DNA of 64,000 bases, from the NCBI GenBank assembly GCA_021292105.1, contig CM037862.1:6366765-6430764 (forward strand), read 5' to 3'. Source of the stretch: Anadara kagoshimensis (taxonomy: Eukaryota > Mollusca > Bivalvia > Arcoida > Arcidae). Position numbers and translations under genes: made by a program. Shown piece by piece: positions 1 to 64,000 of this stretch (position 1 is its first letter; each line of letters opens with the position of its first letter). Under the pieces are notes generated by a model. That model was not told where the DNA came from and searched no databases. It worked only from the letters and a program-made list of their open reading frames with translations.

Positions 1-205
1 TCACTTACAGAGCAAGCAATCTACCAACTGAGCTACCACAGTGGTTTTAAACAAGGGGTAAAATTGAAAATTTATGATGTTGCAGTTAAACTAGACCCTG
101 TAAAACACTGGAGTGTCTCTGGAAGCAAGTAATTCTATTTTGTTATTGTGTAAGGTCGAGTGAAATGGTTTAAGGGGTTGTTTCAGGTGATGATATATAC
201 ATATT

Positions 206-285
206 ATATACACAGTGTGTATGTACAATCCTTCTTATCAGGTCGAGTCCTATTTTCAGTAGCAGGTACCACTACGATTCACACA
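206..285. repeat. Partial copy of the 19915-20070 foldback element
   Basis: It contains the same CACAGTGTGTATGTACAA end and a GTATCAGGTC-like, GAGTCCT stretch, followed by a degraded centre. The opposite arm is missing. Confidence 0.7.
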
Positions 286-390
286 AACAGGTAAAAATAG
301 GTAGAAAAACTAGTCTAGATAATGTTAGATAGAAATTCTGGCCAAGATAGCAGAATTTTGTAATCAGAAATCTTTTGTTTGTGTTTGTAG

Positions 391-3300
391 TTACATTCTC
401 TGAGAAACAGATTACACACCAACGCTGTACAGTTAGAAAAGATTGAACAAACCAGGAATGAACTCGAAAGGTAATAGAGTTTTATCTTGTTACATATGTA
501 CTTATATACAAATATGAACTCTTACTTAGATGGTTGTCCTTGATGTGTTCCTTATATATTGATTCCAAATATCTTGTAAAATTTATTTCAAATGTATTAT
601 TATTTGATTAATAGAATGAATAAGTAACAATAGTAGCATGTGTCACACGACCTATCTTAGTAGAACCCTGAAAAAAGCAGTTAAGTGTAGTATTCAATTT
701 TTACACCCCAAGTCAAGATCTTTCCACTTATATGGATGGTGGATGAAACCAGAGAAAACCTTGACCTTTTATCAAGTGAACCGACAAACTTTCTCACAAC
801 TTTGTCTTGAGTAGGATTCAAACCTTGGTTGATAGGGATGCTGTGATCTGTAAGCATGCACTTTTGACAACGCAATCATCTTTTATAAAAACCTGTTTGC
901 GCTTAACAGTTTTAGGACATATTATTATTATTATTATCATTTTTTTTTTTTATCAATTAACCTTTTGCTTAACCTTGTCAAACCAAACAAAATGTTCAAA
1001 CTACAAGGTGATGGGGCTAAACAGGTAAATAATTTTCATAACTCTGAAGACAGAAATTTTTATTGCTTTACAGAAAATTACAGCAGGATCGTGAAGAATG
1101 GTCCAGGCAGATTGATACAAAAGAAAAAGAAGTATCTAGTCTGAAAGAAAATACAACAAACCTCTTACAGAGATTAAATGGCACAGAACTTAAACTTAAC
1201 TCTGTAGAAAATGAGGTAAGATTAAGATCTACTCTTATTTTATAAAACCTTAAAAATCTATAAAATTTTACTCAAGCAATAATACATAGTGAATTTATTT
1301 TAAATGGAAATTATTTACAGAATGTAACACACATATACATGCAACTGTAGTATAAATTATGTAATCAATTCCAATTGTATCTGTATGGGGAATTGACTGA
1401 TCGACGGCCACACCCATAATGTTCTGACACTGGCCCCATCACGGTACCAAAGCACGGCAACTAATGACAAACTAGTGTCAGTAACGTCATTAAATGGATC
1501 AATTCAGGACAAGTTTTCATTCTTTTTGTGTGTAATTCAAGCATTTCCGCCTTTGACCGAACATTGTGGACGTGGTCGGCGATCCGTCAATTGTCTCCTT
1601 TGATAGCATGTTTTATTTGCTTGATATGTTTGTTACTTTCAATGTTTGTGTGAACAAGAGATAGAGAGATTTATACAATATTAATTTTGTATCATTTTCA
1701 GCTTCATATTAGTAACACTACATTATTGGAGAAGAACAATGCACTTCAACAAGCTATGAAGGATTCAGAATTCTTCAAATCAGCTCAGGAGAGCACAGAT
1801 CAGAATTATCATCTAGAAAAGGTATGTTTGAAACAAAGAAAGACTTAGTTTAACAAATACAGTAAAACCTCGATTCATCGCCACCATTTGTTCAGTCAAA
1901 TTTTGGAGTTATAAAGGGGTTTGGCGATAAATTGGGAGAGGCGGATAAAGAAAAACATAAACAAAATGGATTTTGGGACTTCAAACTAGTGTGGCGATAA
2001 GCAAGGTGGCAAAGTTATCGAGGGGCATTATAACGAGGTTTTAATGTATTAGTTAAATCAGAAGTATTTTATATAATACAAATTAGGTTATTTTTAAGAC
2101 CAATTATGGTAAATCACCTTATAATTACAGCTGCAGTAAAAATAATAAGTGATATTTAAATTTTTGTTGAAATAATAAGAAATCATTACTTTTAAAATTG
2201 TAAGGTCATGTAGGAAGAATCAAAAATCGAGACCCGGTAACTAGAAGTTATATGTATTGTAAAGTTGTATTTGAACTAGTATAAAACCTAAATGCACAAA
2301 AATGTGTTATAAATAAGATATTGATTTGCCCTGAGCTTACAGTGTAAGGATGGCAACAGACGTCTCTGTGTAACTTTTATTGATTTTTATACAATATCAA
2401 TATTGAGTATATTTGTAACTTTATATATAAACTTACTGCAACACTTAAATCTCTGTTAATCTGTAGTAAGTTGTATTTAGTAGAATTTTCATAATACATA
2501 GTAATTATTCCTATTTAAATTTTTTATGATTTTTCAATTTTTCAGGAACACAATGCCAAACTACAAGGAAAGATAGAAGCTCTTCAGGAGAAGTAAGTTT
2601 TCTTTCTTCCATTGTTTCAGCACCCAAAAACAGCCTAGTAATGTGTATTTACTTAAATTATTATTATGCAAATTTATTTCACTGTAATAATTAGCTTTAG
2701 AATGTAACGATATTGATTGTGTTTGATCTTTAAATTGACTAATTTTATTTTACACAAAATAAAATTATATGGCATCTCAGAGCACGCATCAAATTACTTA
2801 TTGCATTATGGTCAGAATGGGTTGGTAATGGCCCCTAGCTTTCTGTTAGAATAAGGAAGTCAATAGTACAGTCAAAACTGCCTTAAAGGTCACCTCTATA
2901 TAAGATCCACCTGCTTTTCAGTGTCATTAGAGTTTTATCCAAATTGATTTTCATATTATTTGAACTTGTATGTAAGAGCCACATGCCCCATAGAGGCCCC
3001 TTTTACTGGGTCCCTTGGCTGACCTTTATATATAGGTTTGACATTGTCTCCATCTATAAACTTGTCCAGTAGAACTTTTGTTAGATTTTAGTCCTAATTC
3101 ATAACTTTACATTGTTTGATACATTTCTTTTGACACACATTAGATGGTCAGAGTGAGATAGGATATTTTAACATTCATATTAATATGGTTATCAATTCAT
3201 ATATCTGTTTTATTTTGATTGCCAATCCATATTTCTGTTTTATTTTGTTATAGGGTAACCATGATCCAACACGAGAACTTAAGTTTAAAACAACAAGTAG

Positions 3301-5193
3301 AAACAGCTCAGAGGGCCCTCACAGATAGATCAGGAGACGACTCACATGAGAAGTTTACTGCCATGCTGGCCTCTTTAAAAACAGATAATGAAAAGGTTAG
3401 TTCTACTTTATAACATTGTTTAATCGGGCTCTGAGAGTCAAAATTTAGCAATTCTTGGATTTGTCTTATTATCTAGATCTAAGAGCCAAAATTTTGGAAG
3501 TTCTCTAATTTGTTTTAAACTAGGAATTGTGTGGGCTGTTGAACTTTGAAATACATGTAGTTATATTTCAAGTGTGCAAGCCATATGTGACTATCCTGCC
3601 TTTGTGATATCTCAAATGTTGTCATGTTGCTGGAAGCATCTCCGAAAAACCTGGATCATGTTTTGATGACATGTTAAATGTCTTGCAACATATTAGAAAT
3701 TCCTGCTTGCCTAGAGCACATTTGTTCTGACTCACTGATATATTTCCTTACTTGCATATCACTTGTGTACTTCCTTTAGATTTAGGTATAATGAACTGGT
3801 TAATTTTCTATTTCAGACCAGAATTACATGGGAGGAGAAAAATGCAACATTGTCAGATACAGTAGGTAGATTGAAGGAAGAAAACAGGAATATAGAAGGA
3901 AGGAGGAATAACTTAGAAGCAGAATTAAACAGGCTAAACAGAGAATATACTGATATTATCAGGAAGTTATCAGTGGCTGAAGCATCATTAGAGGCAGCAC
4001 AAAAGGTAAAATATTATCCAGGATATAGTTTGATGTCCCATAGTTGTTTGTTCCTTTCTTTTGATTTTACATGTGGTGGGTGTAGCTAGCTAAACAAGTG
4101 GTGCTTACCGGTACTCTTCTGGAGCACCTGGCCTGAATTCCTTGGTGGTAGATTACATGTTGAATGCGATTTGCCAGTTTTCAAAGTTTTTACTTTTGGG
4201 ATTGTGATTTGAACATGGAATGGTGTGTTTGTATTTGATAAGTTACGGGTACAGAAAAATTGACCACAGCATCTGTATATAAAGATAGTTTCTTTTTATC
4301 TCAGTAGAACCTCTATACATTGCCACTATTTGTACTGTCAGATATTCATTAGGCATTTTGAAGAAGTTTTGGTGATAAATATAGGTACTAGGCTTCTCAA
4401 GAAAAAGTAGAGGAAATGGATTTTGCGATTTCAAAATAGTGCAGCGATCAATAAGTGAAGTGTCAAAGTTATCAAGTTTGTGATAATTATAATAATTTGT
4501 GAAAGTTTATTATACATTTTAAATTATTAAATGGACTTGGATGGAATTTACTTCATTCTGTAGACAAAAATGAAAAAGATATTCTCGAAAAGGTTGCCTT
4601 GATTTAACATTAATTTCTAATATAATTAATGTATGCTAGAAGACCTAACTTTATATATCTGTATTTATATATAATTGTTTTGCAAAAATAATTCTTTTGG
4701 AGTGCAGTTTTAAGAGTTTGTTGTTTTATGACAGGCTAAAGATAATTTAGAACAAGAACGAGGACAACTAAAACTGGATTTGAATAAAATGCAGCAGAAA
4801 TACGAGACAGCACACGAAAAGTCCATAGAATCTAACGCCCGGATAGCAGAACTCATAGATAGGCTAGAACGAGCTGAACAAAATAGTGTATTCAGTAATC
4901 AACAGTTGATGAACTCATCAGCCAACATGGAGGCTTACTCTAAGTCAAAGGTAAGGCACAGTGTATTCAGTAATCAACAGTTGATGAACTCATCAGCCAA
5001 CATGGAGGCTTAGGTACCGAGGCTTACTCTAAGTCAAAGGTATGGCATCTATCATACTTATGACATTGGTCTTCATGTACAAATTGGACCAATACAATGT
5101 GTAAGACATGTCCGATTCATAATACATGCAATATATATATATATATAATGTCAAGCCAGGTCTGAATTCAACAAGAGAAAGTGGGGAGAAATA

Positions 5194-5239
<46 letters not shown>

Positions 5240-5476
5240 TCCAGCTATTGATCTGTGCACATCACCATCTTATTTGAGATCTACATACAATGTGGGTACA
5301 AATCACGTGTCCTCAGATCAACAGAAGGTTAGTTGAAATGCTCTAAAACTGTTATTTCCAGTGGAGTAGGGCCAGCTTATGTGGGGACATTTGACTGTCC
5401 CTGCAGAAAAATAGTCTGCACATTGCAAATTGGACTACTATCCTATTTTTCTCACATTGTCCCCCCTTTACACTGT

Positions 5477-5523
<47 letters not shown>

Positions 5524-8026
5524 GAGGGATGTTTGATGCCAAATAAAAAACATTATAAATACAAACGTACTACATGTACAGGAAATTTATTTTTAAATTT
5601 TCATTTTGCTGATATTTTAGGGTGAATTAGAAGATTCCTTCCAGAGATTACAAGTTGAAAATGCAAAGTTGGAAGCCGAACTAAAGCATGAGAAACAGAG
5701 AGCTGAAATGTTACATAAAGATTTACAAGATTCACAGAAGGTATCTATGGTTACATTATATCTGTCTTTTCTCTAGGTGTTATGTTTTAGGTTTTGTCTA
5801 TGACTTGGTCACTCCTTTTTTTATATACACAAACTAGTTTTAAACAATCTATAATGCACATGGTAAACATTATAATTTTTTGAGCACCTCAAAAATAAAA
5901 TTATAAATTCAATAAAAAAGAAAATCTTGTTAATTCAAAAAATTTAAAAAAAATATGAATGTCATTATAGATTTCAGCAATGAACTTTGATTATAGTCAG
6001 GTTATAGATGTGTAACTATTGGGTTGTATGCAAATTCTTTATGAACCCATAGGGGTTCATTGAAAGTGTTACATGCAGTGTTCAAATAGTTACATGCTAA
6101 TAAACTGATTACAGTCAAAGTTCATTGCTAAAATAACTTTTATAAAAAAAAATTGATTATCCAATGAGCATTGAGCAATTTAGGGTTAATATAATTCTCT
6201 GACTCATTTGAGTTCATTTTTGGAATGCAACAGAAAAGTAAAAAAGTTGAGGATTATGCAATATATAGGTCTAGACTTCCAAGTGTATAGATATTTATAG
6301 TTACTGTAAGCACATTGTGGTGTCTTTATAATAGCACAATGCATCAATACTTAAATCTACTGTAAATCATTAAAAATAAAATATGATTATTACTTCATCA
6401 GGGAACTGAAACAAAATATTATGAAAATATGTCATTTGATCATTTGATAAACAAACACACATGTATGGTAAAGATAAAGATTGGACTTTGGTAAAACTTA
6501 CATATTGATGATGGTGCAAAACTGAAAACATTAAAAGAGTGGATTTGTGAATGTGATTTTCTCAAATCTTAAAGATTTGAACAATAATTTAAAAAAAAAT
6601 TGATGGATTTTTTCACAACCTTAGATCCAATACATTCTATGATTTACAGTATTGATAGTAAGTGTACCCTCTCAATGTATCTGTCTCATCTCTTGGTGTA
6701 ATGTATGTGTATGTAGATGTCTCTGTGTATATTATTTCTATAACTAGTACTTTCCATGTACACTAATTAACAGGTCAGAAGTAGTTTAGAGGCTCTGTGT
6801 TCTAACTTGAAATCTACAACAGCACATCTTGAAGATAAACTTGGGGTAAGTTTTACATCATCAGCTTAACACATACTATGGTATAACAATGTATATATAT
6901 CATACAGATTATAGGCTTCTGTAAGTCAGTCTCTCCTATTAACAAGGTGAATTTAAATTTTTAGGTGCAGGATTGGAAACATAGGTCAAAAACTCTCAGA
7001 GGAAGTTTAATGTAATCAGCTGTTTTTAAATAGCTCTCTTGGAACGAAATCAAAGTTTTAAAATGAGACTTGAAGACCTTATAATTCAAGAACAAATTTT
7101 CACACTTTATCCCAATTTCACGCACATGCACACACATGTATACTCTACAGTTATTGCCGTTGCCTCAAACAAAGGCAATAAATTGATTATCATACCAAAA
7201 GGTAACCATGGTAATAAGAAAGACAGAAAAAAGAAAAATATTTTTAAAAAGACAGCATGAAACACCAGTCCTTCTCCAATTCATTGCTTTTTCTCCTATC
7301 GGAACTCATCGGAGGCAAACGCTAGAATGTCCTGACCGATTCTTCATGGATGACGTCATATTATTGTGACGTCACAATGTGTTCGGAAGGGGTGGGATAT
7401 GATGTTTTCAGAGGGATACATGATCCCTGTTGGTATCTTTATATGTATAATATGTTTTTCTATACATACATGTTCTGTATCTCGACTCACATTAACACAA
7501 CATATAAGAGTAAGAACAAGCATTCTTTTGTTGATTAGCTTCACAGCCACCCACATTTTTGTTTACATTTTCAGTTTTACAAATGGATAGAAGTTTATTT
7601 ATACTAAGGCATGACAGCTGATGTATATATGTTACACATGTGTATATTTTTTTCTCTCACAAGAAACCTAACAGTGTCTATCACCTCTTATTTATTTTAC
7701 CCCCACTTCCAAGAAAGGGGGGGTATACTGGTTTACCTCTGTCCTTCCATCTGCCCATCTAAACAAAAAATTTTGTAACAGTTTTCTCAGTAACACAACT
7801 ACTGAAAATTTTGTATGTGAGTTCAGTATGAGGTCCTGTGCCGCAAGTAACCATTTCAAGTCTGTCAGACATCTGCTTTCTAATTATGGACTTACCGGTA
7901 GTTTATTTTTCGACATTTACAGTCAATGGTTGAAGTTAACAGTGGGGGTATACTAAGTGAGCAAGTAACTCACAGATTTCCTGTTTTTAACTATTCTGTT
8001 ATGCCGCTTTGTTTTGACTAAACATC

Positions 8027-8057
<31 letters not shown>

Positions 8058-8729
8058 GGGGGTCACAATGCCATGCACAGTTAAACAAAATTGTGTTGCA
8101 TTATGAATAACAATATGAACAACAAATGTACTAATGTTGTCAAAAACACTTACTAAGTTTAATTCAGTTTAATCATTTGTTAATTGATTCAGTTTTACAC
8201 TATAACCATACAGCTATATATAATCACTAAATGTTGTTTTCAGCAGCATGGTATAAATGGCATGGATCAAAATGTAGATGTAAGTTAATCAGAAAATCTA
8301 CATTGTAGTGTTACTTACTTACTATTGGCATAGTGTAAAACCTGGGCATGTCTATAATATTGGCTTGAAATCTACATTGTAGTCTTACTTACTCTTGGCG
8401 TAGTGCAAGACATTGGCATGTCTGAAATAGATTAGCTTGAAATGTACATTTTGGTGTTACTCTTGCGTAGTGTAAAACTTGGGCATGTCTGTGAAATATA
8501 ACTTGTAGTGTCTATAACATAATTGGCATAGTATTAAATATGGGCATGTCTTTAGACTTAAAGAGTGTAGAGTGAACATAGATTTTAGTAACATCTTTTT
8601 CAGACATATTTGTATGTCTAAATGTCCTTTTCTTTGTTTCTATTCATTATTTCCCCCTTTGTTTATTGCTTTGGCTTATTTTTATCCAATAAATCACAAA
8701 AATTACATTATTTGACGCAGCTTTAAGTA

Positions 8730-8770
<41 letters not shown>

Positions 8771-11700
8771 AAATTCAGATTTAATTTGTCTGTAACATAT
8801 GTTTATTCCACTTTTTTGTTTTTGTGTTTTTATTTAATTAATTCATTGTGAATCTCATCTTAGGTCTGAATGAGCCTTTATTCTTTCTGTAGTTCACTTG
8901 TATATTTTTTCTGCCTGAAGAGGCATTGAGACAACTTATTTGTTGTTTTTTTTGTTCACAATTTTATTTTTTTATTTAAAAACAAAGAGGACCAACTCAG
9001 ATTATGTTTAGTATGAAAATAGAATCAGAATACCTTTAGTTTACTTTTGCTTGTAATTTCATAAATATTTCCATTGATTAGGTTTGTGCTTTGCTTGAAC
9101 TAATTTCTAATTAATTCTCTTTAATTTTTAGCTTACTTTCGATAATTGCATGCTTAGAATCAGGAGATTTTTTAAATTTCTAACAGCTGATATATATTTT
9201 CACATCAATCTGTTTGAAACTAAAAATTAGAACCAGCCTTGTTGAAAAAAAATTCAGACAAGTTTGAAAATTAAATAAAAAAAGTATTTATTTGCGCTAT
9301 GTTATAATGTGAAAATGTATGTCATTACTCTACTTTTTTAGTCTATAGAAAAATGAGTTATATAAGTCATATCTCAACTAATATTAAAGCTATCAATCAG
9401 AGAATACTAAAGTAATCCCCCCTCATTCATAAAGGGGGACTACTTGCCTCTGAAACTAGCAAATGACTTGATATTTCTCATTCTTAAGCTTGTTTTCAAA
9501 TGCTTTCAACTCTTCTTTCGCTGTGTCTCCTTTCTTAGGAAGAATCTTTCGCTCGTAATGTGATAACGCAGGAAGCTGAGGATAACAAAGACTTATGGGA
9601 AAAGGAGGTTATAAGTAGATCTAAGCTTGGTATGCGGGTGAGTCTTGATGTGATCTTGTGGACTTATTCTGACTTTTTATCTGTGCTCTTTACAGTATAA
9701 CAGCTAGGTTGTCTTTTCAGTTCAGCTGATGTTCTAGTTTGATATTAAAATTAACTTAGAATATACAATGCAAAATTTTTCATCTTTTGTCTGGCTTTGT
9801 ATTGAAAAAACATTAAATCTACTATATGAATCACTGTTTCTGTGACAGTGAATTATGCTTTATTTTCATAGAAAATCCATTAAACTTGTATAAAGAATGA
9901 TTTTTTTCACTTACTTATTGGTAAGCAGTTTGAATTTTGCAAAAAATTCACTGAGGAAAAGACAACCTCTGACTGTATAGAACTTTATCCATATACCAGT
10001 GTTCATTATTTTACCTTTTAAAATAATGTAGTTTAGACTTTTAGAAGACATTTATATGTATATTTTGAATGAATAGCTATTATTTTATCTATTAAATGTC
10101 AATTGTTTCTTTTTGGTTTTTGAATACATGTATTTCCACACTAAAATTGATGTCCACATTGTATAAGTTAAGAACCAATCCAGTGCATATATATACCTAC
10201 ATACAGATTCAGTGTATGTCAGCCATCTTGTACCATTTCATGTGAATTTGTAAAAAAAATATGCATCTTTATTTGTGTTTTTGATAAGTTTGGTGCTGTC
10301 AAAGTTTATAACATGCTATCTATCATCAGTGTTAAAAAATTGAAATTCGATAGACTGATATTAAGGTACTTTGTTAAAGTTTTTGCCCAAAGAAAATCTA
10401 ACCCAATCATTAAAACTGTTTTCTGAAGTATTTTGACATAACTGTAAACCAAATAATTTGAATGTTCTAAGACTGAGATGTGCAAAGCCTTTACAATCTA
10501 GCCTCCCGGTCAAAATTAAGATGCAATCTACAATTATATGTTGTACATTTTTAGGATGTTTAAATTTGTTCTTTCAGTTAGCACAATATGAACGACAGAA
10601 ACAGGAATCTCTTTCAGCAGCTGAGGAGGTAAGAACTAAGCTTTATATTTCAAAAGGTTATGTCAAATGTCCCTGTTAAAAACTGCTGATCCATTTATCT
10701 AAATCATCCTTCACTGTATCATTTTTCTTTCTTCTTTATTTGGTGCCAATGGATGGAGAACTAGCTGTTGCATTTTCACATATTATGATTGTCAACATTT
10801 ATGGTGATGCACCCACGATTATCTCACCGTGGTACGATAGTCAGGGCAGTATAGGTCCTTGTCATGAACTTTTTTGCAGCAAAATTTACATGTATGTTAA
10901 GTTTTATTTCTAATTTGTTAAAACTTTCATTCAAAATATTGTTAAGTTACCCTAATTCATTAAAATATGACAGCTCTGTTTTTTAATAGGTAAGATTTAC
11001 AAAATAAGTGAATATGCTTTATTTTCACTGCTTATTGTTTTATTAGTAATTTTTATGTCATTTTATAAAACCTAACACTACATTGGTTTAATATTATGAT
11101 ATAACTACAGTAATTTGATTTGTAGGAGAAGAGAAAAAATAGAAAATTACAGGAACAAAAAGTTAGTTTAGAATCCAAACTGCAAGGAGAACAAGACAAG
11201 TGAGTATATATGATTAAACAAACAAGAAAATATTGTGTTATTGTGGTTGTTTTTTGTGGTTCCAGGGAAGGGAGCAAAAATACTGTAAAATGTGTTATTC
11301 AAGCGAAGGTTATGTGTGAAACTGACATCTTTACTGTCAATTGTTTCTGCAAATTTAATATTTACAAGCTGTTCTGTTTATTTCGGCTCACAATTGCTGT
11401 GGAGAGACATCTAGTAAATTATGTTTTGTAAAAGGGTGAAATTGACACTTTACCTGCATGGTCTATTAGACATTGCCACACACTAAACCTATGCCATAAG
11501 ATGTTCAGTTAAGGTGACTCATTGTTTTATGGATTATAAATTCTTTTAATTTCAGAAATGCTCAGTTGCAAAAAGAAGTAACAAATTTGAAAGCCTACCT
11601 CAAAGTTGCCAAGAAGAGATTAAAGGTATTAACTTTGATACACATAATGTTTAAATTACAATGTAATGACTGTAATATATTATTATATATAACTTGTGTG

Positions 11701-14700
11701 ATACTCTGCAACCTTTTCCAATCGCTCAGAAATTACATGTACGATTAACTTATGGTTCATAGTGATAATGGTCAAAGGGAGGTAATTTGAACAGGTCAGT
11801 ACATCTACTAAATGTGTTTTTTGAATATCATCAATTAGGTAAGAAATGTCCAGTGGCAAACCAATCAACCAATGGTGCATTTCTGATGACTTTTTACAAT
11901 ATTGTTGGATTTGCAGCCAAAGAAAACCAATGGATGATATCACCTGTTCTCTTAATAGATAATTTTATTGTGAAAGCTCAGTCCACAGGAAGTTATCACT
12001 ATGAGTCATAATTTTTGTTAAAATATATATACGGTAGCAGCACAATCTGTGTGTGTGATCCTCATCAGCCATTATATATCTACCAAGCCTGCTTTTCTTT
12101 ATACTTCAAGTGAATAAATATACTCCAAAGAAGCTTGCAGAAATATATCTTTCTTGAACGAAATATCTGTCCTCAATACGGTATACATGTTTAGCTTTGT
12201 GAATGCCATTAATTTTGGTCTCCAGAACCAAATTTTCAGACCTGATTTTGCAATCATTTCCGAATAAAGATACAGTTTGTCAACTGAGAAAGAATCTTTT
12301 TCAGTTATTAGCTCACCTGACCAAAGGTCATGTGAGCTTATGGTATGGTGCGGCGTGTGTATGTGCGTGTGTGCGTGCGTGTGTGCGTGCGTGCGTGTGT
12401 GCGTGCGTCGTTAACACACATTTTCGACTTCTCCTCTGAAAGTACTTGGCAGATTTCAACAAGACTTGGTCAGAAGCATGTCTGGGTCGGTGCAATTTAG
12501 ATTTGTTCATGGCGTTGCCATGGCTACCAAAACTAGGTCACAGTGACCTAGGGGTGCAAAAATCTTGAAAAATCTTCTTCTCTGAAACCGATGATGAGAG
12601 AAAAAATCTGATGTGATATTTGGTTTCTCTAGGGTCTTAAGCCTATAGTTTGTTCATTTCGTGAAATTAGGTTGAAAAATGGGTTACGCGTTTTTGCGTT
12701 TAATTTTGAAAAAATCGTAAAATAGCTTTAAATTGTTATAACCTGACTACTTGACCAGATAATGACATGGGGTTTTCAGTTTTGACATCTTCTTGTTAGT
12801 GTCTTCAAATGAGGTCAAGGTCAAATGTGAAGGTCGTGACCTAATTTTTTTTACCTCTGATTATAATTATTATCTCGAAAACTATAAACTTTTTGTATAG
12901 GCATGTATATTAGAATGTTGTAGGTATTGATACAAGGATCATTTTGATGTATAGAAAAAGGTCATGGGTTCAAAGGTCAAGGTCACAGATGCGAATCAAT
13001 ACTGAAATGGTTAATTATCTCGAAAACTATAAACTTTTTGTATAGGCATGTATATTAGAATGTTGTAGGTATTGATACAACAATCATTTTGATGTATAGA
13101 AAAAGGTCATGGGTTCAAAGATTAAGGTCACAGATGTGAAACAATACCGAAATGGTTAATTATCTCGAAAACTATAAACTTTTTGTATAGGCATGTATAT
13201 TAGAATGTTGTAGGTATTGATACGACGATCATTTTGATGTATAGAAAAAGGTCATGGGTGCAAAGGTCAAGGTCACAGATGCGAAAACAATACCGAAATG
13301 GTTAATTATCTCGAAAAACTATTAACTTTTTGTATAAGGATGTATATTAGAATGTTGTAGGTATCGATACAACAATCAATTCCATGTGTAGAAAAAGGTC
13401 ATGGGTTTAAAGGTCAAGGTCACAGATGTAAAACAATACTGAAATGGTTAATTATCTTGAAAGCTATAAACGTTTTGTATAGGCATGTATATTAGAATAT
13501 AGTAGGTATTGATACAATGATCATTTTGATGTATAGAAAAAAGTCATTGGGGTTTAGTATTTACGTTTACTTTAAATCAATCAGCTAGCCATTAGTTATC
13601 AGGTGAGCGTATAAGGCCCATGGGCCTCTTGTTTTTACCTTATCACCTTATCTAATGAATTGAAAGTAAGGGATATCTGATGTTCATAAGCATCAACATT
13701 TATGTTAAGTGTGACATTACAATTGGTTTTGTTATTCTTACCAATGAAGTAAACAGCAAGATGTACATCAGATTTTAAGTAATTCTTGTCCTGTTGTAGC
13801 TTTTTAGATAATTAAAATCCTTCCATGTTTTAATAAAAATGAATTATTATCAATTAGTCTTCCTGAAAACTATAACTTACATTTGATGAGTAGTACCAGT
13901 AGCGTTTTGTGAACAAGCTCCCCTAACTCCTTTAGAAACAATTTATTCAATTTTCAGGACACATCTTTTAATGAGAATATTGATTCAGACAATGTATGTA
14001 TACAAAGAAGACCTCTGAATTTATGTAGATTTTGTATTATATTAGCTAGGCCGCTAATTAGGCTAATACACTGTTTAACAAATTATTTTATTTTAGTTAA
14101 TTAATTCTAATAATAATTTTGTGAAATTTTTCTTTTAATGGAAGGTGTTGATGTGTAATATAAAAAATTTTATGCCATTTTTTTGCTGCTAAAAATCTTG
14201 TGCTTTGCTTTTTGATCATAACTGAAATGCATTTCAAGAAAACTTGTAATATTGAGTGCCATTTGCCATCAAGCTTTGTTTGTAACGTCAAACACGATTG
14301 GCCATTGAACTAAAGGTTTATTTGTAACATAATGTGCCATTGGTCATTAACCAAAGGTTTTCTTTGCATCATCAAGCATATTTGTGACTCCAAGCATCAT
14401 TGATCAATTGCTGGTTTTAAATGTGTAATATGTCTATCTAAGAAACCAATGGTTTCCTGACTTCTCGAAATGCATTTATGGTTATAATTCTTGTTTTCTT
14501 ATAGAAGCTTTTAACTCTGTATTCCTTAACTTTGTTTTTGTCAGCATTTTACAAATTTGGCATTATTATTATTTTTTAATGTCAAAAAATGATATTTAGA
14601 AAGGTCATGAATCACTTGACCCAATTGTCAGACTGGCAGTTTCAGTCAATATTACTAGAAACTTTGGCAAAAATGACAAATTTAAAAACCCCTTTTGTAT

Positions 14701-17700
14701 GACCATTTTTCTACTGCTAAAAAGATAGATGGCCATATATAAGGGACTACTGTATAATACCAAAACTCCATTATACTTCAGCATTAATCATGTTAATGGA
14801 CGTTTGATAATACTCATATACTAGATAGTTACTCATTTTCTTATCTTGCTTAACCTGTATTATATTTATATAAATATGTATTTCTACTGTGGGCTTTTAC
14901 TTTTGGTTAGACTGTTGATAAGAGTGATTCCAGAATTAGCACACTTAATGCTGAGTTTGATAAGGAGAGGTTTGCAATGGAAGGCACTTTAACCAATGTC
15001 AAGAGACAGGTGAGTGATATGGATGTGTTTGATTATGGTCCCCCTTGCCACACCTGATGTTTCCCAATATTCCTCTCCTACCACCAGTGTGTTTGCACGT
15101 ATGTGCAGTGTTTGTATTTCCAGTTTCATCTTCTTTTTTCCAAAATCTATGGAGAACATGTTTTATTTCAGTTGGTATTTTCATTTTCATTTCATTTTAA
15201 AGTTAAAGCAGTCCTGATTTTTTTAATAAAGACAGTATAATAGCAATTTCATAATTTTGAGCACACTTGCAACATTTCAGTTGGTATAGAGAGATGATCA
15301 TTTAAAGCCACATTAAGGATATTTAAACTTCTAAATCTGATTTTTGAGATATTTTTTATCTACAGTGAAGAAATTTGTAAATCTGATCATGTGACCAGCA
15401 CGAGTTTGTAATTTATAGTTAACAAAAGAATCACCATGACTAAAAATGTGTCAAATTATGCTGGGGAAAATTGTTCATTTAAATTGTTCGCTTATAGTGA
15501 CATCAGAATTTGAATCCAAGATTTTAGTTATTAAACTTACGGTTCCTTATAAAAAAAAAACCTTCATAGGAATAACAAATTTATATGATGAAAGAACAAT
15601 CTGCCATAAATACCATGAAGTACTGTGATACATTTGAGTTCTTTCCCTTCTCTACCTGTTATCATTTTTTCTTCATGTTTTTTATCTTCATGTTTTATCA
15701 TATCTTCCATTCATTTCATTCAATCATTGTTTTTATCTTTCTCTGACCTTTGATCTTTGACCTTAAAAATAACAGCTAGAGGATATGCAACAGCAACTGC
15801 AGAACGAGGTGGATGAGAAATCTAAACTTCAGACGGCAAACTTGCACCTTCAAAGTGAACTTGGCACTTTGAAACAACTTCAGAAATCAGTTCAAAAACT
15901 TGAACACAGCAAGAAAAAGCTTGAACAGGATTATGAGCACTATAAGGTATTTCTGGTTCAGTTGGAGGATGGTATTATTTGTTATACAGGATGTAGTATT
16001 TTAGGCATGGTATACATATAGAATAATGCATGTTGGGATAGTGCATATATCATATGTTATTGGCTCTTGTTGGAAGTTTTCAGGCATTATGATAATTCAT
16101 GTTCATGTATTGGTTAAGTTGGATCCTTTATTTTTGGTTATATTGCTGTATGCATGATTTCGTTTTTCATGTTGTTTTTTCAGACATTAGTGCTGTTTTT
16201 GGTTCTTTTTTGTAATTTAATTTTTTTTATTTCAGATGTCATTGCTATTTTTATTGATGTTGTAATTTTAGTTTTGATTTTTGTGTTCTTTATCCATTAT
16301 TTTGTTTCTTTGTTTTTGCATGCCTTACCTGTAGTATTACTGTGAAATCATTAATTTTCGTTGGGGATCAATTTTCGTGGTTTTAGTGGACAGTCTGAAC
16401 CACGAATTTACGACCACCACGAAATATTAACCTCAAGTAAAAAGACAAGATATATGATAACTAATGGACATGCATATGTACCATATTTTTTTGCTCTAGC
16501 GTAACTCACACATAAACACAAACTTTTCACAAGGTAAAGATGCGTGGATGTTTGATTTAATTATGAAAATTATTTAAAGTACATATATTATGTTTAATAA
16601 ATTCTTCATTAATTTTTTAAATGTTTGTTTTCAATTAGGTCCTGGTCGGAACGATAGGGACAGACAGGTTTCTAACCGTAACTTTCATCATCAATTATGA
16701 CCCGTCTCATTTAAATTCCAATCCGATTACATATTAATTAAATAAACATTTTAACAATCTCTATAAACCTGTTTTATATTATTATTACTAAGTCAGCTGT
16801 TTGATTTCTAAAAAACGAAACTTCATTCGAATCGGTAAGAGCCGCCATTGTTACTCTCGTAAACAGCTGATTAGGTCATCAGAGGTCAATAATTAGAATT
16901 TTTATAAAGTTGCCGATGTCACAGAAAAACATTCAGTTTCGTGTAAAGTGATTATAAAACACGTTGTGATTGATGTTCTATGCATAAACTTTTAAATCTA
17001 AATTAATTACCACTTATTTGTACAACCTAACAGGTAGATCTACTCAGGCCAGGTGTCACATCGCTTGTGTAGTTAATTGTTACTGATATAATGATTACAG
17101 GTAATTAGCGCCTACCGAGACTTAGTCATTAATCCGCGTCTCTGTCATGGTTTATTGCTTTCTTATTTCAACAAATAACTTTTTCTATAGGTGCCGATAA
17201 ACAAACAAAGCATGACTTCCTACCCGTTATCAAGGCTCAAAGGACAAACTACATTTTTGACATAACAGTAAAACCACGAATTTACGTCCCAACGAAATGT
17301 TATTTTTTACCGATTCCACGAAAATTGGACCCAACGAAAATTAATTATTTCACAGTAGTAGCTAACTCTGTAGTATTACTATAGTGTATAACACCTGCTT
17401 TCTCTACTATGTAACCATGTATTTGTGTATATTTTCTGTGTAATTTTCATTTTGATTTTGACTATTTATGATTATATAGCTTTTGCAGTAGGAATTTTGA
17501 TTATTTAAAATGTCTTATCATTTATTAATCTGATTCAAAATAACTGCATTAAAATGACTTCTGATTCCTAATGAATACTGCACATGTGCTCCGATACATA
17601 GGGAACCCTTGGTGGCTGAGTGGTCTAAAGCATGGGCTTATGGATCACAATGCCTCTCTTTGTTTAGGTTCTAATGCCACCCAGGGTCAAAACCTAGTCT

Positions 17701-20700
17701 AAGAAAAATTGTCAATTCACTTGCCAATGATACTTAAGAATTCAACATGTCATTTAGACTATCACTTGACGCTTTTGAATTACAACATGTAATTATTTTA
17801 ATTTTTTCGAACAAATTAGTTCCATAATAGATTGCCGAGGTTTGCAATCAAAATGTGTGATGAATGATTGTGAAACAGGCCAGAACTAATTATATATAAA
17901 CTTTAAAAAATGCATGATTAGAATGATGTAGTTGTGACTAAAAATAACAATACACATATTAAATCTGTAAAAAAAAAAAAAAAATCTGTAAACCTCTTAA
18001 TGTATCTGTTCTTGCTTCCAAATTGATATGCCCTTGCCATGAATTGTCTCTAATGGTCCTAAGAATTACTTTATCTATCAGTTCAAATGTTCTGATTTTT
18101 CATAAAATTATATGGAATATTTTACAATTCAGCTCCTGTTTCTTTTAGTGTAATCAACATTTTAACATATGAAATATTTTTTGCAACATATTACATGTAT
18201 AATCAACATTTTAACAGGTGAAATAATTTTTTGCAACATATTACATGTATAATCAACATTTTATCAGGTGAAACACATTACATGTACTTGTATTCCTTTT
18301 TACCATATTTTCAACTTTTCAGTATCTTGTAGATTTATGTATATGTTTTGATATTTTACAGAATCGTATAGAGAATGGTTATGTAGACAGAGATGAGTTA
18401 GAACAGGTGAAGAAAGAACTTGAGGCTCGTTATCGTATGGAACTCAACAGGAAGTTAGATGAAGTGAATAACTACCTAGATGAACAGTCCAGAGCTCGAG
18501 ATAAACTTGATAACTCCAGAGATGAATCTGAAATACGAATGAAGGATGTTAATAAGACCTTAAAGGTAAAGAGATGGAATTATTGTCACCGTCTCTCCTA
18601 CAACCAGGGACCTCAATAGCCAAGTGGTCTAAAGCACCCAATTACAGATCATAGCATCTCACACTGTCTAGATCAAGATCCAACTCGGGCAGATCCTATT
18701 GTGAGAAAATTTTTCAAGTCACTAGCCAATGGTGGATGGTTTTCTTCCATTCAATCTGGTTAACTCGCCTTCCATGATATGAGTGCCAAGATTCTTCAAT
18801 TCTATCCACTTTCTTTCAACAAATAAAAGCAAATCTCATGGTTCAGATTCTCATTTGGTCATTGAGAATGAAGTTCACCAGCGTACCATGTGATCAATAC
18901 CCATTGGTGTTTGTGTGGAACATTTTGGAAAACATTTATGTCGAAAGTTTCTGTAGTAATGTAATTCTCATGGAAAAACATGATTTCATCCCCAATGAAA
19001 ATAATTGTTCCGCGGAAACTCTATGGGGTATCTTTGATACACTGGCAAAACTATTCCCTTTCATGTAAATGATTGAAAAAGTTTTTATTTTCTACTTTTT
19101 TTTGTTTTACAGGAAGAAAATACAGAGTTAAGAATCAAATATGAACAAGTGTTAGCACAGAAGGAGAGTAAAGAAATGGAAGCTAAACGATTCCGAGATT
19201 TATACGAGAGCGAGATGCAATGGCGGATGAGATTAAGTGACCAGCTTCTCCGTACCAACGAAAAATCCTTCAGCTATAAAACAACGTTAGTGTGAGTGAC
19301 CACCATTGATTATAGCTTCATTTGGTGGTGCACTGTTTTATTTTATTTTATTTTATTTATTTATTTATTTTTTTTTTTTTTGCTTTATGAGTTTTTCCTT
19401 TGTTTAATAATTTTTATATTATAGGAATCATGCACATACCATGTGAGGTTCCTTATTGTTTATGAGGCGACATTTTTTCAGTTTTACTGTGTATGAAATG
19501 GCATAATTCGGTATAATTGTTTTATAATGAGGAAAAATTTGAGAAATTGCAATAACAATGTTTACCGTAGCTACTGAAAACAAGAGGCCTGCATAAACAA
19601 TATTTTTATCTAACATTAGACTAGTTTTTCTGTCTGTATTTGATGAAATACAAGTTTTATCGAACACGCATGATACAGAATCTTGTATCACCACACTGTG
19701 GTGATACAACATTGGCGGTAAAGTACACGTGCACTTCTCATTGTGACGTAATTGGGGAATCTCCGATTTGTCAAATGTAAACAATGACGTCATTACTTCA
19801 AAACATGTCATAACATAGTTCAGTGGTTTTCTGTGATAAAATGTATTTTTTCACATAAAGTATTGGGTTTTTATTATTTTAATGACCTAATAGGAAATGT
19901 TAGATAAAAATATCATATACACAGTGTGTATGTACAACCCTTCGTATCAGGTCTCATCCTTTTTTCAAAGCTGTATTACTACTTGTCGCGCAAGCGCGAC
20001 TCGTAGTGATACGACTACGAAAAAAGGACTCGACCTGATACTGAGAGTTGTACATACACACTGTGTATATAATATGTATTTATCATGACATGGTACATTG
20101 TATATATATGTTTGAAATTATCGTTTTGTTTTGTAATTTTAATGATTTTTATTTTCATTTCGGCTTCTATCATAAATATCACAAACAATTCAGTTTTCTA
20201 CTTCTGACAAATATGAAAAAAAACATTTTGTCACTTGATTACTTTTGATTTTAGCATTATTTAGTAATTTACAATTTTGATCCACGTGTACATGTGTATG
20301 TATCATGTAAGTGGTATATATTTTAATGACAATGTTTAGCATCAAATATGATTTACATAGATGTCGAAATCATGTCTGCGCAATCTGACTTTGTTATCCA
20401 AGGTTCAATTGATATGATCGTCAGAAATTTAGCTCATGCAGAAAGTATAAACTAGAAAACAAAGTTATAGATTCTAATTTCCAAGACTTGATGTTTGAAA
20501 ACAATGAAAATTTCTGAATAGTGAAGCCTTGGAAGTCATTTTCCTGCAAGTATATGTCATGTTCCCCACAGGATGATGTCATGTTATTGTCTGTTGATTA
20601 TGACATCTTTTTTGGTAAATGGTTATGTCACATGAAACCCTATCATAAGCAGAATCTTAAACTACAATTAATGTTGAGCCTTGGTTCCTTTGATTGTGCC

Positions 20701-22455
20701 TATAAGTTATGCTGTGTCTATTACAACTTTTTTGTGTCTGTTTAATGTAATGAAAAATATTTGTTTTTGTTTTGTTACAGGAATGAAAGACAAAGAAATA
20801 GAGTGTTAAATAATTTAGGTAATGTGACATTTTCTGGAACATTAAATGGACATTTGTTAGATTCCAGTAACTTATCAAATAGTGATGATTTATTGGGGAA
20901 CAGATTACGGGCAGAACTAGACAGGAGTATAGCCAAACATTTAGAAGCTGGTAAGTAGTATGAGTGTGTGTGTGTGGTGGGTGGGGGGGGGGGGGGGGAG
21001 GGGAAACAATAAAATATTGGTGAAAAATTTTCCCACATTCTGGATAAATGAGATTCAACAGAGGTTTACTGGCATACTACGTGATAGCCTCATAATATTT
21101 GTGCTAAACTATTTTCAGTGGATTTGAAATCACATATTAAAGTTGACATCTTCCCATGAAATTCACTATACATTGTTGGGTGAATAAAATAAAGCATTTC
21201 CAAAAGTTTTCTTATGTCAACATTTGTCACCACTTTTAAATTTTGCAATTGTATCACTTATGTAGAGTATCTGATGTTTAAAATTTGGGCTGTATGTTTT
21301 TCTTGAAAATTATTGTTATTACAGGGATTTTTAACATGTCTATACTTTAATGTTAATAAACCAATGTGACAATTAATAGATTTATTCCAAAATAAATATT
21401 ATATATTTATAATGAAAAGGGTTTTGTTATCCAAAGACATGATGCAGAAGTGAAAAAGAGGGTAATTTTACTTAGATAATGCTAAAGATTTGACCTTAAG
21501 AATTTTGCTTATTAGTTTTAAGTCTTTCGTTTTGCACAAAAGAGTGGCTTAAAAAATTAAGTCAGCTAACTGGAGTTAAGATTTTCTTCTAGAGCATTAT
21601 TTCACTATCTCCACTTAACCATATTTATGAAGAAAGACCTAATTTCTCTTTCAAGGGAATAGCACTGGGTTTAAATCTTAAGCAATATGGTAACCAATTC
21701 AAAGTGTGATAGTTTTATTCACAGATGTGCACATGTACCTGAGCATGTTACAAATTTATCCAACATTTGTGTAAAGTAAAATAACAGTTTCCTCTTCTTC
21801 CACACATGTTGTATCATTTGCTAGGTAGCTTATTTTGAATTCTTTTTGCCTTTTGATTTCAGCATTTGATTCTTGTAGCTATAGCTAGAAATTCTTGAAC
21901 AAATTTCAGTTGAGAGTGCAAAATACACTCTTGATGACAGACTTGTGAACTTGTCTGAAAGATGAATTAATTTTTTTTTTATAAATTTGCATCATTTAAA
22001 ATTACTATGCTTGTGTGACATCATAAATAATTTCAACCTGTTTAAAAAGATTTTTTTCATTAACAAAAATTTTAGTTTTAGTGTTTCAAAATTTGTTTTG
22101 TTGTAAATTTTTAATATTACATGTATTATCAGATAGAATAGATGGTTCAATGCTGAATAGAAAGTAAAACAAAAACTCTCTCAAATCAACTCTTTGTGAT
22201 TATACATCACTGGAACTGATATTCAGTAACCTAATGAGTCCATAGGTTTTCTACAAACTTGAACTTGTACTTGAAAATCCATGAAAGTTTTAAAAGCTTA
22301 TGCATTTGAACTATATGTTTATCCTGTTTTATTTTTCAGCACCCCATGATAACATCAAGCCTATCGTCAGAGCTAACGGTGATCTAGGAAACTCATCATT
22401 TGCCAAATCAAGTGCGGACTATCTTGACATTCTGAAGCGGAAATATTGTGTGTAG
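391..22455 (+). CDS. ANKRD26: ANKRD26-like coiled-coil protein, C-terminal 810 residues (gene continues left of window)
   Basis: Twenty-one exons join in frame: 391-470, 1074-1215, 1702-1821, 2546-2592, 3254-3395, 3817-4005, 4735-4950, 5621-5740, 6774-6845, 8244-8279, 9539-9637, 10578-10628, 11126-11199, 11556-11625, 13958-13993, 14911-15009, 15776-15946, 18362-18565, 19113-19291, 20781-20950, 22340-22455. They total 2433 nt, 810 codons plus TAG, and every acceptor is AG and every donor GT. The product is almost entirely charged, heptad-like coiled coil rich in E, K, Q and L. Recognisable ANKRD26/CCDC144-family stretches are the WEKEVISRSKLGMR segment (exon 9539-9637), the KLDEVNNYLDEQ segment (18362-18565) and the far C-terminal SADYLDILKRKYCV, which aligns with the end of vertebrate ANKRD26. 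The region from 18362 on corresponds to the DUF3496-type tail. The ankyrin repeats would lie upstream, outside the window. Vertebrate ANKRD26 acts at centriolar distal appendages; that role is inferred here. Introns hold only repeats. The family call is strong, but one-to-one orthology is not proven. Confidence 0.86.
1406..1590 (+). repeat. Dispersed repeat family R1, copy 1
   Basis: It shares GTGTGTAATTCAAGCAT, GAACATTGTGGACGTGGTC and GATCCGTCAATT with 62625-62762, and with 30008-30212 in reverse. The ends are not defined. Confidence 0.7.
1860..2046. mobile_element. MITE with CAGTAAAACC-type terminal inverted repeats and TA target site
   Basis: The left end CAGTAAAACCTCG matches inverted GAGGTTTTAATG on the right, with TA on both sides. 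Length is 187 bp. The termini resemble Tc1/mariner (pogo/Tigger-like) MITEs. It lies in an ANKRD26-like intron. Confidence 0.75.
2869..3045. mobile_element. MITE, CAGTCAAAAC family
   Basis: The left end CAGTCAAAACTGCC follows TA; the right end GGTTTGACATTG is a degraded inverse. The interior, with GGTCACCTCTATATAAG and GTGACC/TATAGG motifs, is shared with 28143-28379. Confidence 0.6.
4302..4480. mobile_element. Degraded MITE related to 1860-2046
   Basis: It begins CAGTAGAACCTCTATAC and shares with 1860-2046 the interior order GCCACTATTTG, GGTGATAAA, GGAAATGGATTTTG and GTCAAAGTTATC. The right inverted end is not clear. Confidence 0.5.
4885..5042 (+). repeat. Tandem partial duplication of exon 4735-4950 with its splice donor
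   Basis: The last part of the exon (4885-4937, 53 bp) is repeated exactly at 4960-5012, just inside the intron. A third short copy of the exon end plus donor (AGGCTTACTCTAAGTC, then AAAGGTA) lies at 5020-5042. The duplicated donor at 5041 (GTATGG) is therefore a second candidate 5' splice site. Read-through from the normal exon into the 53-bp copy meets an in-frame TAG at 5011, so use of the distal donor would bring in a stop codon. Confidence 0.9.
5195..5235. repeat. GA microsatellite
   Basis: A GAGAGA run; a second lies at about 5485-5527 and another at 62069-62115. Confidence 0.9.
7695..7980. repeat. Dispersed repeat with inverted ACCCCCACTT / GGGGGTATACT ends
   Basis: It starts ACCCCCACTTCCAAG with GGGGGGGTATACTGG after it and ends AGTGGGGGTATACTAAGTG. 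A related G-rich-ended repeat is at 57545-57835 (TACCACCCCCTC at the left, GGGGTATTTGGCTC at the right). Confidence 0.5.
8037..8062. repeat. Homopolymer G tract
   Basis: About 26 G in a row follow a T run. Similar homopolymers are T at 8732-8769 and C at 36853-36883. Lengths of such runs are unreliable in assemblies. Confidence 0.9.
8244..8279 (+). CDS. 36-nt in-phase microexon of the ANKRD26-like gene
   Basis: Twelve codons (QHGINGMDQNVD) lie between a pyrimidine-rich CAGCAG acceptor and a perfect GTAAGT donor. Both ends are phase 0, so the exon can be included or skipped without a frame change. The CAGCAG tandem acceptor could also shift the start by one Gln codon. The encoded piece is polar with Gly and Asn, unlike the surrounding coiled coil. 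It is supported by splice sites and phase only; no homologue is recognised. Confidence 0.55.
8290..8555. repeat. Diverged 70-80-bp tandem repeat, four copies
   Basis: Each unit has a CTACATTGTAGTGTTACT-like start and ends with TTGGCATAGT...GGGCATGTCT. It begins about 10 bp after the 8244-8279 microexon. Confidence 0.7.
12308..13632 (-). mobile_element. Non-autonomous Helitron-like (pearl-like) element with five 145-bp repeats
   Basis: The element is bounded on the left by TTAGCTCACCTGACC and on the right by a GGCCCATGGGCC palindrome followed by TCTTGTT. Read on the minus strand it ends with a short hairpin (TGACC-TTT-GGTCA) about 9 nt before a terminal CTAA, as in Helitron 3' ends. Inside, a 145-146-bp unit starting at TATCTCGAAAACTAT repeats at 12871, 13016, 13161, 13307 and 13453. 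A GT/GC-rich microsatellite lies near 12356-12408. It has no ORF for Rep/helicase. It sits in an ANKRD26-like intron. Confidence 0.75.
13958..13993 (+). CDS. Second 36-nt in-phase microexon of the ANKRD26-like gene
   Basis: Twelve codons (DTSFNENIDSDN) follow a TTTTCAG acceptor and precede a GTATGT donor, with phase 0 at both ends. Like the microexon at 8244, it would insert a short acidic, Asn/Ser-rich break into the coiled coil. It lies just downstream of a Helitron-like element. Alternative splicing is inferred from symmetry and size, not shown. Confidence 0.5.
16340..17355. mobile_element. 1-kb terminal-inverted-repeat element, TA target site, no transposase
   Basis: The 41-bp left end (16340-16380, beginning CTGTGAAATCATTAATTTTC) matches the inverse of 17316-17355 with few changes. 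TA flanks both sides. A second motif, CACGAATTTACG, occurs near both ends (16401 and 17274) in the same orientation. No ORF is present. Confidence 0.75.
17605..17760 (+). mobile_element. SINE copy (tRNA-Leu/Ser-like head)
   Basis: It begins GGTGGCTGAGTGGTCTAAAGC and continues with GATCACAATGCCTCTC, as in the reverse copy at 43615-43790. Confidence 0.5.
18151..18285. repeat. 50-bp tandem repeat, three copies
   Basis: TAATCAACATTTTA begins at 18151, 18200 and 18250, each followed by CATATTACATGTA or CACATTACATGTA. It lies upstream of exon 18362. Confidence 0.85.
18605..18780 (+). mobile_element. SINE copy (tRNA-Leu/Ser-like head)
   Basis: It begins GGGACCTCAATAGCCAAGTG with GTCTAAAGCACCC and GATCATAGCATCTC following; same family as 17605-17760, 1 kb away and in the same orientation. 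Confidence 0.5.
19915..20070. mobile_element. Foldback (palindromic) element
   Basis: The left arm 19915-19965 and right arm 20020-20070 are long imperfect inverses with ends ATACACAGTGTGTATGTACA. The centre holds two nested hairpins, GTCGCG-CAAG-CGCGAC and TCGTAGT-GATACG-ACTACGA. A one-arm relative lies at 206-285. Confidence 0.8.
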
Positions 22456-22473
22456 CACAGTATTTTCTATCTT

Positions 22474-22479
22474 AATAAA
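22474..22479 (+). terminator. Poly(A) signal AATAAA of the ANKRD26-like gene
   Basis: AATAAA lies 19 nt after the TAG stop at 22453-22455. It is the first such hexamer downstream and would give a very short 3' UTR. Further AT-rich candidates follow, so use of this one is an inference. Confidence 0.5.
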
Positions 22480-24214
22480 TAACAAATTATTTGATATGCC
22501 GTCCAGTTTCTCGTTATTCCATCCACTTACAACGTTATTTATTTTGGTGCATGCCTGCTGCTGTCAGGAAATACTGTTTATACAGATCTGATCAACTATT
22601 TTGTATTTTGAATGAATCAGCTTTGTCAGTATTATTAATTTATTATAAATTATAACTTGGATGGTTAACCCAATTTATTATTAATTATTTGAACGGTTAA
22701 TTTATTATTATTTATTATTTTTGGTTGGTTAATTTATTATTTCTAAATCAGTTTGGTGCCTAAAGATTATGATTTAAATTTGCTGAAATATCTCTGAAAA
22801 AACAGCAGCTGTGTGTAACTAGCGATACTTATAAAATAAAATAATAAAAATAATAATTAACCAACAACCAACTATCTCTAGAAAGCTGGTTCAATCAACA
22901 GTATATAATGCTGTTTTCACGACCAGGTATTAAAGTTCACTTATAAACCCAGACATACCGGTATATGGTCAGTAGATTGTTATATATATATCAGTGACAA
23001 ATTCAATGTGTTCATTTATAATTATTATTATCAGTTTATTAAGTAGCTTGTTACTTCCTTTGTTGATTTTCATGTTCAGTCATCAGTTTCATTGTCTTCA
23101 TATAGACAACTACATGAGGTCCCAATTTCACAATCATTCCTTAACTAAGATTTTCCTTAACTTAAATACATATGTATAGAAAAATTGAAATCTTGATAAC
23201 TTTGTTATTTTCCAGGATATCTGACAACTTCCAGGTGTCATTTTGAATATCACTTCAAGACTATAACACTGATATTCTAGTTTCTATGAAAATTTGTATT
23301 TTAAATTCCATAAAAAATTAACAAAATTAGCTCAATTTCAGTCAAGAAAAATCTTAAGTTAAGAAATTATTGTGATACTAGGGCAAGGTCACATTATTAT
23401 AAAATTAGATTTTGTAATTGTAAAAAGATTTTTGTTTCAAAATTTTTGATGCACAGTTTTTCTTTGGTTCTAGGATTTTGAGAGTGACAATCAAATTTGT
23501 TTATCAAAATTCAGAGATAGTTTGTAATCTCCCTCAAAATGTGAAAATAAGTAATCCTCCTACTATGGTGTTCAGACTGTATGCAAATTACTGCTATATA
23601 TATATAATTTCTCTGATCATTTTCTTTTAAAAGTTAACCATTATTTCTGCCATGTGCTGCTTTAGAATTTCTATAAAGTTTTCTGTATGAAAGATGTTCC
23701 AATATTGATAAAATTTAATACATGTACTTTTTAAGGTGTGTGAGTGAAAAAATTAAAACACTGCCATTTATATGTGTGCCTCCATTTAACAGTTTCCTTC
23801 CTCTTTGTGTTATCAACAGCCATTTTTGTATGGTAAATATCATTTCAGTCTGGTTTTGTAATGTTTCTGTGTGCATGTAAAAAAAAATTTCCATGTGTCG
23901 TTGTTAATTATTTCAACCTTTTACCTCAAACATTTTATATGATATTTTGAAGCTGGTTTGATGGGTTTGATGAGCTGTTGATTTGATAATCATGTATTAG
24001 GAGAGTACTTAGACTAAAACGTAATCTGCCGCTTAATATAACTTTGAAGAGAATATAAATTTTTTCATTCCACTTTTGTAACACTTGAGTATGATTGTAA
24101 AATTTTGAGTTTAAAACCTGGACTGTTCCAGATTTTGCTAACCAAATAAAAAATGTGCATCAAGATTTCTTAGGGGTAGGGGGGGGTCTTATCCAATGTA
24201 ATCATAAGTGGTAC

Positions 24215-24427
24215 TATAGTTCGTCAGCGATATTTTGGCAGAGTGTTTGTAAACATAGAAGAGTCTATATAATGCAAACATGGATCATATATAAAGGTGG
24301 TTTTGAAATGTACGCATGAAAGCGTGAATATACACATACTATAACGCGGCATTAATACCCATATGCGTAGAATATGCTCCCCCATGTTTATAAACACTCT
24401 GCCACAATATCACTGACAGACTATATA
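24215..24427. mobile_element. Foldback MITE, about 213 bp, 40-bp arms
   Basis: The left arm (24215-24256, with GGCAGAGTGTTTGTAAACAT) is mirrored by the right arm (24383-24427, ATGTTTATAAACACTCTGCC). Ends read TATAGT...ACTATA. It lies downstream of the ANKRD26-like gene. Confidence 0.75.
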
Positions 24428-24699
24428 TCATGTTATGTTATCAGTTAAAACTAGCATACACTTATATAAAATTCAATATATACAATATATTTTATGTTAC
24501 AGCAGAGTCACTACTTTATCTGTTTTTCTGTTTTATATATATCATACATGTATATCAATACGTTTTTATAAATGTGTTGTTTTTTTTTAAATCACGTCAA
24601 GAGTATTTTTAGTCTTCATAATTTTAATTTGTTTTTATAAAGAAAACATTTTTATTTCTACATTTTAAAATATCAGTCATCTGTGATAAGTTGCTGCAA

Positions 24700-24985
24700 A
24701 TACATCCATTTATTATAACATATGGGTTATCATTAGTCATTTTGGTTCGAGAGTATGTTGCTAATATGTCCATTTATTATAACATATGGATTATCATTAG
24801 TCATTTTGGTTCAAGAGTATGTTTTAGTTAGTATGTATTCGACCCTCTTATTGTACATATGGAGGATGATCTTGGTTATTTTGGTCTGAGAGTATGCTGT
24901 AGGAGGTTTGCATAGAATACATCTATTAGTTCTACATATGAATGACTTTGGTCATTTTGGTTTGAGAGTATTGTTTTAGTGGGTA
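24700..24985. repeat. Diverged tandem repeat, four copies
   Basis: Copies share CATTTATTATAACATATGG and TCATTTTGGTTCGAGAGTAT; the first two are close, the last two degraded. Confidence 0.7.
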
Positions 24986-27900
24986 CGTAGTGAATTAGAA
25001 AATTAGATAGAGACAGAATATACCATATGATATTAATTTTTTGGGGTTTAAAAAATCAGTCTTTAAAAATTAAGGTTGTTCGATAAATTTTGGCAGCAAA
25101 TTATAAAAAGTTACAAGAAAATCATTTTGATTATAGAAACATATTTCGACTTCCTTTTTTAACACTTTTAAGATTTTTCATTGAAGTTTTGCTAAAAAAA
25201 AAAGTGAGTAAAATCCACAATATTTGGCATTCAATACAACTTACAAGCTTTCCATACTGGTAGCACTATTTTTGGACAAGAATTGTTTTGATGTGGTAAA
25301 AATAAAATAATGCCAGTATAAAGTCATTCATAATTTTCTGCATAGCCCCATTGTTGATTTTAAACTGCAATATACTAATATATGTTGTTATTAGTAACAT
25401 TAAGGGTAGGTAGTATATCGTTTTAATTTGAAAAAAAAAAAAGAATATTAGAAACAAATGTGATACATCTGAACTTATGCAACAATTGAAAAACATAAGC
25501 GTTGGATTATGCAAACCAAGTTTTAAAATGAAATTATTTTTACATCTTGATGGACTTGCTGACTGTGTTACAATCACAATAGTGTGTATGTGTATTAATT
25601 TGTATATCAGTAGAAATGAATGTATAAGGTGTGACCATTTTATACCTATATGCAATGATTGTGTGTAGGATCGTGTCAGTCGTAACTGCCATGGTGATTT
25701 GCATACCACTCATGTTTGTGGTGTTTGTTATATTTTCGTCTGTGGTGGTTGTATGAGGGTTGTCACATTTTGGTTGCCAGTTGTTTTAATTATGTTCCGT
25801 CCACCATTTTTATATTATATGTTGTTGAATTTTTTTATTTGTTTTTCCCCAAAGTGAGATTATAACCATCACTTATCAGGATTTTATTTTTTAAAACATG
25901 TGATACTTTCTATAAATAGTCAGTCACCTTATTATTGGTGTTAGACAAGGAGGTATTCTAACTACATTACCATTTATATCATACCATCATTATTCAGATA
26001 ATAATTACCACATCTATATATACAGGAATACAGGGAATTGGTTTGTATTGGTAACTGTTTCTAGACACATTGGAAATTTGTTCATTGTTTTAGCATGGCA
26101 ATTTCAAGAACAGAGGAACTTCTGTCATACTCTTGACATTAGCACCGGCTGTAGTAAACAGTGACAAAAATTCTGGTAAAATTTTTTGAATCAACTAAAA
26201 GTGTGCAGGCCAGCTTGCCTTTATATAGATAGTCTCCTTACTCCTCTGTTTTTATCTTTAACAAATAGCTGTTTGGATTATCAGACTAGCTTAGATTAAT
26301 GATTATCACAGTGCAATAATTTGTTGGTAAAATAAAGAGATTGTATATTGAATACATTAATTTTATACTGGTAGTTTTGTTCAGCTTACTGGTAAATAAA
26401 GCACCTTCACTCCTCAACACGGATTTTAATGATTTAGTCCATATATCATGAAGTTTTGATAGTTTTATAATGACAAATTATAAAATTTTCATACTCCTCG
26501 GTACTTCTAGAGTAAATCTAAAAGAAAACCAGTTCAGATTTGTAACATGTTAATTTGAAGCAAATAACAGTGATATCATCTCATGCTGTCACTGGGTTTT
26601 TGAATAAAATCTTTTCTATGACTCTGATTTGTGATCTGCTGAGACTAGGCAGTATAAAGTTTTTGTGATATTAAAATTATTACACCAACTAGTCATTTGG
26701 CAGGGTAATCCTTTCCTTATGTTTAACAATACAGATTCTAATACTTTCGACATTTTCAAAAACATGGAAAGGATAATTCATAATTCAGAGTCATTGGAGT
26801 GTCAAGTTATAGTACAGAAATGTTCAGACCAGAAAATTTAATTGGTCCCATTTACACAACTAGTAGGATTTGCCTTCAGATAAGCAAATTTTTTTTGCAA
26901 CTTAGATGACCACTGATCTACAAATAAAATAGTCAATATTTTAATTTCTAATTATGGATTTTTAAAACATTATACACTACAGTAATAGCAGCAGTATTAT
27001 GTATACTCTATATACCTGTATACATTTTAAGTACCGTAGGTTGTTTTAGGTTAAGTCACACCAGTTGTCTTTGAAAAGTTAAGCAGCTGAGATTTCTATA
27101 AAGTCCTCACTATGCATTCTAAGTGTTGTGTGTCATGTTGTATCATTTTATGGAGTTTGACAAAATCTGGAATAGTGCTTACATTTCAGTTGGATAAGAG
27201 ACTACACTGGGATGTTGTGTCATCATTTACTTATAAGCCTTGGCCAATCCTTTCCATCTCTGACATTCAACACATTATACTTATTGCAAACTACAACTTT
27301 TAAAATATCAACAAATGTGCATCTTGTTTAAAATGTATCATGTTTTTAATAAATTATCAATTTGAAAGAAAAATGAATAGTTAACATCAGGACAAAAACC
27401 AGTAATTTTGGTTAAAAAAAAAAAAATAATGTACCTGTGACCTTTTTTATTCTGGTTATTTGAAGAAGTTCCTGTTATTAGTACCGGTAATGAATTCTTT
27501 CAGTCTCCTTTTATTTTTTATTTTCCCAATAAATAATTTTGTGAAATAGAATTTGGTAAAATAAAAATGTTAATATTCACATATACTTATTTTTAGCTAC
27601 CATACCTAGTTTTAGCTTTTATTTTATTGCGGGGGGGGGAGTTGATATTATTTTATCAATTTGGATTTCTTTTCAGGCATCATGCTTTCAGCGCTTATGG
27701 TACTTTGATATTAAAAATCAATTATGTTAAAAAGAATACCAACTTAAAACAATTGAATTTTCCCCCTCAATTTTTCAAATTGTATACACTTTGTTTACTC
27801 TCTGCTCTGTAGTTAGCAATAAGTAAAAAATCAAACTTTAAGCTGCCCAGATTTTCAATAAGACATAAAATCCACTATCCCTGTATCATTTGTCACTCTG

Positions 27901-28142
27901 CCATATCAGTACATATGCACTTAATCTACTACTTATCACATAACATGGATATTGTATGCCATATATATCCATATTTATATATATTATTATTATTATATTA
28001 TTATTATTATTATATTTATGTTTTAAATCATGACATACATATATATGTACTTACCAAAGTTTATATTGTATCTTTATACATATTAAAGAATATTTTATTA
28101 AACAAATTGAAATTGTTTTATGTTGTTCACACTACAAAGATA

Positions 28143-28379
28143 CAGTCCAACCTTCATCATATCCTTGGATTGGAAAGTCCCTGGAGGAAATTCAAGCCCG
28201 CTGTATGCAAAGAGTTAAAGGCCACCTCTATATAAGGGTCACCTGCTTATAAAGGCCAGTAGAATTTTATCCCAATTGTTCTTTATTCATATTTTTTGAA
28301 CCTGTATATAAAGGCCACCTGCCCATTTAGGCCACTTTTACTGGTTCCATTTGGTGACCTTTATGCAAAGGTTTGACTG
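28143..28379. mobile_element. MITE, 237 bp, TA target site
   Basis: The left end CAGTCCAACCTT and right end AAAGGTTTGACTG are near-perfect inverses, flanked by TA at 28141-28142 and 28380-28381. The interior repeats AAAGGCCACC-type phrases. Confidence 0.75.
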
Positions 28380-29164
28380 TACATGTTTGAGATTCAGAAT
28401 ATTTACATGTTCACAGTAAAATGTTATTATTACTAGTTGTAGAGCACTAGACAGCTGTTGGAATCAAATTTCTCATCAGTAGTACTCGGACCAAATTCTG
28501 AAAATTAAATTATTAAATCTATGTGGAGGAAACAAGCTTATAATAGATTGTTGAATTTTGCATTGAAAACAGCCATGTCTTTTCTTTATGCCATCACATC
28601 TGCAACTAAGAAACCCTATTTAAAAGAGAGACTGCTTTGCGAGTAGCCCAGGATGTGGATTTTAACCTGTTCAGTACTTTTGTGAGAAAAGTTTTCACTC
28701 TAACTGTAATATGCCTTACTTGAACATAATGAATTGCTGCAAGTTACTTGCAACATGGTGGGTCTGGTCTGACCAACACTTAAAAATGGGCATCGACTGT
28801 TCTTTGACCAAGCTTTGGCATTAAGAAATATTTACAATACCTATTGAATGCCAATGATGAACTCATTGTAGAAAATTTGGAACATTCGGCAATGACCCAT
28901 GCTTTTTCACGTGCATTGTGCATATTAATACACCTATGCACTACCAAGTCCAACAAACATCGCGCAGTGATGTTTCGAATAACCTGTCATCTATACAATT
29001 GGGATTTTTAACAAACTCAACTCCTAAATGAAATACTTTGCGGTCCATTGGATTTGCTAGTTTGAAAATCTGGGTCATCACTTGATGTCCCGTAATAAAA
29101 AGAAAAAGAAAGTCAATTCTTAAATGGAAGTCAAAGGGTCCTTAAGAAAAGACCTTTAAAACTG

Positions 29165-29330
29165 ATGCTCTGTGTCTTGATAGGTGTTGTACATGAAAGA
29201 ACCCTCCCAGCACTTTTCCCTGAGCACATTGCAATTTCTGCAACTTTACCTATAGCTGGTGACAGTCCAATATAAGTGAAATACACTTGACTGGGACATA
29301 ACCCCATTCAATCAATCTCATGAACTTGTG
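29165..29330 (+). mobile_element. SINE 3' fragment
   Basis: It contains AAGAACCCTCCCAGCAC, CTATAGCTGGTGAC and ATATAAGTGAAAT and ends with a CATTCAATCAATC tail. Confidence 0.6.
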
Positions 29331-30007
29331 AATAGATTAATTCTTGAGAGATTAAAAATTGTCATGAATACATCGTTGCTATGAATACATGTTTACCGTA
29401 GTTGAAAAATTGTTTATACAGCTTTAAAACAATATGCAAGTAACCACATGAATGTGGAATAAATTGATGAAGTCATTATAAGCCATTTTGGTTCCCACAC
29501 AACTTTTATTGCCTCAATTGTAATGAATACAACCAGGTGAGCATGAAAGGTCTATTTACTCTAATCAAGAACACATATGTATTTATTTTAAATGCAATGA
29601 TAAAACACCCACTATTCTGTAAGCAGAATGGGAGCACAGATGTTATCCAGAGAAGTATTTATTACAGTTCTGATCATAGGAAGTTAATTACATATGCACT
29701 TAGACTTTGAATGTTGGGAAAAAATCAACCATTTTACAAACTTGAAAAATCTTGGTCTAGGAATTAAGTGTTCCTGTTAATTGCCAGTGGTTCATGGTAA
29801 TGGGGTTTTATATCCAGTTAATGGTAATATTATTCCACTTACATCAAGACATCACCAGCTGATGGACAAATTCATCTTAAGGCAATTTGCACATGACAGT
29901 AATGGTTGATTTTGAGCCACATCCACAAAGGCATCTGTGTTTTCAAGGCCTCATCTAAATCACCATAAAGGCACAGAAAAGTTTACTGACAACTAGTTTA
30001 CCATACA

Positions 30008-30212
30008 CTCAACACATCCACAATGTTCCGACAAAGGCCTGGCATGCTTGAATTACACACAAACAATGAAAACTCAGCCTGAATTGTGCCATTTAATGAT
30101 GTCACCGATATTATTAAGTCACTAGTTACAGTGAGGCTGCTTTTGTACCGTAATGGCGGCCAGTGTCGGAACATAAAAGTTATGGCCGGCAATACGCCAA
30201 TTACAACTCGCC
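30008..30212 (-). repeat. Dispersed repeat family R1, copy 2
   Basis: It is the reverse of copy 1 (AATGTTCCGACAAAGGCC, ATGCTTGAATTACACAC, GGCCAGTGTCGGAACAT). An antisense open frame here is a by-product of the repeat. Confidence 0.7.
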
Positions 30213-31251
30213 TTGAGTGCACATTCATAAATAGAGGAAAGACTACCGTATGTACACAACACTAAAATTTTAATTTTTACTAAAAAAGCCTACAAAGGAC
30301 CCAATCAACCTATTTTAAACATTTCTTGCAAAAATCATTTTTCCAAAATATTACATATAATATACTAGGTGAGGAACAGTCCCAAGATCAAAATCTTGTC
30401 CTTATAATTTGACTAACATCTTAAAGATTTTAGTCTTGGTCAGAATTTTTCCAACTATTGGGGTATAAATGGCAGCCTTAAGCTTACCCTTGTAAGAGCT
30501 ACCGTTAAATAAATCAGACACACTATTTATCCTTGTATATATCATTTATTTCTATAAAAATAATTAAGCTACCATCACTAACTTTAACTTCATAAAATCA
30601 CTCATTCTTATTCAAAATCCATGCATTCATTACATAAGAAAATCTCTTATTGGTAATTTAATACAAGTCAGTGACTCATTTAGGTGACTGTTTATTTGCA
30701 TAGCAAAACACTTAATAAAAATAATATTGATGGCCTTCAGCCAAATGACATGTAATCCTCAGAAGGGTATGTTGTAATAACTAAGAATAAGTTTTTGTTG
30801 TGACCACCTTACAAAATGTTAATGACAAGTTAAAATCAACTTGGATAACCAATATACAATGTGGTACCCACAACTTGTGGATAGTTCACATGTCATATTG
30901 GACATCTTAATAGTGGATATAAAAAATAACATTACTTCACCAGGAGTTACTCTTTTTGCAAGAGAAAATATTTTACTTTCTCTAAAAAATTTAGTAGGTT
31001 TAATCAAACATTGAAATGTTATCATGTAGTTCATTTGCAAGTGTCATAAAATATGTTTGTAGGAGATGTTGTGATGGGGTAACCATAAAAGCAAAGTGTA
31101 CCTTTTGTGAAGTATGCAAGTTGGATTGCAGAATGTCAATGGTTTTCTCTGAGTACTTAGTTTCTTTCACCTTTTCCAGAACTGGTCATTTTGACTTGGG
31201 GATGGAATATTTCTTTGAATGTCCATAGCTTAATGTAGGTTAAGCTTCCAT

Positions 31252-31532
31252 GGTGCAGTTAGTATGAAACAGAAAGCAAAAATATCAGACAGATTTAAGG
31301 TGTTGAGATACACTGCACTGAATATAATCACTGTGGATATTACTAGCTCAATGTAGATAAAAGTCCATGGAGCAGTTGGAACGATACAGAAAGCAAACAT
31401 TTTAGACAGATTTAAGGTGTTGAGATTGGTGCAGTTAGTATGAAACAGAAAGCAAAAATATCAGACAGATTTAAGGTGTTGAGATACACTGCACTGAATA
31501 TAATCACTGTGGATATTACTAGCTCAATGTAG
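31252..31532. repeat. Tandem duplication, 105-bp identical ends, 176-bp period
   Basis: 31252-31356 and 31428-31532 appear identical; a diverged third copy of the first part lies between them at 31363-31427. Confidence 0.88.
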
Positions 31533-32876
31533 CTAAAACTTTAGTTAACTTTTTTACCCCAATTACTCAACATGCATATATCTTCAGTTCATATATTTCA
31601 CAAAATCTTACAACCTCTTCTAATATTAACTAATGTAACATATTTATTCATTATGCACAAAAATAACAATAAATACATGTACAAATATAAAAAATAAACA
31701 AATTAAAATGTTGAAACATTTGATCTCAATTTTTCTCTTTTTTGTAAATATGCTGAACACATTTTATGACGGGTATGCAACATGGGTAATGTACCGTAGA
31801 TTTTACAAAAACAGATTTCCCTGGATCCAGTCATCATATCAGTGGTTATTTTTTATTTTGAGTAATTGCAATGTTAATTTCTAAATGAAAGGTGCTTTGA
31901 CATTGCAGATCTTAAAACAGGTTGACTGCATCAGTGAAAGACAAATGTATGTGTTTCAAGACTTGAATGACTGACTGTGTGTTAATATCATGAGCTTTTT
32001 GGTAAATTAATATAAATTATTAGCGGTCATTTTGCTGAAAACTTTTTAAAGTTGCTATCTGATAAAGTACCATTACACTCTCAGGCCTTAGATAGAATTT
32101 TTAATTCCATTAAGAAAACCACTCAGCACTTGGAAATTTAACTCGGCACAGTCACCACAAGTGTAAAAGATAATATTGTGATATATTGATGACTGACAAA
32201 TATATAAACATTTGGAACATCGGTTGGATTTTACGTTACACTAAGTGACTTCCGAATGCAAAACGGTTTGCACATTTGATGCAAACGTTCAAATGATTTT
32301 ATTGATTCACGCTTGTAACAGAACGGCAATATTTTTACAATTGACCTCCTTATACACGATTTTCCCGACCTACACTAAATTGTCTGTTGTTTATTAATTT
32401 TAACAAGCCCATGATGTATATGTCTGATAAATTTAACTCGGCACCGTGACGAGTGCAATAACAACATCACTTGTCCCAGTACACAATTCACTCGCCAGGA
32501 CAAGTGGACGAATGAACAATCGAAGCCCTGACTCTATTACACAACGGACAAACTAACGCTTCATTTTTGGGATAATAAATTTTTTTACATTTACTGAAAT
32601 TACAGTTATTTAATTTACATAACTGATCCATAACAAATATTGGAACTTTACCATGACAAAAATTGTCAAGAGTAAATCTTGAAAAATAAATCCAAAGATG
32701 TTTTTTCTCCATTTGAACTACTGGTACAAATAACTCTTCTTTGAAATTAAACAAAATATTATACAATTATAGCACCAATTTGAGGTCAATAAATGTTTTA
32801 TTGACCACTGGATAGCAAGATTGACCGAGGGCTTAACAACTTTTGAACATACGGATATAATATCACTTCACTTTTT

Positions 32877-35026
32877 AACAAGAGGCCCATGGGCCTTAAC
32901 GCTCACCTGAGGAAGAGTACATATCTTATGCAGAGGTTCAATGGTCAATGACATTAATAAAAGAGAATATTAAAATTTTCAGCAGTAAGGGCCAATAATA
33001 TGCAAGTATTTTTGCAAATTAATTATAATAATTATTATATAAGTATGCTATATATAACATATTTAAAGTCTAGCTACAATATATATTTATAAACAGCTAA
33101 AACATCTGTATATTAAAATGTGCATTAGGCCAATACCTACAATATTCCAATATACATGCCTATACAAAGAGTTTATAGTTTTTAAGATAATTAACCATTT
33201 TATTCGTTTGCATCTATGACCTTGACCTTTGAACCTATGAACTTCATTCATATATCAAAATGATTGTTGTGCAAATGCCTACAGCATTCCAGTATACACG
33301 CCTATACAAAAAGTTTATAGTTTTTGAGATAATTAACCATTTAAGTATTCGTTCGCATCTATGACCTTGACCTTTGAACCTATGACCTTCATTCATATAT
33401 CAAAATGATCGTTAGGCCAATACGTACCTTATTCCAATATACATGCCTATACAAAAAGTTTATAGTTTTTGAGATAATTAACCATTTAAGTATTCATTTG
33501 CATCTATGACCTTGACCTTTGAACCTATGACCTTCATTCATATATCAAAATGATCGATAGACCAATACCTACAATATTCTAATATACATGCTTATACAAA
33601 AAGTTTATAGTTTCTGAGATAATTAACCATTTAAGTATTAGTTTGCATCTATGACCTTGACCTTTGAACCTATGAACTTCATTCATCTATCAAAATGATC
33701 GTTGTGCAAATGCCTACAATATTCTAATATACATGCCTATACAAAAAGTTTATAGTTTTTGAGATAATTAACCATTTAAATATTCGTTTGCAGCTATGAC
33801 CTTGACCTTTGAACCTATGACCTTCATTCATATATCAAAATAATCGTTAGGCCAATATCTACAATATTCCAGTATACATGCCTATACAAAAAGTTTACAG
33901 ATTTTGAGATAATTAACCATTAAAGTATTCGTTTAATTCTATGACCTTGACCTTTGAACCTATGACCTTCATTCATATATCAAAATGATCATTAGGCCAA
34001 TACCTACAATATTCCTATATGCATGCCTATACAAAAAGTTTATAGTTTTTGAGATAATTAACCATTTAAGTATTCGTTTGCGTCTATGACCTTGACCTTT
34101 GAACCTATGACCTTCATTCATATATCAAAATGATCGTTAGGCCAATACCTACAATATTCTAATATACATGCCTATACAAAAAGTTTATAGTTTTTGAGAT
34201 AATTAACCATTTCAGTACTTGTTTACATCTGTGACCTTGACCTTTGAACCCATGACCTTTATTCATATATCAAAATGACCATTGTGCCATTACCTACAAT
34301 ATTCTGATATACATGCCTATACAAAAAATTCATAGTTTTGCAGATAATTAACTATTATGGTATTCTTGGACATCTGTGACCTTGACCTTTGAAACCATGA
34401 CGCTGATCTATGTATCAAAATGATCATCATGTCAATACCTACAAATAACTGAAAATCCTACGCCATTATCACAAGAAATGTTAAAAAAATAGCATTTTTT
34501 ATCAAAGGTCAAAAACTGGGACATGACCTTGACCTTCGACCTTGACATCAATTGGAAGAAAATTGCAAGACAAGATCAACAGTGAAAACTCCATACAATT
34601 ATCTTCAGCCGTTATGAAGTTATAACAATAAATGTCTCATTTTAAAAATTACGTAATTTTACACAAAAAACGCGTAACCTATTTTTCTTCTAATTTTCAT
34701 GAAAAACACAATTTTAATGTTCCTAGGTATGCTGAATCCAAATATCCAATCAAAATTTGCCTGCACCTTTTGGTTTCAGAGAAGAAGATTTTTTTGTCTT
34801 TTTGCTATTTTTAGTAACAGTAGCCATCTTGTTGGGCGTGGCCAAACCCCGAACACAATTTTGAAAGGCTGTTACCCAGGCATGATAATCACCAAGTTTC
34901 ATCAAAAATGGCCCAGTAGTTTTGGAGGAGAAGATTAAAATGTAAAGTTTAGACACGACGCACGACAGACGACGGACGGTGATAGATTGCAATAGCTCAT
35001 CTGAGCCTTTGGCTCAGGTGAGCTAA
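32877..35026 (+). mobile_element. Non-autonomous Helitron-like (pearl-like) element with nine 145-bp repeats
   Basis: Same family as 12308-13632, in opposite orientation. The left end is AACAAGAGGCCCATGGGCC. The right end is hairpin CTGAGCC-TTT-GGCTCAG (35001-35017), nine bases, then the end at CTAA (35026). The core repeats with GATAATTAACC at 33186, 33328, 33473, 33618, 33763, 33908, 34053, 34198 and 34343, almost exactly 145 bp apart. No transposase-like ORF is present, so it is non-autonomous. Confidence 0.78.
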
Positions 35027-35863
35027 AAAATGTAATTTATTGTACCGGTAATATTTTGACAATTCAACAAACCATCTTTTTTCAGTTGACAATGACGCAA
35101 ACCTTCCGCCCGCTTTGTTATTACGATGTGTTGTCCTTCCAAATCTTCCTCCTATTTTGGAAGCACCATTAACCAGAGTAAAATTAATCAAGCTTCTTTT
35201 CAGATCTAACATAATCAAAATTGAATCCAAGGAAGATAAGCAATCTCCGGTCAATAACACTTTTTCAATCAACTTTTTTTGCACGTGCCAGGTCATTACA
35301 TTGTTTAATTTGATCATGTGTCAACTTTTAGCCAGATGAAATTGCATAAAAAATATCATTTTATAATATTAATATTTACTGGTACATCTTTCTCACAAAA
35401 TGGTTACAATGATTATGAAAAATAAAAACAAATAACTGATTATTTCACATGCAGATCAAATGAATTTTAAGTACCGGTAATGTGTATTGCTATTTTAATT
35501 ACTTTATGCCAAATTGAATGGCACACATTCACATTATAGCATGCATGTATTCTCACAAATACATCAAAAATATAACATCATTCATACATAAATACTTAAT
35601 ATACATGTATATGGAGACGAAACTGGTATACTGTGTAACCAGAAATATTAGCTGAATCATAAAAAACTCATTCTTTCCGACTTTCATTTTCCTCGGTAAT
35701 TACATGCATATTCAATGAACTTTGGCAAACTACCAGAGAAATCTAACTACCGGTAGTTTAGCATTTTAAAATGAGTATCACCTACAATAAAGATGCCTAC
35801 AATTCCTTTTACTAGACATTAAAGTACAATTCAATACCTCTTCTAGTGATAATCCAGCTTTTA

Positions 35864-35957
35864 GAGTCCCTTATTAATGTAGCTCACATCATGTCATTTT
35901 TACACTTATTGAGTCCCTTATTAATGTAGCTCACATCATGTTATTTTTACACTTATT
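35864..35957. repeat. 47-bp tandem duplication
   Basis: GAGTCCCTTATTAATGTAGC and the following bases are repeated immediately with one substitution. Confidence 0.88.
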
Positions 35958-36086
35958 GAATATTTTGTTTTTAATTTATGGTTTCTACAGAAAAGCAGTG
36001 AACAATTTTCTGGAGTTTAAAAATAATTTACAACATTTATAAAATACTACAAGAAAGCACACCAAAAACAAGATTTAAATATTTTT

Positions 36087-36250
36087 CAAAAATTATTGGT
36101 CATTAGGAATTTATACATTTCTAAATTACCAGCTATGCATTTTCAATGCTGGTAAATCTATAAGCAATCAAAAATTATTGGTCATTAGGAATTTATACAT
36201 TTCTAAATTACCAGCTATGCATTTTCAATACTGGTAAATCAATAAGCAAT
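36087..36250. repeat. 82-bp tandem duplication
   Basis: 36087-36168 is repeated at 36169-36250 with two or three changes (ATTATTGGTCATTAGGAATT in both). It lies in the likely RAB29 3' UTR or just beyond. Confidence 0.85.
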
Positions 36251-36573
36251 CCACTGTCCTTCTCATAAATAATATATGTCAAACTTTTTTTCAAACTTTT
36301 TTCAATTTGAAAATGGCTAAAATTCTAACTTTTTCAATTGTGTATGAATTCTGTAGTTCCATAACCAATGGAGATAAAAATTCTGCACAAAATTTGCTGG
36401 GTGACAAGTGGTTTATGAGTGAAGCCCATTAAAAAGAACCACAAGTTTGGTTGATCATTTCCTTCTCCACTTCTCCAAGAAGATTGATAATCAAAACCTG
36501 AATATTTCTGGTTAAACGGTATATAATTATGACTGACTCTATTGGATTATTTAAGACTATATAACAATGAGTA

Positions 36574-36851
36574 TCAACAACCACATCTTGATGAGTCTTC
36601 AGGGTGATTTGTGGGCTGCCTGAGATGAATACCCCCTCCTTGTGACTGCCTCAGAGACTCGGAAAATTCACCTAATTCTGCATGTTTAGTCATCATTTCT
36701 TCTATCAAAAATCTGAAAATAAATAAAAGTAAAATTTATAATCATCCACACCTAAATTTTTAAATAAAATTTGTCTGTTTCAACCTTGTTTATCATGGTT
36801 ATAGTGGTATGAAGCAACTCAAGAATGCAAGACTTCCCCCACTCCCATTGC

Positions 36852-36883
<32 letters not shown>

Positions 36884-39800
36884 ACTCCGATCCCTAGATT
36901 GGATGTCAGTCCAATACATGTACATTTCTACAAGTACCTTTTTATTTATCAGCAAGATGAAACTGATTAATTTGAAACAAAACAGTCGATACAAGGTACC
37001 GGTACAGGAATTTTATTTAGTGTTGATTTTTACACAAGCTGTAGGCTGTAGAGCCGCAATAAGGAATTGTTGAAACCTGCCTGCCTTCCTGGTTTTTGCC
37101 AAACCATAAGAGGAGTGTAACTTTGTTGCAACTTGGCTAATAAGATAAAGGGTTCCCAAAGTCTAATGTTCTACCAGTGTTGGCTTATCACCTAGGTTTG
37201 ATTCCCACTCACTCCAAACAAATCTTATATAGGGCAATAGTATAAAGTTTGTAAGCTTTATCTAGGGCAATGTTTGTTTTGGCACTCCAGTTTCTTCCAC
37301 TGTGCTAAAACTGAAGGCCTTGATAAGAGTGAAACAATTTTGACTGGGGCCTACAAACATTCTACCTCCATAGCTAAACATTCTACCTCCATAGCTGTAA
37401 ATATAAGAATACCTCATAGACTCATCTATCATCAGTCCTTCTTTAACAGAGGTTTCTGTCCATCCAACAAAGTCGTGTTCTTTACACATTTCTTCTATTT
37501 TATTTTGTTCAACCTCTCTGTGGCTTAAATCACACTGGTGAAAATAAAATTCAAGGCAATCAAAAAATAAAATCCTTAATATAATTTCAAACTTACTAAA
37601 ACGATAATATAAAACTGGCTCATAGTCGATATTTCGGCTTTACAGTCTTTATCAAGACAATAAATAATTTAAAATGTATTACATTTTTCTTTTCACTTCC
37701 ATCTCCATTTCAGAATAAATAATGTTTACACATAATATGACAACGCTGCACAGAAAGATATAAAGGCTCGGTTAGGGAAAACCAGGACTGTATTTTCAAT
37801 CCTACGTCCAATTTGGAGTTCCAACTTGTACTCGTTGAAAAACAAAAATTAAGCTGTTTAATAGCAACATCAAATCTGTCTTATTATAGATCAGAGTGCT
37901 GGAGAATCCAAAGTGACTTGAACAAAATTGAAAGTTTTTACAATGGCTGTTTGCGAAAGATCTGTAAAATATTTTGGCCTCAGAAAATATCAAACGTTGA
38001 ACTCCTAAACAAGACCAATTGCAGGAAGATCAGCACTGAAATAAAAGAAAGGAGATTAAAATGGCTAGGCCATGTCTTCAGGATGGAGCAACAACGACAC
38101 CCGAAGGTTGCCTTAAGATGGACTCCGCCTGGCAAGAGAAGACCCGGCAGGCCTAAAACAACATGGAGAAGGACGGTGGCGGCAGAACTACAGGATGGTG
38201 GTATGACATGGGGAGAAGCACAGAAACTGGCCAAAGACAGACCCAAATGGAGGCAGAAAGTTGCAGCCTTATGTCTCATCGCAGACGAAGAGGATTAAGT
38301 AAGTAAGTACACATAATATGATGACGTCAATAAAATAAGATGATGTCATGGACTAAACTATGAGCTAGTTTTATATTATCGTTTTTAAAAAGGATTTTCC
38401 CTTCAAAGAATAATGTTAAGAAAGTTCAAACTTACTGACTGAAAACATGTGATAAATATTTACCTATCATGATGATATTATTTCCATCATGTTTATTTTT
38501 AAAAAGTGATCATCTTGCTGATTTAGTAAAAAAAAATTACAAATTTACAAAATACAAACATTTGATCAAATAGAATCAATCTTGAATTTAAATGACATAG
38601 AAATAGAAAATAATCAAATTAATCTTATTGATCTGCATGAAAACACAACATACTCATAGTCATATATTCATTTTATGAAGCAATTCAACATGGAATACAG
38701 TATTTTCAAGTACTTTACGAGTGCAATATACAGCTTTTCGTATAAGATGATCACAATCAAGCTATCATTTGACATGACCAATACTAAGCTGCCATAATAA
38801 AATTCAAGCCTTTGATTGATTTAGCCAAATTTTGTTGTGACTCATAGACCTTACTTTATTTGCCAGCAGTAAACAGGGGACATTACTCCCATCAGTCAGT
38901 GAACATTTAGAATCCAGGTCTCTCTTCCACTTAACAGCGTCTTCGAATGTAGAAGTCTGAGTCAGATCAAACATTATAATACAAGCATGAGCATCTTTAT
39001 AATAAACTCGAGTCATAGACGTAAATCTTTCTTGTCCTGTATCAAAATATCAGAAAAATACATATGAATGACACCAATGTATTTATTTTATTATCAAATT
39101 GTCTTATTTAAACATTTTCATTGGCTTAAATTTCGTCACATGATTTGTGGTAAATATATTGCATAGTCCCAATTTGGTTGATTCATCAAACAAAAATAAC
39201 ACAAAAGGTTCAACAACCACAGCCATCAAATTATTTCAGAAATACTTGGATCTAGTGGGAAAAAAATTGAATGTATCACCCAAATTTGTAAAATGTCCAG
39301 ACAAGAACTGGACGGAAACATTAGCAGACTTTTACTTAGGGATACAGAATAAAAACAGAGAAATGTACAAAAATATGCAAATCTATGAATATACAAAAAA
39401 AAAAAAACATTTTTTTTGTTTTGAAACTTGGATTTCTAAACTGAGTTCATAATAAGAAGAAAAGAAAATCTCAGATTTCAGAACAATAAACCATCCAATC
39501 TTCTGACCTAAAGACTAAAGTTTATAATTACTGCAGGTAATATGAATCAACTTATCATATACATGGTGTACATTCATAATGACTATATATATATCCATCA
39601 CACATGTCAACAAACCCACCTGCACACCCACTAACCGACTGAGCCACCTACCCACCCACCAGCCAACCAATCATCTGATTTACTAACCTGCTATATCCCA
39701 AAGCTGTAATTTTATTGTCTGTGTGTCTGACCACTTCACAACTTTCAATGCAAAGTCAACTGAAATTATAATAACATTCACAAGTTTTACATACATTTGT

Positions 39801-40774
39801 ACATCCAAACTATGTATGGAGAGAAAATGTACAACATATTTCTACAGGTAATCATGATTCAAATTCACAAAAAAAAAAATGTCAATTATGCAATTTGAAT
39901 TTATGAAATTTAAACATTTAAATGCAGTTTTAGTGTATCATAAATCATAAAAGTTAAAACAAAGTGCCTGCAATGTCGAAATCAATTTATGAATTTTACA
40001 TCAAGTCATCACAAAAACAATGACATCATTTTGCAATGTTGCTATAGTCACATTTTGGTATTTTTGTACTGTATTTTTTAAATCATTATTATTATTAAAG
40101 GGTATGCCTTTATAAAATCTTCAAATTGTTATCATTAAGTCATCAGGAGCTATTTTCCATTAATAATAAAAAAAACAGAATATGGTATACCATTCTTCAT
40201 TATTAATAGAGACAAGTGCCTGTGATTAGGTCACTGCAAACATGGATTGTCTCCCCTGCTCTTCAGATTTTTTTCTGTACTATAAAAACAAATGATCTTT
40301 ATAACAGTCATAAAGCGTAACCAGCTAAGTGATTGGTCTTAGTTTTACAACTGGTTTTATTTCCTTGATTTGAACGTAAATAAATGAATGAATGAAACTG
40401 AGATGTATAGAAAGATTCAAACTAAAATTACAAAACAAAGTTAAAAAAAAAACTTAGAATTATGCCTCCACTCATGAAATATTGGATACACAATTATGTG
40501 CTTGAATCAACTTTACAATGGACTCAAAGACATATGTACCGTAGGCAATTCTGGTACCCTACATCGATTTAATTAAGTTTTAACCATAGTATAAACTACT
40601 TTAGTTATAGTTGCTAATATAGTCTTATAGAACTATATATATACCGGTACACATACCTCCTATGGTCATTTTGTAGTCCCTTCTGTAGGATTCATTGACA
40701 TATCTCTGTACAAATGATGTTTTACCAACAGTAGGGTTTCCAATTATTATCACTTTAAATAAAATTTCAGTCAT
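36574..40774 (-). CDS. RAB29: Rab GTPase, Rab32/38/29 subfamily, RAB29 (RAB7L1)-like, 210 aa, complete
   Basis: Five minus-strand exons join perfectly: 40774-40657, 39759-39688, 39036-38855, 37534-37413 and 36712-36574 (633 nt including TGA). The P-loop GNPTVGKT is at residues 12-19. The switch I threonine is T37 in MTIGVDFALKVV. The switch II entry is WDIAGQERF at 60-68, where IAG instead of TAG marks the Rab32 subfamily. NKCD is at 123-126 and ETSVK at 151-155. The C-terminus is RCGC, giving a CxC double-geranylgeranylation motif. CLLLANKCDL, FTSMTR and GWTETSVKE favour RAB29 over RAB32/38. The family acts on lysosome-related organelles and Golgi/endolysosome membranes; RAB29 recruits LRRK kinases in vertebrates (established knowledge). 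Intron 3 carries a retrotransposon fragment. Upstream of the ATG, a plausible minus-strand acceptor at 40866-40867 suggests a 5' UTR intron. The gene is divergent from CRELD. Confidence 0.95.
37740..38310 (+). mobile_element. 5'-truncated, frameshifted non-LTR retrotransposon 3' end
   Basis: Plus-strand sequence encodes the last part of a LINE-type reverse transcriptase polyprotein. It has a YRSECWR motif, then LKWLGHVFRM and a basic GKRRPGRPK motif followed by TWRRTV, typical of the C-terminus of endonuclease-reverse transcriptases. The open frame 37813-38298 is intact, but the preceding homologous sequence from about 37740 is joined only through two small indels near 37845-37890. No catalytic RT core is present. 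The stop is followed by a short TAAG repeat, a usual LINE 3' end. It lies in RAB29 intron 3, antisense to RAB29, and is a dead fragment. Confidence 0.85.
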
Positions 40775-40917
40775 TTTTGACAATTTTTTTCAAGAAGATT
40801 AAATATAAATTGTTTTTCAATTGGGCAACGTTCACTGCATGTTTTTTACAAATATTCTGCAAAATCTGAAAAAATATACAACAGTATTAAGATTTACTTA
40901 AAATTAATTAAAATATA

Positions 40918-41087
40918 CAGTCAATCCTGCCTATAAAGGCCACTAAAGAGAACATGTAAAAGTAGTCTTTGTGGGCAAGTTGTCCTTATATACAGGTTCA
41001 GATAACCCAAATAAAGTGATAAGTTTCATTGATCATTCAAATCAGGTGGCCCTTATATACAGGTGGCCTTTAAGACAGGGTCGACTA
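40918..41087. mobile_element. MITE of the CAGTCAA family in the putative RAB29 5' UTR intron
   Basis: The left end CAGTCAATCCTGCC follows TA. The right end ACAGGGTCGACTA precedes TA. The interior GGCCACTAAAG and CTTATATACAGG phrases match 28143-28379 in the opposite sense. Confidence 0.6.
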
Positions 41088-41473
41088 TATTTATATGCAT
41101 AGGCTGAAATGTACATGTGGTGGAATAAATTGTGAATAATCACGGGTGAATTATTCTGTAACATGTGCCCAACAGTCGATGAACTGTTATATGATAAAAT
41201 ACAGATAAATGTTGATCATTTTAATTATAACTTGACCATTGGACAAGGACAGAATGCAAAATTCACTTTTACATTTGTTAATTTCATTTATTACCAGTGT
41301 TGACAGACTACTGAGCAATATAAATAATAAATCACGGGGTCTTTTTTCGGTTAACAGCTATTGACAAATCCGATGAGCTCTAAATTATCAAGGATTTTTA
41401 AAATGATTAATCAAAAGAGTTTAGATTTATAAGGTGTTGGTTATACAATAAATAGTTTGATTCAAAATATTAC

Positions 41474-42144
41474 CTTTTTTGGCCAACTTTTTACTAAATA
41501 AGACCTAACTTGAAAGAAAACACTGCTATTTTAAACTGCAAAACCTGTTTGTCATCATGACATTTCCTGTATTTTCATAACAATAAGACACGCGTGTTGT
41601 CTTTGATGTAAAAATTATCACATGTGACGATTGTGTATTGCATATACCGGGGAGACAGTTCCTCACATGACTTGTTGACATGTGATTCCCGGAAGCAAAA
41701 CAATAGAGTAATCTCCCTTGGCGGAAACTCGGCAGATGTTTCGTTTTGGAAAATGATCGCGCACCTGACGATCTGTAAGTTAGTCGACCGATGTCCCCGA
41801 AACGAATTTCGTGGCTCGATCTTATTGGCTGAAATAAGTCTGACATGGCAGTAGGATAAACAACGTTGCACATGGTGTGCTTTCACTTTGAATAAATTTT
41901 TCCAATTCTAGGGGTTAATCTTGAAAAGCACCATCCACAACTTCACACATTGACAAAAAGGGATATCTTAATAATACCGATGAGTAATTTTATTTGAGTT
42001 TATGATATTAGACTTGCAAATCGGTTCGATTCAATGCCGGTATATTAGTTAAATGACAGGGAACGCATTTTTTGCCGGTAGTGTTCTGTGATACCCGTGA
42101 TTCCAGAAGCTGCTAAACCAGTGAACTGAAAACAAACATTGAAA
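41474..42144. promoter_or_regulatory. Shared divergent promoter region of RAB29 and CRELD
   Basis: The two start codons (40774 minus, 42145 plus) point away from each other. The stretch about 41580-42130 is visibly richer in CpG and GC than its surroundings. It contains a CCGGAAG Ets-like motif near 41688, an inverted CCAAT box at 41824-41828 and an exact ER stress element. A candidate minus-strand donor near 41473 would end a RAB29 5' UTR exon reaching into this region. Start sites cannot be fixed from sequence. An in-frame TGA at 42127-42129 marks 5' UTR just before the CRELD ATG. Confidence 0.6.
41810..41828 (-). promoter_or_regulatory. ER stress response element (ERSE), CCAAT-N9-CCACG
   Basis: On the plus strand CGTGG at 41810-41814 is followed by nine bases and ATTGG at 41824-41828. 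Read on the minus strand this is CCAAT, nine bases, CCACG, the exact ERSE consensus bound by NF-Y and ATF6/XBP1. It lies 317 bp upstream of the CRELD ATG. Mammalian CRELD2 is a known ER-stress-inducible gene regulated through such an element, which makes the site credible; function in this animal is inferred. Confidence 0.7.
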
Positions 42145-45100
42145 ATGATAATGCTACGGAATTCTGTGTTTAGTAAGAAGAAAATCTTACAGGTTACATT
42201 TGCATTATTTTGCTTTTTAAACTTTTTGACAGTAAAAATATTTGCATCAAAATGTGATGTCTGCAAAGATATGGTCAGGAGATTTAACGAGGTAAGTGTC
42301 GTTTTACAGTTTTATGGATTTTATTTATTCCATGATCAGATTGTTTGATTATGTGCATATGCATTGTTTTATTTTCAATTTCTTTATTATGATTTATTCT
42401 CTGTCCTTTTTAAATTTTCATCATTCTATATTTTTACAATAATTGTTGCAGTATTTATCTATTATTAACAGATTAAATAATGTTAAATAATAAATGTTTC
42501 CAAGTCAACAGACCATCAGTTGTTTGGAACTGTCAAATATTCACCATCTCTTTATTTTGAGGAAAAAGAACATTAATAACTCTAATTAAACATGCATTTT
42601 TCCAAAATCAAAAAGCTTAAAATCAAAACAATATAATTTTGGCTCATGACATCCTTGAGCTATGCGAAATCAGCAGATGAGTAAACAGATAACAATGATG
42701 TTCAGCAATGATCTGAAGATAATCAATAGAAGTATGAAGCTCAGTTTGTAGTGTGTCAAAAAAAGCCCATGGGTCTTATTTTTGGAGCATGCTGTGACCT
42801 TTAGCAAGTTACTTTATTTCACAATGCTGCTGACATACCTAGGGACTGGTGTGACAGCAAACTCTGCAGTTATAATTATTCAAATTGAAGTACCTTAAGT
42901 CTTTAAAAACTGTCAAGTTGAAATGTATCACATGTATAATTAAATTGGATTCCAACCATTTAATGTAACATTTACAGCCCAGTGATGGTTTTCTTATTGA
43001 CTTTGAAAAATTCATTCTGTTAGTGTATGCTTAAGCAGCTTAAGACAAACCTGTAAAGTTTTGAGTAGAATAGACCACCTGTGGTTGTTACAGATGACAC
43101 TTACAACTACACTAACAAGCAGACTAAGTGAATAAATGTAATGTTAAGTATATTTGATACAGACACATACAGTCAGCTAATTTGTACCTATTTATTAATT
43201 TTTTATTTTTAGGGTTTAGAGACAACCAAAAAATCTAATTTTGGAGGCGGTAACACAAACTGGGAATCTAAAAGTTTAGGAACTTACAAAACCAGGTTAG
43301 TAATATGAACAGTTTTCATAATGTGAATTATGATGTAAAATAATATGAAAAAGTTGATTCAGTTAGCTATCCAGTCAAGATTATTGCATTTATAAGAAAA
43401 CATCACCAGCTATAGGTATTGTCAAAATTTACACCTTTGTTAATGAGCAGTGAAGGTTCTGTGACAATACTGCAATTTTAAGGTCTGTATCCTAGGGCCT
43501 AGTATTAATTTAAAAAATTATAATTTTTTAAATCATTTATCTTTCTAAATACAAATAAAATATTGATTAACATTTGGTACTATCATGAAATCAGGCATTG
43601 TAATGATGTTTTATGCCCCAGTCAAGTTTCTTTCACTTATATCAAAGTGGTCCGACAGGGATGGGAAACTTTCTCAAATTAGGATCTGCTCAAGTGAGTT
43701 TTGAACCTACCGGTATTTGGTTAGCGAGAGGCATTGTGACCTGTAAGTGCATGCTTTAGACCACTTGGTCACAGAGGCCCAGATTAGTTTTGGGGCAATT
43801 TGTATATTGTAGATTATAGAACATAGTGTTGTCACCTAGCTGATGGCATGTCATTTGAGGATCCAATAATCTTCACTAAAATTCCTTGTGTTTTTGGGAG
43901 AGTGTATCATTTAGATCACTTTTTAATACTTGTATGATCTCAAATTTTGCATCATGGAGACTATGGTCTTTTTCATTAAAGTGTACAACTTGTATAAGTT
44001 TCCTAATTCTACAATGTCTCTTATTATATTCAGTGAAACAAGATTAGTGGAGATTATAGATAATCATTTATGTCAAGAAAATAAAGAGGTAGAGTATATA
44101 ATTATTATTTTCTATTTTTTGTAACACCTCCCCTCCAACTCATAGTGGCCAGGCATTATGTGATGCCTTTTGTTTTCATTGACAACAGCATTTATCTGTC
44201 TGTCTATCCATCTTTCCATCCAACAGTGGTTCTCCAATAATAGTTTGAGAACAGCATAAAGGTTTTTTAAACTTTACAGAATAATTGTTTTGTACTATAA
44301 AGAAAAGGCAACATTAAATTTTCAGCATCCTTTAAAAAAGACCTGAGAGATTGGACAAATTACTTTATAATAGAAATAATGTTAATGTTTCTTTTTATTA
44401 TGGAAGTATGAAAGAGTTGGACATTTCACATGCTGAATAATTCGCGTAGCAAATTCTGTTACATATATAATGTCCAATTATTTCATACTTCCATAACAAA
44501 AAGAAAAATTAACTTCATTTCTTATAATTCAATTTATAGATTTTTTTTCAACAAAAAATCAATAATTTAAACAACAATATATATATAAAAAATATCAATG
44601 CTATTGCATATGAATTCAAATGCCTCTTCGCATCATCCATAATAAAATGACGTTACTGAGAGCAAATTCATATGCAAACTTAACAGAAAAATATGACCAA
44701 TCAAAATGCTAGAAACAAAGGAGAATTGAAATACTGTTCAATAGCAGGACACTGTATCATTTAAGTGAGATGCCTTATTTTCTCTGAAGTATGGCTACTA
44801 ATTAGTTTTACCATGTATGAAATACAAGTGGTACAAGAGAGCTTTGTCTACCCCAGCATGTCAGGGTGTCAGCATCAGCTTTCGTTTTCAAAGTATTGAT
44901 GTAAAGTTTTATTGTGATAGACTAAACAAGTTGACACTTAGCTATGCATGTGTCTATGGTCCTTGTAAGTTGTAGTACCGGTACTTGCTTTTTAGGTACA
45001 TGTAATGGTTTGGCTTTGTAGAGTAATAAATGAGTGTCTTCATCAATAGAACTTAAGATATATAACTATTTGATACATAGATATACCTGATGCTAAAGCA

Positions 45101-48100
45101 TTTGCAGGTAGGGGATTCAGTAGTTAGGGCATTTTTCTACTGTCCAACATTATTTACAGAAAGGAATTGGACAGCTGAATTTTACTCTTGATTTGTCTTG
45201 TTTCATTTGCACTTTTGTGTAATTTTACTGTCCAATTGTTTGTTCTTGTGCTGTTCATTATAAAACATTTTAGGAATTAAATTGATTGGAATTATGTATC
45301 CAAGTCTCTTTGCACAAAACAGTTGGATATTCATCTAAAAACTGTCAATGATTAGTTTGGGTTGGGTATGAAAGATTTTCATAGATAAAATGTTCAATAC
45401 ATGAACAATTAATTATATAAATTATTCTCAGACCTTTATTTATGTTTGAGTGATATTAACATTTCCTGATATCAATATTGAATAAGTACTTATTAATCTG
45501 AAAATGTCAATATCACTAAAATACAGGCCACTCCCCAATAATTTGTGTAAATGGAAAAAAATACATAAAAAAACAAGTATATTGTATCATATACATTGTA
45601 CAATTAATATTATAGGACTACTCATGCATGATACAATATAATTATATATATATTATTCTGCTACCTTGGAGATAATACAACAAAGTAAAATGTCAATGAA
45701 AATATAACAGTACAGTAATCAATAATTGAAACATGATGATCGATTGATTGACTGAATCCTCCCTGAGCACGCTGCAAGGATAAAAAAAAAATTTCCACAT
45801 CACCTATAGCTGGTGACATCTTGATATAAGTGAAAATATTCTTGACTGGGGCGTAAAACTCCATTTAATCATTCATTCAATCCTTGTTAACTCAACAATG
45901 AAAAATTTTGATGAAATCCATTACATGATTAAAAATTTTCAAATTTCTATAAAAATGTTATGGGTAAAATTTATAATAATTAAGATGCATATTATTTTGT
46001 TTTTCAAGACAAATAGTTAAGTAAGAATCATCATTTTATACTTAATTGTGGTGATTTATTTAACTCCTATTATTATTTTGACTATGAATTAACATATACC
46101 ATGTAATTACAGCTAGAGGAGGCATTGGAAAAAAGACAGTCAGTCTTCAAACCTCGAGAGTTACCGTTTGTAACACAGGTATAGGGAATATGTCCGTCGT
46201 AACAATCTCTAAAGTTAATGTTGTAAATCTTCAAACATATATAATATTTTATGTGTAACATATAAACATATGTTGTTACCAGTATATTTTGTATATAACT
46301 GAAATACATGTGTAATCTTTCTGATTATGTGTGAATCTAAATTAAATATTCTCTTAAATGTTTGTAAATTTTGTATTGTATATAATAAAGAGATTGAAAT
46401 TAGCTGTACATCACGCTGGTTCCCTCAGGTAATCACGACAAATAAATACTGGTAGATACAACAGAAATATTATGATCATAGGCGCATCTAGGAGAGATTA
46501 AAAGAGATTGAAATTTAGCTGTTCATTGCTCTGGTTCACTCAGCTGATCAATTAAATAGATACAACAGAAATATTTATGATCATAGGGGCATCTAGGTTT
46601 TTTAAAAACAATAAAAAAGTGTTACTAAAGGGCTGTTTTGAGAAGGTCACACACACACACACACATACACGTGCATGCATGTAAACATATAAATGTGTAT
46701 GCATATGTGCATGGAACAGCTTTCAAAAGTTGATTACTGCAATACTGTATAATGAATGTGTATATTTATGCTTTAGCTAACAGCATCTAGTCCAACAGTA
46801 TTTTACTTATATTTCAATTGGACTAGTTCCCAGAATAATTGTAATTTATATTGCATTTAGCAAATTTTCAAGAATAAAATTTGTTATTTTAAGATTTTTT
46901 GATGATATACAGTCAAACAGCATTTTCAGAGTTGAAACTTTCTGGGAATGCTTCTCAACTTAGACGATAAATATGTCTTTAACATAGCTTTACCAGAAGC
47001 AACTAATTATTGCAAACAAAAGTGCATAAATAACATTTACAGCACCAAAGATGTCATGTGATTGTTCATTGGAAACATTTCCTGACTATAAATACAGTGA
47101 GTGCTGCAGTACATTTAAGTTGGATGGCTAATTTGTTTATACGGTACTAAATGGTGCTACCCACACATTTCCCAGTTGGGCAATAATTTATTGTTAGTGT
47201 CTGGTCTATATAATTATATTGTTTTTGATTGCTTTAGACTTTGGTAAAGTATGCTACATTGGTGTCAAATGTATAGATGCACACAATCATATATTACAAT
47301 GTACTTAAAACTAATGCTTTATAGATGTGGTAACATTATAAAATTACAGAAAAAGGAGAAAGATGTTGAACCCACCCCCCGCCTCCCATAACTACACTGC
47401 GGCAGCTCAGTTGGTAGAGTGCTTGCTCCTTAAGTAGGATGTGATTCCATTCATCTTTGTTAACTTTTGTATTATTATAATAATGAATTCTTGTTGATAA
47501 ATCATAATTTTAAAAATCTTAAAATAATGAAATTTCCCAGTATCTAACAGTTTATAGAGTTGATATACCTGTTATATTTACCTGTTCATTCAATTCAGTT
47601 TTACACAGGTAGAGCTAATGAGATCAGTAAAATAATACCTGTAGATATTTACCTGGAAAAATTAATCTGCCTCTGTCTCTGGGATATATACTAGGATTGA
47701 TGTTGAATCATATTTCAAGCAGATAATTATTTAGATTTTAATTTGTTTTAGGATAAGTATTTCAGTTAATGGCTTTTTGGTTTGTTTTCAAATCTCTCTT
47801 TAATGACATTTAATTTAATTTAATATGATAACCCAAAGAGAAAATCTGAAACTGAAAATCATATATATATATTGGAATTTCTGATTTTTGGGTTTCTGTT
47901 GTTAAGTGATTTCCACCACTGTTAAATGAGGTTCCTGTTGTTAAGTGATTTCCACCACTGTTAAATGAGGTTCCTGTTGTTAAGTGATTTCCACCACTGT
48001 TAAATGAGGTTTCTGTTGTTAAGTGATTTCCACCACTGTTAAATGGGTTCTTGTTGTTAAGTGATTTCCACCACTTTTAAATGAGGTTCTTGTTGTTAAG

Positions 48101-51100
48101 TGATTTCCACCACTGTTAAATGAGGTTCTTGTTGTTAAGTGATTTCCACCACTGTTAAATGAGGTTTCTGTTGTTAAGTGATTTCCACCACTGTTAAATG
48201 AGGTTCTTGTTGTTAAGTGATTTCCACCACTGTTAAATGAGGTTTCTGTTGTTAAGTGATTTCCACCACTGTTAAATGAGGTTCTTGTTGTTAAGTGATT
48301 TCCACCACTGTTAAATGGGTTCTTGTTGTTAAGTGATTTCCACCACTGTTAAATGGGTTCTTGTTGCTAAGTGATTTTCGCCACTGTTAAATGTGATTCT
48401 TGTTGCTAAGTGATTTTCGCCACTGTTAAATGGGGTTCCTGTTTCTAAGTGCTGATCATCTTTCAGAAGAAAGAGGGGGATATTAAATGTGATTTTTCAT
48501 TCTTCTGTCTGTCCACAGTTCTTGTCTAATTCTCCAAAACCATAAAGCACTATATCACAAAATTTGGTGCAAAGCATCAACATAGATAGAAGATGTGCAT
48601 ATCATTAACTCAAGTTGGTTTACTCATTTTCCATGGAGTTATGGCCCTTTGACTGAAAAACCTAAAACAGTTCAAATTTCTGAATTGCATGATTGGAGCC
48701 AAAATCTGATTTGATATTTAGCTTCTCTATAGTCTTAAACTATTACTGTGCTTCATTCACTTAATGAAAGGACTACGTATGATAAGGGGGTCAAAATGGC
48801 CCTTGTAGCTGAAATACAATTTTTGGTATATTAATACATGAACATATGACATATTTGAAAATAGAGGTCATTTGCCTGTCTGACCTCTATAATGACCTTG
48901 AATTGGGGGGTCAAAGGTCATAAGGGTCAATCAACTATTTTCTGTTGTTTCCTATGTATTTATGCATTTTAATTATTTTTTCAGAGATTTATGACGTGTA
49001 ACATTATTTTCCGGTTAAAATAAAAGCATGTGTATGAAAAATAAGAAATGTCTTGCCGAAATATTGATCTCAACTGGTTTTTTTCTGGATTTTTAAAATG
49101 AAGAGTGAAAAAAATGTTACATGACTACATAAAATTTTAGTTGTTTAGTAAATACGACACGACACGTCTCTTGGAATTTGAGTTAGAAATGTGAAATTGA
49201 TAATATAGATCAATTATATAAAACAAAATTTGCACCATTTAATGAGAAGACTTGTGAACTAATGATAATTACGGAAAGGGGGATAACTCATTCAGTGTAA
49301 ACAGAACACCAATACCAATCAAGAAATCATGTTACTACCTTTGTAATACATTTTACCAGATTTTTTTCTTTTCACTTGAAACAGACACCAATTTTCTAGA
49401 CTTTCTGTTGCAAAATATACATTTTGTATTACTCCCAAATCTGCAGAATATGGGAAGCCTTATGCTATTTGGGCTACCTATAAGAAATATTGTTTTGTCG
49501 TTACTCTCATCTGCCTCTCGATTGAATTTGTTTGTTCTTTTTTTCATAATAAAATTAAATTCTGGTTGGATGAATGTTGTTTAGCTTGATTTTCACCATT
49601 CTATAAAAAATCAATATATGAACACCTGCAGAGGAAGTGTCAAAATAAAATTGACATGCTGTCAATTTCAAAAGTACACAATTATTTTATCAGTACACAC
49701 ATTTAAAAAGACAGAAATAAGTAAAATAAGTATAATATTTGTAACAGTAATAATTAAATTAACTTTTACTGTATACATGTGATCTATCTCATATGTACCA
49801 TCTGACAGAATTATCTCCCTTTGTGAAATTTACAAGTTGGTTGTTTTAAATTGGAAAGTTCGACCCCGGTTCATGCATTAACCACTGTGAATTTTTGCAC
49901 AAAACTTTTCATATACATATCCTTTTGATTTGGGCCTTAATTATGTTGGTTAAAGCTTGAACCCATATCTAATTTTTGAAAAGATATAGAAAATTAGATG
50001 TTTTTCCACAAATTGTATGCACAATTGGAACCCTAAAAGGTATTGTAAGGCATATAATGTTTTAACAATGTTTCCCTCACAAGTTTACTACCTTTTATTA
50101 ATTATTTTAAATTGAATAATGGCAAAATAAGGATTAAAAACCAGATTTTTAGCTATAATTCTAGTCTGTTGTGGTGCTGATAAAACAACAGCATTGTACA
50201 TTAATGTGTTCTGAATATTTATTTTTGCAATATTCTATATAGAAATGATATATAAGCCATATTCTGAGAAAACTTTATGGCTTTATTTTCAAATAAAATG
50301 GCACACTACATGTCACAGGAAGACTATTTTATGAAATCTAACAAAAGTCGTGATAAATTATCTCCCCTTGTTTGTTACCAAATCCAGATTTTGTGATCCA
50401 GATTTTGTCAAAGTTCTCAGTGTGGTTTCATTTTCAATGGCGACTTTATTCTGTTACTGCTTGATGCAATTACGTCATATTTTGCAGTTCAATGACCATC
50501 AATGTCTTTTATATCAAGAAAACATGTAACAAAAAATCATTTTATGCAAATTAGCACACTACAATTTCTCAAAACAAACCAAAATGTGCAGAAAAACACA
50601 AGTGACTAATAAAACAATTAAATTTGCTTCGGTTTACAACCAAACAAATGTCACTAAGACCATACCTTTTAAATAACATGTGTATTTTTAAGCTTGGTAA
50701 TGGTATATAGACTAGAAATATGTTGACCTTTGACCCCTAGGTTAGAGGTCAAGGTCAGTTGGACAGGAAAAATATTACCATTTTCGTTTAGAGTAGACCT
50801 TGATGTAATAATATGCTAAAAATAAAGATTCTATGAAGTGGGCCATTTTGACCCCCTTATCATACGTAGTCCTTTGTTCGAAAAATGGGTAAAGCATTTT
50901 TGCGCTAATTACCAAATACCTTCATAATGTGATTTTGTCTGGAGTAATTCTGCATAACTATGAAGCACTGTTTCATGAAACCTGGTGCAAAGCATCAACA
51001 TTGATAGGAGATGCACAAATTATTAACCCGAGTTAGTTATGGCTCTTTGATTAAAAAGTCTTAAATGGTGAAATTTCTAAAACACATGTCTGGAGCCAAA

Positions 51101-54100
51101 ATCTTATGTGATATTTGGTTTTTGTATAGTCTTAAACTAATAATTCATTCATTTCTAGAAATTTAGTTGCAAAATGCACAGCATCAAAATTGACAGCAGA
51201 TGTGCATATCATTAACCTGAGTTGGTTTGCTTATATTCCTGTGAGTTATTGCCCTTTGAACATGGGCACAAATAACCATAAAAAACCTGTTTGTCTGGGA
51301 TCCTAATTTGCTTGTTATGTGTTATTTTCAGTGCCATATGATGTTAGAAGAACATGAAGAATTATTAGAAAAGTATTATTTTACAGTATTTGCCAAACAT
51401 TTAAGTACACAAGATATGCATGAATGGTTTTGTATTGAAAATGTAAAAGGTAAGTTAATGTCCTTGCAGCAAATGATTGATGAATGGGGATTTACGTCCC
51501 AGTCAAGAATATTTCACTTTAATTGAGGTGTCACCAGCTATAGCTAAAGTGGAAGAAATTTTGACTCAGGGTCAATGTGCAGGGACAGTTCTTAAGTGTG
51601 CCATGCTTACTATCATATGGGATATCCTTTTTAGGTCTTTTCTAAAGGACCCTGCAACTTTCATTTCTAAATGCACAGTGCTTGGCAAATAAACAGTCAC
51701 AACCTATTTTTAAGTTTTGGTCGGACCCGAACAGGGTTTGAACCCTGACCTGCCACATACAGAAATAGCATTCTATCAACTGAGCTAACATATTGGTATT
51801 CAGTTCAATGTACATGTAATCAGTCTAAATAGAACACTTTCATGACTTCAAAACAGAAGTCCATACAGAAACCAATCAAACTGTTTTGTCACTGCTATAT
51901 ATTTTATTCACAGAGTATAGAAAAGCATGCACAAAGCATGCTTTATTTCTGCATAGACAGAAAGTTTTTTCTAGGTAATTCTTATAAATTAATTATAGAA
52001 AAAAGCTAAAAGAATGAAGTAAAATTGTGTTCTATTGTCTTATGATGTAAAAAATACTTAAAAACAATAAATCCCATTTTCCTATGAATTCCCTATCAAG
52101 CCTTATTTGTATATAGTATATTCTTACTAACAAAAGCTTTTCCTACATGTGTGTTGATGGTTAATCATGTTGTTGATAATACTGACACTGGGTGACTTAA
52201 ATAGTCATTGTACTTTAATTTTCAGCTTGTTGCCCAAATAATACATATGGACCTAAATGTTCACCATGTACTGGAGGGACCGAGAGACCTTGTATGGGAA
52301 ATGGAGAATGTGATGTAAGTACCGGTATTTGATGATTCAGTGTTCAATCTTCCTCTAGCTGTTTAATGAATCATTAATTAATCTGCTTGAAACTGTTTTA
52401 GATATTGTAAACGTATTTATCTTCAGGGTGTACTAATGTTGCGCAAAATTAAATACCAAGCAAAAATTATATTATACTTATTATATTATAGTGCATATTT
52501 TAAAAATGTGAAAATTTAACAATGCGGATATGTCTAAATTTTCTATACGGCGAAAATAAATACACACAAAATTAAATACATTTACAGTATAAAATACATG
52601 TTGATAGAATCTTTAATTTTTATGTGATGTGTTTATATTAAATACATATGTATGGTATATTGATATTGAAGCACAGCTGGCAGACAACAGTGACAGCAGA
52701 ATTAAAAGACATGAAGTTGTCTTGGGAATAGCATACTAAATGAACTACGGAGAGTTGAGTAATAGTGATTAACATCTCTATCAAGAATATTTCACTTATA
52801 TCAACATGGCACCAGCTATAGGCGAAGGTGCAGAAATTTTTGCTGTGCATTGCACTAATGGCATTATATGGTAGAGTTTTTTATCATGCCACAACTAACA
52901 TGACATGGGACTGTGTGTGTAATCTGGTTTTGTGAAAAAACAATAGATTTTCTGAGACTGTTTAAGCTATCATATTTTGTTCCAGGGTGCTGGTACCAGA
53001 CAAGGATCAGGGCGTTGTACCTGTGATAGAGCGTACAATGGTGAGACCTGTGAATCATGTCAACTTGGATATTACGAATCATACAGGAACACGACACATG
53101 TAAATTGTGAAAGTAAGATTTTGTAGAATTTTGATTGGCTATATAGTAAGATTGATACTTGTAGCTTTTATATACAGTTTTAGGCCAAAACAAGAATTGG
53201 TTTTGATTACCGGGTACAACAAACTTGCAACAAAGTCCTTCCAATATTGCTTCCATGTTCAATTCTTCTACATTTATTTAACTACAAAAATTTATGGCTG
53301 TCTTCATTTTACTCAAAAAATCTATACATTACTCTGTGTTGATTGACCCTAAAAACTTTTCAGACATAAGATAATTTTCACTGTTTCTCAGCGACCTGGA
53401 AAATGGAAAAATGTGCAGGAACAATTTGTTTCTATAATTACATATTATGCTAGTTTTAATTTTACAGCACTAGACAGCCATTTTTGAAATGCAATTCCTC
53501 ATCAGTAGTGCTTGGACCAAATTTGTGAAACAAAATTTAATATAATAGATTTTAATTTCCATCCTTCTAACTGTCCATCCAGACCCTTGTCCAGCGCAAT
53601 CCTCTATGAAGAACTATTTTACAGAACTTTTTGCAGAGCATCAGCATTGATAGGAAATGCATATATCATTAACCTGAGTTGGTTTGCTAATTTTCCTGTG
53701 ATTTATGGCCTTTTGAACAGAAGTGCAAATTGCAAAATTGTGTCATCTGGCTGGGATCCTAATTCACTGAATTTGCTTGTCTCCACAGTTTTACACTAGA
53801 CAATGACAAATTGACATATACATGACAAACAATAAGTACTGACTTTTATCCTGTTACCATTAACATATATTTAATTGTTTTTCTTTGTTTCAGAATGCCA
53901 TCATAGATGTAGAGTATGTTCAGCAGAAGGACCAAAAGGTTGTTTAACTTGTAGAGAGGGTTATACAAAAGCTTCAGATGGAGAGTGTATAGGTATGTGT
54001 ATATTTATAAAGACTGGTTGTATTAGCCACTTGATGTTTTAAGCCCCTACCATGCAATGCATTCTGCAATCTTGCTAAAAGTCAATGTGTAAGGAAGCTT

Positions 54101-57100
54101 CCTTAAGACGTGATTTTTAATTTGTTCAGATTTTTGCTTTGGGGACTCAAATGGGGAAACTGTAGCATGATCCTTATAAAATTCAATACAATCCTCTCTG
54201 GTGAGCATTCAGTATCATCCATTGGCCAATTTGCAAAAATGAGCTTTTACTGTATATATGTTCCAACAAATGAAGGATCTTTTGTAAACATTACATTCTG
54301 CAGTGGTAGAACATTAGTATGTTTTAATCAAAGAGCATTTGAATGTCTTACACCACAGTTGTTTATTATTTTTTCAGATGTAGATGAATGTACCAGGGAG
54401 AAGTTAGATTGTGGACACAACACATACTGTGTAAATAACGAGGGGTCATATGACTGTATCAGTAAGTATATATCAATAAAGCTGTTATAGCTAGCTATAC
54501 AGGAGGTGCTTACCCTTCAAGAGCACCTGTCCTTACTTCCCTGGTGGATGTTCACATGTTTAACTTAATTTGCCAGTTTACAAAGTTTTGAGCTAGGGCC
54601 TTATCTTGACAACTGTCATTTAGTTTGATCGTAGCCCTGTCTTGGTTAACGTAATGTACATGCTTGAGCTTTGCCCCATCTTGACAACATTGTAAATGTT
54701 TCAGCTTATCCTGTTTATTTTGACGACCTGTACATAATGCAGAATAAATTATGCCAAACCTATGATTTTGTGTGAGCATCACAGACTATGGGAAATAATT
54801 TTGGCATATTTTTATGATAATAGATAAATATTCCATTTTGTTTTTCATGCTTTCACTTTGTCAACTTTTGATATTTCAGTATATTGGAGACAGTCAACTT
54901 CCTTACTTAGTAAAGGTTATGTTAGCATGTGACCATTTTCTCACTGTCAGTTGTTTTCAGATTGTACAGTATGCATTTAGTTTTCATATTGAGTGTATTT
55001 TATTTCCAGATTGTGATGACGGCTGTGACACATGTACAGGTCCTGGACCAGATAAATGTATAGAATGTAGAGCTGATCATTATCTTGATGAAGAGAAAAT
55101 ATGTAGAAGTAGGTGTAAATGTACATCTGAGCATGCAGTTTCATCAGACTGATATAAGTCTCTCCTGAGCACACAGTCTCATCAGACTGATATAAGTCTC
55201 TCCTGACCATGCAGTCTCATCAGACTGATATAAGTCTCTCCTGAGCACACAGTCTCATCAGACTGATATAAGTCTCTCCTGACCATGCAGTCTCATCAGA
55301 CTGATATAAGTCTCTCCTGACCATGCAGTCTCATCAGACTGATATAAGTCTCTCCTGACCATGCAGTCTCATCAGACTGATATAAGTCTCTCCTGACCAT
55401 GCAGTCTCATCAGACTGATATAAGTCTCTCCTGAGCACACAGTCTCATCAGACTGATATAAGTCTCTCCTGACCATGCAGTCTCATCAGACTGATATAAG
55501 TCTCTCCTGAGCACACAGTCTCATCAGACTGATATAAGTCTCTCCTGAGCACACAGTCTCATCAGACTGATATAAGTCTCTCCTGAGCACACAGTCTCAT
55601 CAGACTGATATAAGTCTATCCTGAGCACACAGTCTCATCAGACTGATACAAGTCTCTCTTGAGCACACAGTCTTATCAGACTGATATAAGTCTATCCTGA
55701 ACATACAGTCTCATCAGACTGATACAAGTCTCTCTTGAGCACACAGTCTCATCAGACTGATATAAGTCTATCCTGAACATACAGTCTCATCAGACTGATA
55801 TAAGTCTCTTCTGAGCACACAGTCTCATCAGACTGATATAAGTCTCTCTCTTCTGAGCACACAGTCTCATCAGACTGATATAAGTCTATCTTGAGCACAC
55901 AGTCTCATCAGACTAATTTTTGTCTCAGCTTCAGAGACTTAAAACAACTAAGAGTCTAAGACTATCACATCGAACACCAGTCCCTTGCAAAGTTAACCCT
56001 AAGTGCCCCATATGCTGGGAAACAATCCCTTGCAAACTTATCACAAAAGTTCCATAGATGGAGTATTTCTGCAGGTACTTGGTACTTATTCATTTAACAG
56101 TTTTGTGGACTGGAACACTAAGTTTTTTCAATTTAAAAACATAATGGGTTAATGTAACAATATCAGTGTTGCCTACATCAAGCTTACTTATGCAAAATAC
56201 AGTAGAATTTATAAAATCTGACTGCCCAGGATAACTTAAAGTAGTTATTTAGTCTTAACTTTTTTAAATGAAATTGGGACCTCATTGGCAGAGTGCAGGT
56301 CACAGCACTTCTCATTACCTAGGATGGACCTAAGTCCCACTTGACTAGATTTTAGTTTAAAAAGTTTGTAAGTTCACTTGTTAAAAAGTTGGTGGTTTTC
56401 TCTGCATGAGCATTCTGATTTCCTCCATCATTGCAGAACTGACCCCTTAATATAAGTGGAAGATGGGGGTATATTACACTACCCCAGTGCACTTCCAGTT
56501 AGCATAAATTTCACTGTAATATATGATTTACAGAATTAACTGTACATGAGTTTATGTTTGATTTCAGAATGTGATGATGCCTGTTGGGGTTGTACAGGAC
56601 CAACAACAGAGGACTGTAAAAGATGTAAAAAAGAATATGAATTAGTGGATAACAAATGCACAGGTAAGGATATGAACGAAAACGCCATTGGTTATATTTT
56701 GAATATGTAAGGGATCTCAAAATAGTATTACTTCTTAAAGTTTGATAAAAATGTTGTGTACCTTTGCCAAATGCATATTAAACTTACAGTGCCTTTTTGT
56801 CAAGATTGGAAATACACAGCAGCCCCAAACCTAGCAATTTGCCTTCCCATAGTTAAAGTTGGGGACAGTAAAAGTTATTAATTATAAAGTAAAAAAGATT
56901 GAAAATGCATTAAATTTGGAAACTTGAATGTATTGACTTAAACTTGAAATAGAATATATACCGAATACACCTGTATATGATTGCAAACCTGGTTCACTTT
57001 GATTCAAGGTCACTTTCACCTTTAGGAAATGTTAGGAAGCTTGATGGTCATATTTTTTTTAAGAACCAAAACGCCCAAATATCAGAGTTATACTCATGAA

Positions 57101-59151
57101 ATAAATAAATGTATATCTTTTGCAGATATAGATGAATGTACTACACAGAAGGACAGTATATGTACTGGTGGAAATGTTGACTGTATAAACACACCTGGAA
57201 GTTACACCTGTCAATGTCACCAAGGCTACGAGATGCAGGATAATGTCTGTGTTAAGAAACCAAAAGGTAAGATATGTTAACTGAATAAAAATACCTTTCA
57301 ATGTTACCAAGGTTAAGCAATGCAGGAAATGTTCTCTTTTGACCTTTCAACTTTCGACCTTATTTAGGTATGTGACACTTAATCTTATATTGGTATAGAT
57401 TTGTGCCAAAATCAATCAAAGTCCATCTATAGAGACTAGCATTGTGATTTTTATGTACCACATGGGTACTGTAAATGTAAAAGGGTGGCTATAATAGAGG
57501 TGAAAGGTTTTACCACTGTATGATGTATGATTAACTTTCATGGCTAATTTACTACCACCCCCTCAACTAGTTTGTGGGGGTACATAGGAAACACTATGTC
57601 TGTCTGTCCCTCTATCTATCCGTCTGTCTGTCCATCTGTACATGTAAAATCATGTCCTGGCCATATTTCATCAATGCTTTGGAGGACTCTCATGAAACTT
57701 CACATGGATAATCTTCATGATCCAAAGGTGTGTCATGACCTTGAACCAAGGTCATATCAGAAAGGTCAAGGACGCAGGAAACCTTTAAATGTTGGGGGTG
57801 GGGGTATTTGGCTCTTAAGAGACAGTTCTAGTTAACACTGAAAGATGTTTTATGGTTTTATGGGTATGCACTAAGACATATGAATATATTTTTTGAGTAA
57901 TTTAAAAGACATTAGGAAACTTGTTTATTACAGAAGTAGTTTAGAGACATATATGTATTGTACTAAAGGATGATTAAAATACTCTTGTTCTTTTATGTTT
58001 ACTGACAAGATTTAAATCTGTAGTCATTGTGATCAACTAAAACACAGTCATTTCACCTGTCAAGCTGACCATTTTCTTTAGTAAGACATTAAATTAAAAT
58101 CACAAGATCTGAAAAAATTATTAAAATCAAATGTCTGCCTAAACAAGACTTAACACATTATCTCATTGAAATGAGAATTATAAGATTTCTAAAGATTTGG
58201 TGAATTTAACTTGGGCCAGTTTGGTAGAAGAAGTAAAATTAATATAAATACATGTATAAGGGAAGTAAAAAATGGAGTTCATATATTGTGACCTAGATCA
58301 TACAATCGACCATATCCACTGATCCATTATTGCTGATGAAAATTGTAAACCATGTTCAGCATGCATATGTACACCATTTTGACCTTACATAGTAAATTCC
58401 AGGTAATGGCCAAACCAATTTTTCCTATAAACTTTTATGATCCATATCCCCCTTCTCAAATTTTTATAAGCAAGGAAATATACTTTTTTACTTGTACAAT
58501 CCAGCCTGTTTTTGCCAAGCACTTGGTATTGCGAAATGAGTCACGGTTCTTTGGATGGAAGCTTAAAATAAACAAGTCCTGTGTCACGGTAGGCATGGCA
58601 CGATAAAGAACCCTGCTATATAATGCCATCAAGGCAACGCACAGGCCAAATTTCTGCACTTTCGCCTATTGCTGGCGATGTCTCAATACAAGTGAAATAT
58701 TTTGACTAGGATGTTAAACACCATTATTCAACTACTTCATCTTGCCCATATTCATAGGTACAATTTTTTTGATTCAGGCTTTCATGTGACCTATTGTTGT
58801 CAGATTTTGAGTTTCGAGTGTGGTGGTTTACAATGTCTGCTGACAACTCTTATTGAGAATAGTTTGTACTGCCTTATATGAATTTATTGACTTGTATAAT
58901 TGCATATACATGTAAATAGTATGAAAACAAGTGGTATTCAGCTTGCAAGTTAAGCCTAAAGTTCAATTGGGCAATTGGAATGAACATTAGGTGATAGCAT
59001 AAATGTTACCAGTACATGACAGTTGTGTTCAGCTGCAATATTTTCAGATATCAAATTTTTTTGAATGTGGATTGGGAGTATACTCTCTATCACCTTATTA
59101 AATACTTCAGGGAGGAATGATAGACTTACATAGTGCATAAGTGAATTAGTA

Positions 59152-59191
<40 letters not shown>

Positions 59192-60360
59192 GTGTGGATA
59201 CAATTCTAGTGTGTGGTTCAGATTGTGTTAAGAAAAATTATACAAAATAAAAGAAACGGTGGTGTCTGTATGTGGTTTTAGTGTGTTATCGTAGTGTGTG
59301 TCAGTTTGTTTGTTGGGAGATGTGTATATATTATACCTACACAATCATGTGTTTGTATGTTTATAAGGGTAATAAAAAATTTTATGTGTGGCTTTTTCAT
59401 ATTAAATCTGACTGAAATTCTGAATTGCTGTTATGTAAATATGTACATAAATCTGTATATACTTTACTATATAGAAATTCTAATTTCCTTGCACATATAT
59501 TTCCCACGTAAGCTGTTGTAATTTCGGTGGACATGTAAACCATATACATGTATAATTATCATTATTAATGTAATATATAAATAAAGCTTTTTTAATGTCA
59601 GTTCATTTCTATTGTCACTCGTACACCTATATATTGTTGTTCATTGGACATTGTAAGCTTTAACGTGCAATATATATATACTATATATCTGAAAAAATTA
59701 GTAAAATTTAGATGAAACAGACTTGTTATAATACACATTTAAGAAATTTAGTTTGATTTTGGATGTTTTTGGAACTGGCGTATTCAGTGGGCCTGCATCA
59801 GTTTATAGGTAGCCAGGGTGGAGGGATAATAAGGCAGCTCTAAAACTCTAATATTCACAGAGAATACAGACTCACGCAGCTCTTGAATTATCTCCCTTAT
59901 CCCAAAAGAACTTCCACATACATAGATGGTATTTTTCTTTCAAAATTAGGTATAGAAATACACAAAAATATAATTTTTACTGGGAAATTTAACATTTTAA
60001 AGCTTTAAATACATTTTTGACCATTTTAGTTTATACAGGAAAATATCAAATTTTATGTTGAAATTTAAAATTTTTTAAAAATATGAGAAATGCATTCTGG
60101 GTGATTTAGGAATCTCATGGTGCTTTGTGGATATATTTTCAGATAAACCTAAAACTAAAGCATCCAGTAGTAAGACAAGGAAGAAGTCCAGTAAAAAGAA
60201 TGTGCCTAGTTTATATCAGTTCATGGGTGTGATAGGACTGTTTATTATTGTTGCTAAGATTGTGTATAGAAATCTGCTGTTACTCGGTGTTGTGGTCTCA
60301 TTGTTGTCTGTGTATGTGTATTGGTTCGCGGATCAGTTTGATCAGATGTACCGGAACTGA
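42145..60360 (+). CDS. creld: CRELD, membrane isoform (451 aa, signal peptide, WE domain, FU and EGF repeats, two C-terminal TM segments)
   Basis: Exons: 42145-42291, 43213-43295, 44034-44088, 51332-51449, 52226-52314, 52986-53112, 53894-53992, 54378-54461, 55010-55108, 56568-56663, 57126-57266, 60143-60360 (1356 nt with TGA; all phases agree). The ATG follows an in-frame TGA; ATG at 42151 is an alternative start. Residues 1-37 form a signal peptide with core LFCFLNFL. The WE-domain region (about 38-130) has the CxxC KCDVCKDMV, the NFGGGNTNWE signature and CHMMLEEHEELLE. Cysteine-rich/EGF sequence follows to about 206, then furin-like repeat 1 (207-239), calcium-binding EGF DVDEC (240-267), furin-like repeats 2 and 3 (268-332) and EGF DIDEC (333-379). 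The last exon gives a Lys/Ser-rich linker and two hydrophobic segments (about 402-422 and 424-441). CRELD proteins work in the ER and secretory pathway in protein maturation (established knowledge). The luminal isoform ends at 63851. Confidence 0.96.
43615..43790 (-). mobile_element. SINE with tRNA-Leu/Ser-like head
   Basis: The reverse strand starts with GACCAAGTGGTCTAAAGC, a D-arm-like sequence, and ends in the GATATAAGTGAAAG-type body. The same head is at 17610 and 18615 on the plus strand. Confidence 0.55.
44365..44527. mobile_element. Hairpin MITE with about 60-bp arms in a CRELD intron
   Basis: Arms at about 44365-44425 and 44469-44527 are inverses, with a core TTATGGAAGTATGAAA and TTGGACATT, and about 43 bp of loop. 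The match extends outwards through CTTTTT and GTTAAT blocks. Confidence 0.8.
45735..45895 (+). mobile_element. SINE 3' fragment
   Basis: It contains CTATAGCTGGTGACATC, GATATAAGTGAAA and CTTGACTGGGGCG, with an ATTCATTCAATCC tail. Confidence 0.6.
46113..46184 (+). CDS. Candidate alternative terminal exon of CRELD (22 codons then Val-stop)
   Basis: After an ATTACAG acceptor, an open phase-0 stretch (starts LEEALEKRQSVFKPREL) fits directly onto exon 44034-44088. It ends at GTATAG, which is both a weak donor and, if read through, a Val-TAG stop. An AATAAA lies about 200 nt downstream (near 46384). Inclusion would cut the protein just after the first part of the WE domain. Vertebrate CRELD has nothing here, and skipping restores the conserved join ending in CHMMLEEHEE. 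It may be a rare isoform or chance. Confidence 0.3.
   Translation, partial: LEEALEKRQSVFKPRELPFVTQV
47395..47455 (+). repeat. tRNA-like SINE head fragment
   Basis: GGCAGCTCAGTTGGTAGAGT is a tRNA D-arm/A-box sequence. The anticodon and T-arm regions do not fold convincingly, so it is not called a tRNA gene. A reversed relative is at 1-45. Confidence 0.5.
47891..48435. repeat. 39-bp minisatellite, about 14 copies
   Basis: The unit contains GTTAAGTGATTTCCACCACT and is repeated head to tail with few substitutions; some units are 38 bp. Copies diverge at the right end (GATTTTCGCC variants). It abuts the repeat starting near 48455, inside the large CRELD intron. Confidence 0.92.
48455..51305 (+). 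repeat. Older dispersed repeat interrupted by the 48767-50875 element
   Basis: The left part (48455-48766) and right part (50876-51305) share internal blocks such as GGTGCAAAGCATCAACAT and a following CATTAAC...GAGTT segment. A related fragment is at 53565-53770. A stretch resembles the Helitron-like element near 12610-12690, so this may be a diverged relative. It ends just upstream of CRELD exon 51332. Confidence 0.55.
48767..50875. mobile_element. 2.1-kb DNA transposon-like element with 36-bp perfect terminal inverted repeats
   Basis: AAAGGACTACGTATGATAAG and the next 16 bases (48767-48802) are mirrored exactly at 50840-50875. Subterminal inverted motifs (GGTCAAAGGTCA near 48908, TGACCTTTGACCCC near 50728) support a single unit. 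The interior has no transposase-like ORF. I see no clear target-site duplication. The flanks read as one older repeat split by insertion, and the element lies in the large CRELD intron. Confidence 0.75.
51468..51795 (-). mobile_element. Near-full-length tRNA-derived SINE beside a CRELD splice donor
   Basis: On the minus strand the head (51795-51725) has a Pol III A box (TTAGCTCAGTTGA) and a perfect B box (GGTTCAAACCC) with a CAGGG/CCTGT T-stem. The body includes a conserved CACCAGCTATAG segment seen in other copies. The tail (ATTC-type repeats) lies about 20 bp from the donor of exon 51332-51449. Confidence 0.75.
52768..52935 (-). mobile_element. SINE body fragment
   Basis: It has AAGAATATTTCACTTATATC, CACCAGCTATAGGCGAAGG and TGACATGGGACTG in the same order as other copies. 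The tRNA-like head is absent. Confidence 0.6.
55010..55108 (+). CDS. creld: CRELD exon encoding furin-like cysteine repeat 2
   Basis: The exon encodes a CDDGCDTCTGPGPDKCIEC pattern ending in a Cys-Arg, 99 nt, phase 1 at both ends, with donor GTAGGT. It is closely similar in layout to the next exon (56568-56663). A 38-bp minisatellite begins about 20 bp after its donor. Confidence 0.92.
55125..55915. repeat. 38-bp minisatellite, about 21 copies, next to a CRELD splice donor
   Basis: The unit contains TCATCAGACTGATATAAGTC and ends in variants GAGCACAC, GACCATGC or GAACATAC. Each unit can form a short AGACT/AGTCT stem. The array starts about 17 bp after the donor of exon 55010-55108. Confidence 0.93.
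56568..56663 (+). CDS. creld: CRELD exon encoding furin-like cysteine repeat 3
   Basis: The exon encodes CDDACWGCTGPTTEDCKRC and continues to NKCT, 96 nt, phase 1 at both ends. It looks like a duplicate of exon 55010-55108. Because both are symmetric, each can be skipped, or one chosen, without a frameshift. Confidence 0.92.
57545..57835 (+). repeat. Dispersed repeat ending GGGGGTATTTGGCTCTTAAG
   Basis: It contains a CTGT/CTAT-rich stretch (57596-57635) and GACCTTGAACCAAGGTC and ends with GAGACAGTTCTAGTT. It lies in the CRELD intron before exon 60143. Confidence 0.5.
58585..58735 (+). mobile_element. SINE 3' fragment
   Basis: It contains GGCACGATAAAGAACCCTGC, CCTATTGCTGGCGATG and CAAGTGAAATATTTTGAC. 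It lies in the CRELD intron before exon 60143. Confidence 0.55.
59153..59188. repeat. GT microsatellite
   Basis: A (GT)n run in the last CRELD intron; shorter CA/GT runs are near 46648 and 61816-61840. Confidence 0.9.
60143..60360 (+). CDS. creld: CRELD alternative last exon A: basic linker and two transmembrane segments
   Basis: The acceptor is TTTTCAG at 60136-60142. The exon begins in phase 1 (completing an Asp codon) and encodes a Lys/Ser-rich linker with KTRKKSSKK. Two adjacent hydrophobic helices follow (about residues 402-422 and 424-441), split by a short KIVYRN segment, then an acidic/aromatic tail ending QMYRN. This matches the two-TM C-terminus of CRELD1. Candidate poly(A) signals lie at 61508 and 61869. 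Confidence 0.9.
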
Positions 60361-61260
60361 ACCTGATTCTCAGTTCTGTTAGAGGCTGCCATGATGTGAA
60401 GGTATTCAAACTTACCTGTAGTAACTTTGTAATATAGATGATAATAGAGCCAGTGATTATGGGTATATTGACCCAGTCATCTATTTCTATAGCATATAAG
60501 TTTCCTCAATTCCTTTAAAAAAAGAAAAGCATAAACAAAAAAAACTTTCTACAAAACAAAACAAGTCAAAAAATTAGAATTTTGACCAGGACTTTACTTT
60601 TGAGGTTATAGGTTGTATTCCCAAAATAACATCACAGGTAAACTGGTTTGCAATATAAAATTCTTAACTAAATATTACAATATCCCTGTATCATGGCAGT
60701 CCTACTACAGTGGCTTTTGCAATATACTTCTTCAGTTAAAACTTATTCAAGCTGTATTTATCAGCAGTAATTTAAGCATGATTTGACAACTTTTGAGTTA
60801 ACACACAATGGGGTTATTTTCGGTTTTGTATCATGGCTCTTAATGTATTCTGAAAAAAAAAAACTTATGACAGTTTTTGTGATAATGGTGAAGTTTTAAA
60901 GCCAAATGTCAAAATACTTTGGAATTATAACAAAAAAAATTATTTTCCCCTCAAAAATTAGCAATAATCATATGCTGCATTAAATAACCCCTTTGGTTGA
61001 TTTACCATATTCAGTTTTCAATAATTATCTCCCTTACACTCTGTACAATACATATACCTATTGTTTACCCTCCTAATAGAAAATGAGTTCTCAGCTAGTA
61101 GTAAATATATTTGATTAATGGTGTATTTTCAGTGAAAAGTGCATAACCTTATTTCTTTATGAAACCTAATAATGCCCCAAATTGTTATTAAAGTTGACAA
61201 GAAGTTAAAAGAAATGCTTCAAATTTACCCACCCTTTTATGAATCTACCTATATTTAATA

Positions 61261-61440
61261 CAGTAAAACCTTGCTATAATGCCCTTCAATAAATTTAGCA
61301 CCTTGTTTATTTCCATACTCATTAGAAGTCCGGAAATCTATCATATTTGTTATCCGTGAGCTTCAATATACATTGTATCCCCAAATCCCTCTAAATTTGA
61401 CAAAACAAATGGACGTCACTTCAAATATCGGTTTTACCAT
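61261..61440. mobile_element. MITE of the CAGTAAAACC family in CRELD 3' region
   Basis: It starts CAGTAAAACCTTGC after TA and ends GGTTTTACCAT before ATA. It lies in the 3' UTR or intron between the two alternative CRELD last exons. Confidence 0.6.
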
Positions 61441-61868
61441 ATACCTTTTTGTTTTTGATAAGCTGTAATTGCCAGTACATTCCTTGTCCGAGGAATGATG
61501 AGTGAGCAATAAATTAAGAAAACTATGTTTTACACCCAGCTGGGTTTAACATTAGATGAGTAGAGTTGAGTAACCATGTTTTACACCCCAGTCAAAGTTT
61601 ATAGTTGTTTTGATACAGGATATATTTTTGCCAGTAACATTAAGCATGTACAAGTAAATAACTGCATGTTAACTTCAGTGTTTTATTTGAAGGTGTTTGT
61701 TTAGTTTTCATTTTGCAATAACTTTATTTTTAATGTAACTATGTATAAATTGGCATGCATGTATGAGGAGTTGCTTTTTGTCCTTCAGGGGTAGTGTTGG
61801 AGGAGTTTTTTATAGTGTGTGTGTGTGTTTGTGTGTGTGTTATCAGTTTTGTTAACATAAATAAGATC

Positions 61869-61874
61869 AATAAA
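61869..61874 (+). terminator. Candidate poly(A) signal AATAAA for CRELD membrane isoform
   Basis: AATAAA at 61869 and another at 61508 are candidates for ending the 3' UTR after the stop at 60358-60360. Which is used cannot be decided from sequence. Confidence 0.3.
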
Positions 61875-62068
61875 AGAATTGGCTTGTAAAGATAAAGTGT
61901 GTGTGTGTTTAAGTTTATATGTGTTCTTTTTAAAGAATATTGCTCTTGGAATTTGAAGTAAAAATGAATCATATTACCATTGATGAAATGAATAAATGAA
62001 CTGGTTATCAAATAAGGGATGTAAGACTGCCTTGGTTGTATATGTATTTATATTTTTGTAGTTGTAGC

Positions 62069-62110
<42 letters not shown>

Positions 62111-62624
62111 AGAGATTGTGTTTGGGTGTTAAGCTAGAGCTGGATTTAAGCAATACTTTTTATGTTTGATTGAAAAATAACTTTTATCTGTTAATGTTTT
62201 AAAATAAAAAGTTTTGATAAAATTAATTTGTTGATTCTGAATTAGGTAGAGACCTTCTTCAAGCACTATTACAGCTTGGACGAGTTACATTATAATTTAC
62301 ACTATGTTTTCATATAACAATGCTGAAGTTAAGGTTTCAAAAGACCAATCATATTGTAGTCAAAGGACAAAATTTGGCCCAATACAACACAAGGGTCATT
62401 TCATCTGTGAAACGGTGCCTTTCAGCAATTTACATTGATATTTATGTCATTATTACATTAAATTATCCTGGATAGAACATGTAAAGCAGAAAATATATTT
62501 CAAGACATAAATAGTTCCATAGAAGAAATGGTGCTGATACATAAGCATTTAATGTATTCACAAAACACCCTAGTTTAACTGGCCAAAAAAAACCACAAAT
62601 AATAAACTTGAACTATAGCACTAT

Positions 62625-62762
62625 TGAACTGCAACTAGTTAGCGTCAGTGGCATCATTTAAGGGGTCAATTAAGGCAGAGTTTTCGTTTTGTTTGTGTGT
62701 AATTCAAGCATGCCAGGCCTTTGTCAGAACATTGTGGGCATGGTCAGCGATCTGTCAATTTG
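62625..62762 (+). repeat. Dispersed repeat family R1, copy 3
   Basis: It matches copy 1 through GTGTGTAATTCAAGCATGCC and CATGGTCAGCGATCTG; it lies between the two CRELD last exons. Confidence 0.7.
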
Positions 62763-63771
62763 CATGAGGAAGTGGAATATAGGCGTTTTACATACAAAAT
62801 CAAGATTATTTCAATTATATCAAGGTGGTCAGTTCTGACATAGTAGATGAACCAGGGCATTGATTTCCAATGAAATGTACTTGTTTAGAGCCAAGCGGAT
62901 GTACAAATAGGATACGACCCTCAAAAGATATTTGAACCGTACAACTATATCCAGAGTTGGAAGTTTTATTTTAATAGTAAAAGCTGTTCATATCAAGATT
63001 TTAGAATAAAAAACAAACATACTAATCCATGACCGAATCACAATCCAGAAGCAAAGTAAAAACTTTGAAACTGACAAATGAGGTTAAACACATGAACGTC
63101 AATCAAGAAAGTGAGGCTGGGTGCCCCAGAAGGGTAAGCACCTCCTTTTTAGCTAGCTACATCCGCCACACATGTAATCAAAGTTGAGTGAAAGGAACAT
63201 GCAATTATAGGGACATCAAATATATCCAGGGCAATCCTGGAGACAGAGACATCAAACTTATCAACAATCCAAGCACAAACTGCTTTTATTCCGTCAGTTT
63301 GGAAAGAATCATAATTTAAAAAAACACCAGTTTAGTAACATATTTATGGACAACTGAACTGGTTTTAAGATAAGTGGTATGATTAGGGGCTTTCCAATGT
63401 TGCTACATGTATAATCACACCATTGAACATTTGCACCTGTATTTGACCAAAGTTGTGATTTTTATAATTAGTAGTATTAATATCTGTTTTGTCTCATTAT
63501 ATTTTTAATTTACTTGTGTTATATTCCTGAGTTTTAGTCGTTTCAAAGTACATGTTCATGTTTTCATTTGCATTTTTTTATTTTGCATCACATGTATGCA
63601 AACAGATACCATAAATTTTTATTGCATTAAGTTTTGAGAATGACAAACTTGACATTACAATTTATGGTTTTAAAATTTTTGTAATTTATTAAAACCACTA
63701 CAAGAGGTAAGTATTGGTTAAATTTTTAACTTTTGGTCTTACAAAATCCTATTATTGTACTTATTTTATAG

Positions 63772-63851
63772 AAGAGGGTGAAGATGACATGGAAGAAGAT
63801 ACCAAAGAAGAAGAAGAAGAATCAGCTGATACAAAGAAAGAAGAATTATGA
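63772..63851 (+). CDS. creld: CRELD alternative last exon B: acidic tail ending KEEL (luminal ER-retained isoform)
   Basis: The acceptor is TTATTTTATAG at 63761-63771. The exon starts in phase 1, matching the donor at 57267, and completes a Glu codon. It encodes 26 residues, almost all E, D, K, S or T, then TGA at 63849-63851. The last four residues, KEEL, resemble the KDEL/REDL ER-retrieval signals of luminal chaperones and CRELD2. Splicing 57266 to 63772 gives a 405-aa protein without membrane segments. The exon is 3.4 kb beyond exon A. No protein homologue of the acidic tail is claimed; the call rests on phase, splice site, composition and the terminal motif. Confidence 0.75.
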
Positions 63852-64000
63852 TCCACAGTTGTAGCTTAGACCAAATCATTTCAAGTCATTATTAAGTGGT
63901 ATTATCATTTGCCATTATCTAAATGGGGAATTCATTTAATTTCCATTTGATTTTGTGAAATAAGTAAGATGGCGAGTGTCCTACAAAACCACTCAAACCA

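Follow-up and report, generated by a model that had tools for sequence, protein, structure and literature searches.

The window analysed here, a stretch of 64,000 nucleotides from the genome of the bivalve Anadara kagoshimensis (contig CM037862.1), very probably contains a gene for the folding protein CRELD in which the pre-mRNA can end in either of two last exons, one leading to a membrane product and the other to a luminal product. The 12 shared exons, which span positions 42145–57266, amount to 401 codons plus one base, with every join in frame, GT..AG borders at all shared introns, and an AG preceding both last exons. The shared donor after position 57266 (exon end AAAAG, intron start gtaagata) lies in phase 1 and leaves over a single base (G). 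When exon 12 was joined to the first of the two last exons (exon A), the reading frame ran to a stop after 473 amino acids, and when it was joined to the second (exon B), it ran to a stop after 427 amino acids, so that one donor fits both terminal exons. A sequence-only reading of this DNA had already proposed this donor and both last exons; their coordinates proved exact when the exons were re-joined, and translation confirmed its claim that each last exon completes the phase-1 codon and then runs to a stop.

Features of the CRELD gene and its upstream region (positions are those of the 64,000-nucleotide window)
Feature	Position	Strand	Basis or remark
Exact ER stress response element (ERSE) CCAAT-N9-CCACG, inverted relative to the gene	41810–41828	-	begins at -335 relative to the ATG
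Exon 1: start codon, signal-peptide-like stretch, CXXC (CDVC, residues 37–40)	42145–42291	+	translation
Exon 2: WE/DUF3456 domain	43213–43295	+	translation, profile match
Exon 3: WE/DUF3456 domain	44034–44088	+	translation, profile match
Exon 4: WE/DUF3456 domain	46113–46178	+	translation, profile match
Exon 5: end of WE/DUF3456 domain	51332–51449	+	translation, profile match
Exon 6: first EGF-like part	52226–52314	+	label by eye
Exon 7: EGF-like	52986–53112	+	label by eye
Exon 8: furin-like Cys-rich repeat	53894–53992	+	label by eye
Exon 9: calcium-binding EGF, DVDEC...	54378–54461	+	EGF_CA, two stretches in the protein
Exon 10: furin-like repeat	55010–55108	+	label by eye
Exon 11: furin-like repeat similar to that of exon 10	56568–56663	+	label by eye
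Exon 12: last of the shared exons, with the phase-1 donor; calcium-binding EGF (DIDEC...)	57126–57266	+	translation, EGF_CA
Alternative last exon A (CRELD1-like form): basic linker, then a hydrophobic segment long enough for two helices, then stop	60143–60360	+	translation; 217/218 identical in second copy
Alternative last exon B (CRELD2-like form): 26-residue acidic tail with KEEL at its end, then stop	63772–63851	+	translation, chance tests; 75/80 identical in second copy

In terms of domain structure, the shared exons encode an ectodomain with a signal peptide, a CXXC/DUF3456 "WE" domain, and EGF repeats. DUF3456 is the domain that the CRELD papers call WE. When residues 1–156 were scanned alone, PF11938 (DUF3456) scored 35.8 bits (cut-off 21.1; E = 1.3e-8), with residues 36–104 as the best stretch, whereas a scan of the whole protein did not list it at E 0.001. 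The whole-protein scan placed EGF_CA on two stretches after the WE domain (E = 2.3e-12). All nine matches among solved structures (PDB) were other EGF proteins, and the searches for relatives gave no pattern match in viral_contigs and one, unconfirmed, in genome_contigs. The assignment to the CRELD family was made from the domain order, the CXXC motif, the hydrophobic end of one form, and the KDEL-like end of the other, following the descriptions given in PMC6245729 and PMC12448699.

Among the shared exons, exons 10 and 11 are similar furin-like repeats, each in phase 1-1, and therefore skipping of one or the other would keep the frame, or the pair could be alternative to each other. Tandem arrays with units of approximately 38–39 bp (by eye) were also observed in the CRELD introns, at positions 47880–48450 and 55126–55926; in the alignment with the second genomic copy described below, the latter array seems to be longer in that copy.

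Exon A is preceded by ttttcag; the leftover G plus AT gives D, and the frame then remains open to a TGA at position 60360. In an acceptor profile built from the 11 other acceptors of the gene, its acceptor scored 9.1, above eight of the 11 leave-one-out scores. In the resulting form A, 19-residue Kyte–Doolittle windows exceeded 1.6 almost without a break across residues 421–465 (approximately 45 hydrophobic residues), and the protein also carries the N-terminal signal-peptide-like stretch. The sequence-only reading had assigned two transmembrane helices to this exon. The long hydrophobic end has room for two, and we read residues 421–465 as a pair of helices flanking a charged K-VYRN turn, although the hydropathy scan by itself does not separate them.

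Exon B is preceded by tttatag; here, G plus AA gives E, followed by EGEDDMEEDTKEEEEESADTKKEEL and then a stop. The tail of form B is thus EEGEDDMEEDTKEEEEESADTKKEEL, with KKEEL as its last residues, and the 26-residue acidic tail with a KEEL end that had been described from the sequence was reproduced on translation. In form B, hydropathy windows above 1.6 occurred only in the N-terminal stretch; the protein has no C-terminal transmembrane helix and ends in KEEL. The poly(A) hexamers AATAAA and ATTAAA, of which there were 11 between the stop of exon A and position 63771, 11 in intron 12, and 11 between exon B and position 68000, are too frequent in this region to be informative.

A second CRELD copy is located on the same contig (C6:9230853–9251608), approximately 2.8 Mb from the gene in the window. 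It retains 14 of the 14 exons with no indels, and the shared-donor arrangement with both last exons in frame recurs in it. Exon A is nearly identical between the copies; in exon B, the changes are confined to the first 17 bases, and the last 63 are identical. The shared coding sequence differs by 17 synonymous changes (at approximately 230 sites) and three non-synonymous changes (at approximately 973 sites). The corresponding counts for exon B were 1.5 synonymous (approximately 12 sites) and 3.5 non-synonymous (approximately 66 sites); as approximately 3.5 of the five changes alter amino acids, the head of the tail appears to be loosely constrained. In the aligned pieces of the two copies, identity was 80–97% before the last shared exon and 81–89% from there to 4 kb beyond exon B, and the 80-bp bin over exon B ranked third of 24 bins, tied with one other, which is no more than modest evidence of selection.

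One alternative is that the GA-rich open frame of exon B arose by chance in the 3' flank and that the membrane form alone is made. The exon is indeed short and rich in GAA, its acceptor is weak (a score of 3.6, above only two of the 11 constitutive sites and below both the other nine and exon A), and its conservation in the second copy is just moderately above that of its surroundings. However, the second copy retains the frame, the acceptor AG, and KEEL, with no indel within the exon, and an exon of this type is used in the worm (PMC6245729). The score of exon B itself served as the acceptor threshold in the counts that follow. Between positions 57267 and 64200, 25 phase-1 frames of at least 10 amino acids lie behind acceptors as good as that of exon B, one of which has a KDEL-like tetrapeptide at its end. 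Across 94 kb of real sequence, read on both strands (236 + 203 qualifying frames), exon B was the sole match to the wider pattern [KRHQ][DENQ]EL, and none of the 5,112 frames in 2.0 Mb of simulated sequence matched it. When 16,000 stretches, each 6,600 bp long, were simulated with an order-4 Markov model, a strict tail ([KRH][DE]EL, at least 10 amino acids, phase 1, acceptor scoring at least as high as that of exon B) was found in 11, and none of these 11 was as acidic, the proportion of D and E reaching at least 40% in 0 of them. The tail of exon B is more than chance, and we consider it improbable that this exon is a fortuitous frame. We give still less credence to exon B being part of a separate transcript with its start beyond exon A. 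Its location 3.4 kb beyond the stop of exon A would suit such a transcript, but no coding-looking frame of at least 60 amino acids (stop-to-stop, by eye, a length that shorter exons would escape) was found in positions 60361–63771, and the frame of exon B begins at its acceptor and fits the phase of the CRELD donor.

The presence of two near-identical copies in the assembly bears on how many genes there are, and the description of the locus as a single gene hinges on the second copy being an allele. Partner sequences on the same strand of C6, 2.82–2.87 Mb away, were found for each of three flank probes (5.766, 6.267, and 6.436 Mb), and the collinear block that holds the CRELD copies exceeds 650 kb, with an offset of approximately 2.8 Mb. 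This is what would be expected of haplotypes placed in tandem, and the second copy is likelier to be an uncollapsed haplotype left in the assembly than a large duplication. Two real CRELD genes, each with both last exons, are nevertheless a possibility to which we give a minority share, and they would be compatible with alternative last exons in each. Seventeen synonymous changes at approximately 230 sites would be high for alleles, the 81–89% identity of the stretch beginning at exon 12 likewise favours two genes, and no C6 partner was found for one of the four probes with results, which was taken next to the second copy at 9.260 Mb; an insertion there could explain this. Whether as allele or as duplicate, both versions keep both last exons.

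To look for other CRELD genes, the protein was searched exon by exon against the genome of the species (1.115 Gb, 36 contigs; E 0.01), and 103 of 174 candidates were scored. Among these scored candidates there were 32 matches, 24 of which fell in the window gene and the second copy; the other eight, on C2, C6, C11, C15, and C18, covered only the last calcium-binding EGF repeat. This repeat is of a kind found in many proteins. Within the same 103 of 174 candidates, the WE domain was covered solely in the two C6 copies, and no third CRELD was found, although a much diverged CRELD2 could escape a search that reads exon by exon. A DNA query with exon A hit two places in the genome, which are the two C6 copies. 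Five DUF3456 matches elsewhere (three on C15 and two on C5) were weighed as a separate CRELD2 gene and set aside, as their translations looked Canopy-like by eye. The genome-wide DUF3456 search was a poor test for CRELD because it missed the CRELD exons of the window itself, and the protein search was the better one. Two of the Canopy-like exons, at C5:26026817 and C5:25002063, are near-identical, lie on opposite strands 1 Mb apart, and may belong to a duplicated block.

Upstream of the gene, the only exact ERSE of the 64-kb window was found (0.01 expected), and the second copy has an exact ERSE likewise starting at -335. The consensus of this element is CCAAT-N9-CCACG. An ERSE is also present upstream of mouse CRELD2, the promoter of which uses it irrespective of its direction and distance (PMC3091781). 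If functional, the element in A. kagoshimensis would act on both isoforms, given that they have a common promoter. The head-to-head neighbour, at positions 38807–40789 on the minus strand, begins like a P-loop GTPase (FKVIIIGNPTVGKTSFVQRY) and is Rab-like by eye, whereas mouse CRELD2 shares its promoter with ALG12. A more elaborate scheme, which we regard as doubtful, would have one ERSE promoter driving both forms, with stress lifting total CRELD and the choice of last exon alone setting the membrane-to-lumen ratio, together with a possible recent duplication in which both copies retained both exons without a vertebrate-style division of labour.

With regard to the two endings, the anatomy of the locus suggests that exons A and B are mutually exclusive, and we infer from the sequence that both junctions are used. 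Splicing of exon A to exon 12, with use of the poly(A) site of exon A, would give a protein of the ER membrane that ends in two helices, like CRELD1 or CRLD-1A; skipping of exon A and joining of exon 12 to exon B would give a soluble protein of the ER lumen with an acidic tail, like CRELD2 or CRLD-1B. The WE/CXXC and EGF body would be common to both products. The KEEL of form B may be read by the KDEL receptor as a retrieval signal. In S2 cells, fly Windbeutel depends on KEEL to stay in the ER; in the glands of KdelR mutants, on the other hand, it was relatively unaffected, which counts against retrieval through KEEL (PMC3799842).

One gene with a transmembrane and a KDEL-like ending fits not only the sequence and the second copy but also the published genes of the worm, the fly, and the planarian. 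In Caenorhabditis elegans, crld-1 is the sole CRELD gene, and splicing of exon 9a or 9b gives CRLD-1A, with two predicted transmembrane domains, or CRLD-1B, with a KDEL; CRLD-1A alone is required for levamisole-sensitive acetylcholine receptors (PMC6245729). As proposed here for the bivalve, alternative last exons of one gene provide a transmembrane or a KDEL-type end to a shared WE and EGF portion, and the isoform-specific tails are of similar length (70 and 25 amino acids in the worm, 72 and 26 here); the worm tail was compared with that of exon B in its length and its described KDEL end (PMC6245729). The genes differ in the motif, which is KDEL in the worm and KEEL here, and in protein size (356 and 310 amino acids versus 473 and 427) (PMC6245729). 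Drosophila Creld (CG11377), as described, also yields transmembrane and non-transmembrane forms from one gene through PA and PB (PMC12448699), and planarian Smed-CRELD has two predicted isoforms, transmembrane and secreted, which were compared with ours by isoform type (PMC5055394). The statement in the sequence-only reading that alternatively spliced CRELD isoforms are known in fly and worm is borne out by these accounts (PMC12448699, PMC6245729). Among vertebrate proteins, CRELD1, with two transmembrane domains, corresponds to form A and CRELD2, with an ER signal, to form B. CRELD1 and CRELD2 are separate genes in vertebrates, whereas here both endings lie in one gene. Vertebrate CRELD2 proteins are described as ending in REDL or HEDL (PMC10018036), the mouse motif being REDL (PMC6093884).

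The mechanism has thus already been published in the worm and fly and predicted in the planarian, and the gene described here adds an example to a known kind, not a new mechanism; nor is the retrieval signal novel, because the B form of the worm already ends in KDEL (PMC6245729). Literature searches combining mollusc, bivalve, or oyster with CRELD or CRELD2 found no molluscan CRELD in titles or the starts of abstracts. Because like logic has been reported in a nematode, a fly, and a flatworm, an ancestral single-gene solution would be the parsimonious reading. The A. kagoshimensis gene would be one more animal gene that makes both CRELD forms, alongside those of the worm, fly, and planarian, and by parsimony this extra example favours the view that the split into two genes took place in the vertebrate lineage. 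Its exact junctions and candidate ER-stress element are also starting points for asking whether the choice of 3' end tunes luminal and membrane CRELD.
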